This document shows, piece after piece, positions 1-64,000 of a stretch of DNA of 64,000 nt; position 1 is the stretch's first letter; every line of letters begins with the position of its first letter. This stretch comes from Endomychus coccineus (taxonomy: Eukaryota; Arthropoda; Insecta; Coleoptera; Endomychidae). The position numbers were made by a program, and so were the translations under genes. Below the pieces are notes generated by a model, which saw only the letters and a program-made list of their open reading frames with translations, was not told where the DNA came from and ran no database searches. The DNA lies in NCBI GenBank assembly GCA_958510875.1, contig OY294067.1, positions 152,983,962-153,047,961 on the forward strand, written 5' to 3'.

Positions 1-123
1 TAACGATCTCCCCACTCATCTTAGCGATTGAAACCATATTTTATAATAAACAAGCAGCCTACCTTATGGAATTTATAAAAGTAGTACACAGGAGGGTTGT
101 TCTCTGGTGGTGCTGGAAGGCTC

Positions 124-447
124 TCAACTCCTTGGGGAGGACAATTCGCAGAATTCAATTTTTGAGCAGGATTTTCCTGTCCCGATGGCTTCTTCCCCCC
201 GATATATTAGGGCTGTGTTGCGTCCTTTATTAATGTCCTCGATAAGGGGGAGAAGCGCTGGTGTTACTCTCTTGGGCAGGAAAACCGATCGCTCTCCTTC
301 CAATTCTGCTAATACAGCCTCCCCAAATTTTGTGTTCACAATTTTTAAATTGAAAATCAAATGGGGCACATTCAATTCTAGCTCGACAATTTTCGTATGT
401 GTTGCCCTCTGCAAGAGAGAGATACGGTTCAATTTGGAGAAATCCAT
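124..447 (-). CDS. Small 107-residue protein, oligonucleotide-binding-like, family unknown
   Basis: I do not recognise a named family. The ORF reads MDFSKLNRISLLQRA at its start, then alternates hydrophobic and polar stretches (VELELNVPHLIFNLKIVN, TKFGEAVLAELEG) and a short FLPKRVT motif. This is a beta-rich pattern like that of small single-stranded DNA-binding OB-fold proteins, but that is an inference from composition only. It is intact from ATG to stop. It is oriented opposite to the seven-exon gene that begins about 830 bp away and in the same direction as the two minus-strand genes at 2.6-3.8 kb, so it may belong with them to one mobile or virus-derived unit. It could also be a lone repetitive ORF. 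Confidence 0.45.
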   Translation of the reverse strand: MDFSKLNRISLLQRATHTKIVELELNVPHLIFNLKIVNTKFGEAVLAELEGERSVFLPKRVTPALLPLIEDINKGRNTALIYRGEEAIGTGKSCSKIEFCELSSPRS

Positions 448-1280
448 TTTTTTACTTTACTTTATTTTTTAAAAATCTAAAACAAATCGATGGAAGTTAG
501 AAGTGTGAAGAATTATTTTTGTGTGCTGAATTTACCCCACCAAATTGAATAAAAGAAAATTAATAAATACCCCCAAATTATTATTATTATTAATATTTAC
601 TCAATCAAATTGTATAAAAGAAGATCAATAAATACCCTCAAATTATTATTAATATTTATCCAATCAAATTGTATAAAAGAAGATCAATAAATACTTTCAA
701 AAAGTTAAAGTTTAGCTTGCACAGTTTCAATAAAAGCAAAATAAATATTCAGTACATAGAAATTAACTCTACATATGAATATAATATTCAAGTCAATAAA
801 TAAACTCACCTTGATTTAGCACTCACAAAAACACGTCTAGTTAGTTCAAAAGCTAGTAGAATAATGATTTGATAATGGTATGAGGTATGCGCACATCGAG
901 TTTTATAGGAACTTCTTATCACTTTCCTGCTATGTTCACACGCTATGCAGGATGTCTCGTCGCCTGTTATATCATGATAATAAGTTAACTGTAACCACAA
1001 GCGGGAAGTCTCGGTCGACTGTTATATTCATATTGGTAAGATCTTCAACCACAAGCAGGATGTTAAATTCTATTTGAAATCGCGTGATTGCAGAAACTTC
1101 CTTGAAATATTTATCCGCATACATTTTTTTTTTTCCTCAACCGATAACAACTTTATCATTTTTCCTGGGAACTAATTTAATTCGTAGGACTTTGGTTTAA
1201 ATATTGTGTGTGTATAAAACTCTAGGTACTTCATAGGGAAAAAATAGTATTCTTGTAAGTGTTGTGTGACATAGTGAAAA
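448..1280. other. Divergent intergenic region with two short tandem repeats
   Basis: The stretch separates the minus-strand small ORF from the plus-strand spliced gene. From about 540 to 697 three imperfect copies of a roughly 60-bp AT-rich unit occur, each containing AAATTGTATAAAAGAAGATC or a close variant. From about 945 to 1065 a roughly 57-bp unit with GCAGGATGT and CTGTTATAT recurs imperfectly. No convincing ORF was seen. Confidence 0.5.
1213..1219 (+). promoter_or_regulatory. TATA box of the seven-exon gene
   Basis: TATAAAA lies 62 bp upstream of the ATG at 1281. A start site about 25-30 bp downstream would fall near TTCATAG at 1230-1236, leaving a 5' leader of about 45 bp. The position is what an RNA polymerase II promoter needs, but no transcript data support it here. 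Confidence 0.5.
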
Positions 1281-2472
<1,192 letters not shown>

Positions 2473-2519
2473 ATTTAAGTGCTTATATGTTATTTTTAAA
2501 AATTGCATATATTTCAAAA

Positions 2520-2525
2520 AATAAA
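2520..2525 (+). terminator. Polyadenylation signal of the seven-exon gene
   Basis: AATAAA lies 48 bp after the stop codon. It is followed by an AT-rich stretch with TGTATGTATCTG, a plausible GU-rich downstream element. Confidence 0.5.
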
Positions 2526-2600
2526 AGTTAAAAGTTAAATGTATGTATCTGACTGATTTCCCTATCTCCTATTCAAAATCAAACAATAGCGATACTTTCA

Positions 2601-3234
2601 TTATTTATTATTAATATGTTTCTTTACATTTTTAATGAGGATTTTCAGTAGTAAAACTGATAATGCACTAAGATTGAAACATTGCATAGCATAGATTTCA
2701 TTTTCTTTCTGTGGTGGTGGTGGCTGGGGTGGTGTTGGTTGGGCTTCAGATACATTGCTTTGACAATTGATTGCTGCTGCCGTCACAGGTGTTGGGACTA
2801 TAGTTTGATGCCAATTCACCACGTCCCCCTCACTACCATCATGGAATAATAACTTGAGTTTATAGTTGAAATTTGCTAACATCCTTTTAGGAATAACGTA
2901 TGAGAATACCTCTAGGTGATTTTCATTAACTAGTTGATGGTCCATAGGCTGCCATTCAGTTCGATTACATTCCTTCTCTGCGAAGGTATCCTTGTTGGGA
3001 CATATATAAATTCGATTCACTTGAAGTGGTACGTTTGTATATAGGACTCCATTCAATATTGCTGTTAGGATTATGAAATTTGATTTCAGCACACCCATCT
3101 CCTCCACTTATACTCAAATTGCCTAGTTGATTTATAGTTAACTTTTTATCTTCGTAAAATTTTATGTCTTTATTCAGTGCTACTAATTTCATATGGAATT
3201 CAAGCAGTTTACGTGCGTATTCTTCCGAAGGCAT
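2601..3234 (-). pseudogene. Frameshifted unknown gene downstream of the exonuclease-like gene
   Basis: No recognised family. The frame opens with MPSEEYARKLLEFHMKLVAL at 3234 and reads through to about 3000-3100. From there coding-like sequence continues in another frame (CPNKDTFAEKECNRTEWQPM, then KRMLANFNYKLKLLFHDGSE) to a stop at 2601. The switch lies somewhere in 3000-3105 and looks like a one-base indel; a very small intron is the alternative. The C-terminal part has a proline run (PTPPQPPPPQK). The start lies only 11 bp after the stop of the exonuclease-like gene on the same strand, so the two are tightly paired. The end converges on the seven-exon gene, whose poly(A) signal is about 75 bp away. 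Confidence 0.5.
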
Positions 3235-3245
3235 ATCAATACTGG

Positions 3246-3794
3246 TTAGTTCGGTGGAGTGTCACCCATACCCATTTTTTGAAACCCTCGTAATATATCC
3301 AGATGGGCATCTTCCTTTGTAACATATTCAAACAATTTCCAGCTGTTTACACTGCAGCACATAGAATTATTGGTGGTAGAGTGATGAAGGCAGATATATC
3401 TACAGTTTTCTCGAACAAATTGTGGGCAGCTGCCTTTCAAATTCAACACTTTCACCTGACGATCTAACCCCAATTTTTTGAGAATCTTCACTATGAATTT
3501 GGCTTTGCCCACACCACTAACGTATATGATGCTATTTGGATCAATATTTTCCTTGAAAATTTCCTCCATCCGAATATAGTCCTGATATCCAGAGTTGTAT
3601 GGAATCCCATGATACTTTTCGCAAAACATCACTTGCTTCATTTGATTTTCTGAGAGTTCACTTAGCGGTGTGGGTGGCTTGAATAGAAAATATTTTTCTA
3701 GCTTCTTTTCGCAATCCAACAAAGCCAGTTCCTTAACTATCATTGTATGGTGAGAGATTTGGAAGCTCTGAATGTCAACCACCACCGACTTCAT
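3246..3794 (-). CDS. Repetitive insect gene with exonuclease-like features, 182 residues
   Basis: The protein starts MKSVVVDIQSF and continues with a KELALLDCEKK strand, the motif CEKYHGIPYNSGYQ, an IIYVSGVGKAKFIVKIL segment and a C-terminal CRYICLHHS with a second cysteine pair. The order (V-D-I near the start, a central strand-helix with a 'xIYVxG' pattern, a late His/Cys block) resembles the RNase H-like DnaQ 3'-5' exonuclease fold, but the full acidic set is not evident, so activity is uncertain. The frame is intact. A clear paralogue starts at 63,786 on the other strand; the first about 70 residues agree at roughly two thirds of positions by eye. I remember similar proteins as multi-copy hypotheticals in insect genomes. 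Upstream lie short repeats and a 25-bp minisatellite. Confidence 0.55.
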   Translation of the reverse strand: MKSVVVDIQSFQISHHTMIVKELALLDCEKKLEKYFLFKPPTPLSELSENQMKQVMFCEKYHGIPYNSGYQDYIRMEEIFKENIDPNSIIYVSGVGKAKFIVKILKKLGLDRQVKVLNLKGSCPQFVRENCRYICLHHSTTNNSMCCSVNSWKLFEYVTKEDAHLDILRGFQKMGMGDTPPN

Positions 3795-4173
3795 CTTGAA
3801 CTAAACTGTTTCGTCGATAATTAAGACCCTCAATGCAAACTAGAACGAGTCTGATGAGTCGCACGAGCCGCACGAAACGTTGCAACCGATGATTCCCGAG
3901 TGTAGATCTTTCATTTTGCTAAAGTTGCATGAGACGCATGAGTCGGGTGAGTCGAACTGGTAGCGCCACCTCTACGAAACAGTCTGTACCTTCGATGGCA
4001 TCTGTCATGGTGACATCTTCATGAAGCAGCCTGTACCTTTTGGACCGAAGGTATAGACTGCTTCCCAGAGGTGGCGGAGCCCCCTCCAGGAAGCAGTCTA
4101 TACCTTAGGTCTGTCATGACAGCTGTCACTTGGTGGTGACATCTCTACGAAGCAATCTGTACCTTAGGTCTGT
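3795..4173. repeat. Upstream region with repeated AAGCAGTCTGTACCTT motif
   Basis: This GC-richer stretch lies upstream of the minus-strand exonuclease-like gene. The motif (A)AGCARTCTGTACCTT occurs about five times between 3975 and 4166, once inverted near 4048-4063, interleaved with TGTCATGACAGCTGTCA palindrome-like sequence. It grades into the regular 25-bp array and may be its degenerate edge or a regulatory region. Confidence 0.55.
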
Positions 4174-4698
4174 CATGACAGCTGGTTCTTATGCTCGCCA
4201 TGACAGCTGGTCCTTATGGTCGCCATGACAGCTGGTCCTTATGGTCGCCATGACAGCTGGTCCTTATGGTCGCCATGACAGCTGGTCCTTATGGTCGCCA
4301 TGACAGCTGGTCCTTATGGTCGCCATGACAGCTGGTCCTTATGGTCGCCATGACAGCTGGTCCTTATGATCGCCATGACAGCTGGTCCTTATGGCCGCCA
4401 TGACAGCTGGTCCTTATGGTCGCCATGACAGCTGGTCCTTATGGTCGCCATGACAGCTGGTCCTTATGGTCGCCATGACAGCTGGTCCTTATGGTCGCCA
4501 TGACAGCTGGTCCTTATGGTCGCCATGACAGCTGGTCCTTATGGTCGCCATGACAGCTGGTCCTTATGATCGCCATGACAGCTGGTCCTTATGATCGCCA
4601 TGACAGCTGGTCCTTATGGCCGCCATGACAGCTGGTCCTTATGGTCGCCATGACAGCTGGACCTTATGGTCGCCATGACAGTTGGACCTTAGGGCCGC
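4174..4698. repeat. 25-bp minisatellite, 21 copies
   Basis: The unit starts CATGACAGCTGGTCCTTATG and finishes GTCGC. The array is 525 bp, exactly 21 periods with no spacer and few substitutions (GATCGC, GGCCGC, GTTGGACC variants at the edges). Each unit contains CAGCTG, an E-box type hexamer. It is not a CRISPR array because there are no unique spacers. Confidence 0.95.
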
Positions 4699-5571
4699 CA
4701 TGCTGCCATGTGTTAGTCACGTGACTCTGTACATGTGACACACTTTTTGAACACACCCTGTATACTCTTTACAAATAAAATAAAATCCTTATCACCTACA
4801 TCCTTTCAAAACTGATAAGGACGAGCTCATGCACCGGATGCACATCGACAGCTAGACCGGATATCCTGGTCCCGTGCTAGCCCAGTTCATCTACTTGCCA
4901 ATGCAGTAATTACTCGCAAATTGGTGTCACCAATGATGGAAAGCTTTATATTGTCACCTGGCCTGAGACGACTCGGATCACTCCGGGTCCGTCAAAGTGA
5001 ACGAAGGGACGAGGCTAAGCCGAATCCCAGCTTATCACCTGCCTTGGATGTATTTTTGGGCATATCCAAGGGAGGATAGAAACTCCTCAGAACCAAGATG
5101 CAACCACCTATCTACCAGGATGGACATAAACGGTAAACCGCTTGCCGGCGCAGGAACTCCCGGCAGGGATAGTGCTGGCAAGGGGCACGGGGACCTTGAC
5201 TTAAGCGCTAGGGTTGCATGGTGAGGTCACACTCACACGTCCCAACTCTCATGGTATGTTGCGCCCCAAAGGGATGCAAGGCTGAGGGAAGCTCAGTGAA
5301 TAGCGACCACGGTCGTATATACAGGTCTTTTTTTTTTTCAGTAGAGGGGAAATCCTTTACGGACATCCGGTGTTTGGATCAATCACACCGGATAGTGTAG
5401 GACTGACTAGCACCGCTGTGTGTGCAATGGCAGCAAATGCCGTACGTGCAATGCAGTGTATCTACCTACTAAAACCCCTCCTAACTTCACCAGTGGCATC
5501 ACGGACCCGCTCTCGCATTACAACATGATGACACCTGTCTTTCTTGACCTCAACATATGTTCTTTGGCATG
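4699..5571. other. GC-rich segment resembling a non-LTR 5' region, no intact gene
   Basis: Base composition changes sharply to GC-rich at about 4820-5570. The text near 5110-5200 (start ATGGACATAAACGG, then GGAACTCCCGGCAGGGATAG) is typical of the leader of R1-type retrotransposons but no long frame supports a protein. ACCACGGTCGTATATACAGG at 5309-5328 matches the terminal motif of the MITE family found at 8436, 8768 and 11298. ACACACCCTGTATACTC near 4753 is a terminal motif often seen in insect elements. Confidence 0.35.
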
Positions 5572-8225
5572 TCACCCATGACCCCTTAGTTTTTGTTCTC
5601 GTTCGTCATTTTCTTTCTGTTTTATAACTTCTTTAATCATATCGTTGACTACTATCCATTTGTCCTCTGCTTTCAGCATTTCATGGATAGGGTTATCTGG
5701 TCTGAGTTCATGTCCAATTACTTCCATTACCCTTTCCCTTGTTTGTCGCCATCTTATGCATCTAAACAACGTGTGTTCTGCATCATCCGGAACTTCTTTA
5801 CAGTATAAACACGTGTCATCCTCTGCCTTTCCTATTCTTTTAAGATATGTTTGGAAGCTTCCGTGAGACGTTAATGCCTGAGTGAGATGATATCCAATTT
5901 CACCATAAGTCCGGCTGTACCATGCGGTTATATCTGGCAGCAACTTGTGCAGCCATATATCTTTGTTACTGGCCAGCCATCTTTCTTGCCACTTTGCAAT
6001 GGTATTTTTGTGGATCTCCTTTTTTTCCTGTTTCGTCTTACCTATTGCTACTTTTCATTCCTCTACCATTAGATCGAATGGAATAATTCTGGCAAGTACT
6101 CTTGCACTTTCCGTTGATATCGTTCTATATCCTCTAGTTATCCTCAGCAACATCTTCCTTTGGACCTTTCCTGCTATAGTCCTATATTTTGCGACCTGCA
6201 TCACCTTTCCCCATACCGGTGCAGCATATAACATGATTGAATGTACCACTGATGCTAGGATACGTCTTTTGGATTCGCTACTGCCTCCTACTCTAGGCAT
6301 TATTCTATTAAGTGCCGTTGCGGCGGTACTTGCTTTATCGGCCACATATGTGAAGTGCTTTCTAAAATTTGCGCTCTTGTCTATTACAATCCCTAGGTAT
6401 TTTATGCTTTCCTTTGGGTATATCACCCGTCCTTGCAATAAAAATTCCACTTGTCCATGCCTTTTCTTCCCTATGGCTAGCATTGCCTCTGTTTTGTCTG
6501 GTGCTAGTTTTAACTTCATACACTTCATCCAATGACTGATCTCAGATAATGCATCATTGGCTATTCTCATGAGCTGTTTCTCGGTCCTAGCTATTACAAT
6601 GAGTATGAGGTCGTCCGCATATGCCACCGTAAAAGCTCCATCCATAAGGCTAAGTCTTGAGACACCGTCATATAATATGTTCCATAGCAATGGGCCTAGT
6701 ACGTTGCCCTATGGTACACCTACACTGATTTTCATTTCTTCCCCTTGATCTATTTCCAGGCTTCTTTCGCTAAATTAACTTCGTATAACACGAAGAAGGT
6801 ACGGCGGCAGCCGTCTCTTTTCCAATTCTTCCATTATGAGGTTCCATCCGGCCGTATTAAATGCGTTCTCCACATCTATGGTTATAAGAGCACACAGCTT
6901 CCTAGTTTTGAGGGTCTTTTTAAGCTCTCTTTCAATAATGCTACATACTTCGTCTATGGCATGAACTGTTGATTTCCCTTTTATGAACCCATATTGTCTC
7001 TCCGATAACTCACACTGATTTTTTGTTAGTTCTTCTCTTATTCTTGTTGCTATTAGATGTTCCATCAACTTTCCTAGAGTGTCAAGCAAACATATTGGTC
7101 TAAATGATGAGGCATCATTGTTTGCTTTTTTTGGTTTCTTTAATAGAACCAGCTTAGCTTTCTTCCATGGCTTTGGGAAAATTCCTTGTTTCAAAGTTTC
7201 ATTGAGGGTATCAAGCAAGAATTCGGGATGTTGTTCCATCATTAGTTTAACAACTTCCGGTGGAATGCCATCCGGTCCAGCTGATTTGCCATTTTTCATC
7301 TTCCTGCCTGCTTCCTGTAGTTCTTCTAGGGTGAACGTTTTTACTAGGCCATCACTATACTCTCCCCTGACTTTATTCTCTGTGTGGGCCGGGAATAATG
7401 CTCTTGCAATCTCCTTTTTTGTTTCCGTTTCCATCTTCACAGGGCTTTGAAATTTCTTCATTACTTTTATAGCCTAGTCCCCAAATATCATTTTCAACGT
7501 CTTCACAAGTTTTTGCCCAATGTAGTTCCTTAGCCTTATAGATTGTATCTCTCAATTCTTTCTTAGTCTCCTTGTATTGAGCTTGAGTTATAAAAACAGC
7601 CTCTAGATCTCCTCTTTTCCTTTCTCTTTGCATCTTCCGTCTTTGATTAAATCATTCGTTTCTTTGCTGCGCTATCTCTTGTGACCAACTCCTGCTCTGC
7701 CTTTTCTTTTACAGCCTTTTTTTGGCATAGCTATGTGGCATATACACACATTATTATATCGACGCAAATCTCAATCGATTTATTTTCATTGTCATCAAGG
7801 TTTACTATAATAGCTTCTAAGAATTTTTCTGAATTAAATTTGCTGGTTGCCCATCCCTTATTTGTACTTTCTTTCTTCTGTGGATTTCCATTAGTTGTAT
7901 CAATTACCATATGTATATATCGGTGGTCACTCAGTGATTCTTGCTGAAGTACTTCCCATGTTATAACAAATCTGGCTAGGTTTTCTGATGTGCATGTTAT
8001 GTCTATATAAGACGTTGACTTACCTCTCATGAACGTTGGACTGTCTCCTCTATTTTGAACTATTAGATTATTGGCTGCCATCCACTGTGAAAACATGTTA
8101 CCTCTATCATCTTCTCTTCTTGAACCCCATTCAGGAGACTTCGCGTTAAAATCACCGGTCAATATTACATACTTTTTTGCATTGCGTATATTAACTTCCA
8201 GTTCATCTAAGAGTTTTTTCGAAGG
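5572..8225 (-). pseudogene. R1-clade non-LTR retrotransposon, 5'-truncated and decayed
   Basis: Reading on the minus strand, the order is: end of an APE-type endonuclease (8162-7731) with GDFNAKS, SYIDITCTS and SDHRYI; a linker (7633-7373); reverse transcriptase (7461-6775 and 6690-6055) with KSAGPDGIPPEVV, FRPICLLDTLGK, the catalytic YADDLILIV and KYLGIVID; and a C-terminal zinc-type motif CLYCKEVPDDAEHTLFRCIRW ending at 5572. That final motif, with endonuclease and no RNase H, is characteristic of the R1 clade. At least three frameshifts or stops separate the pieces, and the first half of the endonuclease and all of ORF1 are missing beyond about 8225. It cannot make active proteins. Confidence 0.88.
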
Positions 8226-8435
8226 GTCTCAATCCAACATCTCGTTAAAACGATTTCTTTCCGGAATCACAAGCATCCACTTTTTTCGCATTTCCGCATC
8301 TTTCGGCACTTTAAAAACAGAAGTTTTTTGCTTTACACTTTTTTACCCCGTTTTGCATTTCGGCACAATGCACGGTTTCGTCATTTTTTTCTAAAAACGC
8401 CGGTATTCCTTGTGTTTACAAGTCAACAATGACAG
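8226..8435. other. Unassigned sequence between retroelement and MITE cluster
   Basis: No ORF, repeat or motif I can name. It may be the remaining flank into which the R1-type element inserted. Confidence 0.4.
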
Positions 8436-8588
8436 TTGCCAGAGAACACGGTCATATACGTGTCAGAGATCATTCTTCGACTACTGCGCCACCCGTTGGT
8501 ACTACGCGGCAGTTGACGCTTAGCGGACTCACTTCTCACATAGGAAACAGCCTCGAGTTCCCAGACCTGTATGTACGACCGTGGTCAG
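8436..8588. mobile_element. MITE family X, copy 1
   Basis: About 150 bp bounded by ACACGGTCATATACGTGTCAG on the left and, inverted, TGTATGTACGACCGTGGT on the right. The interior GTTGACGCTTAGCGGACTC is shared with copy 2 (8768-8952) and, in reverse complement, with the fragment at 11,298-11,402. The imperfect terminal inverted repeats and the three copies in this window make a non-autonomous DNA transposon the best reading. The superfamily was not determined. Confidence 0.6.
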
Positions 8589-8621
8589 GATTAAGCGCCA
8601 TATAGTTCAAACCATAGTCAT

Positions 8622-8754
8622 AAGTATAAAGGTCTGTTGGAGCCTCCCCACCATCGTTTCTCGCGCTAGGTGACGTCACCTAGCTCCTCCAATCACAGCC
8701 TTGCTCTCGAATTTTAAAAAGAGTAGAAGGGGGCTCCAACAGACCTTTATACTT
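8622..8754. mobile_element. Palindromic MITE Y with 23-bp perfect inverted ends
   Basis: 8622-8644 and 8732-8754 are perfect reverse complements over 23 bp (AAGTATAAAGGTCTGTTGGA plus GCC). At the centre 8665-8684 is a perfect 20-bp palindrome, GCTAGGTGACGTCACCTAGC, which contains the cAMP-response consensus TGACGTCA; a CCAAT follows at about 8689. The element sits between two copies of MITE family X. Confidence 0.7.
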
Positions 8755-8767
8755 TGTCTGTGGTTCA

Positions 8768-8952
8768 AACACGGTCGTATACGTGCCAGAGAACCATAGA
8801 TAACTCTACTACCGAGAGTTATCTATGCAGAGAACATTCCTCGACTCATGCGCCACCACCCTTTTGGTACTACGCAACAGATGACGCTTAGCGGACTCAC
8901 TTCTCACATAGGAAACAGCCTCGAGTTTCCAGAGTATATACGACTGTGGTAG
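8768..8952. mobile_element. MITE family X, copy 2, with small hairpin insert
   Basis: Starts AACACGGTCGTATACGTGCC and ends GTATATACGACTGTGGT. It matches copy 1 in ACTACGC..ACGCTTAGCGGACTC and TCACATAGGAAACAGCC. It contains an extra hairpin at 8804-8836, CATAGATAACTCT with its exact reverse complement after a 7-nt loop, absent from copy 1. Confidence 0.6.
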
Positions 8953-9149
8953 CGACCGGGGGACACCCCGTTGTATTAACCTTACCCATGCAAGAGGGGA
9001 CCATTATTTCCCTTGCCACTCGTGGGACCAAAATGTATACCAAAAAACCAACAGGGGGACTTTTCGCAGAACCCCAGTCTCCAGCCAGGGTAGAGAAACT
9101 CCAAGAGTCAAGGGAACACATGTTTTACATGAATAGGAAATGTAATACT

Positions 9150-9354
9150 GATTATTTTTCCGTCCCAAATATCGACCAATAGAATTGCACCATTCGACGT
9201 CACGTGGTACAACCTACATGGAATTATACTGAATATTTTTTGAATATTTTCTCTGGTAGTTGCTATATATAAAACTTCAAACTGACAGGTTGAATTCTGT
9301 CCACCATCGATAAAAAAGTCAAAGGAAATGTTCATTTGGGACGGAAAAATAATC
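9150..9354. mobile_element. MITE family A, copy 1 (21-bp terminal inverted repeats)
   Basis: The left end GATTATTTTTCCGTCCCAAA and its reverse complement at the right end agree over 21 bp. The 205-bp element has no coding capacity. It is immediately followed, after 5 bp, by MITE family B, and the whole A+B pair is repeated at 9562-10086. Confidence 0.7.
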
Positions 9355-9359
9355 CTCCG

Positions 9360-9555
9360 AATACCACACGAGCTTCAAAATTATCTGGCATTTCCCTCAA
9401 GGTTCCCTGCAAACAAATAAAGTCGTCAAGTTTTTCAGGAAAAATCACTCGCGCTTTGCGCTCGTGATTTTGTAACCTGAAAAACTTGACTCCTTCATTT
9501 GTTTGCAACGAACCTATCGGGAAATATCCGATAATTTTGAAGCTCTTGTGGTATT
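9360..9555. mobile_element. MITE family B, copy 1 (fold-back with nested hairpin)
   Basis: Ends AATACCACACGAGCTTCAAA and its near-complement TTTGAAGCTCTTGTGGTATT form about 35-bp inverted repeats. Inside, GTCAAGTTTTTCAGG pairs with CCTGAAAAACTTGAC, and inside that AAATCACTCGCGC pairs with GCGCTCGTGATTT. The transcript would fold into three stacked hairpins. Confidence 0.7.
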
Positions 9556-9561
9556 ATATAT

Positions 9562-9885
9562 GATTATTTTTCCGTCCCAAATATCAACCAATAGAATTGC
9601 ACCATTCGACGTCACGTGGTACAACCTACATGGAATTATACTGAATATTTTTTGAATATTTTCTCTGGTAGTAGATATATATAAAAAACAAAACATGATC
9701 CAGTCAAATTAACCACACTTCAAACTGACAGGTTGAATTCTGTCCACCATCGATAAAAAAGTCAAAGGAAATGTTCATTTGGGACGGCCAGTCAAATTAA
9801 CCACACTTCAAACTGACAGGTTGAATTCTGTCCACCATCGATAAAAAAGTCAAAGGAAATGTTCATTTGGGACGGAAAAATAATC
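9562..9885. mobile_element. MITE family A, copy 2, with internal 88-bp tandem duplication
   Basis: Same ends as copy 1, but an 88-bp segment starting CCAGTCAAATTAACCACACT at 9700 repeats at 9788, lengthening the element to 324 bp. Otherwise it is near-identical to copy 1, so the duplication of the A+B pair is recent. Confidence 0.7.
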
Positions 9886-9890
9886 CTCCG

Positions 9891-10086
9891 AATACCACAC
9901 GAGCTTCAAAATTATCTGGCATTTCCCTCAAGGTTCCCTGCAAACAAATAAAGTCGTCAAGTTTTTCAGGAAAAATCACTCGCGCTTCGCGCTCGTGATT
10001 TTTTAACCTGAAAAACTTGACTCCTTCATTTATTTGCAACGAACCTATCGGGAAATACCCGATAATTTTGAAGCTCTTGTGGTATT
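9891..10086. mobile_element. MITE family B, copy 2
   Basis: Near-identical to the copy at 9360-9555, including the nested hairpin (here CGCGCTTCGCGCTCG in the loop region) and the same terminal inverted repeats. Confidence 0.7.
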
Positions 10087-11297
10087 ATATATGAATACTT
10101 CATTATAGGACATATCACACATATACTGAATGTAATTTGTTTATACCACTATTAATTTTTGAGTAGCATCCTAATGAAACCATATATCATACGACTTAAA
10201 TGAAATAGCACAATTGGAAAGAATGAGAACTGACCATACTAATAGATTTTTATTTTATTTTGATTACATTGTTGCGTAAGAAGGATTCAGCCTCTCTGTA
10301 CAATGATGAAACATTCAGTATACATTCTTGAAGATGAACTTTCATTTGATCTATACACAATAGGGCACCAGCGAGAAAATATACTAAGAAAAAATAAAAA
10401 CTGAGACTTCTCATACATCTAAAATTTTTATTTTAATTTCTTTTTTCGTAAAAACCCAATCAGCCTCTATTAATAATGTCAAAAAGGTGCACATAATATT
10501 ATTTAGTATGAGAAACACTGTTTAATAATTTTGACATAGATATATTATCGTGTCATGGTATGCATAACTCAATTAAATCTTTTGAAGCATACACATTGTT
10601 ATCTGCTAGATTGAAAGAAAAAAATATATTAATAAAGTATCACACGAAATAGTGTACATAAAATGTTTGGCGCATAAACAATACAAGGAAATAATATAGG
10701 TATGGAATTTGACATAAATATTTCTTGTTTTGTTTTTCCTTTAAATGTTTCATATTAAACTGAATAGAAAAAAAAAGAAAATCGATTTTTATTTGTTATC
10801 TAGAATTTTCAGAAGTTACAGTAAATAAAGAAAAACTAACGAAAAAACATAAAAGTATGAAACACTCCTTGTAAAATCTTACTCAAATTTACTTCTACTG
10901 CAATTAAGATAGATTGGAAAGTGACAATCGAGAAATACTGTATCTTCGGCTGAAATAATTCAAAAACATCATTGGATGCTCCTTATCAAATGAAATACAA
11001 TCAATTTTCCGTTGCAAAGTTCTTGTCAATGGCAGAGATAACTTTTGAGTACAACTCTTGTGAGTGAGCAAATTTTAAGTGCAAGGGTATCTTTCTTTAT
11101 TCATGAGATGAATCAGTTATTGTTGTTAATGCTTGTGTTGTTGATGCTTGTAATTGATCAATCATTTTTTGAGAGCTCCAACAATAGTTCTTCCTTGATT
11201 TCCTGTTTCCAGTTTTCTAATTTTATTTTTTAATGTTGTTTCTTTCTGTTCGATTTTTCAAGTTTTGGAATGAATTGCATTGCTTTCTGAAGCTGCA
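10087..11297. other. AT-rich DNA, nothing recognised
   Basis: Strongly AT-rich with no ORF showing protein-like composition and no repeat shared with the rest of the window that I could see. Confidence 0.5.
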
Positions 11298-11402
11298 TTT
11301 CGACCACGGTCGTACATACAGGTCTGGAAACTCGGGGCTGTTTCCTATGTGTGTTCCTATTTTCCGCTAAGCGTCGACTGTCGCGTAGTACCAAAAGTCG
11401 TC
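11298..11402 (-). mobile_element. MITE family X, truncated copy 3 in reverse orientation
   Basis: GACCACGGTCGTACATACAG at about 11,298, then GGGCTGTTTCCTATGTG and CCGCTAAGCGTCGACTG, is the reverse complement of copy 1 read from its right end. The match stops near 11,400 where hAT-type MITE sequence begins, so one element truncated the other. Confidence 0.6.
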
Positions 11403-11958
11403 AAAATTTCGGGCCACTCAGACCGCTGTATATTACAAGTATGGCCGTATGGAATGTGCTGTTGCCGGGTTAGTTGTTCTGTGTGCCGGATTGAGATTTG
11501 TAATTATTATAAAATCATAGCATTATTTATTGGTTATATTAGAAGCAATACTGTTGAGATGTCGTTTTCTCTGAAAAATATTCCATAATTTATGGTAACC
11601 TGGAATATACAATCGAATTATAGAATATTCAAATTTTTAAATATAGAACTATTCCATTCTATTGCATCATTTGTTCAGAAGGCGACAACGCCGCGCACCT
11701 TTTATGAATGGGGACTTTGTTCTGTACTACGCAAATTAACAGCTTCCGTATTTCTCGTAGCTATTTCGAAGCGGTGTTGCCTTACAAGTGGTACCAAGTT
11801 TTAAATCATAGTTACAGCGTTGCCAATAAGGAGTAATTATGACTCGACCACAAAGAAGTCCGTTGGTTTTCTGTGTCATACTTCATGTAATCATTGCGAC
11901 AAGTCAAATAGAGTTTTATGAACGAGATGTTTGGTCTCCTTAGGATAATAGGTCTATG
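11403..11958. mobile_element. hAT-type MITE, left-truncated copy
   Basis: This is the reverse-complement relative of the complete element at 53,347-53,970. It shares TTTCGGGCCACTCAGACCGC at its start and the terminal TTAGGATAATAGGTCTATG at 11,940-11,958. The other terminus is missing, replaced by MITE X sequence. Both copies keep similar short open frames, but these follow from the high DNA identity of two recent copies and are not evidence of a protein. Confidence 0.7.
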
Positions 11959-12297
11959 GGCACCTCCCACCGATACAGTAATATTATGCTCCTAGCGGCG
12001 ACTTGATATACCGAGTTCAATTTTCAACCTGCTAGGTGGAAAAGTGCTGTGTTTGTTCTACAACTTACGAAAAAGAATCGGAGCTGTCATTTCATATGTA
12101 AGTTCAGAGGCGTATCTTCCATCAGAGACAAGACTTCCATGTTGTAAACAGTAAATAACAAATATTTATGAGATTATAAGACACTTTATATAGTAAATAT
12201 ATTACATATATTATATGAAAATGTCATACATTATATAATATGACAATTTGTTTACATATTTTAGACATAAAAAACTGTAATATAATGCTATATTATA
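11959..12297. other. No gene recognised
   Basis: AT-rich towards the right. Nothing identifiable before the long palindrome at 12,298. Confidence 0.5.
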
Positions 12298-12493
12298 TTT
12301 AACGAAATAATAAATAAAACTACTTTGTTTTACTACCACTGATATTTAATATAGTCGTTACTATAGTTTCAACACTAAACGTGTCATCTTCAGACGAAAA
12401 ATGATGACACGTTTAGTGTTGAAACTATAGTAACGACTATATTAAATATCAGTGGTAGTAAAACAAAGTAGTTTTATTTATTATTTCGTTAAA
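12298..12493. mobile_element. Perfect 91-bp-arm palindrome made of a Penelope-type tail
   Basis: 12,298-12,388 and 12,403-12,493 are exact reverse complements (91 bp each) with a 14-nt spacer. The arm ends TTTAACGAAATAATAAATAA at the outside. The same sequence occurs singly at 27,820-27,926 and 31,515-31,652, where it is inserted in satellite DNA, so it is a mobile unit. The left arm plus spacer contains a hammerhead ribozyme motif, described separately. The identity of the arms implies a recent origin. Confidence 0.8.
12355..12397 (-). ncRNA. Hammerhead ribozyme motif (Penelope-type), copy with complete core
   Basis: On the minus strand: stem I strand UCGU, core CUGAAGA (consensus CUGANGA), an unpaired U, stem II GACAC/GUGUU with loop GUUUA, GAAA, a 3-bp stem III (A-U, C-G, U-A) with loop AU, cleavage triplet GUA, and stem I strand ACGA. 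It has the same sequence as the motif at 31,551-31,593. Penelope-like retroelements are known to carry hammerheads with this very short stem III. Cleavage would be after the A of GUA. Confidence 0.6.
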
Positions 12494-12563
12494 ATGATAA
12501 ACTATCACAAAGTAACGGCTTCCACAATTGAATTTTTGCTATATTATATCTTACTTATTGTAG

Positions 12564-13414
12564 GGTTCCAAAAGACTGTATTCGAATTGACCGGTGGTCT
12601 AGATCTCTTCATCTTGTTCTTCAGCATGGTATGGATAGTCTGCTCGAAACAGTTCTTACCAGAAGACATTAAAATAAACAAATCTGGGATTAAACACATT
12701 TTAAAAACTGCTATCATCCATTTAATAGAATCGCCAGAAGAAAATGTGATTGGGTAAATATGTTTATTTAACTGATGTTACTCCTACGTTTTTTGACTGT
12801 TTAAATTGTGTGCAGGTCCTCAGGTCATAATTCCACAACAGTATCTGCTTCATTTAACGAAAGCTCTACTTTGACAGCATCTGACGAGCAGGGTTTCGAA
12901 AAATTATCGTTTTTAAAACCAGAAAATCTAAGATCCCCAACAAAGTAAGTCAAACTTTACCAAAATGGTTTGAAATATTACATTCTTTGTTTATAGGCAT
13001 TCAAAGAAAGCTTATCTTTGTTTAATGATACTTCAGAATTAGGGAAGCCAATGTATAAAATAAGAACAGGTTCAAGATCGACCATAACTCTTTCATCGTC
13101 TGATACTGATACATATTTGCATAGACCACGGTGTTCTCAAAGTATTAACTTTAAAGTTATTCAAGTATATGAGCGTTACTGTGCATATTTATTTTATAAT
13201 AATCAACTGATGTTTGTTCAGAAAAATACGAAAACTAAGATATATGGGGGACTGTCATACAAGTGGTATGGAATGTGCAGGAAAAGCTAAACAAATTTGG
13301 AAAATTGCTAAGAAAACAGTCCATAATCAAAGACGGAAAATAAAAAACCTGAGTGAAAGTCATAGAAAGTTAAAAGCTCGAATTCTTAGCTTAAAGGGAT
13401 TGTTGAAGTCTTGA
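12564..13414 (+). pseudogene. THAP-domain / P-element-like gene remnant with intron traces
   Basis: Pieces in several frames recall a THAP transposase. VPKDCIRIDRWSRSL (12,566 on) fits the middle of a THAP zinc finger, VWIVCSKQFLPEDIKINKSG its second half with Cys and the following Phe, and the region 13,214-13,414 (LRYMGDCHTSGMECAGKAKQ, then a basic coiled coil KIKNLSESHRKLKARILSLK) fits the leucine-rich segment that follows. Candidate introns lie at 12,756-12,815, 12,944-12,996 and 13,161-13,218, all GT-AG. The first Cys pair of the THAP domain is missing, there is a frameshift inside the domain, and exon phases do not all agree, so the gene is dead. No transposase catalytic region follows. 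Confidence 0.6.
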
Positions 13415-13415
13415 C

Positions 13416-13496
13416 AAATTATGAAATAACGGTTTTAGTAACAAAGAAAAACTAACACATGTTTTTCTTGTTACTAAAACCATTCTTTCATAATTC
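13416..13496. repeat. 37-bp imperfect hairpin
   Basis: AAATTATGAAATAACGGTTT at 13,416 onward pairs with the segment ending at 13,496 over about 36 bp with three differences and an 8-nt spacer. It directly overlaps the stop of the THAP remnant, so it could be a small MITE or a terminator-like structure of that gene. Confidence 0.6.
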
Positions 13497-16059
13497 GTAG
13501 TTCATTATTGTTTTACAACTGAAATAAATAGGTATGAAATTTGTAGGTTATTGATAATGTCAGTGCGACAGTGACATAATTATTTCAAACGTAAAGTAAG
13601 ACACACGTTTTAGATTCCACAACCACCCTTGACCAAGATAATTTTTGATATCCCGGTAGAAGATTATGCTGCAAATGTGTTTAATTCTGAATAATATTGC
13701 ATAATACCGTTCAATACGGATATTTATTTCCGTGGATATCGTACTGCATTACGTTTTGTACGTCAGTATAATACCTGTAAAGTGTGAAACTAATTATACC
13801 GTAAAATTCCGAACCCTGATCGAAATGTTGACTTATTTCTATTAATTTAGAAACAACAACTTGTTCTGGTGTGCTATTTTCTAGACACCTTAGAATAATA
13901 TCTTGGAAGATGTGGCTGGAGAATAGTAACTGTTGAATAAGTTGCCAAATTGTAAGAATATTTTTCAACTTGATAAACAGTTTTTGAAAGATAAAGTTTC
14001 GATTTATTTGATCTCAAGTGAAATTTTATTAATATTTTCGGACAATGGAACGTGCATTATGAATTCTTTTGAATTTATTTATTCTCGATATCAACCGTTT
14101 TGTTTATTAGCTGCGTTAATTATACTTATCAATAATTGTGTTTAATTTTAAAATGCATGTTTTTGTTATTACATTTAACTCATGAAATTTTTTTAAATAT
14201 TCAAATCAATTAATTTATCTAAAACTGATACGCCGCTGCTTATTGTTTGTAAACATTCTCTATCCTTTTTATTAGACAAGAGTATGTCTTCCACGCAAAA
14301 TTATCAGGCTATGCCACTTCTTCCTTCATATTTCTATGTACGTAACGAATACATAGGCTATTATAGGGGCTTTACTCCTCTATACTATATGATCTCTATG
14401 GTTCAGTCTCTCATGACCATAGACGTAATGTCAAATACCATTTGTTTATGATTGAGGGACTGACACACTCGAGCTGTTCCGAAGATTCCAGTACCGTCCG
14501 ACCGCCCGTCTCCGTAATGAAAAGTCAAAATAAATAATATGGCTACGCTAGTAATAATAGTTGTGTATCTGTATACTTGTGACTTCGTTGTTGTGGATTC
14601 ATAATAATATAGTGCCTTTTTCATTGAATACTGTGTTTGGCCCAAAGAATTACGAGAGTGTCATTAGTGTAGAAGTTGTTTGAAAGTGCAAAGTTGTAGT
14701 CTGCAAATATATTGAGGCCAATATGTGAATTTGACGACCCTGGATTTCACTAATCTCTTTATAGAAAGTACGTATGAATTTACAAACCCATATTGTTACA
14801 GATATGTTTGTTACTTTCAAAAGCATCAATATTATTTAATGTTAATGATATTTTACTTTCCTTCTGGAACTGTCTCCTGAACTTAATTGTCATTATTAAA
14901 GTCTTAGGGCACACCCAGCAAAACAGATTAAGTTTGTAGTTTCATGAATAAAGTTATAATTCTTAATTTATCATTTGTATGAAATCATATTAATTTGACA
15001 ACCCCTATTAGCAAAGTAATCATGCACTTGTATTAATTTTGAGGGTAATTCAAAAAAACAATCTTAGGTTATAATGATTGGCTGAACCAAATTATCTGAA
15101 AGTAAGGATGTATTTGATATCATAAGTTCTACCATATAAGTAGGTACAAATAAAACAGTTTTGAAATTGCTCATTTGATTTATGGTTTTAGGTTATCAGA
15201 GAACCAATATTTACCTATCATAGATTTATATTATCTGGCTAATTAAGTTATATGTGATTGAAACGATTGTAATATTTTATACCACATAAAAAGTTTCACA
15301 CATTGTCAGCACCATAAAAGAGTACCCAAACCCAAAATTCATTCAAACTGTAGTATTTTGAGTTTCGCCACAAAATATGTTCAGTTTCAGATTTGAAATA
15401 TCAAAGTTGATGTTTGATTTAATTCCTCCGGAATTTTTTCCAGAGTTTCTTATTAGTATTATTCTACTTTATACTGATACGATTTTTAATTACCGCTATA
15501 TTTATTCCAATATATACATCTTGATTCGGGTAAGTAGTTATAGAGAGTTAGAATGAAAAACTGGCTTTTGATGTATTAGCTCGAGTTAAAGGTTTGATCT
15601 CGTTGTTAATAGAGTAAGAGGTAGGTATTTTGGGTCAATTTCGCACAATTCAAATGTATTTCTAATGATATTCATTTTTGTGGGAGGTAACTTAATATTA
15701 TGAACCATTCATTATGGTTCTTCTGAATTATTCACCCATAAAAATGGAGCTGAAAGAAATAATAAGTCGATCGCATGAAAATGTGACACGGCTATTAGTC
15801 GCAATTTTGTAGGTGCCGATACCAAATTTGTCACACGTTTTAAATCCGCAGAAGAGTGCCTTCTATATTTGGCGGCGAATATCGGATGATAAATAACCCA
15901 ACTACTTACTTTAGTAAACCTCAAAAATTTAGTTGGATTACAGGACGTCGTGAAAATAACAGGGACATTACTAGCAAAACCACGCAGAGAGCAGATACGT
16001 TTCAGCAGAACTTAATGAAGAATATCATAATTAACAATTATGAACAATTTTCTGCTGCG
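13497..16059. other. AT-rich region with one unexplained minus-strand ORF
   Basis: No identified gene. An 85-codon minus-strand frame at 13,711-13,968 reads IFQDIILRCLENSTPEQVVV, which has protein-like composition, but I cannot assign it. 14,400-14,780 is slightly GC-richer and has a possible splice donor GTACGT after ATAGAAA near 14,767, which might mark an untranslated exon. The remainder is featureless. Confidence 0.35.
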
Positions 16060-16335
16060 ATATTAAAATCACTCACTTCCCTAAGTTTTCTTAGCAAAAT
16101 AACTTCCGGTAACGTATTGGAAATGATTAAGAACAGCCGGGGAAACAGCTAATGCTTATAATACTCTATGTTACATTGAAATTTTATTCAAAAGATATAC
16201 ATAATGTATTTTACACCTCTGTTTTATGCTGACACCTACTGCAAGTTAAATATATGCGTGTGATATATACTTATAACCAGAAAAACGCTGTTGTCATTAC
16301 GGTTCTAGAATGCCATAATTCCATAATATATTGGT
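16060..16335 (+). repeat. Dispersed repeat, copy 1 (shared with 51,540-51,985)
   Basis: ATGTTACATTGAAATTTTAT, then ATATATGCGTGTG.TATATA and AATTCCAT recur in the same order at 51,680-51,985. The order is conserved with an added segment in the second copy. An ORF of 98 codons overlapping the left part (15,856-16,152) has no recognisable domain. Confidence 0.6.
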
Positions 16336-18570
16336 ACTACTGAAGTCTGAGTTGATTTTAAACAATTCTAAATTTGATTATCACAATCGTAAATTTTCGA
16401 TATTTACTACATGTTTAGACAGAGGCTTAGACTAATTAAACACCGTTAACTGAATCCAATTTTCAATTAGAACTCTAAATAATTTTTCGAATAGTTTCAC
16501 TAAATGGTTTTAACAAAGATGTAATAATGAGAATGTTACATAAAAAACAAAATGTAATTAAGAAAACTCAATCTATGTAAATAAACTCGGTTCCAACAAT
16601 GGTTTTACGGCAAACTTGATTCTATATTGTACTAACCACAGTCTTGATTAAATTTCGAATGGTTTGCTTATTTTAATGTGAGGCGCATCCTCGGGCGCAT
16701 CCTTAACGCCTATAATGCTAACAATCCATTCTTCTTATACAATTATCTTGCTACTTTCACTGCTCTTTCTGTTGTAGACTATTTAACGTGCTTTTAAAAT
16801 ATTTGAAAATTGAAGCAGTTGATACTTCTCTGTGTAGAGCCTTAGCAAGGTTGAATTAGCATTTCACTATGAACTTATCGATAACTGGTTGGATTTTCAA
16901 GAAACCTTTTGTATTGTGCTCGGTATTGTGTTTGTATTATTATTTAGAAAGACTGTCCTCACATAGATATAGGATCTGAGCAATAATTTTGTTGTTAATT
17001 TGTTGACCTGCAAAGATTAGCACTATTAGCAAAAAAAATTGCCAATAGAAAAAATACAATTTATAAAGTAGGAAACGTTTAATCCGAGGGTTTTCCTTGT
17101 CGATATTTCCGGGAAAAACCTGAAAAACATTCTTACTAGTAAAATACATGATTCTAAACAATTTAAATAATGATACATACCTATTAATATGTAAGTACTA
17201 TGGTTCGTTACATTCTGATACCCTCTTTGAATTCGACATTTCGTATCCATAAGGATCATTCCTAGATAATTGCAGGTCTAAAATTTTCACATTTCGTATA
17301 CCTAATAAATTATTATTATCTAAGTATAATCATCTCAATTTGTAGAACACACTTTTATACGAAAATACTTATATTTACCACGATATTAATTATTCATCTT
17401 TTGTGAATAAATGAGCTTTCAATAAGTAATTTATACAAACGGAATACTGGAAGCACTATTCAACTTAGTTTAGTGAATGAATCAAATGTTTGAATTAACG
17501 AAAAGGGAAGCCACCTCCAGACCAGTTCAGTACAGATTACTTTTATATTGGTGTTATTAGTTTATATTTTAATGGGAATGTGCTTCTTCTGTGTATCATG
17601 CTGCTCAAATGCTCGTAACATGTCTCCAACTCGAATGGTCTTTTGTTGTGTGTTAGTTAGTTAGTCGTCCAATTACATAATTGGTTCTGGATTTACTTGT
17701 ATCAATGTTTTTAGTTGGATATTCAACCATTTGAAGAACAGAAATGCATTTCATTTTGGTTGTACTACAACGAAAGTGCCGAGGGAACTGTATTCTGATC
17801 ATTCTGATAGATGAATGTAGAAAAACTCATGAATTTCATTTAAATTCATCATTTGTTATAATTATCATAACATCTTAATAAATTCCAAGTATTTTAAAAC
17901 TGTTGTATAGATTAGAAACATTATTTGCTATAAATAGTATAAACTTCCATGGATTGTAACAGCCAGAAAGAAAATAGGATTTGGGAGGGGGTTGAAAGAT
18001 GAATATCGTTTGATATCAAAAGAAATAGAAATCTTCTTCTCCTGCGTATGCATACATTGATATCGATTTTTCAAAATAAACAGGCAAGACAAACAGTAGG
18101 TTATCTCGTTCATGATTATATCTTGCTCTTTCGTAGCTCAATTTTTAGTAGGCGTTACATACTTATTAGAAGATATGACTCGTGTAAACTTGATAAACAA
18201 GTAAAGCATCGGCTGACGCTTCAACTACGGTGTATAGTTGTATCAGGAGGAATCATCGAATTTTTCAAATAAGGGTATTCACTTTTATGCAATAAAATTC
18301 TGATCTTGAAAACATAAATTAACGTATTGAGTAATAAATTGATTTGAAAAACAGCTTACTTTTATTCACATTAATTGTATCATAAAACAACCTAGTTTTC
18401 CCATTCCCTCCTTTGTCTGTTCTTTACTTTGGGTGTTGTGTCCTCTATTTGATTATTTTGATCTACTCCATCGTTATTGTTTTTCATTATTCCTCATTTC
18501 TTCGTTACTTGGTTCTCCGTAATCGGGATATCTTAAACTGTTATCAAAATTTTCAAAGTAGTCTAGATCC
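16336..18570. other. AT-rich DNA, nothing recognised
   Basis: Only short chance ORFs. I found no repeat match elsewhere in the window. Confidence 0.5.
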
Positions 18571-19030
18571 ATATTTGTAGGGGTTTCGATAAAACGTTGT
18601 ATGCTCGGCTGTACGTTGCCTGTTCACTGGATAAAGAAGAACTTGCATTAGCGTAATTTTTCTTTACTGAAAGTGTAAAAACATGCTGAATTAGTTTAAA
18701 ACAAACCGGTCCGCCAAGAAATTAAAAATGTAATTGAGTAAAGTACCAACCTTTTGTAATAACCGAAGGTTCTAATTCCATAGCAGCTTCTATGATCCAA
18801 ATTTGTAGGGGTTTCGACAACATGCACTAAAATGTTGTACGCTCGGTTGTACGTTACTTGTTCACTGGATATAGAAAAACTTGCATTTGCGTCATTTTTC
18901 TTTACTGAAACTGTAAAAACATGCTAAATTAATTCAAAACAGCCGGTCCATCAAGAAATTAAAAAGTTGAGTAAAGTATCGACCAACCATTTGTAATAAC
19001 AGAAGGTTCTAATTCCACAGCAGCTGCGGT
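18571..19030 (+). repeat. Tandem duplication of a roughly 225-bp unit
   Basis: GTAGGGGTTTCGAYAA, GTACGYTRCYTGTTCACTGG, TTTCTTTACTGAAA.TGTAAA and GAAGGTTCTAATTCCA.AGCAG appear in the same order in 18,577-18,788 and 18,807-19,026. Divergence is about ten per cent by eye, so the duplication is not recent. Confidence 0.75.
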
Positions 19031-21226
19031 ATCGGAGATGAATTCATGTAGTGTTTATAACAACCTGGTTTTTTTCTGAATACGAACGTTCCCACTAAAA
19101 AAATGATAGTCTAGCCAATTTTACATGGAAAATTAAACTGACCATTCTGTAATAACATTAAATAATATTAATTGAAAAAAATACTATATACTTATCCATA
19201 TTAGTGCTGTGAATCAAATTAAACGATTTGGAAGTAGTAATACTTAATGGTATTTCCGAGGATACTTCGAAAAAATCGAGGAAAAAATAGTAAATAACCC
19301 AGAAGTACTGTGATAATGTCAACAGCAGTATCAAGTCTCCGAGGAGTTGATAGTTAATGATAAAAAAATTATAAAGCTATGAGTAAAGCACATTGTCAGC
19401 GAGCGTAAATATAATCATGTTTTTCTTTGTATACGAAACTTAAGAAATACTGGTCTGTGAGAAATACCAATAAAAAGAGGAAAACGTTGAACTTCCTATT
19501 ACTAAATTTAACATTATTTTGTTCTGTAATCTTCGGAGAAGTGCTTTACTTAATATTATATGATAAAATAGAATAATGTAATTACGTTAAAAATACAGTT
19601 TTGTTCCAGACGATGTTGTGAGTTAATCGAGTACTTACTATTGCTCTAAATTTAGTAAGTCAAGTAAATTAATAGTATAACACTTAGTACAATGACTATA
19701 AATATAAATAGACACAGCATAGTCTATGTGTTAACGAAGGATTGTTTGGGGGCCACAATCGTGATGGTACGGGAAGGAGTAGACCGAGGTAGGGACACTT
19801 TTTAATAACACGGTGTGAATTCATACTCTCCGCTTAGAGTGTGACTTGTTGATGACTCGCAATTTCGTGTAAACAACTGTTTCTACTTTAGTTTGTAGTC
19901 AATAACTCAGTACAATGTCTCATTTGAAAGAGGACTTAATATTTCCTAATTAAAACAGAAAAAACTATAATTGAAATAAATGGACTTAATACACTTTTGA
20001 TCTGGGGTATAGGGAAAGACATCAAAACAACACTATGAGTTATAAAATTGTAAGAACTTGACAGCTCTTATATCAGACAAAACTTAATTCTCGCGACTTT
20101 TTCGTCATTTGTTCATTATTCTCGTTCGTGCTTGTTCGCTCGTTTATGCTCGTTCGTGCTCCGAGAACGTTCTGCAAGAATACGTGCTCGATCATTTTAC
20201 ATCACTTGTGACCATTATAGCACAGCGTAAAATGAATGAAAACATACTAACCAGCAAAATGTTTTGCATTCAAATATTCATGTACAGAAATTTTATTTTC
20301 TGAACAATTCTGTTATTTAGTACAAAGAATTATCTATATGAATTTCAGAAAAATCGAAAGAAACATTTAGTTGATTTATGTAAAATTTTTGTTTATAAAT
20401 TTATCCAAGTCACTTTCAGGAGAAGCTACTGTGGTCGCGTAGATTTCAATTTTCACAGGCAAAATTAAAAAAAAATTAAATTTTTGAAGTAAAGAATGTG
20501 CTTGAGCACGTGCCGCCCCTCGCTAGTTGTATTACTCTTTCGTGTTTGCTTAAGCAATTTTATCTGTTTATTATATTATATTAATTACTTACTCAGTTGT
20601 TTGGTTTGGTTAAATAAAACTTCCAATATCATTCTTAATTTTCAATTTAGAATTTAGAAAAAATGTAATTTTTTGGTTTGGAACGAAATTATTCCAAAGT
20701 GTGTTAATTTCAGTTTTAATTCCAACGTTTGATGAAAACATTTAAGCATATTTATTTCACGTTTACGCGTCTTCAGTATCGATATTATTGTATGATGCAT
20801 ATTTCGAAAGTCAAAATGGAAGAATGATTGATCAGTATTATAATATTATAATCTCATGCATCTGTTCTATAATGAACTATAAATAATTTGTTTGGGCCAT
20901 CGATTCGTTATGCAGTAAATTCAGTAATATCTGGTCAATGTTATTATCCATCTAATTGATTCCTGCATTAATCCTTCAGAAATAATATCGACATTTTATC
21001 GACAAGTTTGCAAATGCATATCAGTGTTTTCCTTAAATCATTAACGAGTTGGGACATATTTTATTAAATGGCCAATTAAATAATGATTTAAAAGTGATTT
21101 GATGTGATTGCGATTTGAATATTATAACAGTGTCTTATATTTAGTAGATCAGACACTGTTATAAAATTGTATATTGCTATAAAACGTGATCCAACAAAAA
21201 ATCGACTTATCGCGATTACATCAGAA
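19031..21226. other. AT-rich DNA, one small hairpin
   Basis: No gene recognised. At 21,121-21,165 TTATAACAGTGTCT and AGACACTGTTATAA form a perfect inverted repeat around a 16-nt spacer. Confidence 0.5.
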
Positions 21227-21517
21227 TTATTCAAAAGCGTTACCTCGGAACTGGTCGGAATGTTCGAATGAACTTTGCAATGTTAATGTAAATGTCAAGG
21301 GATAGTTCACTCGCCCAAAAATTTGTTTATATTGGACGGGATTGGACGAGATTGGACGTATACTGGGCATATGTTCGGAATTGATCAAATTTGGTCGGGA
21401 TTGGACGGACTGTTTGAGATTCAACAGGTTTTTTAAAAATGTTTTAACTACACGAGAGGAAAACCTATAATGTTCATAGAACATTGTGTCACCCAGCGAT
21501 TGGACGCACTCATTCAA
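21227..21517 (-). pseudogene. Jockey-type retrotransposon 3' fragment
   Basis: The minus-strand reading MFYEHYRFSSRVVKTFL and its DNA (GAACATTATAGGTTTTCCT) match the C-terminal end of the Jockey-clade element at 46,699-46,800, which reads MFLEHYRFSLRLV. Only the last part of the element is present. The 96-codon frame around it is otherwise uninformative. Confidence 0.5.
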
Positions 21518-21806
21518 TCGTTAATTCTCAAAAATTTATATCATTAATTCACTGAATTTCATCGAGGATTTCATAGAAACTCCTGAAATTATTTCATCAC
21601 TAAGTTAACACAATAAGATGCACGTATTTACTCCATCAAGTAGAAACGATAGCGAAAATACATAATTCACGAAAAGCATGTTTAGAAAAGATTTGCACTC
21701 AGATTTCGTTGATGGATCTGAGGCAAATAAAATAATATAGGGAATCTTTCGAAGTAGGTATTTTGGAATTTGCATATCGTATTGTGATAAGGAATAAAAA
21801 TTGTCA

Positions 21807-22660
21807 ATAGCCCAGTCATTTAAGGAATTTTTTTGTCCGAATATCCGCGAGGTCTAATTTTAGTCGATCCTTATGTATTTTGACACGCTGAACACGATGG
21901 TGTAGTTTAAATTTGGATTAACCCTGTGCTCAAAAAACTATGGCCATTTTTCAACTATGAGTTGTATCCAAAAAAGTTTAAACAAAAGTTGTTGGAAAAA
22001 TTGATATACGATTTTTGGCTCTGGTCCCAAGACTCGCTATGAAGACTTCTAATATCACCTAGACGGAATTTGGATTCCGTCAAAAATTTCTAACTTCAAA
22101 AAATTTGAATTTTTCGTTGGTCCAAAATTTCCAAAAGGGCGCCAAAGCTATATCTTTGAACCAAAATGCTTGAATTTTGGATATTATGCTTGCAGAATAA
22201 TGAAATCTTTCGAATGAATTTGGTTTTAGATCGATATCATACATAAGTATTTCATCTCAAATTCTTAAAATACAGATTTTTCAAAATGGCCGATTTTGGC
22301 GCCAAAAAATAAGGTAGGTATAAACACCAGAAACCGAAAGAAGAGAATTAGGAATATTAACATTTCAACGAAATAGAATATGAAAAAATGAAAACTCTTT
22401 GACATATAGGTACTCAATTTTTCAATGGGGCCAAAAATCATTTCCGACAACTTTTATTTAAAATTTTTTTCATACAACCTATAGTAAAAATGACCATTTT
22501 TGGGTCCAAAAAATGGTCATAGATTTTCGAGCACAGGGTTAATCCAAATTTAAACTACACCATCGTGATCAGTGTGTCAAAATACATAGGAATCCACTGA
22601 AATTAGACGTCGCAGAAATTCGGACAATCGTCGATTTTCCTCCTTAAATGCCTGGACTAT
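21807..22660. mobile_element. Long-TIR non-autonomous transposon, 854 bp
   Basis: The left end ATAGCCCAGTCATTTAAGGA and the right end, read inverted, ATAGTCCAGGCATTTAAGGA begin terminal inverted repeats of about 150 bp that include TTAACCCTGTGCTC near the inner edge. The interior contains a TTTTTCGTTGGTCCAAAATT stretch and CAAAATGGCCGATTTTG but no ORF. The element at 57,127-59,927 belongs to the same family. No clear target duplication was found beyond a possible AT dinucleotide. Confidence 0.75.
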
Positions 22661-23231
22661 AAATAAATATTTAAAAAAGAAAACCCAATGTTTAATATTC
22701 CAGAATATGTATAAAATTCGTATTACATAAATTTCATATCAACATACAAAACAAGAAACCTTATACGGTGTTCTCACAGGTACATTACAGGTACGAAAGG
22801 ACAGGACTTATGTATGAGTTCAGATTCAAAAATAACTTTAACATTCTCCTGTATGGGGAAATTTTCGGGGCAAATAATAAAGATATATTCTTCTTGATTT
22901 CGAAATTAGGAATCACTTCTAAAGCTGATCATCGATTACCACTTGTAAACACAATACTAAAAATATGCGTTTCCTCAGTTATTTTAGCAACTAAATATAA
23001 ATTCAATTAAGTATCATTATTCATTTCAACAGTTGGAATTTTTTCTCGTTTTGTATGGAATTATGTGGTTTCATTCCGAAAGGACCGGCCCCTGTGAGTG
23101 AAATAGGTTCTTAGTACTTCTGATTTCTTGGCCAAATTAATCTGTCTTGGTCTTGTAATCTTAGATGTGAACAACTTATCCTTTGACTTTGTTCCATTTT
23201 GTAATATGTATCAGGTCAGCGCATTATCAGA
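22661..23231. other. No gene recognised
   Basis: AT-rich. An 80-codon frame at 22,768-23,010 has no recognisable features. Confidence 0.4.
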
Positions 23232-23395
23232 ATGTTATTATTGTCATAAAGCAATTACTAGAACTTTTTCCGATTCAAACCGGCAACTCTAGAACCGTTT
23301 GCCTTTATTTGAATGTTATTGTCATAAAGCCATTTCTAGAAATTTTTCCCATTTAAAGCGACAACTTCAGAACCGTGTCTCTATATTTCAACTAC
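23232..23395 (+). repeat. Two tandem copies of a roughly 82-bp unit
   Basis: AATGTTATTRTTGTCATAAA, CTAGAA.TTTTTCC and AACT..AGAACCGT occur twice in order just outside the giant transposon's left target duplication. Confidence 0.6.
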
Positions 23396-23980
23396 ACTGC
23401 ATTTTTCCTTGATCAGTTTCTTCTTCAACCCTCGCAAAGGTCACTGTAAAGGCCACTAATTTCTACCAGAGTGAAAGCTGCCATAAGTTCCAGCCACGAA
23501 TCTGCTGAAACATTGAGCGTGCGTCCGGCCGGCATAGGGTTTTTAACAGTGTTCTCAACTCGTGGCTGGTTACGAATTTAGAACCTTATTTATTATTGTG
23601 GATGGATTTTTTCTCATCAAATATAATGAAGAGAATGGGATTCTTTTCTAGATAATATATGCTCCAAAGGAAGCTCTATAAGACCTATATATCACCTGAC
23701 TTTGTCGGACAATAATTCACCCTCCACAACCCCTTTTTTAAATTTCAAAGAATAAATCATAAGTTCCTTAAATTGTACGTGGATGGGATTTTTTCCAGCG
23801 AATATATGCTCCAAAAGAAGCTCTATAAGACTTATATACCACCTGATTTTGCCGGCGAATAATTCACCTTACACAATCCCTTATATAAATTTCGAAGAAT
23901 GTACCACAAGTTCCTTAAAATGTACTTATATAAAAAATTCTCGGGAATTAGGTCACATTAACACTCTGTTATAAATGTTC

Positions 23981-24022
23981 GTCTTTACGTACGTTTCGGT
24001 CTCACGACCATCATCAGAAGAC
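23981..24022 (-). ncRNA. Hammerhead ribozyme of the Penelope-like element
   Basis: Minus-strand reading: GUCUU (stem I), CUGAUGA core, an unpaired U, GGUC-GUGA-GACC (stem II), GAAA, a 3-bp stem III (A-U, C-G, G-C) with loop UA, cleavage triplet GUA, then AAGAC (stem I). All conserved core bases are present, stem I is 5 bp and stem II 4 bp. The extra U after the CUGAUGA box also occurs in the second motif family here. It lies about 380 bp downstream of the ORF stop, where Penelope elements carry such motifs. Confidence 0.7.
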
Positions 24023-24403
24023 TTATTTTGTTAAAAAGGGGTTAACTAAAACTAATTAGCACAAGCGTCCATATCACACAATCTTCAATCAAAAAGCTCA
24101 CGCCGTCGAAACGAACAGAACCACGAATAATCGAAAATTGTATCGTTAATATTAAAGTATAGATTTTTTTGTAACAAGAAACCACTGTTAAGTAATATTC
24201 TCATAATGTACAAACGCATATTGCTATGGTCTCAAAGCAACTGAAGTTCTAAGCTATTTGTTTGTAATAACACGACCCAGATGTAGATTTATGACGTACT
24301 TGAAAAGGTTTTAGACCTGCATTGGAATTTAGTTTACTTTAAGCGTTCTTCCTAAAATATACTTTTAACATTATAAAGACGTATGTAGGAATTTGCAAGA
24401 GTT

Positions 24404-25231
24404 TTAATTAATCAAGTTAGTATAAATCTGACTCAATCCTTGAATATCATTCCTATGATTTACAGAATTTGAATCCCTTTTTATGTGAATCATCTCCAGG
24501 ATAGATCTTTTATAATAATTGGTTTCTTTAGTTAAAATATTAACATTTTTGTAATCAAATTGATGGTTATAATCAAAACAGTGCTTAGCAAGGGCGGTGG
24601 AATTTTCTAAGTTATTATTTCTTGTGCTATACTTATGGCCGTACATTCTTTTTTGTAAATATTGTTTAGAGATTCCAGTATAAATTCCATCACAATCTAA
24701 ACAATTCAATTTATATACTGTGTGGGTTTGTTTATCTTTAGGTATTACAGGTTTTAGATTTGAGAAATATTTCCCAACACAGTTAGTAGGTTTATGCGCA
24801 ACATTTATATCGTACTTTTTCAAACATTTCTTAATTTTTTCTGAGGTCTCCGGAATGTATGGTAACGTTATATAATTGTCTGTATTACCTGTTATGTTAT
24901 TTTTATAAGAAGAACCATTATAGATTTTGTTTATTCTGTCTTTAATGATAGGATTGTAGAAAGTTTTAGGGTAGCCATTCATTTCCAATGCATTACGAAC
25001 AATTTTTAAATTTTTGGGACGGTCCTCTGCGTGGGATAATTTTACCGCGCGGTCTGTGAGGCTGTTTATGACACTTTTTTTATAACAAGCTGGTGCAACG
25101 GAATTGAAATGAAGATAACGTTGAGACCAGACTTCTTTAGTAAACCAAGAAGTTTTTATTTTTCCATCTGCATCATGCCTAATGGTCATATCTAGAAAAT
25201 TAATGTTATTGTTTATTTCTATTTCACAAAA
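24404..25231 (-). pseudogene. Penelope-like ORF, C-terminal half with GIY-YIG endonuclease
   Basis: The frame is open from the truncation near 25,231 (INFLDMTIRHDADGKIKTSW) to the stop at 24,404. FLDMTI is the strand that follows the reverse transcriptase core in Penelope proteins. After a linker (RAVKLSHAEDRPKNLKIVRN) comes the GIY-YIG nuclease: YKLNCLDCDGIYTGISKQYL with its two Tyr/Gly strands, KRMYGHKYSTRNN and the downstream E in SILEMIHIKRD. The internal sequence is undamaged, so the copy is young, but without the reverse transcriptase it cannot move itself. The nuclease nicks target DNA in this family. Confidence 0.85.
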
Positions 25232-27819
25232 TGTTAATGTGACCTAATTCCCGAGAATTTTTTATATAATTCATACTGGGTCAAGAATCTTATTATATTA
25301 CTTAAAATGTACGTGGATGGGATTTTTTTCTGTCGAATATATGCTCCAAAGGAAGCTCTATAAGACCTATATACCACCTGATTTTGTCGGGCAATAATTC
25401 ACCCTACACAACCCCTTATATAAATTTCGAAGAATGTACCACAAGTTCCTTAAAATGTACGTGGATGGGATTTTTTTCTGCCGAATATATGCTCCAAAGG
25501 AAGCTCTATAAGACCTATATATCACCTGATTTTGTCGGACAATAATTCACCCTCCACAACCCCTTTTATAAATTTCAAAGAATAAATCATAAGTTCCTTA
25601 AATTGTACGTGGATGGGATTTTTTTCCAGCAAATATATGCTCCAAAAGAAGCTCTATAAGACTTATATACCACCTGATTTTGTCGGGGAATAATTCACCT
25701 TACACAACCCCTTATATAAATTTCGAAGAATGTACCACAAGTTCCTTAAAATGTACGTGGATGGGATTTTTTTCTGTCGAATATATGCTCCAAAGGAAAC
25801 TCTATAAGACTTATATATCACCTGATTTTGTCGGGCAATAATTCACCCTACACAACCCCTTATATAAATTTCGAAGAATGTACCACAAGTTCCTTAAAAT
25901 GTACGTGGATGGGATTTTTTTCTGCCGAATATATGCTACAAAGGAAGCTCTATAAGACCTATATATCACCTGATTTTGTCGGACAATAATTCACCCTCCA
26001 CAACCCCTCTTATAAATTTCAAAGAATAAATCATAAGTTCCTTAAATTGTACGTGGATGGGATTTTTTTCCAGCAAATATATGCTCCAAAAGAAGCTCTA
26101 TAAGACTTATATACCACCTGATTTTGTTGGGGAATAATTCACCTTACACAACCCCTTATATAAATTTCGAAGAATGTACCACAAGTTCCTTAAAATGTAC
26201 GTGGATGGGATTTTTTTCTGTCGAATATATGCTCCAAAGGAAGCTCTATAAGACCTATATACCACCTGATTTTGTCGGGCAATAATTCACCCTACACAAC
26301 CCCTTATATAAATTTCGAAGAATGTACCACAAGTTCCTTAAAATGTACGTGGATGGGATTTTTTTCTGCCGAATATATGCTACAAAGGAAGCTCTATAAG
26401 ACCTATATATCACCTGATTTTGTCGGACAATAATTCACCCTCCACAACCCCTCTTATAAATTTCAAAGAATAAATCATAAGTTCCTTAAAATGTACGTGG
26501 ATGTGATTTTTTTCTGTCGAATATATGCTCCAAAGAAAGCTCTATAAGACTTATATACCACCTGATTTTGTCGGTCAATAATTCACCCTACACAACCCCT
26601 TCTATAAATTTCGAAGAATGTATCACAAGTTTCTTAAAATGTACGTGGATGGGATTTTTTTCTGCCGAATATATGCTCCAAAAGAAGCTCTATATATCAC
26701 CTGATTTTGTCAGACAATAATTCACCCTCCACAACCCCTTTTATAAATTTCAAAGAATAAATCATAAGTTCCTTAAATTGTACGTGGATGGGATTTTTTT
26801 CCAGCAAATATATGCTCCAAAAGAAGCTCTATAAGACTTATATACCACCTGATTTTGTCGGGGAATAATTCACCTTACACAACCCCTTATATAAATTTCG
26901 AAGAATGTACCACAAGTTCCTTAAAATGTACGTGGATGGGATTTTTTTCTGTCGAATATATGCTCCAAAGGAAGCTCTATAAGACCTATATACCACCTGA
27001 TTTTGTCGGGCAATAATTCACCCTACACAACCCCTTATATAAATTTCGAAGAATGTACCACAAGTTCCTTAAAATGTACGTGGATGGGATTTTTTTCTGC
27101 CGAATATATGCTACAAAGGAAGCTCTATAAGACCTATATATCACCTGATTTTGTCGGACAATAATTCACCCTCCACAACCCCTCTTATAAATTTCAAAGA
27201 ATAAATCATAAGTTCCTTAAAATGTACGTGGATGTGATTTTTTTCTGTCGAATATATGCTCCAAAGAAAGCTCTATAAGACTTATATACCACCTGATTTT
27301 GTCGGTCAATAATTCACCCTACACAACCCCTTCTATAAATTTCGAAGAATGTATCACAAGTTTCTTAAAATGTACGTGGATGGGATTTTTTTCTGCCGAA
27401 TATATGCTCCAAAAGAAGCTCTATATATCACCTGATTTTGTCAGACAATAATTCACCCTCCACAACCCCTTTTATAAATTTCAAAGAATAAATCATAAGT
27501 TCCTTAAATTGTACGTGGATGGGATTTTTTTCTGTCGAATATATGCTCCAAAAAAAGCTCTATATGACCTATATATCACCTGATTTTGTCGGGCAATAAT
27601 TCACCCTACACAACCCCTTATACGAATTTCGAAGAATGTACCACAAGTACATTCTAAGGAACTTATGATTTATCCTTTGAAATTTATAAAAAGGGTTGTG
27701 CAGGGTGAATTATTGTCCGACAAAATCAGGTGATATATATATAAGTCTTATATAGCTTCCTTAGGAGCATATATTCGCTAGAAAAAAATCCCATCCACGT
27801 ACAATTCGAGGAACTTATG

Positions 27820-27926
27820 ATTTTAACGAAATAATAAGTAAAACTACTTTGTTTTACTATCACTGATATTTAATATAGTCGTTACTATAGTTTCAACACT
27901 AAACGTGTCATCTTCCGACGAAAAAT
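27820..27926 (-). mobile_element. Penelope-type tail fragment with broken hammerhead
   Basis: TTTTAACGAAATAATAAGTA to CATCTTCCGACGAAAAA matches the left arm of the palindrome at 12,298. On the minus strand the core reads CGGAAGA in place of CUGAAGA (27,911-27,917), so a universally conserved U is lost and the ribozyme should be inactive. It sits exactly where the satellite returns from reversed to forward orientation. Confidence 0.7.
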
Positions 27927-30900
27927 TTTTCACAACCCCTTTTATAAATTTCAAAGAATAAATCATAAGTTCCTTAAATTGTACGTGGATGGGATTTTTT
28001 TCTAGCGAATGTATGCTCCAAAAGAAGCTCTATGAGACTTATATATCACCTGATTTTGTAGGGCAATAATTCACCCTACACAACCCCTTATATAAATTTC
28101 GAAGAATGTACCACAAGTTCCTTAAAATGTACGTGGATGGGATTTTTTTCTGTCGAATATATGCTCCAAAGGAAGCTCTATAAGACCTATATACCACCTG
28201 ATTTTGTCGGGCAATAATTCACCCTACACAACCCCTCTTATAAATTTCAAAGAATAAATCATAAGTTCCTTAAATTGTACGTGGATGGGATTTTTTTCTA
28301 GCGAATGTATGCTCCAAAAGAAGCTCTATGAGACTTATATATCACCTGATTTTGTAGGGCAATAATTCACCCTACACAACCCCTTATATAAATTTCGAAG
28401 AATGTACCACAAGTTCCTTAAAATGTACGTGGATGGGATTTTTTTCTGTCGAATATATGCTCCAAAGGAAGCTCTATAAGACCTATATACCACCTGATTT
28501 TGTCGGGCAATAATTCACCCTACACAACCCCTCTTATAAATTTCAAAGAATAAATCATAAGTTCCTTAAATTGTACGTGGATGGGATTTTTTTCTAGCGA
28601 ATGTATGCTCCAAAGGAAGCTCTATGAGACTTATATATCACCTGATTTTGTAGGGCAATAATTCACCCTACACAACCCCTTATATAAATTTCGAAGAATG
28701 TACCACAAGTTCCTTAAAATGTACGTGGATGGGATTTTTTTCTGCCGAATATATGCTACAAAGGAAGCTCTATAAGACCTATATATCACCTGATTTTGTC
28801 GGACAATAATTCACCCTCCACAACCCCTCTTATAAATTTCTAAGAATAAATCATAAGTTCCTTAAAATGTACGTGGATGGGATTTTTTTCTGTCGAATAT
28901 ATGCTCCAAAGGAAGCTCTATAAGACCTATATACCACCTGATTTTGTCGGGCAATAATTCACCCTACACAACCCCTTATATAAATTTCGAAGAATGTACC
29001 ACAAGTTCCTTAAAATGTACGTGGATGGGATTTTTTTCTGTCGAATATATGCTCCAAAGGAAGCTCTATAAGACCTATATACCACCTGATTTTGTCGGGC
29101 AATAATTCACCCTACACAACCCCTTATATAAATTTCGAAGAATGTACCACAAGTTCCTTAAAATGTACGTGGATGGGATTTTTTTCTGCCGAATATATGC
29201 TACAAAGGAAGCTCTATAAGACCTATATATCACCTGATTTTGTCGGACAATAATTCACCCTCCACAACCCCTCTTATAAATTTCAAAGAATAAATCATAA
29301 GTTCCTTAAAATGTACGTGGATGTGATTTTTTTCTGTCGAATATATGGTCCAAAGAAAGCTCTATAAGACTTATATACCACCTGATTTTGTCGGTCAATA
29401 ATTCACCCTACACAACCCCTTCTATAAATTTCGAAGAATGTATCACAAGTTTCTTAAAATGTACGTGGATGGGATTTTTTTCTGCCGAATATATGCTCCA
29501 AAAGAAGCTCTATATATCACCTGATTTTGTCAGACAATAATTCACCCTCCACAACCCCTTTTATAAATTTCAAAGAATAAATCATAAGTTCCTTAAATTG
29601 TACGTGGATGGGATTTTTTTCCAGCAAATATATGCTCCAAAAGAAGCTCTATAAGACTTATATACCACCTGATTTTGTCGGGGAATAATTCACCTTACAC
29701 AACCCCTTATATAAATTTCGAAGAATGTACCACAAGTTCCTTAAAATGTACGTGGATGGGATTTTTTTCTGTCGAATATATGCTCCAAAGGAAGCTCTAT
29801 AAGACCTATATACCACCTGATTTTGTCGGGCAATAATTCACCCTACACAACCCCTTATATAAATTTCGAAGAATGTACCACAAGTTCCTTAAAATGTACG
29901 TGGATGGGATTTTTTTCTGCCGAATATATGCTACAAAGGAAGCTCTATAAGACCTATATATCACCTGATTTTGTCGGACAATAATTCACCCTCCACAACC
30001 CCTCTTATAAATTTCAAAGAATAAATCATAAGTTCCTTAAAATGTACGTGAATGTGATTTTTTTCTGTCGAATATATGCTCCAAAGAAAGCTCTATAAGA
30101 CTTATATACCACCTGATTTTGTCGGTCAATAATTCACCCTACACAACCCCTTATATAAATTTCGAAGAATGTACCACAAGTTCCTTAAAATGTACGTGGA
30201 TGGGATTTTTTTCTGCCGAATATATGCTACAAAGGAAGCTATATAAGACCTATATATCACCTGATTTTGTCGGACAATAATTCACCATCCACAACCCCTC
30301 TTATAAATTTCAAAGAATAAATCATAAGTTCCTTAAAATGTACGTGGATGTGATTTTTTTCTGTCGAATATATGCTCCAAAGAAAGCTCTATAAGACTTA
30401 TATACCACCTGATTTTGTCGGTCAATAATTCACCCTACACAACCCCTTATATAAATTTCGAAGAATGTATCACAAGTTTCTTAAAATGTACGTGGATGGG
30501 ATTTTTTTCTGCCGAATATATGCTCCAAAAGAAGCTCTATATATCACCTGATTTTGTCAGACAATAATTCACCCTCCACAACCCCTTTTATAAATTTCAA
30601 AGAATAAATCATAAGTTCCTTAAAATGTACGTGGATGTGATTTTTTTCTGTCGAATATATGCTCCAAAGAAAGCTCTATAAGACTTATATACCACCTGAT
30701 TTGGTCGGGCAATAATTCACCCTACACAACCCCTTATATAAATTTCGAAGAATGTACCACAAGTTCCTTAAAATGTACGTGGATGGGATTTTTTCTGCCG
30801 AATATATGCTACAAAGGAAGCTCTATAAGACCTATATATCACCTGATTTTGTCGGACAATAATTCACCCTCCACAACCCCTCTTATAAATTTCAAAGAAT

Positions 30901-31514
30901 AAATCATAAGTTCCTTAAAATGTACGTGGATGTGATTTTTTTCTGTCGAATATATGCTCCAAAGAAAGCTCTATAAGACTTATATACCACCTGATTTTGT
31001 CGGTCAATAATTCACCCTACACAACCCCTTATATAAATTTCGAAGAATGTATCACAAGTTTCTTAAAATGTACGTGGATGGGATTTTTTTCTGCCGAATA
31101 TATGCTCCAAAAGAAGCTCTATATATCACCTGATTTTGTCAGACAATAATTCACCCTCCACAACCCCTTTTATAAATTTCAAAGAATAAATCATAAGTTC
31201 CTTAAATTGTACGTGGATGGGATTTTTTTCTAGCGAATGTATGCTCCAAAAGAAGCTCTATGAGACTTATATATCACCTGATTTTGTAGGGCAATAATTC
31301 ACCCTACACAACCCCTTATATGAATTTCGAAGAATGTACCACAAGTACATTCTAAGGAACTTATGATTTATTCTTTGAAATTTATAAAAAGGGTTGTGCA
31401 GGGTGAATTATTGTCCAACAAAATCAGGTGATATATAAGTCTTATATGGCTTCCTTAGGAGCATATATTCGCTAGAAAAAAATCCCATCCACGTACAATT
31501 CGAGGAACTTATGA

Positions 31515-31652
31515 TTTTAACGAAATAATAAATAAAACTACTACGAAAGATCGTCTGAAGATGACACGTTTAGTGTTGAAACTATAGTAACGACTATATT
31601 AAATATCAGTGATAGTAAAACAAAGTAGTTTTATTTATTATTTTGTTAAAAT
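31515..31652 (+). mobile_element. Minimal 138-bp Penelope-type insertion with target duplication
   Basis: The insertion begins TTTTAACGAAATAATAAATA, contains a hammerhead motif and ends with the inverted counterpart TTTATTATTTTGTTAAAAT. GAACTTATGA occurs immediately before (31,505-31,514) and after (31,653-31,662), consistent with a target-site duplication of at least 10 bp in a reversed satellite monomer. No coding sequence remains, so this is a severely 5'-truncated copy. Confidence 0.75.
31551..31593 (+). ncRNA. Hammerhead ribozyme motif in the minimal Penelope-type copy
   Basis: UCGU (31,551-31,554) pairs with ACGA (31,590-31,593) as stem I. CUGAAGA occupies 31,555-31,561, then an unpaired U and stem II GACAC/GUGUU with loop GUUUA. 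GAAA spans 31,578-31,581, a 3-bp stem III follows with loop AU, and the cleavage triplet GUA ends at 31,589. All core bases are intact. Confidence 0.65.
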
Positions 31653-32849
31653 GAACTTATGATTATTCTTTGAAATTTCTAAAAGCGGTTGTGGAGGGTG
31701 AATTATTGTCCGGCAAAATCAGATGATATATAGGTCTTATAGACCTTCCTTTGGAGCATATATTCGACCGAAAAAAATCCCATTCACGTACATTTTAAGG
31801 AACTTATTATTTATTCTTTGAAATTTATAAAAGGGGTTGTGGAGGATGAATTATTGTCCGACAAAATCAGGTGATATATAGGTCATATAGAGCTTTTTTT
31901 GGAGCATATATTCGACAGAAAAAAATCCCAGCCACGTACATTTTAAGGAACTTATGATTTATTCTTTGAAATTTATAAAAGGGGTTGTGGAGGGTGAATT
32001 ATTGTCCGACAAAATGAGGTGATATATAGGTCTTATGGAGCTTCCTTTGGAGCATATATTCGACAGAAAAAATCCCATCCACTTATATTTTAAGTAACTT
32101 ATGATACACTCTTCGAAATTTATATAAGGGGTTGTGTAGGGTGAATTATTGCCCGACAAAATCATGTGGTATATAAGTCTTATAGAGCTTTCTTTGGAGC
32201 ATATATTCGACAGAAAAAAATCTCATCCACGTACATTTTAAGTAACTTATGATACACTCTTCGAAATTCATAAAAAGGGTTGTGGAGGGTGGATTATTGT
32301 CCGACAAAATCGGGTGATATATAGGTCTTATAGAGCTTCCTTTATAGCATATATTCGACAGAAAAAAATCCCATCCACGTACATTTTAAGGAACTTGTGA
32401 TACATTCTTCGAAATTTATATAAGGGGTTGTGTAGGGTGAATTATTGCCCGACAAAATCATGTGGTATATAAGTCTTATAGAGCTTTCTTTGGGGCATAT
32501 ATTCGACAGAAAAAAATCCCATTCACATACATATTAAGTAACTTATGATACACTCTTCGAAATTCATAAAAAGGGTTTTGGAGGGTGAATTATTGCCCGA
32601 CAAAATCAGGTGGTATATAAGTCTCATAGAGCTTCCTTAGGAGCATATATTATCTAGAAAAGGATCCCACCCTCTTCATTATATTCGATGAGAAAAAATC
32701 CATCCACAATAATAAATAAGCCTCTAAATTCGTGACCAGCCACGAGTTGTGAACATTGTTAAACAACCTATGCCGGTCGGACGCACGCTTAATGTTTCAG
32801 CAGATTCGTGGCTGGAACTCGTGGCTGCTTTCACTCTGGTCTAATTTCT

Positions 32850-33419
32850 TAATAACATGGAGGCTTCCAAGCGTCGTCCAGTCACATTGGCTGGATAAAG
32901 AAAGAATGAGGCGAGACGATGAAACAGACGAGTACCGATGGGGGTATTACTGACCCAGCATTAACCTGACTCGAGGGAGAAACGGCTGAGGAATTGTGTT
33001 CACCAAAATTCCAAAAGTTGCCAAAGAATTCCAAACATTTCCACAGAATTGCCACAAATTTTAACTTGAATGCCAAAAGGAATTCATGTACTTTGGCGCT
33101 GTAATTTGAATGTGCCCAGGAAATAGAAGACTTAGAAGAAAAAATGCATAAATACTAAGATTATCAGTAATAATACAAACGTGTTTTAATTACCAAGAGG
33201 AACCAAGTGATTTATACATGTATATACAAGGTGATTTGCGAGAAGTGTTTGTTGACATTTTATGACTTTCCCAGCCGAATTGAGATCTAAAAATTTAGAA
33301 TATTTCAAAGGAAACAAGAACTGTGTAATCAAAATATTCCGAATCATGTTCCGACATAACCGGAAATGAGTAGGTACTAACTTTATTTTTTAATTAGAAT
33401 TTTAATGGAATGTTTGCAG
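32850..33419. other. No gene recognised between FB1 and the Jockey element
   Basis: Mixed composition. Short frames have no recognisable domain. CCAAAATTCCAAAAGTTGCC and similar CCAAA..TTCCA runs at 33,003-33,075 resemble 47,330-47,395 in composition only. Confidence 0.4.
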
Positions 33420-34865
33420 CAAATTCCACTTTGGATTCACAAGGCAAGGACCCTCCTAATATTGCTGCTTCGACAGCCATATGCCTGAAATTGTCTTCCG
33501 GCAGCGCACAATTAGGCGTATTCTGCCTGATCTCTATACTAAAAAGTCTGCGAAGTCAGACGGAATTCCACCTGTCGTTCTCAAGGAATATGCGCCTAAA
33601 TTAACACCAGTTTTCTATAAATTGTTTACCCTTTTATACAAACTTGGTGTGTTTCCTTCCAGCTGGAAGACAGCTAATTCCAAAAACAGGAAAGAAGACC
33701 CTTCCTTATAATTATAGACCCATTGTACTATTATCTGTGATCTCTAAAGTAATGGAGAAAGCAATCAACATCTAGCACATCCAATACCTAGAGAGACCGG
33801 CAATATGGCGTTCGTCAACAGAGGTCAACAGGAGACCTACTTGCCTACCGAACACATGTATGGCAGAAATGTATTGAAAAATATGGGGAATCTCTAGCTG
33901 TAGCATTGGATATCTCAAGAGCATTTGACAGAGTCTGACACCAAAGCCTTCTTGGGAAACTTCCGTCATATGGTTTGCCGCCTCAACTTTGTCGCTTACT
34001 ATCGAGTTTTCTCTCCGATATATCACTCTATGTCGTGGTTAACGGAGTATCCTCCGATACAATGGTTATCAACGCTGGTACTCCACAGGGATCTGTCCTG
34101 ACACCAACTTTGTCTCTGCTTCACATAAACGAGCCGCTGGAAGTGACCACCTGTCCGGTCCACAGCTTTTCAGATGATGGTACACTCCATACCGCTTTGT
34201 CATCTAGAGCCCCTATACCATCCAATCAAGCCAGAGGAGCGATGCAGATTTTTTTTTTGCGGAGGTGAAGAAAACCATTTATGGGGAGGTTATGAGCCTT
34301 TGGGTCTCATGGTCTGTTATGAGAGTAACCATTACAGACATACTCACTACAAACTTCACCCCTTTGTAGACTTGTCTGGCTATTGCCTCCGGTGACACTT
34401 AGGCCTGCTGGCCCATTGTACATTGTAGCGAGACAGATACAGGTTGACGCAATTAATGTGGTAAAGATTTTGAAATGGGGATCTGATAATCTAGCAAACT
34501 TTAATGCAACCAAAACATGAGCTTGCGTCTTCTCCAGAAAGACGGATCCCACAATCCCTACTAATATGATGATGTCAGGTACAACTATTTCTATGAAGTC
34601 TTCCATATCCATGCTCGGGATAAACACCAACAGTGGTTGATCATGTGAGGTCCATTGCGAAAACCGCTTCACAAAAACTTGGTCTCCCTTTTTTATAGAT
34701 ATTTCCATGGTCGGTGCTCATCAGAAATTTCGAGTTCAAGCTAGTCACCCCTTTATTGTCAAGTTCGAGAACTTCCGAACTTCTTCCTACCAAACTTAAT
34801 TTTTCTATTGAACAGCGAAGGTGTGGAACTTTTTACCTAGTGAGGTCTTTCCCTATGCCTATAAC
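33420..34865 (+). pseudogene. Jockey-clade non-LTR retrotransposon, left part, decayed
   Basis: Reverse-transcriptase signatures in order: KSAKSDGIPPVVLKEYAPKL (33,540 on), LGVFPSSWKTA, YNYRPIVLLSVISKVMEKAI, ALDISRAFDRV, INAGTPQGSVLTPTLSLLHI (34,068) and SFSDDGTLHT where the catalytic FADD has become FSDD. Further on, NFRTSSYQT and KVWNFLPSEVF belong to the C-terminal region. Many stops and frameshifts occur. At 34,865 the frame is cut by a hAT element and resumes at 46,699. ORF1 and the endonuclease are missing on the left, so the element is 5'-truncated. Confidence 0.85.
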
Positions 34866-35144
34866 TAGAGATGGAACGGACGTCCGGCCGAGTTCGGCTT
34901 TTTTACCGGACGTCCGGTTTAGCCGGTTTTTTGGCAGGATTTTTTTAAAATAAAAAAATACATTTAAAATAAATAATGACTCCAAAAGACAAGTAAAATA
35001 TCAATTTTATAAATCTATTTTATTTAGTCAAAATAATACATGAAAAAAATTAAGAAAATCAAAATATTAACACTTCATACAGAAGCGAAACGGAAACCTA
35101 TACTATGTATTTTATTTAAAAAAAATTATTTAAGAAACTAGTAG

Positions 35145-35296
35145 TCCAAGTCTATCTTTTTTCAGTTATGGTAAATAAACAAAAGCTTTTCTGCATTCTG
35201 TGGAGTCAGTCTGAAACGTTATTCTTCATAAATATTTCCCATTTCTGAAAATGATCTTTCAGAATACACACTACTAGCTGGGACACTTAAATATTG
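35145..35296 (-). pseudogene. hAT transposase, C-terminal dimerisation region
   Basis: Minus-strand reading YLSVPASSVYSERSFSEMGN, then RFRLTPQNAEKLLFIYHN, is the hAT C-terminal signature (SS..SER.FS..G). One in-frame TAA replaces a codon just before RFRL. It continues the gene whose upstream part is at 45,741-46,442, beyond the inserted foldback element. Confidence 0.85.
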
Positions 35297-35554
35297 TTGT
35301 TGCCATATCAATTATTTTTACAAATAAGCTCATTATCAGTTTTCTTCAGTAACTTGAAGTCAGAGGGGCATTAACAATTCAAGGAAGAGTGATATATCCA
35401 TATTGACTTAGCTCGATAATATGGAATTAACCAAAATATCCCGAGTTGACCGGAAGGATAGGTACGGACATGGGACTGATTGATTGTAGCTCAGTGACAA
35501 AAAAAAATAATAACATATGTTTCTACGCTTTCAGTATTGTACCGAAAATTTCCG

Positions 35555-38080
35555 ATTACCGAAAAATATTTCGAGTACCAAACATTTGAAAACGCCATTC
35601 GATTAAGGACATCCGAAAAAATATATATACAGGGTCAAATCAATTTGTGTGGCCGGAAAAGTGTTGAAAAACTTAAAAATAAATTTTTATTCCATCAGTA
35701 ACCTACCTGAAATATTTCAGTACCAAAAATTTGAAAACGCCATTCGATAAAGGACCTTCGGAAAAGTATATATACAGGGTCAAATCAATTTGTGTGGCCG
35801 GAAAAGTGTTGAAAAACTTAAAAATAAATTTTTATTCCATCAGTAAACTACCTGAAATATTTCAGTACCAAAAATTTGAAAACGCCATTCGATAAAGGAC
35901 GTTCGGAAAAGTATATATACAGGGTCAAATCAATTTGTGTGGCCGGAAAAGTGTTGAAAAACTTAAAAATAAATTTTTATTCCATCAGTAAACTACCTGA
36001 AATATTTCAGTACCAAAAATTTGAAAACGCCATTCGATAAAGGACCTTCGGAAAAGTATATATACAGGGTCAAATCAATTTTTGTGGCCGGAAAAGTGTT
36101 GAAAAACTTACAAATAAATTTTTATTCCATCAGTAAACTACCTGAAATATTTCAGTACCAAAAATTTGAAAACGCCATTCGATAAAGGACGTTCGGAAAA
36201 GTATATATACAGGGTCAAATCAATTTGTGTGGCCGGAAAAGAGTTGAAAAACTTAAAAATAAATTTTTATTCCATCAGTAAACTACCTGAAATATTTCAG
36301 TACCAAAAATTTGAAAACGCCATTCGATAAAGGACGTTCGGAAAAGTATATATACAGGGTCAAATCAATTTGTGTGGCCTGAAAAGTGTTGAAAAACTTA
36401 AAAATAAATTTTTATTCCATCAGTAAACTACCTGAAATATTTCAGTACCAAAAATTTGAAAACGCCATTCGATAAAGGACCTCCGGAAAAGTATATATAC
36501 AGGGTCAAATCAATTTTTGTGGCCGGAAAAGTGTTGAAAAACTTAAAAATAAATTTTTATTCCATCAGTAAACTACCTGAAATATTTCAGTACCAAAAAT
36601 TTGAAAACGCCATTCGATAAAGGACCTTCGGAAAAGTATATATACAGGGTCAAATCAATTTTTGTGGCCGGAAAAGTGTTGAAAAACTTACAAATAAATT
36701 TTTATTCCATCAGTAAACTACCTGAAATATTTCAGTACCAAAAATTTGAAAACGCCATTCGATAAAGGACGTTCGGAAAAGTATATATACAGGGTCAAAT
36801 CAATTTTTGTGGCCGGAAAAGTGTTGAAAAACTTACAAATAAATTTTTATTCCATCAGTAAACTACCTGAAATATTTCAGTACCAAAAATTTGAAAACGC
36901 CATTCGATAAAGGACGTTCGGAAAAGTATATATACAGGGTCAAATCAATTTGTGTGGCCGGAAAAGAGTTGAAAAACTTAAAAATAAATTTTTATTCCAT
37001 CAGTAAACTACCTGAAATATTTCAGTACCAAAAATTTGAAAACGCCATTCGATAAAGGACGTTCGGAAAAGTATATATACAGGGTCAAATCAATTTGTGT
37101 GGCCTGAAAAGTGTTGAAAAACTTAAAAATAAATTTTTATTCCATCAGTAAACTACCTGAAATATTTCAGTACCAAAAATTTGAAAACGCCATTCGATAA
37201 AGGACCTCCGGAAAAGTATATATACAGGGTCAAATCAATTTTTGTGGCCGGAAAAGTGTTGAAAAACTTAAAAATAAATTTTTATTCCATCAGTAAACTA
37301 CCTGAAATATTTCAGTACCAAAAATTTGAAAACGCCATTCGATAAAGGACCTTCGGAAAAGTATATATACAGGGTCAAATCAATTTGTGTGGCCGGAAAA
37401 GTGTTGAAAAACTTAAAAATAAATTTTTATTCCATCAGTAAACTACCTGAAATATTTCAGTACCAAAAATTTGAAAACGCCATTCGATAAAGGACCTTCG
37501 GAAAAGTATATATACAGGGTCAAATCAATTTGTGTGGCCGGAAAAGTGTTGAAAAACTTAAAAATAAATTTTTATTCCATCAGTAAACTACCTGAAATAT
37601 TTCAGTACCAAAAATTTGAAAACGCCATTCGATAAAGGACGTTCGGAAAAGTATATATACAGGGTCAAATCAATTTGTGTGGCCGGAAAAGTGTTGAAAA
37701 ACTTAAAAATAAATTTTTATTCCATCAGTAAACTACCTGAAATATTTCAGTACCAAAAATTTGAAAACGCCATTCGATAAAGGACCTTCGGAAAAGAATA
37801 TATACAGGGTCAAATCAATTTTTGTGGCCGGAAAAGTGTTGAAAAACTTAAAAATAAATTTTTATTCCATCAGTAAACTACCTGAAATATTTCAGTACCA
37901 AAAATTTGAAAACGCCATTCGATAAAGGACCTTCGGAAAAGTATATATACAGGGTCAAATCAATTTGTGTGGCCTGAAAAGTGTTGAAAAACTTAAAAAT
38001 AAATTTTTATTCCCTCAGTGAACTACCCGAAATATTCCGAGTACTAAAAATTTTAAAACGTCATTCAATGAAATACATCC
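35555..38080 (+). repeat. 145-bp satellite, about 17 copies, left arm of FB2
   Basis: The monomer contains TTGAAAACGCCATTCGATAA, GTATATATACAGGGTCAAAT, GTGGCCGGAAAAG and TCCATCAGTAAACTACCTGA. Copies start 145 bp apart (35,731; 35,876; 36,021). They are about 97 per cent alike by eye, with alternating CTTCGG/GTTCGG/CTCCGG variants that recur in blocks, a sign of multi-monomer duplication. Confidence 0.95.
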
Positions 38081-38860
38081 GGGAAGGTATATATACAGTG
38101 TCAAAGCAATTTGTTTTCAATTTAGTTCATACAATTCACAAATGTATTTTTTGGTACCCTCTTGAGGCATCCTCAGACATTTCTTTTGAGATAATCGTTC
38201 ACACCTCTCACACTGTAGTGATTCGATATTTTTATCTGTTGAATTTCCGCAGTATATGCATTTAGTCCTCATATCGTCAGAGCTTTTTAAAATGTCGATT
38301 TTTATTTTATTTCTATATTCAACAATATTTACATTATTGAGCAGAGAATTTGAAGAAGAAATATTTTCAAAAAAGTATAATACGAATGGACCGCAACTAT
38401 ACGAATGTTTTTGTCCATCATGCGGAAGCACTTGTATTTTCCAGTTTGTGAGGTCATGATTAGAGTTATTTATTTCGTTGTAGTACCTCATATTGTCTGA
38501 AAATTTAGCCAAATATTGTCTTGTTCCTTTGTTGAAAAGAAAAAACTCCCAGACGGGTTTAGAAAAATGAAAAGTTTCGAATTGAAATAAACTACCGCCA
38601 AACAAAAATGGTGTGCATTAGGACAAGGATTTGAATCTGAATAGTTTTTCAAAATTGAGAAAATCTGGCGATCCTTATCCACCGTGAATTGTTTGATGAA
38701 AGGGTGAATTTCGTTCGACGAATATAAAAAGTGTGAGAGAAAAGTCTGAGGATGCCTCAAGAGGGTACCAAACAATATATTTGTGAATTGTGCGAACTAA
38801 TTGTTTTGACCCTGTATATATACCTTCACGGATGTACTTCATTCACAAGATGATAAGGGA
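38035..38860. repeat. Inverted duplication flanking the Ulp1/PHD remnant
   Basis: GGTACCCTCTTGAGGCATCC at 38,154 and its reverse complement GGATGCCTCAAGAGGGTACC at 38,750 mark arms of roughly 140 bp (38,035-38,178 and 38,745-38,860, the latter interrupted at 38,843 by the LINE insertion). The arms contain both satellite sequence and the end of the PHD coding sequence, so the gene's 3' end was duplicated when the foldback formed. Confidence 0.7.
38117..38740 (-). pseudogene. Ulp1-like cysteine protease with C-terminal PHD-type zinc finger
   Basis: Minus strand. NAHHFCLAVVYFNSKLFIFL gives the catalytic His and, after it, LNPSG at the usual Asp position. After a frameshift near 38,530-38,600 the frame continues with WKIQVLPHDGQKHSYSCGPF, holding the Gln of the oxyanion hole and the nucleophile Cys. 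CIYCGNSTDKNIESLQCERC and the following KKC..YICE form a PHD-like zinc-binding block. Ulp1 (C48) proteases process SUMO in host cells but also occur as accessory proteins of several DNA transposon groups; here it sits between satellite arms of FB2. The Asp is Asn and the frame is broken, so it is inactive. Confidence 0.7.
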
Positions 38861-39247
38861 TTCAAAGAAAATACACGTAATAGAAGAAACAAAATAAATA
38901 CAGTGTTTGGGAGGAATGAAAACAAATTGGATATCACTGCCGTTCAAAGTAGAAGATCCCTCTTCATATCTCGCTTATCGCCCAATACTACAACGGAAAA
39001 TATTTCAAAATACTTATCACAAAATGGTATAACCTTGGATAGTATTGAAAAGCTAGAAACCCAATCTAATAACATTGCTGCCTTCAAAATAACGGTACAA
39101 CTTCAAAATGTAGAGAAAATTACAAATCCCGACCTGTGGCCACGATACACCATCATACGTCCTTTTCGGCAGAGATCAAATTTTCCAAAAACGGCCTTTA
39201 CCAAAACGGCCCAAGAGAAGTACAGACATCAGAGAAAAATACCATAA
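38844..39247 (+). pseudogene. ORF1 C-terminal fragment of the (TTAC)n LINE
   Basis: The frame reads SRRSLFISRLSPNTTTENIS and NPDLWPRYTIIRPFRQRSNF, resembling the RRM-like end of ORF1 proteins that in related insect elements follow a PHD finger. The upstream part is missing by 5' truncation at 38,844. It overlaps the start of ORF2 in another frame, as is common in this group. It would act as an RNA-binding partner in the retroelement particle. Confidence 0.55.
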
Positions 39248-42081
39248 AACATTCTAATTTGATTGTATTGCACCAAAATATCCAGTCACTAAAGCACAAA
39301 ATTTTAGAAATTGAAATATACATTAAAAGTTTCATACATCAACCAAATATATTATGTTTCACTGAACATTGGTGTTCAGAAGAAGAATTGCAAATCTTAA
39401 AAATTGCTGACTACCAACTAGTCTCCCATTTTGTTCGTCGAAACATGGGACACGGGGGATCATGCATTTATGTTAGAAAGGATATCGTTTTCCAAGAACT
39501 TCAGAACTTCAAGCAATGGAACTTGGAATGTGATTTCGAGAGTTCGGCTATTGTAAGTAGGTTTTTAAATCAATAATTGTATCAGTTTATAGATCACCCT
39601 CAGGTAGTATTAATAATTTTTTTATTTCTTTAGAAAATTTGTTGGATAATGTACAATTGCATTATAAAAATTATAATATATTACTGTGTGGTGATTTTAA
39701 TATAGATTTGTTCAAAACTACTTCTTACTGTGTAAAACAATTTTTAGATATTTTGCAAACGTTTAATATGTATCAGACCGTAACCGAACCTACTAGAGTT
39801 ACTAATAAATCTAAATCGCTTATTGATAACATATTTGTTAATTTTGAAACTTTAGAGCCGGCTAAGGTAATATATAGTGCTTTATCTGATCACTACTGTC
39901 AAGTATTAGAAGTAGGGACGGTAAGAGTATCGTCCAGTAAACATAAAATGATTTATAAACGAATATTTTCACAAACTAAACTTGACTATTTTAAGATTGA
40001 ATTGCAAAATTTAACGTGGAATCTGTATGCATTAAAAGAACCTTCTGATGCATATAATTATTTTATGAATGTTTTTCAGAGCCTAATGAAATCAATATTT
40101 GTGGTTAAAGCTATCAACCCAATAAAAAAAAGATCCTGGATTACTATTGGTCTAAAAACTTCTTGTAAAAATAAAAAAAAATTATATACGAAATTACAAC
40201 AGGGAATTATAACGAAAGAGTTCTACCAGATCTATTGTAGAATACTTAAAAAACTAATTATTCAAGCGAAACAAAATTCAAATATTTCTTTTATAAATTC
40301 ATCTAATAATAAGGGAAAGGCAGTATGAAAGTTAGTGAATGAAACATTAGGTAAAGAGTACCACACCAATGAGTCTATTACTAAAAATCTAAAACGTGAC
40401 AATGAAGATACAAAAAAAACCTTGGATTATATAAATAATTTCTTTATAAATCAATGTCAAGATATTGCTCCAAATCAAAACCAGTCTGACATTAAAAAAA
40501 ATGAACATAGTTTATTCTTCTTCCCTACAGATGAGGAAGAAGTAGAACATGTTATAAAATCTCTAAAAAATACAAATTCAACAGGGGAAGATGAAGTACC
40601 TGTTACCTTATTGAAACATATAGCCTCAGAGTTATCTCCTATCTTATCGTTTATAGCTAATCTCATATTCAGAACGGGAAATTTTCCTGCGGCACTGAAA
40701 ATTTCTCAAATAACAGCAATTTATAAAAAAGGCAGCAAATCTGAACTAGAAAACTATCGACCTATATCGATTTTATCTAACTTCAGTAAAATATTTGAAA
40801 AGCTTATTGCTACTAGAGTCGTGAGTTTTTTAAATAAACATAGCATCTTATCTGAATGTCAAAATGGGGGTAGGAAAAATAAATCTACAATCGTTGCCGC
40901 TTATCAACTTCTAGACAATGTAATAAGATCTTTAAATGAAAAGAATAGTACACTGATTATGTGCCTAGACTTATCGAAAGCATACGATAGTGTAAGACAT
41001 GACATATTGCTTACAAAAATGGATCGTTATGGCATTAGGGGCGATTCTCTAAAGCTCATTGAATCCTATTTGACGTGCAGACAGCAAATGGTAGTAGAAA
41101 AACATATCAACGGAGTTGTACAAACTTCTTCTATTCAGTTCATAAAACGTGGTGTACCTCAGGGCTCCATATTAGGACCAGTGCTATTTCTACTATACAT
41201 AAATGACCTACCAGCAGAAGTACGACAAATATTGATTCAATTCGTAGATGACACTTCTGTGATTTTCAGTGAGCCAATTTCACAAGATCTGAGACTTACA
41301 ATATCTGATTGTCTAGAGAAAGTCTTATCATGGTGCAGAAATAATAATTTAGTCCTGAATATTGAAAAAACTCAACTGCTACATTTAAATTTTCAGACAA
41401 ATAATGATAAAATAGTAGTTACTCATAACAGTCAGACACTGCATTGTCTTGATAGTGTAAAATTTCTGGGAATTCATATAGACTGTCGATTAGATTGGAG
41501 ATGTCATGTCAGTGAATTGGCACAAAATATCACTCGATATGTTTTTGCTCTGAAAGTCGTATCAAATCAAATTGATTCCAAAACAGCTTTAACAGCTTAC
41601 CATGCGCATGTTCAATCCAGATTGAGATATGGACTGATATTCTGGGCCAATTCTAATGAAGCTTCACGCATTTTCATTCTACAAAAAAAGTGCCTTAGAA
41701 GTGTTTTGAAAATAAAGCGAACTGAAAGTTGTAGACAACATTTTGTGGATCAAAAAATACTCACCTTATACAGTCTCCTAATCTTAGATTCGGTTAAGTT
41801 TGTGATTGATAATAAGCGTTTATTTAAAGAACATGATGACGAACATGGATACCATACTAGATATAAAAATAATGTCGTTGTTGAAAAATTTAATTATTCG
41901 TACTTGCAAAAGAATGTAAAATACATAATAACTAAAATTTATAATAAAATACCACCTAGAAGTAGATGCCTACCAAAAGAAATATTAAAAGCAACGCTGA
42001 AAACATTTTTGATTTCAAAAGCCTACTATTCACTTCAGGATTATTTCAATTATAACGTGCCCTTGCGGATTTTCGGTAAAT
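39150..42081 (+). pseudogene. ORF2 of the (TTAC)n LINE: endonuclease and reverse transcriptase
   Basis: Endonuclease: VLHQNIQSLKHKI, CFTEHWC, then after a frameshift near 39,570 VYRSPSG, LLCGDFNIDLF and ALSDHYCQV, carrying the expected Asn, Glu, Asp and His. A TGA at 40,326-40,328 interrupts an otherwise open frame. Reverse transcriptase: TGEDEVPVTLLKHI, ENYRPISILSNFSKIFEKLI, LDLSKAYDSVRHDIL, GVPQGSILGPVLFLLYINDL, and IQFVDDTSVIF, where FVDD replaces the usual FADD/YADD. Thumb and connection follow (VKFLGIHIDCRLDWRCHVSE) up to YFNYN at 42,050. The last 70 codons of the apparent frame beyond that are LTR sequence, not LINE. Two lesions make it inactive but it is well preserved. Confidence 0.85.
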
Positions 42082-44081
42082 TGCTTACTGCGGTAAGCTT
42101 CGAATCCTCGGGCGCCAGATTTTTCCCAAAGGTTTACTCCTTTTTGAGGACTTCTGCTAGGGTCCTCTCCACAAGGCTCGTCACTATGCTATCTAAAGAT
42201 AGCCTTGTCCCTAGGGTAGCTACAGTGAAGTATAACCAGAGTCCAATGGGCAGAAAACAGTATCGAAATTGTAGGCTTTAATTACAATTGATACCTGGTT
42301 ATAACTTAGCTCGTTAAAGATGGAGCAGAAATAATTTAATAAAACAGGGAATTCCAAATATTAAAATATATAATGATTTTAACAAGTACACTTTCAGAAT
42401 AATCAATTTAAATGCAATTGAACGGTATTATTTCACAAAATTACACCCAGACGGAAAATGTAATGAAGCTCAAACGGTAAATGAAAACTCTTTCAAGAAG
42501 TCAACTCTACAATAAGTCCGGTCACTAAATTTAATTCAGCGGTACGGGATCGGTTGATGAATGATTCAGAATGATCAATTTGCGGAAAAGTACGAATCAA
42601 ACAGGTCTCAGCGTAATGAGCGGTATGCGGTAAATTTTAGATAGCAGCACTAATACATGAAATGTTCAAATCACACTACGATATATTCGGTTATTAATTC
42701 GGTTGGTTCGGAAAATATTGTTTGCACTAGTTTTCCGATTGTACGATATCAGATTTTACTATGTTTCGGGTAATTACTCTAATTGAGTTTATTCTGTCAT
42801 CACACCCACCCTTGTACTAACTTTCACGGAGTACCCGGTAATTGTGTGACAGTGTTAGATTTTATACACTCTACAGATTCGGAACCTAAACAATTAGGGC
42901 TTATACTTCCGGTATCAACACAGTGTGCACAAACCCTAATTATCTTATCTGCAATAACCCCTATATCCACGGCCGAGGACTTCTCATAGTATTAAGGGAA
43001 TTATTACGATTCTCAATCGTCACACAATCACACAACCACCCTCAGCTTATACTTCCGGTATCAGCACGGCGTGCACAAATATACCCAAAGACGCCCCTGT
43101 CGTTCAAACATACACACTCTGTACACACCACACAATTACTTGAATATTTCAATTCACGCGCGAATTCAAATCGTGTGCGATTCGACCTATGATAAACTAG
43201 GATAAACTCAAATTCACCAATTCAAATTACTGAATACTACGGAACTCAGGTATCGTACAAACGTTCACCAATTACAATAACAATCATAAATTACGGAAAT
43301 CAATATATCGTAATGCTCAAAAATATAAACTTATTTGCTATCATTTACCTTCTGAAACAATTCACTTGCACGGAAAACTATTATTAATTCACCGTTTTGA
43401 ACCTGACTCAAACTCGCTTAATTAATTTACTTCGATTATAATCACACTTCAGAGGTACTAATTTATACTTGAAATTCAAATAAACACAAGAGCTACTTCA
43501 CTGATCAAAATCGAAATCACAAAAGAGACTACACTGATCGAAAATCAAAACACACAAGAGAGCGATCTGTTGTCTGTCACGGCTTTTATATGTTTCCCGA
43601 GGTTCTGGACAGGTCTGCTCCACCAATTCCTTATTTTGTGCCAAGGGTTTTTTTACTTATGCCCCGAACAATGCTTAAAAGTGACGCTACTTTTTAGATC
43701 TAAAATTCGCGCTCATGATATCACACCAGTTCTTCCCAGCGGAGTAAACTAGTGTTATCGGAGTTTTTAGGTTGTTCGCCCTTTTTATACATAAGGCTCC
43801 ACAAAGTTTGGTGTCTTAACTGGCCAGCCCCTGTTTTTGCAACATATTTTTATCGGAATGAAATGCAATTTTGAACGGGCATGAATTAGATTCATCTATT
43901 TGAATAATTATACTTATATGAAATTACGGAGATTTAGAAAAGTGGCAATCACGGAATACACATTCGGAATTCATTCATATCTATTGAAATAATGAACTGT
44001 TCAAACTGAAATTACATGTAACATCCGTATTTATTGCCTGATCTAAATTAAATAATCTTTCAAAATTTAAGCTTCGTTACA
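42051..44081 (-). mobile_element. Solo LTR, 2.0 kb, copy 1, with CAAT target duplication
   Basis: In its own (minus) orientation it runs from TGTAACGAAGC to CACGTTATA. CAAT flanks it at 42,047-42,050 and 44,082-44,085. It matches 47,964-49,972 in inverted orientation over its whole length. A TATAAAAG box lies at 43,583-43,590 on the minus strand, followed by CCGTGACAGACAACAGA, a plausible LTR promoter. No internal retroviral-like coding region is attached. The 4-bp duplication fits Gypsy-like elements, but the lineage is not known. Confidence 0.75.
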
Positions 44082-44275
44082 CAATGATGAAGTACTTTTA
44101 ATTCAAACTATCTGACGATATATTGAACGATTTTATCTGTAATAATGTACTAGTATTTATTAATAATTGTCTTATTGATTGTTTGACGTTGTTCTACGCC
44201 CGAACGGGCATTTGTGTATACTTATACGAGCATTTTATGTTTTACTTGTATTGTAATTGTATATAAATGAACTAA

Positions 44276-44299
44276 TAAATTTACTTACTTACTTACTTA
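44276..44299 (+). repeat. (TTAC)n 3' tail of the LINE
   Basis: About six TTAC repeats directly abut the CATT duplication and follow AATAAA. Tetranucleotide tails are typical of CR1/RTE-type non-LTR elements, where they prime target-site insertion. Confidence 0.85.
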
Positions 44300-44303
44300 C
44301 ATT

Positions 44304-45545
44304 GAATGGCGTTTTAAAATTTTTGGTACTCGGAATATTTCGGATAGTTTACTGATGGAATAAAAATTTATTTTTAAGTTTTTCAACACTTTTCCGGCCA
44401 CACAAATTGATTTGACCTTGTATATATACCTTTCCTGAAGTCCTTTATCGAATGGCATTTCCAAATTTTTGGTACTCGAAATATATCGGATAGTTTACTG
44501 ATGGAATAAAAATTTATTTTAAAGTTTTTAACCACTTTTCCGGCCACACAAATTGATTTGACCGTGTATATATACTTTTTCGGAGGTTCTTCATCGAACG
44601 GCGTTTTCAAATTTTTGGTACTCCGAATATTTCTGGTAGTTTACTGATGGAATAAAAATTCATTTTCAAGTTTTTCAACTTTTTTCCGGCCACACAGATT
44701 GATTTGACCTTGTATATATACTTTTCCTGAAGTCCTTTATCGAATGGCGTTTTCAAATTTTTGGTACTCGGAATATTTCGGGTAGTTTACTGATGGAATA
44801 AAAATTTATTTTTGAGTTTTTAACCACTTTTCCGGCCACACAAATTGATTTGACCGTGTATATATACTTTTTCGTAGGTTCTTCATCGAACGGCGTTTTC
44901 AAATTTTTGGTACTCGGAATATTTCTGGTAGTTTACTGATGGAATAAAAATTTATTTTTAAGTTTTTCAACTTTTTTCCGGCCACACAGATTGATTTGAC
45001 CTTGTATATATACTTTTTCTGAAGTCCTTTATCGAATGGCGTTTTCAAATTTTTGGTACTCGGAATATTTCGGGTAGTTTACTGATGGAATAAAAATTTA
45101 TTTTTAAGTTTTTAACCACTTTTCCGGCCACACAAATTGATTTGACCGTGTATATATACTTTTTCGGAGGTTCTTCATCGAACGGCGTTTTCAAATTTTT
45201 GGTACTCGGAATATTTCTGGTAGTTTACTGATGGAATAAAAATTTATTTTTAAGTTTTTCAACTTTTTTCCGGCCACACAAATTGATTTGACCTTGTATA
45301 TATACTTTTCCTGAAGTCCTTTATCGAATGGCGTTTTGAAATTTTTGGTACTCGGAATATTTCGGGTAGTTTACTGATGGAATAAAAATTTATTTTTAAG
45401 TTTTTCCGGCCACACAAATTATATATACTTTTTCATATGTCCTTTATCGAATGGCGTTTTCAAATTTTTGGCACTCGAAATATTTTTCGGTAATCGGAAA
45501 TTTTTGGTACAATACTGAAAATTTAGAAACAAGTTAAATTTGTGG
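44304..45545 (-). repeat. 145-bp satellite, about 8 copies reversed, right arm of FB2
   Basis: Reverse complement of the left-arm monomer (AATTTTTGGTACTCGGAATA, TTCCGGCCACACAAATTGAT). Monomers here are more diverged and two variants alternate (CCTGAAGTCCTTTATCGAAT and CGGAGGTTCTTCATCGAACG), giving a dimeric higher-order unit not seen in the left arm. Confidence 0.9.
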
Positions 45546-45740
45546 TATACGGAATATTTTTCGGTAATCGTCACTGAGCTACAATCAATCAGTCCCATGT
45601 CCGTACCTATCCTTTCGGTCAACTCGGGGTATTTTGGTTGATTCCATATCACCCAGCTAAGTCAATATGGGTATATCTCTCTTCCTTGAATTGTTAATGC
45701 CCCTCTGACTTCAAGTTACCTAAGAAAACTGTTAATGAGC

Positions 45741-46442
45741 TTATTTGTAAAAATAATTGATATGGCAACACCGCGGACAATACTCCTTGTCACTTTTTAT
45801 TAAACTGGTGCTGGCGCTGGTGATACTGTCAAAACACTTCCACAATGATTTTTCACGTTTAGCAACTTTTGATAATGGTTCATATTCGTCTTCACTATCC
45901 TCATTACTTTCCTCTCGTTCTAGATTACTAGCTACCACATCATTAGATGTTTCAATATTTTTTGAGGTTTCTAATTTATTTAGAACAATCTGCTTTATAA
46001 GATTAAATCTGAAAAAAAGCTGGTTTATACCTGGGATCTAATACAGTGGTCGTCATGTAATGCTCTTTTTTTCGATATTCTCAAATCTTCTAGTAATGTT
46101 TCCTCGTAGGGCCTCTTTGGTTATACCGACTCCATAAACATCAGAATCTATAAACAATTTTTTGTTTAAAGTTGCTACTATTGGTATTACATCTGAAATT
46201 ATAGTTTCTATAGAGCTAATTGTCCTTGTCACCTTTTCATAAGACCGCAAAAGTTTCAAAGTAGAGTTCAACAATTCCCACTGGTTATTTGTTAAACTAG
46301 TGAAATTAAGGTTTTCCTGAGCATCAGCACAATATATAGTTATAGGTCTCTTCAAATCTTGCAATCTTTCCGACATATAGTATGTCGAGTATCTTTCTTC
46401 TGAGAAAGATTGTATTCGTCTTGAATTTTTAAAAGTTGTCAC
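45741..46442 (-). pseudogene. hAT transposase, central part
   Basis: Minus strand from 46,442: YYMSERLQDLKRPITIYCAD, LTNNQWELLNSTLKLLRSYE and SSIETIISDVIPIVATLNKK match the helical region that surrounds the catalytic core of BED-type hAT transposases. LDPRYKPAFF follows in another frame. An acidic stretch (EESNEDSEDEYEPLSK) and DKEYCPRC lead up to the FB2 insertion at 45,773. The BED finger and most of the RNase H-like core are missing on the right side. Confidence 0.8.
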
Positions 46443-46698
46443 AAGCTTACACTTTGCGAAAGACTTATTGTCATCACAAAAAATCCAAACTTTACTTTTA
46501 TTAAATTACATTATCACACACAACAAGAAGCGACTAACAGGCACATTTGAAAACGACCAAAATAATATCGAATTTTATTAGTAATTGGTGAACCCAATAG
46601 TTCGGCCGGACGACCGGGGTCCGGTCCGGTAGATTAGCCGGATTTCCGGTGTTCGGTAGTCCGGCGAATTTTAAGTCCGTTTCATCTCTACCTATAAC

Positions 46699-46920
46699 CT
46701 CCATACATTCTAGAAAAATTCGACGAATGCCTATCTCATCTCACAACATTTAACCGCTGGTTCACACGATGTTCCTCGAACATTATAGGTTTTCCTTACG
46801 TTTAGTTTAAAGTATAAACATTCTTGTAAATAATTTTTATCTCTGTTTTTATGAAACATTTGTCCCTATACCTAAATTCAATTGTTTCTAACTTGAATTG
46901 TTGTGTAAAATTTAGTTTTC
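46699..46920 (+). pseudogene. Jockey-clade element, 3' end after the hAT insertion
   Basis: After the 8-bp duplication the sequence continues the Jockey C-terminus (frames reading SSHNI and MFLEHYRFSLRLV), then an AT-rich 3' UTR. The related fragment at 21,227-21,517 supports the assignment. The exact 3' end is unclear. Confidence 0.6.
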
Positions 46921-47963
46921 CGATTCCACCTTGGAAATCCTCCGGCTAACTCATTTTTAAAATCGGAGATTTCATCTTTTCAGAATCGAAAGTCAAGCTT
47001 ACTTTTCTTCAACAGGTCACATACAATGATAATCATGATGTATGTATAACTGTCGGTATAGTTACAACACAACTTACAAAACGGCTTGCCAGTTCGATTT
47101 TTGGTTGTACAATTATTATTTGAGACCTTATTTGAGTCTAAGACGTGAAGTGAGTTACTTCTGTCTGTTTTACTTGCAAATGCAACTGTAGACTGTAGAT
47201 GCTATGCCGCTGCTGAGTATAGTGATGGACATAAGAGAACGACGAGCAAAGGAATGCAGCAATGTGAGTCTTATTTTATGGATTTCGCGATCAATTCAAA
47301 TTATGCTCTGGAAAAATCGCCAAAAATTTCTAAATTCCAACTAAATGCCAAAAAATTTCTAAATTTTCATCAAAAATTTCCCAGAATTCCAAATAAATTA
47401 TTTTCTCACCAACTTGAAATTTAAAATATCTCCCATTTAAATAACAGAAACATCAGATCAGATTTACAGAAACCAGTGTCAAAATTATTGGAATATGTTC
47501 AAAAAAATGCGCGCGCTTTGGATATCTATAGACCTAAGCCTAAGATACATAAAATTATAAATAATAAACATTTTTGAGTTATACCACGTTGCCTCAAAAA
47601 TGATACAGATTGAAAAAAAACCACTGCCGTTTTTTTGCCGTATAGGGGTCATGGCAAAATTATAAAATTTTAGTTGCAACATGCAATTTTGACCAAACTA
47701 AGACAACATATTCAATCACATTTTTGGCGTTTTTTGTATACATATATTTAACAGGATGAATAAAAATGTTCATTGTTGAAGCCTGAACCAAAACAATAAA
47801 AGGAATGTATATTTTAAAAGGCAATTTTTTCACTAATTTGTTTATAAAACAAGGTTCCGATCAACAAAATTTGTCAAAATCTGGGATTTATATTTGTTTC
47901 GGTATTACAAACATATTCCATATACTGAACCAGTATAAATTTTTTCCAAAGTGTCTCCTAAAT
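46921..47963. other. No gene recognised
   Basis: Mostly AT-rich. CCAAA/TTCC-rich runs at 47,320-47,400. No motif assigned. Confidence 0.4.
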
Positions 47964-49972
47964 TGTAACGAAGCTTAAATTCTGAAATATCATTTTATTC
48001 TAGATCAGGCAATAAATACGGATGTTACATGTAATCTCAGTTTGAACAGTTCATTATTTCAATAGATATGAATGAATTCCGAATGTGTATTCCGTGATTT
48101 CCACTTTTCTAAATCTCCGTAATTTCGAATAAGTGTAATTATTCAAATAGATGAATCAAATTCATGCCCGTTCAAAATTGCATTTCATTCCGATAAAAAA
48201 ACAGGGGTCTGGCCAAGTTAACGCATCAAACTTTGTGCAACCTTATGTATAAAAAGGGCGAACAACCAAAAAATTCCGATAACACTTGCTTACTCCGCCG
48301 AGAGGAACTGGTGAGATATCATGTGCGCGAATTTTCGATCTAAAAAGTAGCGTCACTTTTAAGCATTGTTCGGGGCATAAGTAAAAAAACCCTTGGCACA
48401 AAATAAGGAATTGGTGGAGCAGACCTGTCCAGAACCTCGGGAAACATATAAAAGCCGTGACAGACAACAGATGGCTCTCTCTTGTGTTTTTGAATTTCAA
48501 TCAGGATCAGTGCTCTCTTTGTGATTATAAATCAGTACCGTTGAAGGGAAATTAAGACAAGAATCGAAGTAAATTAGAAATCCGAGTTTAAGTCAAAATT
48601 AAAACTGTGAATTAACAATAGTTTTCCGTTTAAGTGAATTGTTTACAAAAGGTAATTGATAGCAAATAGTTATATTTTTGGGCATTACGATATATTGATT
48701 TCCGTAATTATTGTAATTGTTGAACGTTTGTACGATACCTGAGTTCCGTAGCATTCAGTAATTTAAATTATTATATCTGAGTTTATCCCGTCATAGGTCG
48801 GACCGCGCACGATTTGAATTTACACGTGAATTGGAATATTCAAGTAATTGTATGGTGTGTACAGAGTGCGCATGTTTGAACGACAGGGGCGGCTTTGGTA
48901 TATTTGTGCACGCTGTGACGTACCGGAAGTATAAGTATATCACAGACAACCAAACCACCAACGGCTTGTACACACTGTGATGTACCGGAAGTATAAGCTG
49001 GGGGTGGTTGTGTGATTGAGAATCGTAATAATTCCCTTAATACTATGAAAAGTCCTCGGCCGTGGATATAGGGGTTATTGCAGATACGACAATTAGTGTT
49101 TGTGCACACTGTGATGTACCGGAAGTATAAGCCCTAATTGTTTAGGTTCAGGATCTGCCAAGTGTATGAAATCTAACACTGTCATACAATTACCGGGAAC
49201 GCCGTTGATAGCTAATGCCAGGGTGGGAGCTATGATAGAATAAACTCAATTAGAGTAATTAACCGAAAATACCGTAAAGTTTGATATCGTACAATCGGAA
49301 AACTAGTGCAAAACAATATTTTCCAAACCAACCGAATTTATAACCGAATATATCGTAGTGTGATTTGAACATTTCATTTATTAGTGTTGCTATCTAAAAT
49401 TTACCGAATACCGCTCATTACGCTAGGACCTGTTTGATTCGTACTTTTCCGCAGATTGATCATTCTCAATCATTTGTCAACCGATTCCGTATCGCTGAAT
49501 TGAATTTAAATACCAAACACATCGTAAAGTAGATATGATTAAAGAGTTTTCATTTACCGTTTGAGCTTCATTACATTTTGAAATCTTTGTAAATAATACC
49601 GTTCAATTGCATTTATATTGATTATTCTGAAAGTGTACTTGTTATATTTATTATATATTTTAATATTTGGAATTCCCCGCTTTATTAAATAATTTCTGCT
49701 CCATCTTCAAACGAGCAAGTTTTAACCAGGTATCGATTGTAATTAAAGCCTACAATTTTGGTACTGTTTTCTGCCCATTGGACTCTGGTTATACTTCACT
49801 GTAGCTACCCTAGGGACAAGGCTATCTATAGATAGCAGAGTGACAAGCCTTGTGGTGAAGACCCTAGCAGAAGTCTTCAAAAAGGAGTTGACCTTTAGAA
49901 AATCTGGCGCTCGAGGATTTGAAGCTTATCGAAATAAGCAGTTTACCGAAAAGTCGCAAGGAACACGTTATA
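47964..49972 (+). mobile_element. Solo LTR or LTR fragment, 2.0 kb, copy 2
   Basis: It starts TGTAACGAAGCTTAAATTCT and ends ACACGTTATA. It is the inverted counterpart of 42,051-44,081 with roughly 10 per cent differences by eye. TATAAAAG sits at 48,447-48,454. No target duplication is visible, so it may be a remnant of a larger or rearranged copy. ORFs inside it (for example 48,243-48,500) follow conserved LTR sequence and are not considered genes. Confidence 0.7.
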
Positions 49973-51539
49973 CACTAAAGCTACATTGTTGCTTGGTCCT
50001 GGATGCTTACCTTTTGTAGAAGGTGATCTATGGATACTTCAAATCCTCTTTGATCAGTTTTTGTCACTATCCTAATGGAACAGATTATCATGGGTTGTTG
50101 TATAATGAAACATCACACAGTATTCAGAAAAATATGTACACCATGAATTAACACACTCATTCAGAGTGTTAAAGCTTAGATGACTTGAGTTAGCCTTGGT
50201 TATCTAAATGAAGGTACGTAGGCGCAGTAACATGACACTTTCGTAAGAAGTAGTACCTCAATGTTTTAATACATTACTAGATTTTATTTCATTTCATGGT
50301 TATAGCTCCTTCAAAGTTAAGTCTTGCCAAAATTAGTAGACGACGAGTATGCCCTGAATATATGTTAGTACAGAAGTGAAATTTGCGAATTGCCAGGATT
50401 GTTAATCCGGTTCATTGTATTACTGTCTCATCATTTTCGAATTCAAATTCTTTACATACATTGTAGCTCAGTTTTTGATGGATATACTCAATATCGGATT
50501 TTTTATTCAGGTGCAACCAGTTTTGAGAGTGCCATGTAGTTAGAATGGACTGATCAACGTCGAACGGATAATACGCTGATGGAGTGGTTCCACACATTAT
50601 GGCTCATTTGAAACGACAGAAACTCACCATTTATCGAGATGCCGTTCCATCTGTTCACGGTCAACCCAATGTGTTGTTGAATGGTAAAGGGAAATTAAGT
50701 ACTCACCAAAGAAACCTCAGCCTAGACTTCAGGTAAGTTCTCAATTTTTAGATACTCCTCTGATATTCTTCAATCAGGTGTTCTTCATTTAAATGGAACT
50801 TCATCCTCCATTATTTACCAGCCAATTATAAGTAGTATTTTTACTTTTTACTGAATTGTCAGTTCTATTGTCATTTTTGTCTAACATAGAAAATCAAAGC
50901 TTTCAGGAAACTACAATTTAAATCTGACCCGTTTTTTGTCGGAATTATATTGAACATAGCCCCATATCAGGGAAGTGTTAAAAAAGCACCAATATTTTGT
51001 TATTCTGATTTTGACATTCTCAAGCTATTTTTAGTCGATGTAAGGCAACGAATCTTTAGTTATCCATCGGATTTTCGTGGTCTGCCAACGACGATAGTTT
51101 TCCGACAGAAAGATCTAAATAAACATATTGCTTGAAATTTTTAACCACATTATATAATGCACGGTGTTTTGTAGCAGCTTGGGCCAAAATATTGCAATTG
51201 AGCCTGAAAGTTGTTGATCAAACCTTGATAGTAATTAAAAAGTTGAAATATTTATTCAGTATTTTTCAAAAGGTCTTGACCTTGACAGTATAGCCCATAG
51301 TCAAAGTATACTATGGTATAGACTGATAATTTTTAAGCAAAAAAACGTGTTAAATGTTTCTACCTAACCGTTTTTAAGATATTTACATTTTGAACTTATC
51401 ATGCAAACTCATAATCAGGGAACGAGAATCTCCCATAAGTAGATTTTTTCTTTTTTATAGCAGTCAGGCATTCCGAATTCGTGATCATAAGTCTGGTTGA
51501 TAGTTTTTAATTGGTTTCTATCCACATGATTAATAAAAA
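49973..51539. other. No gene recognised
   Basis: Two short frames of protein-like composition (50,412-50,597 minus, reading WLHLNKKSDIEYIHQKLSYN; 50,950-51,135 plus) could not be assigned. No repeat was recognised. Confidence 0.35.
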
Positions 51540-51985
51540 TGAATCGATCAGTAACTTCCCTCACTTTTGTTAGTAAAATAGTTTCCGGACACTTCTGCGG
51601 GGTAAATGTATGTAAGAAGAGAAAGAATATTAAAATTATTTAGAAACCGCGAATGAAAGACGTTAAATTATACTTTATGTTACATTGAAATTTTATGCAA
51701 ATAGTCTTCACAATGTATTTTACCGCCATATTTTATACTGACAGGTTGACTTTCTGACTTATTCACAATATAATATAACCTTGTTTTATACTGCCACCTG
51801 TTGTTTTTGAACTATCAAAATTTGCCACAGAGTAAACGCCTAAAATAGACTGCGACTTCTCATCGATGACGTCACTTGAATCTTAAAATGAGAATTTCTG
51901 TAGGTTAAATATATGCGTGTGGTATATATTTATCACCACAAAAACACGGTTGTTCATGGTTCAATAGAACTCAATAATTCCATTT
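51540..51985 (+). repeat. Dispersed repeat, copy 2 (shared with 16,060-16,335)
   Basis: AACTTCCCTCACTTTTGTTA, ATGTTACATTGAAATTTTAT, TTTATACTGACA and TTAAATATATGCGTGTGGTA appear in the order found at 16,060-16,335, but an extra segment (about 51,770-51,895) splits the match. Confidence 0.6.
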
Positions 51986-53338
51986 GAAAAACTGAAGACG
52001 GATGTCGAAATACCATTTGAAACGAGGCAAACGCGCCCAAAAACAATACAGTATAGTCAGCACTTCCAAGCGATCTGCGAAATTTCAAATTCATACGAAC
52101 AATGGGAACGGCTCAAAACGGATATATCCGAGAAAATCCGGATTACAATGCCTCCCTTACACCATACACTACGTATAGTAAGGGAAGTAATAATAACCGA
52201 TCAAAGCCCCCCGTTTTTTCTCAGTTGAAGCATGAGTTTGCATTGCAAATCTAAAATGTAAATATCCTGAAAACTGTTAGAGTTGGAAAAATTTTGCAGG
52301 TATACATTTTTGATTAAAAATCAGCAAGTAAAGAGAATATTAGGAAGAATAAAATGTTTAACGAAAAAACAAATAATAATATTTGGAAATCTGAATACGT
52401 ATGTCGGTAGGTAAATTGCCATCATTAGTGGATCATAGATTTCTAAATATTGATGTGTATGGGAACAACCTATTTGGTGGCGATATGTAGTTGTAAATAG
52501 ATGAGTAGATATAATTATTATTTAAACAAAGAAATAGATCTGTTTGTAACAGAATAAAATAAATGCTGCTTTCTCAGATAGAGCCTCCTGTATACTCTTT
52601 TAGTATCCGGATGGATTCCACGTTACAGGAGTATTTTTGTACCCGGTTGTTTCGCTAATCATTACAGGTGATATTCCCAGCACAGCCCAGAACGGGATCT
52701 TATCTGACTTGAGGATGTCATCGAGCTAGATGATTGCTCCTATAAAACGGATTCCATCCAGAAATCAACATTATTCAATAATGAACTAATAAGAAAATTA
52801 AATAAAATGTATATCAAATAGCATTCTCAATTAGAATGTGGGTATTTTGCAACCCCGTGAAAGTTACGTGCAAATTACTTGTATTAGTTCCTATGCCGAA
52901 TGTAATGTTTAGCCTCGTGTTTAGCAGAGTCAAAAGCTCGAAAATTGATAGGGTTGATTCAAATTAACATAAAAGTTGAATTTATTTGTTGGTACTGATA
53001 TTTTCTTATTAATACCCAAACATAATATTTATGTACACCCGTGATAATTTATTATTATTATTCATTTTGCGTGAGTTAAGGAGTTTCTTACCGCACGTGT
53101 TTTTCTTATATCAATGCTATTCAATCAATCAAATTAGATCAATAAAAAGAGCAATTTCTACCCAATGTTTAAAACCGCCATCTCAACTATTAGTTTCAAT
53201 ATTCTGGTTCCTAAGAAACCGTCACAAATTTAAAATTATTGTAACCGTTTAGTTTCACTTAATGGAAATTTCAAATGAGCAGAAACAGCTAAAGGGGTGG
53301 AATGACCTAAAATTATACTACATGTCATGTGAAAGTTT
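51986..53338. other. No gene recognised
   Basis: AT-rich with scattered short frames. Nothing assigned. Confidence 0.45.
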
Positions 53339-53346
53339 ATTTGAAT

Positions 53347-53970
53347 CATAGACCTATTATCCTAAGGAGACGAAACATCTCATTCATAAAACTTCATTTG
53401 ACTTGTCGCAATGATTACATGAAGTATGACAAAGAAAACCAACGGACCTCTTTGTTGTCGAGTCATTATTACTCCTTATTGGCAACGCTGTAACCATGAT
53501 TGAAATCTTGGTACCACTTGTAAGACAACACTGCTTCGAAATAGCTACGAGAAATACGGAAGCTGTCAAATTGCGTAGTACAGAACCAAATCCCCATTCA
53601 TAAAAGGTGCGCGGCGTTGTCGCCTTCTCAACAAATGATGCAATGGAATGTAATAGTTCTATATTTAAAAATTTAAATATTCTATAATTCGATTGTATAT
53701 TCCAGGTTACCATAAATTATTGAATATTTTTCAGAGAAAACGATATTTCAACAGTATTGCTTCTAATATAACCAATAAATAATGCTATGGAGGTTTTTAT
53801 AATAATTTCAAATCTGAATCCGGCACACAGAACCACTAATCCGGCAACAGCACATTCCATACGGCCATACTTATAATATACAGCGGTCTGAGTGGCCCGA
53901 AATTCCTGCAATTTTTTCTGATCGTGTTTAAATGTAAACAATTCTGTTTTCTTAGGATAATACGTCTATG
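53347..53970 (-). mobile_element. Complete 624-bp hAT-type MITE with 8-bp target duplication
   Basis: ATTTGAAT flanks the element at 53,339-53,346 and 53,971-53,978. The ends CATAGACCTATTATCCTAAG and, inverted, CATAGACGTATTATCCTAAG are terminal inverted repeats with the conserved A at position 2 and G at position 5 of hAT ends. It shows no transposase. The left-truncated relative is at 11,403-11,958. Confidence 0.88.
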
Positions 53971-54089
53971 ATTTGAATAGACATGGGGATATCTATGTTG
54001 TGTAGTGATCCGTCACGTACACTGTGCGGCTTTTAGTAAACGTTTCTGCTACTGGGTCGTTAGGATGTGTCAATGCTACAGCAGTTCCT

Positions 54090-55255
54090 CTAACTCTGTG
54101 GCTGTCAGGATTACGGATGGCTTCAAGTTAGGAAATCTCTCTCTTATATTTGGTAAGCTCCAAGGTGTCGTGTCCTAGAGTTGTGTGAGGTAGTGCATTC
54201 TGTGAGGATGTGGATAGAAGTTACATCCTTCTCTTCGCACAGCCTGCACTACTAATCCGAGCTTCTTAAGGTGTCATTTCAACCAGCAGAGCCCTATTAG
54301 GATTCCCGTTAGTATTCTGTATTTCTTAGGTTGATGCATTCACTATATCTCTTCTGGTTATAGTTTCCGAGAAGTACCTTCGCCAGTCTAAGTCCTTGTA
54401 GTTCTATCCAGTCGTGGGATCTTTTATTGTCTATTTATTTCTTGAGTTCTTCCAGTATTGTGCTGACGCTAATTCCACAGAAGGTTCAGGTCCCAGAAAT
54501 GGTGTTTCGGCCCCTTTTATTTGCGAGTTCTGTTGATTTTTGTTCATCTCCATTCCGGTGTAACCCGGGATCCAAAGAAGGGTAAACGAATTATTCTTGC
54601 TTAGACTGTTTAGTCTCTCTAGGAATTTCAGGACCACCTTGGAGCAGATTACGTGGGAGCTCCGCTCGTCGACTGCTCGACTATTCGAGATGTTGATTAT
54701 TTGTTGTTTACTGAAGTTTTTTTTTTATATTGAACTGGACACATTTTTGTGTAGCGTGTATTTCCGATTGGAAAATCTCGGGGATTTGCCCAAGCTTTCA
54801 TAGTATGCCAATTCCTCCTGTTGTTCTAGAGCCATTAGTCGTAACATTTAATGCCTTTTCTACTGAGTCTTGGGATGGTGTTTTTATCTCATTATCTTTA
54901 GCGACTCAGCTCCGTGTTCAATTCTTTCACGAAGCTGTACCTTTTTAACATCATATCTTGTGGCATGTCCCAGGTTTGTTGATTTACAGGGAGGGGTCCG
55001 TTTTTACGTTTGGTCATTCTATATGTTGTCCTTATCGCTATACTGTCCACTATCATATAGATGGGTGTGAGTTTCAAACACGTTCTCATTGCTCCTGTTA
55101 TACATACATAGGTGCAAGTCTTTGGATTTTCGATAGATTTATTCTTGAACTAGCCCGATTAGTTCTGCTACCCCATACCACTGCTGTATATGTGATAATC
55201 GGTCACAAGTGTACACGGTGGGAAAATGTCGATGTTTGTATAGGGTAACTCGGTA
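54090..55255 (-). pseudogene. RNase H-bearing non-LTR retrotransposon fragment (minus)
   Basis: Minus strand order: end of the reverse transcriptase region (INLSKIQRLAPMYVCITGAM, then RTCLKLTPIYMIVDSIAIRT), RNase H (VTTNGSRTTGGIGI, FQSEIHATQKCVQF, ISNSRA, TLLWIPGYTGMEMN), then a terminal zinc-type motif CEEKDVTSIHILTECTTSHN near 54,240. This domain order is that of I/LOA-type elements. Frameshifts and stops are present and the 5' three quarters are missing. Confidence 0.75.
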
Positions 55256-55334
55256 ACTAAAGGAGATACAAAAAAAAATTGATTTTCGATCTCTTTTTGA
55301 GAAAAATTCGACGGTAGAATGAGGAAAGTAGCCA

Positions 55335-56585
55335 ACCTAGGGTGTCACGTGATCGGGTATGCCGACGACCTACCCATAATCGGCAGAGGAATGTTTCCGA
55401 ACACAATCAGCCCTGACTGCACTGAATAAATGGTACAGTGATGAAGGGTTGAAAATTAACCCTAAGAAAACAGACATTGTAGTTCTCACTAGGAAAAAGA
55501 AAACAGTACTCACCAGAGAACTGACCATAGCAGGTCAGGTGGTTGAAATCAGCAACCAAGCTAAATACCTAGGAGTTACCTTAGACAAGAAACTTCTATG
55601 GAAACCACAACTAGATCAACAGTGCCGTAAATTTACTGCAGCTTTCTGGTTATGCAGAAGGGCTATTGGCCACAATTGGAGCCTCACCCCAAACACCATA
55701 ATGTGGATCTTCGAAGCCATCCTTAAACCGAGGTTGACATATGCCTCGGTGATATGGTGGAAAAGAACAGAGCGCAGGACAACCAAATCAATCCTGGAGC
55801 TTCTGAGAAAGCTCATCCTAGGTGCTGCCACGGGAGCTACGAAAAGACCTCCCACGGTCGCACTTGGAGCGCTAATGAAGGTGGAACCATTCCACTTGAC
55901 TATGAAAGGTGCGGTAACAAAAGCTGCCAACAGACTTATGTCAAAAGGACTGTGGAAGGCAAACGGTAGCCACACCTCACTACCAATCAGTGGTGAAATA
56001 TGTTGTAGTATTGCAGTAGTAAAATTCTTTTTGATACTTAATTGTATTTGATTTAACTTATTGAAATGTTCTGCTTGATTATAAATTTTAATGTTGAAAT
56101 TACAGATTGTTAGAGTAATGTCATTAGTACTAGATAGGAATATTCTTTTTTATGTTACCAAGTAAACTTTCTCCAACTACTTGATGTAAAAAAACAATGT
56201 ATTATGAATAAAACCATAAACATACACAATAGAAACAGATACATGTTTGGAACAAAGTTAGTGCCGTTAACCACCACAAAACATACCCCATCTACTCAAT
56301 GAGAACGGATGGGGATGACACCACGATACACCTTTGATAAGAAGTATCGTATAAGCATACCCTCTAGCTAAGATTGGTTAAACAATAATCAATCAGCCCT
56401 GCCAACCAATGGTGAAATCTGGTTCACTGACGGAGCCAGAAATCATGGACAGGCGGGAGCAAGGATATACCGTAAGCGCCTAGATAAAAGTCTTTATATC
56501 CCTGGGGAAACATGTCACCATTCTCCCAGCGGAGTGGAAATAACGCGCTAACAGCAAGGCAGCCCTTGCTGCACAGGGTAGCATG
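55335..56585 (+). pseudogene. RNase H-bearing non-LTR retrotransposon, left part
   Basis: Starts within the reverse transcriptase at the catalytic YADDLPIIGRG (about 55,356). The open frame 55,449-56,051 reads LKINPKKTDIVVLTRKKKTV, AKYLGVTLDKKLLWKPQLDQ and RPPTVALGALMKVEPFHLTM. About 250 bp of AT-rich DNA then intervene before RNase H begins at about 56,408 (GEIWFTDGARNHGQAGARIY). The RNase H frame is cut at 56,585 by a Mutator-like element and resumes at 61,375. It is oriented head-to-head with the minus-strand fragment to its left but is a different family. Confidence 0.78.
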
Positions 56586-56989
56586 GATTTAGTGTAATTT
56601 ATTCGACAACATTTGTTCGACGGAAATTTGTTCGACAACATTTGTTCGAACGGAAATTTGGCACCCTGGTAATTTGATCGAAAGGAAAGCTAATCGCCTC
56701 GCATTTATTCGAACATAAATTTGTTCGTCAAATTTTTTATATAAGTGAAACAAATAAACAGCTAGATACTAGAAAATACTTTTGATGTTTTTATGTAAGT
56801 AATTGTCAAAACAATACAAAATGATTTAATTTCCGGTACATAATTCCTAATATATACCTAATATTAACAGTCTACTAAATAATATTGAATAAAAAAAAAT
56901 TAAAATCGGTAATAGCAAAATATACACATAGTAACATAAAGTATTACTAATTTTATTTCAACTATTAGTAGCTAATATTGTGCGCCACG

Positions 56990-57126
56990 CCACGTAAATA
57001 ATCGGCTACGACAACATTAGGTTCAAAAGTACTCACAACACGCCCCAGTCAGCGCAGTCTTTAAATTTTTTACTTCCAGCAGGATGTTCCTGTCCACTGA
57101 TATATTGCTCTAGGCGAAGCTCGTTC
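56990..57126 (-). pseudogene. MULE transposase, C-terminal part
   Basis: Minus strand LNELRLEQYISGQEHPAGSK, then KFKDCA, continues the transposase that stops at 59,928 on the other side of the inserted long-TIR element. This arrangement (WHR.FQ..H..FWK, then LRLEQ..SG) is usual in insect FLYWCH-associated MULE proteins. Confidence 0.7.
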
Positions 57127-57936
57127 AAGTCATTTAAGGAATTTTTATGTCCGAATTTCCGCGAGGTCTAATTTTGGTCTATTCTTATGTATTTTGATAC
57201 GCTGAACACGATGGTGTAGATTAAATTTGGATTAACCCTGTGCTCGAAAAACTATGGCCATTTTTTGGACCCGAAAATGGCCATTTTTCGAATTTTTGAG
57301 TTTTGAGACAAAACTATCGGCTTTATGAAAAAACCTTCAATCAAATTACAGAGAAATACTTTGGCTATTTGAGTTTGGAACACGTACGGAGATTCGTTCA
57401 CAATTCCAAGTTATAGCGAATAACATCATAAAAATTTAGCGCGGAATTTCATGTAGCGGCAATAAGCGAGGGCCGGTACAATAGATTCCGCGCGCGAAAT
57501 TATAGTTTATAAATATTTGAACATGCACCTGAATGCTTATAATAGTTTTGTGTGAATGTGTGAGTGTGTGTGGACGTGTGAACGTGTATATGTGACCGTG
57601 ACATGATGTTTTTATAGGGTGTTACATAACAAATTTCAATATTAAACAAAATTTTAACATTTATATTTTCTTTTACATTTCATATTTATTGAAAAATTAT
57701 CTATTTGTCTGATTATTTACAAATAACCTACGTTTTATATTTTTTCTATTATTCATAACATATAATATTATAATATAATTTAATCTAATAACTATCATAA
57801 CATAATATTGCTTATCGGGAAAAATAAAATGGCAATAAATGCAAGTGTACAGATTCACATCATAGATACGTCTAATACCCATTATTTTATACAATAAACA
57901 CATTTACTTTTTTCTCAATCTCTTTTTACCTCGAAT

Positions 57937-58347
57937 TTATGTAATTTCGCTATCAGTCGTACAGTCTGAAGTGCACGACGTATCGATGACGTTATCTTCG
58001 TTATCACTGTCATAATATATTGTTGAAGATGTGATATGATCATTATTGATATACGGATCATCGTGATCCGCTTCTGAGTTTGATAGTATTTGATCGTTGC
58101 AAGTGTCATTGTTAACATCATCGGTATCGTCATCATCTTCATCATCGTGTTCATTTTCATTAATACACTTATCAAAATCATCATCATCTAATATACTGAT
58201 TTCTGACTCGGGGCAATTAGAACAGTCTTTACCTTCACAATGCTTACATAATGAGCTACAAGGTATTCCTAATTTTTTGCACGAATATTTACCAGTACAA
58301 TTTTTTTTACGACCACAAGAGATTATTTTGATCATCGGGACGTGCAT
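57937..58347 (-). CDS. CXC-type cysteine-rich acidic protein, 136 residues
   Basis: The N-terminus carries a dense cysteine block, CGRKKNCTGKYSCKKLGIPC followed by SSLCKHCEGKDCSNCPE, similar in spacing to tesmin/TSO1-like CXC motifs, which bind zinc and in that family DNA. The rest is strongly acidic (DDDDFD, DDEDDDDTDDVNND), with serine/threonine stretches, and ends at a stop at 57,937. The frame is intact. It is the only coding sequence in the inner palindromic element, so it may be that element's own protein. CXC motifs of this sort occur in other transposon-encoded insect proteins as I recall, but I cannot name the element family. Confidence 0.5.
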   Translation of the reverse strand: MHVPMIKIISCGRKKNCTGKYSCKKLGIPCSSLCKHCEGKDCSNCPESEISILDDDDFDKCINENEHDDEDDDDTDDVNNDTCNDQILSNSEADHDDPYINNDHITSSTIYYDSDNEDNVIDTSCTSDCTTDSEIT

Positions 58348-58412
58348 TTTTTACTGTTTGTATAGGAGTAATTCCATTCGAACTATTTCTCCAACCTCAT
58401 TTCGTTGGATCA

Positions 58413-58625
58413 ATGGTTTCATTGATGCATTGTGACGGTAAAGGCTGTTCTAATTGCCCCGAGCCAGAAATCAGTATATTAGATAATCATGATTTTGATA
58501 AGTGGTTGAAAATGAACACATCTATGACGATACCGATGATCAACGACAATTGCAACGATCAAATTTTATCAACCTCATATGATGAAGCGTATATCACGAC
58601 GATCCGTATATCAATTTATCAATAA
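58413..58625 (+). pseudogene. Inverted partial copy of the CXC gene
   Basis: GKGCSNCPEPEISILDNHDF is the reversed duplicate of the GKDCSNCPESEISILDDDDF segment. The copy lacks the first cysteines and diverges after about 60 codons. It forms the other arm of the palindromic core. Confidence 0.65.
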
Positions 58626-59929
58626 TAATCATATTACATCATTAGCAATATACGCTGGCAGTGATAACAAAAACTTAGGGTATTTGTGAATAATCAGACA
58701 TATAGATAATTTTTGAATAAATATGAAATGTAAAAAACAAAAAAAAAATATGAATGTGAAAAAAACAAAATAATTTTTTATTCTAATTTTTTTGTTTAAA
58801 TGTTGAAATTTGTCATGTAACACCCTATAAAAACATCATGTCACGGTCACATATACACGTTCACACGTCTACATACACTCACACATTCATAAAAAACGAT
58901 TATACCTTTAGGTACATTTTAAAATATTTAAAAAACGATTATTTCGCGCGCGAAATCTATTGTACCGACCCTGGCTTATTGCCGCTACATGAAATTTCGC
59001 GCTAAATTTTTATGATGAAATTCTTTATAACTTGGAATTGTGAACGAATCTTCGTACGCTGTTCCAAACTCAAATAACCGAAGTATTTCTCTGTAATGTG
59101 ATTCAAGGTTTTTGTGTATAGGCCCAAAATTGGGCCCTTTAGAGGCCCAAACACATTTATTAGGATAGCTTCATTACTATTTGACCCAAATCAATCTGCT
59201 TAGACTTAAAATACTCGCTATCAAAACCTCTAATAGAACCTAGAATTTGGGTTCCGTAAAAGATTTCTAACCTCAAAAAGTTTGGATTTTTCGTTGGTCC
59301 AAAATTTTCAAAATGGCGCTGAAGTTATGTCTTCGGAGCAAAATGCTTGAATTTTGAATATTATTGCAGAATGATGAACTCTTTCGAATAATTTTGGTTT
59401 TAGATTGATAACATTAGTATTCCGTCTGAAATTCGCAAAATACGGATTTTTCAAAATGGCCGATTGTGACTCCAAAAAATGAGATAGGTCAAAATACTAA
59501 AAATCAAATAAAAGAAGAATGAAAACACTATCTTTTCACCAAAACAGAATATGAAAAATTGAAAACTCTTTGCATATACTCAATTTTTCAATGTGCCAAA
59601 AAACACATTAAATGGGCCCTATATTGGGCCCACAACCTCGAATCGCCTTGAGACTGAATCCAAAAGTTGCGTATTAGTTTTTTCAACAACTTTTGTTCGA
59701 AACATTTTTTCATAAAACTCATAGTTTTGTCTCAAAACGTAAAAAATCGAAAATTGGCCATTTTCGGGTCCAAAAAATGGCCATAGTTTTTCGAGCACAA
59801 GGTTAATCCAAATTTAATTTACACCATCGTGTTCAGCGTGTCAAAATACATAAGAATAGACCAAAATTAGACCTCGCGGAAATTCGGACAACAATCGTCG
59901 GCTTTTATCCTTAAATGCCTGGACTATAA

Positions 59930-61010
59930 TGAATTTCCATATATTTGGATGCTCAGCTGAAATTTGATTTTGAAAGCCTCGATGCCAACCTTCGATAGCA
60001 TTATTGGTTTTCGCCATGTTGAACGTTATCATAATAGTTCCACATGTGATGGGAAAAACGTGGCGGACGGCGGCGGTGGCATCGATCTGGCCGACCGATC
60101 CAAGTGAGGGGGTAAAATGTTTAGATCACAAAGTGCATCAAAATAATCCTCCTAATGTGGCCTAGGAACAAATGCTAATGCAGATAGCATTCTAAGTTTT
60201 AAGGCAAAGTCTGGATCAGTGTCGTATTCTCTCGTAAGACCATTTGATGTTTCTATAAATACATTGGCAGAAGTTGAAAAAGCATCCACGACGCACTGCT
60301 TCGGGAAATTCAACGTTTATCGCATTTACCATTGCATGTTCGAAAGTTCCAAGTTTTTTATTGTTATTAAAAGTTGAATGTAACATGTTCACTTTTGCTG
60401 GGAAGTAACGCTTAAACTAATGGCAGAGCAATGTGTCCACGTAAGCCATGTATAGTGTAGAGTTGCTCAAATAGTGGTGGAACGGTTTTGAAGGTACCAT
60501 CTGCGTACCAGTGATCCGATCTTGCTAGGAGCTGGAGATTTCTTCTGGTGGAAAATATTATCATTCTGTCTTCTACAGGCCCAGAATCGAACAATAAAAA
60601 CAGTTCACCGTTTTCAGTAGTGGTATAGTTATCTGGGAACACAATATTTCTTCTGTGACTTGGAATGACTGGACCATCATTGTGCTTGGTTCTAATATTT
60701 CTTATTGTCCTTTTCATTCAATCTACTGAAGACAATTTTGCACTTAAGGCTTGACTAATTTTCATCGATGCACTGGACAAAATATAATGGGGTGCATCGC
60801 GAGAATTTATAGCATCTTCTCTCATTTTATTTGCTTCAATCTGTGCACCATCACCGGCATGATTATGTTGTTGTATCTGCTTACTCACTTCATTATTTAT
60901 GGTAGGCAAACGACATTTACAAAACGTCTTCTTGAAATTTTCGCACTTCTAGTAAATTTTATTTTGGCACTGTTTATCTTTTACACACAAGTAACCGTCT
61001 ACACATAGTT
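59930..61010 (-). pseudogene. FLYWCH-MULE transposase, N-terminal and catalytic part, decayed
   Basis: Minus strand. A FLYWCH-like zinc-finger end (CRLPTINNEVSKQIQQHNHA with His-x-His) is followed by a linker (REDAINSRDAPHYILSSASM). The MULE transposase then gives NYTTTENGELFLLFDSGPVE, RRNLQLLARSDHWYADGTFK with the first catalytic Asp, and EQLYTIHGLRG. After several frameshifts between 60,411 and 60,040 the end reads MAKTNNAIEGWHRGFQNQIS AEHPNIWKF. A transposase of this kind cuts and pastes the element at its terminal repeats. It is broken by stops and by the long-TIR element. Confidence 0.82.
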
Positions 61011-61374
61011 TTGGTTTGCCTTTAGAACTATTCACAAATTCTAACGCCATTTCAATGCAAAGACGCAAACACAACTGATGGAATATCAGGAATAAAGACA
61101 ACTGAATCGTTATTATATCTACCTGCCAAATATCGATAAGTACCTGGAAATTATTCCTATAAATTAGGGGTACAATGACCGCATAACAATATTAATTTGT
61201 TCCATTGCAGCTTTTTTTGAAATGAAATTCTCAAACTTTCGACGAAATGTAGGTCGAACAAATTTCCATTCGAACAAACTTCCGCTCATACAAAGATTTT
61301 ACGAAGAAATGCTGTCGAACAAATTTCAGTCGGACAAATGTTGTCGAACAAATTTCCGCACACCGGGTAGCATG

Positions 61375-61680
61375 AGAATAACATCGAAGCTGGGTGTGGG
61401 AGTGCATCAACACGCTAAACAACCTTGGCGGAGACGAAAGGAAGTTCACCCAATTCTGGGTCCCCGGTCACTCTGGAATAAGGAGAAACGAAATAGCCGA
61501 TAAGCTTGTAAAACTGGGGACTATAGAACGCCTAATAAGCCCCGAACCAGCGGGGGAATCTCTAAGAGTAATATCAAAGAGACAATCCACTGCTGGTCAG
61601 AACACAATACTCGAAAGAGTAGAAACTAGTGAACGGTTGCACGTTCATGTTAATGTGCAGTTAGTCGAAAGCACTGATTG
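61375..61680 (+). pseudogene. RNase H-bearing non-LTR retrotransposon, right part
   Basis: Continues the RNase H domain after the MULE: WECINTLNNLGGDERKFTQF, then WVPGHSGIRRNEIADKLVKL, which is the conserved final block with its catalytic His. A linker (SPEPAGESLRVISKRQ) follows and the similarity fades near 61,680. The retrotransposon's 3' end was not recognised. Confidence 0.75.
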
Positions 61681-61732
61681 AACTGCACAATAACTACAAC
61701 TATCAAAAGATGTCTGTTCGCATTAAAATTTG

Positions 61733-62097
61733 TTACATACGTTTAGCAGCATCGATAGGCAACACACACAACCTTGACATTGCGTGTTTGAACACCTTGT
61801 TGGCTACCTTTATAGTCACAACCCGAATAACACCATCAGGACCGGGATGCAAAGTTTGAACTCGTCCAAGCTGCCATTTTAATGGGGGCAGGTTGTCTTC
61901 CTTGATTAACACCAGTACACCAGTACTAAGTAGAGTACCTGAGTTTCTTTTACACTTCATTCTGGTTTGTAATTCGGACCCGTATTCTTTACTCCAACGA
62001 GTCCAAAAATGCTGGGTTAGTTGTTGAATTCGTTGAAATTTGGAGAGACGACCTTCTTTAATGTCCATCACATTGGGATCCGGAATTGCTGATAGTA
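61733..62097 (-). pseudogene. BEL/Pao LTR retrotransposon, C-terminal end of polyprotein
   Basis: Minus strand DPNVMDIKEGRLSKFQRIQQ, LTQHFWTRWSKEYGSELQTR, LLSTGVLVLIKEDNLPPLKW and GRVQTLHPGPDGVIRVVTIK correspond to the DUF5641-type domain that follows integrase in BEL/Pao polyproteins. The frame is open to a stop at 61,733. Integrase and everything before it are missing to the right of 62,097, and I found no LTR. Confidence 0.85.
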
Positions 62098-62182
62098 GAT
62101 ACAGTCCGCTACCTTTGGACCAGGAAGTGTGACGTCACTTCCGGTCTGTGCTCCGATTATCAGGTCTCCACTTCCGGTCTGC

Positions 62183-62395
62183 GCTGGCGATGTATGTTAT
62201 CGGGTAGATAACGTTATCGGCTAGATAGCGTTATCAGTTCTGGCATCCAGTGTGTGTAATTAGTGTTATCGGGTAGATAACGTTATCGGGTAGATAGCGT
62301 TATCAGTGATTGTGAGTCACTCATGCTGGCGATGTGTGTAATTAGTGTTATCGGGTAGATAACGTTATCGGCTAGATAGCGTGATTGCGAGTTTG
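62183..62395. repeat. Three roughly 70-80-bp units rich in GTTATCGGGTAGATAAC
   Basis: GTTATCGGGTAGATAAC begins at about 62,196, 62,265 and 62,347, each time followed by GTTATCGGSTAGATAGCG and linked by TGTGTGTAATTAGT. The motif is itself an interrupted palindrome (GTTATC/GATAAC). A consensus TGACGTCA lies just upstream near 62,131. The cluster sits about 730 bp upstream of the intact gene at 63,124. Confidence 0.75.
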
Positions 62396-63123
62396 GTCTA
62401 CGTATAAATAGAAATGCTTAGTTTGAAATATTAATCTTATCAATGAGGTCATCAACAAGTCGTAACTTGTGTGTGGTAGATAATAGAGCCATTGTATTCA
62501 ATTTTAAACGGAAACAGATAACACTTTGTTTTGCAACCAACTGATTGGTTGATATTTTATCTACGAGAAATGCTTAGTTTGAAATATTAATCTTTTCAAC
62601 AACAAAATGAAAACGTAAACTGTTTCTTGTGCTGATATTGATAACTCAGCAAATTATCGTGGGAATGTGTCACGTAGGCTGCTGACGATTGGCATTCGGT
62701 GTTTGTAATTATTGTTTGAATGTATATACAGGGGGTTTGTAAAGAGTATGTTATGTTGTATATACAGGTTGTTTGTAAGAAAGGTACTAGACACGTGGTG
62801 TCATGGCAGCTATCACGTGAGGTGGTCAACGAGGTATTATGGCGGTTGTGAATCGATCATAACGTCTACGACGTGTACATCAAATGAAAAAAAATGGTAT
62901 TCTTTGGTGAGAAAGATTGAAAGGGATCCGAACCCACGTCATTTTTATCTGAAAATGTTCATGATTTTATTATTTTACATGTATACTTACCAGTTCGATC
63001 GACCTCTTATCTCTCACCCGCAAGAATACCATTTAGTTTTGATTGTATATTTTAGGTTGAAAAAGTCAATAGCGCAGAGGGTGTGTGTGACTGCTTCAAC
63101 TAAATCGAACTCAGTTCGTGATA
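62396..63123. other. Region upstream of the right-hand gene pair
   Basis: GAAATGCTTAGTTTGAAATATTAATCTT occurs in two copies (about 62,412 and 62,569). GTATATACAGG..GTTTGTAA occurs twice at 62,722-62,780. TCAGTTCG at 63,112 matches the arthropod initiator TCAGT, 12 bp before the ATG, which would leave a very short leader. No TATA box is evident at the right distance. Confidence 0.4.
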
Positions 63124-63732
63124 ATGTCTCCTCGATTATACAACAGTTTTATTCATAGTGTGCTTACCACCGTGTACGATGCGAAGAAATTCGTAATAAG
63201 CGCATGTCCGCCGAATATGATGGAAATCCTCGAAGAATTACAATTACCATCCAAAAATTGGATAATCGCTGGAGAATTCATAACTTTCCTGGTGGGGGCC
63301 TCGACCGATTGGGCGTATGCTGATATTTTCTATTTCGGAGGAGATTTCGATCCACCTCCAGAAGATTGGAAGATATTCGATATGAATATAGAAGGTCAGT
63401 TCAAATATAAACATAGAAGAATGGGAAAAATCATATTGCATCAAATTTCGGGTATCGTTCCGAAACCAGGATCGTATATACTTGATTGTTTTAGAGTGCT
63501 ACATGATATTGATGATGATTTTTATCGGATCGCACTTCTACCGTACCGATGTGAGATAATGGACATGCGCAGCATCCGAAGAGATACTTCAAATTCTTAC
63601 ACCTTTAAGATGTTTCCACTGTTTTCTGAGATAGGAGGGGAGGTCGACTATAGAATAAGTCCATCATCACTACAAATTTTGTGCTTCGACGTACTCTTTC
63701 GAAATTTCGATAACATCAAAGAATTATGTTAA
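63124..63732 (+). CDS. Intact 202-residue protein, nucleotidyltransferase-like hint
   Basis: I do not recognise a named family. The start ATG at 63,124 is preferred to an in-frame GTG 6 bp upstream. The segment NWIIAGEFITFLVGASTDWA followed by YADIFYFGGDF recalls the 'aGG.....llG.....DID.F' pattern of the polymerase-beta nucleotidyltransferase fold, but the expected acidic pair is not clearly present, so this is weak. Other parts: KHRRMGKIILHQISGIV, ILDCFRVLHDIDDDFYRIAL and a C-terminal LQILCFDVLFRNFDNIKELC. No signal peptide or membrane segment. The gene is followed after 53 bp by a paralogue of the exonuclease-like gene at 3246-3794, in the same direction, so the two may work in one unit. 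Confidence 0.6.
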   Translation: MSPRLYNSFIHSVLTTVYDAKKFVISACPPNMMEILEELQLPSKNWIIAGEFITFLVGASTDWAYADIFYFGGDFDPPPEDWKIFDMNIEGQFKYKHRRMGKIILHQISGIVPKPGSYILDCFRVLHDIDDDFYRIALLPYRCEIMDMRSIRRDTSNSYTFKMFPLFSEIGGEVDYRISPSSLQILCFDVLFRNFDNIKELC

Positions 63733-63785
63733 TGATCTGCGCATGTGCAACTAGATATTTGGATAGTTTATCATTCTAGTTTGAA

Positions 63786-64000
63786 ATGTCGTCTATAGTG
63801 GTTGATATTCAAAGTTTCCCGATTTCTGCAAACGTATATAAAATCAAGGAACTCTCTTTGTTGGACTGTGATAAAAGGTTGGAGAAATATTTTCTATTCA
63901 AACCTCCAAAATCGATGGATCAACTATCTGAGAGGCAAATGAAGAAAATATTTCATTGTGAAAAATATCATGGGATTCCATGGAACTCTGGCTATCAGGA
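63786..64000 (+). CDS. Exonuclease-like repetitive insect gene, second copy, cut by window end
   Basis: Reads MSSIVVDIQSFPISANVYKI, KELSLLDCDKRLEKYFLFKP and CEKYHGIPWNSGYQ, aligning without gaps to the start of the gene at 3246-3794. The visible 71 codons are open and the remainder lies beyond position 64,000. Its orientation is opposite to the left copy. Conservation of the protein while the surrounding DNA differs suggests that at least one copy evolved under selection before landing here. Confidence 0.65.
   Translation, partial: MSSIVVDIQSFPISANVYKIKELSLLDCDKRLEKYFLFKPPKSMDQLSERQMKKIFHCEKYHGIPWNSGYQ

What the first reader, a model, noticed from the sequence alone, without database searches (positions are those of the whole stretch)
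63124..64000. Same unfamiliar gene family at both ends of the window, in clusters of intact unknown genes
The gene at 3246-3794 and the one starting at 63,786 are clear homologues (shared VVDIQSF, KYFLFKPP, CEKYHGIP and NSGYQ). Each sits beside other genes I cannot name: 2601-3234, 1281-2472 and 124-447 on the left, 63,124-63,732 on the right. In a window where recognisable transposon genes are nearly all broken, four of these unknown genes are intact. That is what recently integrated virus-derived DNA or an undescribed large mobile element would look like. A replication-type kit (exonuclease-like, oligonucleotide-binding-like, nucleotidyltransferase-like) is suggested by weak fold hints only.
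Basis: partly seen in the sequence, partly recalled or inferred. Interest (0 to 1): 0.75.

Follow-up and report, generated by a model that had tools for sequence, protein, structure and literature searches.

The report
Polintons with matched variable ends
The unfamiliar genes belong to two integrated virus-like Polinton (Maverick) elements, a known kind present here in many near-identical copies, whose two ends carry a short tag that differs from copy to copy but was the same on both ends of every copy for which both ends were found.

Summary
In detail: 3246-3794(-) and 63786-(+) are homologues (48/71 aa identical). They are accessory genes of two Polinton/Maverick (adintovirus-like) elements that run off the window edges. 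The left element spans window -14607..4895 (19.5 kb), with inverted terminal repeats, a 6-bp target duplication, rve integrase, a frame with family-B DNA polymerase motifs, and a capsid gene. The right one probably starts at 62094 (motif match only) and holds double-jelly-roll capsid, ATPase and phospholipase-A2-like genes. The family is abundant and young: 150 copies scored at >=90% identity, of 2925 candidates. So it is virus-derived, but not an undescribed kind. 'Intact' fails twice: this copy's polymerase frame has an in-frame stop, and 2601-3234 is two overlapping frames. Unexpected: between AGTAGATG and CAGG at the tips sits a 19-nt block with 35 distinct sequences in 45 A-type copies, differing even between copies identical over 1.6 kb, yet the same on both ends of 25 of 25 elements with both ends found. 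How it is generated is unresolved.

The parts
1..4895 (.). Right-hand 4.9 kb of the left Polinton; the whole element spans window -14607..4895 (C1:152969354-152988856, 19.5 kb)
   Evidence: both termini, TSD; inverted pair of termini, 100% match
4008..4895 (.). Terminal inverted repeat of the left element (outer 236 bp identical at both ends, array of different length, then 155 bp 99% identical)
4162..4702 (.). 25-bp tandem array inside the terminal repeat (21.6 copies by TRF; by one search pattern 19 units here and 13 at the other end)
4869..4887 (-). Hypervariable 19-nt terminal block (nt 9-27 from the outer end)
4896..4901 (.). 6-bp target-site duplication TGCCAA (also present outside the other terminus)
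3246..3794 (-). Accessory gene 'exo' (182 aa; family with VDIQ-F motif), the gene of the finding
2965..3234 (-). Short overlapping reading frame X_N (89 codons), found again in other copies
2601..3107 (-). Overlapping reading frame X_C (up to 168 aa); hydrophobic ends and possible N-glycosylation sites suggest a membrane protein (by eye, inference)
1281..2472 (+). Probable multi-exon accessory gene (exons inferred by eye; a putative intron holds an AC/ATT microsatellite)
124..447 (-). 107-aa accessory gene next to the polymerase; 99% identical in L033, L036, L037, 77% in L043, L044, 49% in L041; no hit in L032
1..37 (-). Edge of the polymerase reading frame, which continues outside the window (L031:4261-8037) and is split by one in-frame stop
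62094..64000 (+). Left end of the right Polinton (terminus by motif only; continues beyond the window, L032; its other end was not seen)
62102..62120 (+). Terminal block of the right element, layout AGTAGAT-[block]-CAGG at the same spacing (motif match)
63124..63732 (+). Accessory gene R1 (202 aa); homologue beside the integrase in the left element (L031:2651-3274)
63786..64000 (+). Right copy of the exo family gene (continues to window 64289)

Best explanation
Both window ends are pieces of Polinton/Maverick elements, i.e. endogenous adintovirus-like DNA viruses (the confidence below is for this). Shown: 19.5-kb unit of the left element, inverted terminal repeats starting AGTAGATG, 6-bp target duplications, rve integrase, a frame with PolB exonuclease and polymerase motifs, capsid gene (DJR profile on the right homologue), packaging-type ATPase and phospholipase-A2-like gene on the right element, many near-identical copies. 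Inferred from the known class: protein-primed copying from the two ends and integrase-driven insertion. The 'unfamiliar gene family' is an accessory family; both elements hold two diverged members (exo and exo2: at opposite ends in the left element, near the same end in the right one), with dN/dS well below 1, role unknown. At each tip lies a 19-nt block that differs between copies but is the same at both tips of one copy. I infer (about 0.4) that one end serves as the template for the other during replication, which keeps the two tips alike, while short tracts of the block are exchanged between elements that replicate together.
For: Homology. Genes: rve E=1.6e-16, left; DJR 1e-67, Pox_A32-type ATPase 6.9e-10, PLA2 1.3e-12, right; left and right capsid 82% aa identical; DFE, AHN..GYD, YTDTDS; integrase D/D/E positions by eye. 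Termini and TSD: 14 of 15 (these include the 2); 9 of 10. Inverted pair 19,503 bp apart for this copy. Copies: 150 scored of 2925 candidates, 129 scored of 7275. Selection: dN/dS exo 0.14-0.19, exo2 0.10, R1 0.25, capsid 0.055. Block: 35 distinct of 45 readable, 50 tried; same on both ends 15 of 15 and 10 of 10; four copies with no difference in 1.6 kb differ at 2-10 of 19 block sites; four-gamete violations 79 of 105 site pairs; 11 of 36 word pairs associated at p<0.05, strongest among the outermost words, none of the 8 pairs with word 26-27.
Against: Pfam gave no DNA_pol_B hit for the polymerase frame, only Endonuclease_7 above its cut-off; PDB sequences and NCBIfam gave nothing useful. The protease hit is below its cut-off. 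A 2-kb stretch of the left element was not read and no element was read whole. The right element's terminus rests on a motif. Six of 21 copies showed no other end in the stretch fetched. The template/exchange idea does not explain why variation is confined to 19 nt, why changes are mostly transversions (3:14 against 110:70), or why array lengths differ between the two ends of a copy.
Confidence: 0.95

Rival explanations
1. Undescribed large mobile element, not a Polinton.
For: The exo gene matched nothing significant in Pfam, PHROGs, NCBIfam, PDB sequences, the protein collection or viral contigs; R1 and 124-447 nothing in Pfam, PHROGs or NCBIfam, R1 nothing significant in PDB sequences; X_C nothing significant in Pfam or PHROGs. 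R1, X and 124-447 were not searched in the protein collection or viral contigs.
Against: The same terminus-bounded unit carries integrase, PolB motifs, capsid homologue and AGT-type ends with 6-bp TSDs; the collections searched seem poor in animal sequences (even the integrase found no relative in viral contigs).
Confidence: 0.03
2. The terminal block is a recognition code: a DNA-binding protein of the element (or of the host) reads it, and diversity is favoured so that each lineage is copied, inserted or silenced separately.
For: A few alternatives per position, GG/CC, CA/TT and AC/CT words that travel together, several near-balanced frequencies, transversion excess, sharing of words between subfamilies; identity of both ends.
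Against: The elements of L003-L007, with four different blocks, have 99-100% identical integrase, and L003/L004/L006/L007 are identical over 1.6 kb, so no co-varying partner was seen (other genes not tested for this); among B-type copies 13 of 16 readable ones share one block.
Confidence: 0.2
3. The block is ordinary neutral variation of an unconstrained spacer.
For: Flanks AGTAGATG and CAGGATATCC are conserved, so the spacer could be free to drift.
Against: Up to 10 of 19 differences at zero background differences, transversion excess and identical ends.
Confidence: 0.04
4. Host genes captured or duplicated by chance near broken transposons.
For: None found.
Against: Co-occurrence, termini and TSDs in dispersed copies.
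Confidence: 0.01

Closest known systems
Polinton/Maverick elements (vertebrate Mavericks, PMC8097293; capsid paper PMC4028283)
   Same: Size class, PolB, rve integrase, ATPase, DJR capsid, accessory ORFs at the flanks, TIRs of 46-1447 bp, AGT-type end motif, 6-bp TSD (abstract/opening and passages seen)
   Different: At least 150 copies scored, above the vertebrate mean of 22 and median of 8, though 172-287 are reported for a few vertebrates; end-matched hypervariable block just inside the end motif; the section read reports information content falling inward but describes no such block
Adintoviruses (definition passage in PMC11071296; Drosophila-associated ones in PMC8363768)
   Same: PolB, integrase, capsid, ATPase gene set; a chromodomain-like integrase tail is visible by eye
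   Different: 19.5 kb against 13.3-14.6 kb for the three Drosophila-associated ones; OTU domain and chromodomain not confirmed by a profile; no tree was made
Adenovirus inverted terminal repeats (recalled, no call)
   Same: Short terminal direct repeat and ends kept alike, attributed to end copying
   Different: There the stretch just inside the terminal repeat is conserved as the polymerase-binding core; here it is the hypervariable part

Membership tests
Polinton/Maverick | Unit of about 12-25 kb bounded by terminal inverted repeats | tested here: met
   Left element: 19.5 kb, inverted pair of termini; TIR parts compared. Right element: other end not seen
Polinton/Maverick | 6-bp target-site duplication | tested here: met
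   14 of 15 long copies with both ends found, window copy included; 9 of 10 short ones
Polinton/Maverick | rve-type integrase | tested here: met
   PF00665 E=1.6e-16; D, D, E positions by eye
[quoted passage not shown]
   Exonuclease and polymerase motifs present but no Pfam PolB hit and no PDB sequence hit; terminal-protein domain not tested
Polinton/Maverick | Double-jelly-roll major capsid protein | tested here: met
   PF21738 E=1e-67 on the right element; left homologue 82% aa identical
Polinton/Maverick | Packaging ATPase | tested here: met
   PF04665 E=6.9e-10, above cut-off, right element; the part of the left element where it may lie was not read
Polinton/Maverick | Ulp1/adenain-type protease | tested here: inconclusive
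   Peptidase_C48 E=0.01, below cut-off, right element
Polinton/Maverick | Minor capsid (penton) protein | tested here: inconclusive
   232-235 aa gene beside the capsid in both elements, 86% identical; no profile hit above cut-off for the right one; fold not tested
Adintovirus | PolB with N-terminal OTU-like domain | not tested
   A DEYCFAW stretch is present; no structure prediction available
Adintovirus | Integrase with C-terminal chromodomain | tested here: inconclusive
   Chromodomain-like tail seen by eye; Pfam listed only rve at E<=0.1
DnaQ-like exonuclease (for the exo family) | DxE catalytic motif (recalled) and profile match | tested here: not met
   Invariant motif is D-x-Q in all four members aligned; no RNase_T-type hit

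The most novel reading that the evidence does not exclude
The 19-nt terminal block is a combinatorial, end-matched code: a limited set of words per position is reassorted between co-replicating Polintons and copied onto both ends, and it acts as a self-recognition tag for replication or insertion, used also by shorter 12-13 kb elements of different gene content that bear the same ends.
Probability: 0.2. Interest if true: 0.85.

Novelty: new variant of a known kind. Interest (0 to 1): 0.6.

Why it matters
A genome with many young, near-identical Polintons gives a direct record of how these virus-like elements copy their ends. If the block is generated or reassorted during replication, it is a natural tag that would let replication and insertion lineages be followed, and it would point to an end-handling step that I did not meet in the Polinton texts I saw (PMC4028283 abstract and opening, PMC8097293 section 7 and passages, PMC11071308 and PMC11071296 passages). 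The accessory family (exo/exo2) evolves under constraint and has no name in the libraries searched.

Tried and rejected
Rejected: single host genes; undescribed element type; active DnaQ-type exonuclease (D-x-Q); terminal block as part of the target site (TSDs lie outside it); block by drift; simple flip of the block (by eye only, no call).

On variable Polinton ends the paper searches listed nothing that I recognised as such; only titles and abstract starts of most were seen, so this is no proof of absence. Copy counts are lower bounds (150 of 2925, 129 of 7275, 40 of 1340 candidates scored). Whether the right element's own relatives have variable blocks could not be tested: the genome search with its end did not complete. 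Whether the short elements lack polymerase or integrase is unknown (2.4 kb of one, plus 53-nt ends of ten, read).

Full report
What was claimed. The homology is real: 48 of 71 residues identical, E = 9e-36 for that one comparison. The DNA around the two genes showed no other long similarity.

Copies. With the left protein, 150 matches were scored out of 2925 first-look candidates; all are at least 90% identical, and by my count of the rows 140 have no internal stop. With the integrase found outside the window, 129 were scored out of 7275 candidates, all at least 96% identical, 110 without a stop by my count. These are lower bounds.

The element. Upstream of the window the same unit holds an integrase frame, an R1 homologue and a large polymerase frame, and further out an exo2 gene, a capsid gene and a penton-like gene. 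On the right, beyond 64000, follow the rest of exo, the X gene, exo2, capsid, a penton-like gene, a weak protease, a phospholipase-A2-like gene and an ATPase. Pfam supports rve integrase on the left (1.6e-16) and double jelly roll (1e-67), phospholipase A2 (1.3e-12) and Pox_A32-type ATPase (6.9e-10) on the right; the protease hit is below cut-off and the polymerase got no PolB profile hit. The polymerase does show the exonuclease motifs DFE and AHN..GYD and the polymerase motif YTDTDS (the motif names are recalled). A 2-kb stretch of the left element was left unread.

Ends. The left element runs from -14607 to 4895 in window coordinates, with TGCCAA on both sides; the DNA search found the matching inverted pair 19,503 bp apart. 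Its outer 236 bp are identical at both ends, the 25-bp array differs in length (19 against 13 units by one pattern), and the next 155 bp are 99% identical. Of 21 copies tried at the far end, 15 gave a terminus in the stretch fetched; 14 of these 15 have a perfect 6-bp duplication. For vertebrate Mavericks the text seen gives 6-bp duplications, AGT-repeat end motifs, 12.7-24.6 kb, TIRs of 46-1447 bp and accessory regions flanking the core (PMC8097293). This is therefore a Polinton/Maverick, adintovirus-like by gene set; adintovirus membership proper was not shown (OTU domain and chromodomain unconfirmed). The right element's end at 62094 is a motif match (AGTAGAT and CAGG at the same spacing) with only weak similarity around it (E 0.02 to 0.4), and its far end was not seen.

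What the unfamiliar genes are. They are accessory genes. Both elements carry two diverged family members, exo and exo2 (left exo and right exo2 are 33% identical). Nei-Gojobori dN/dS is 0.14-0.19 for exo, 0.10 for exo2, 0.25 for R1, 0.055 for the capsid (these are single pairs, and among these genes dS is above 1 and near saturation for all but the exo A/B pair). So they are maintained, but their role is unknown; the invariant D-x-Q where a DnaQ exonuclease has D-x-E (recalled) speaks against a plain exonuclease. The two frames at 2601-3234 are both conserved in subfamily B and, with one stop in the shorter frame, in the right element. The polymerase frame is uninterrupted in 5 of 9 A-type stretches (one reaching the end of its stretch) and 4 of 5 B-type stretches; the window's own copy has one in-frame stop. 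These stretches were picked by their exo match, so the fractions are not genome-wide.

The unexpected part. Each readable A-type end shows AGTAGATG, then 19 nt, then CAGG. Among 50 A-type copies tried, 45 could be read and show 35 distinct blocks. In the first 30 copies 17 of 19 columns vary, while a 1.6-kb piece nearby has 180 variable columns of 1740. L003, L004, L006 and L007 have no differences in that piece but 2 to 10 of 19 in the block. Variable columns are transitions:transversions 3:14 in the block against 110:70 in the piece (Fisher P = 6e-4), and C/G changes are 6 of 17 against 6 of 180. Sites 13-14, 20-21 and 26-27 travel as words. 79 of 105 testable site pairs show all four combinations. 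Of 36 word pairs 11 are associated at p<0.05, most strongly the outermost words with one another, and none of the 8 pairs with word 26-27 (copies are related, so these p values are rough). Block distance rises only weakly with sequence distance (Spearman 0.27, pairs not independent).

Both ends agree. The block is identical at both ends in 15 of 15 long copies with both ends found (13 different blocks among them by my count) and in 10 of 10 shorter elements. Two random copies among the first 30 share a block with probability 0.02. The shorter ones were picked by similarity to the window's own end (3 different blocks among 10), so they say nothing about diversity. Results that cut the other way: in subfamily B, 16 of 25 loci tried were readable and 13 of these 16 have the same block (my count over nt 9-27), so the block is not remade at every insertion. 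A-type L020 and B-type L087/L088 share their first 23 nt exactly. The right element shows the same layout with its own block.

Shorter elements with the same ends. Of the 40 scored termini (1340 candidates), 22 form 11 pairs 11.8-13.2 kb apart, 10 form 5 pairs of 19.1-20.0 kb, and 8 are unpaired in the list (my count). In one shorter element, read in two 1.2-kb stretches, a piece 82% identical to the right element starts where that element's exo gene ends and covers the X gene; no exo was seen in the stretch beyond an 11-residue match, and an ATPase homologue lies near the other end. So unlike interiors use nearly the same ends. In the same sense L041 and L043 have identical exo genes (0 of 543 differences), yet their 124-447 homologues are 49% and 77% identical to the window's: the elements are mosaics.

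Mechanism. Shown: class, copies, ends, duplications, matched variable blocks. Inferred from the class: protein-primed copying and integrase insertion. The terminal AGTAG repeat resembles the short terminal repeats from which protein-primed polymerases jump back (recalled). My working idea is that one end templates the other during replication, keeping tips alike, with short tracts exchanged between co-replicating elements. It does not explain the tight limit of 19 nt, the transversion excess, or the unequal arrays. A recognition code is the bolder reading (probability 0.2); the one partner checked, the integrase, does not co-vary with the block in the elements of L003-L007.

Papers: PMC4028283 (abstract and opening), PMC8097293 (passages and section 7), PMC8363768, PMC11071296, PMC11071308 and PMC2836005 (passages only); others only as search listings.

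Noticed in passing
G000 C2:80184029-80195841 and ten further pairs: A class of 11.8-13.2 kb elements shares the A-type ends; the one looked into has other gene content. Possible satellites of the long Polintons.
   Followed up: partly
L041 against L043: Identical exo genes (0 of 543 differences) but very different 124-447 homologues (49% against 77% to the window's), a sign of recombination between elements.
   Followed up: partly
window 25301-31346 and 31654-32651; 35564-38114 and 44304-45406: Two satellite families with units of about 145-148 bp (e.g. 41 copies at 25301); by eye the consensus units suggest that each is also present in the opposite orientation nearby.
   Followed up: no
window 61733-62071: DUF5641 fragment (E=1.3e-32), probably of a BEL/Pao retroelement (recalled link), directly beside the right Polinton's presumed end at 62094: the Polinton seems inserted into it.
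   Followed up: no
window 40335-42281, 39639-40328, 6055-7461, 7731-8162: Reverse transcriptase and endonuclease frames of non-LTR type; that at 40335 is open for 648 codons.
   Followed up: no
window 38117-38605: Frame with a weak Ulp1-protease match (E=1.7e-4, just above cut-off) and PHD/C1-like zinc-finger matches below cut-off.
   Followed up: no
window 2163-2372: Long AC and ATT microsatellites inside a putative intron of the 1281-2472 gene; in the copies compared the similarity breaks or shifts there, so its length probably varies.
   Followed up: no
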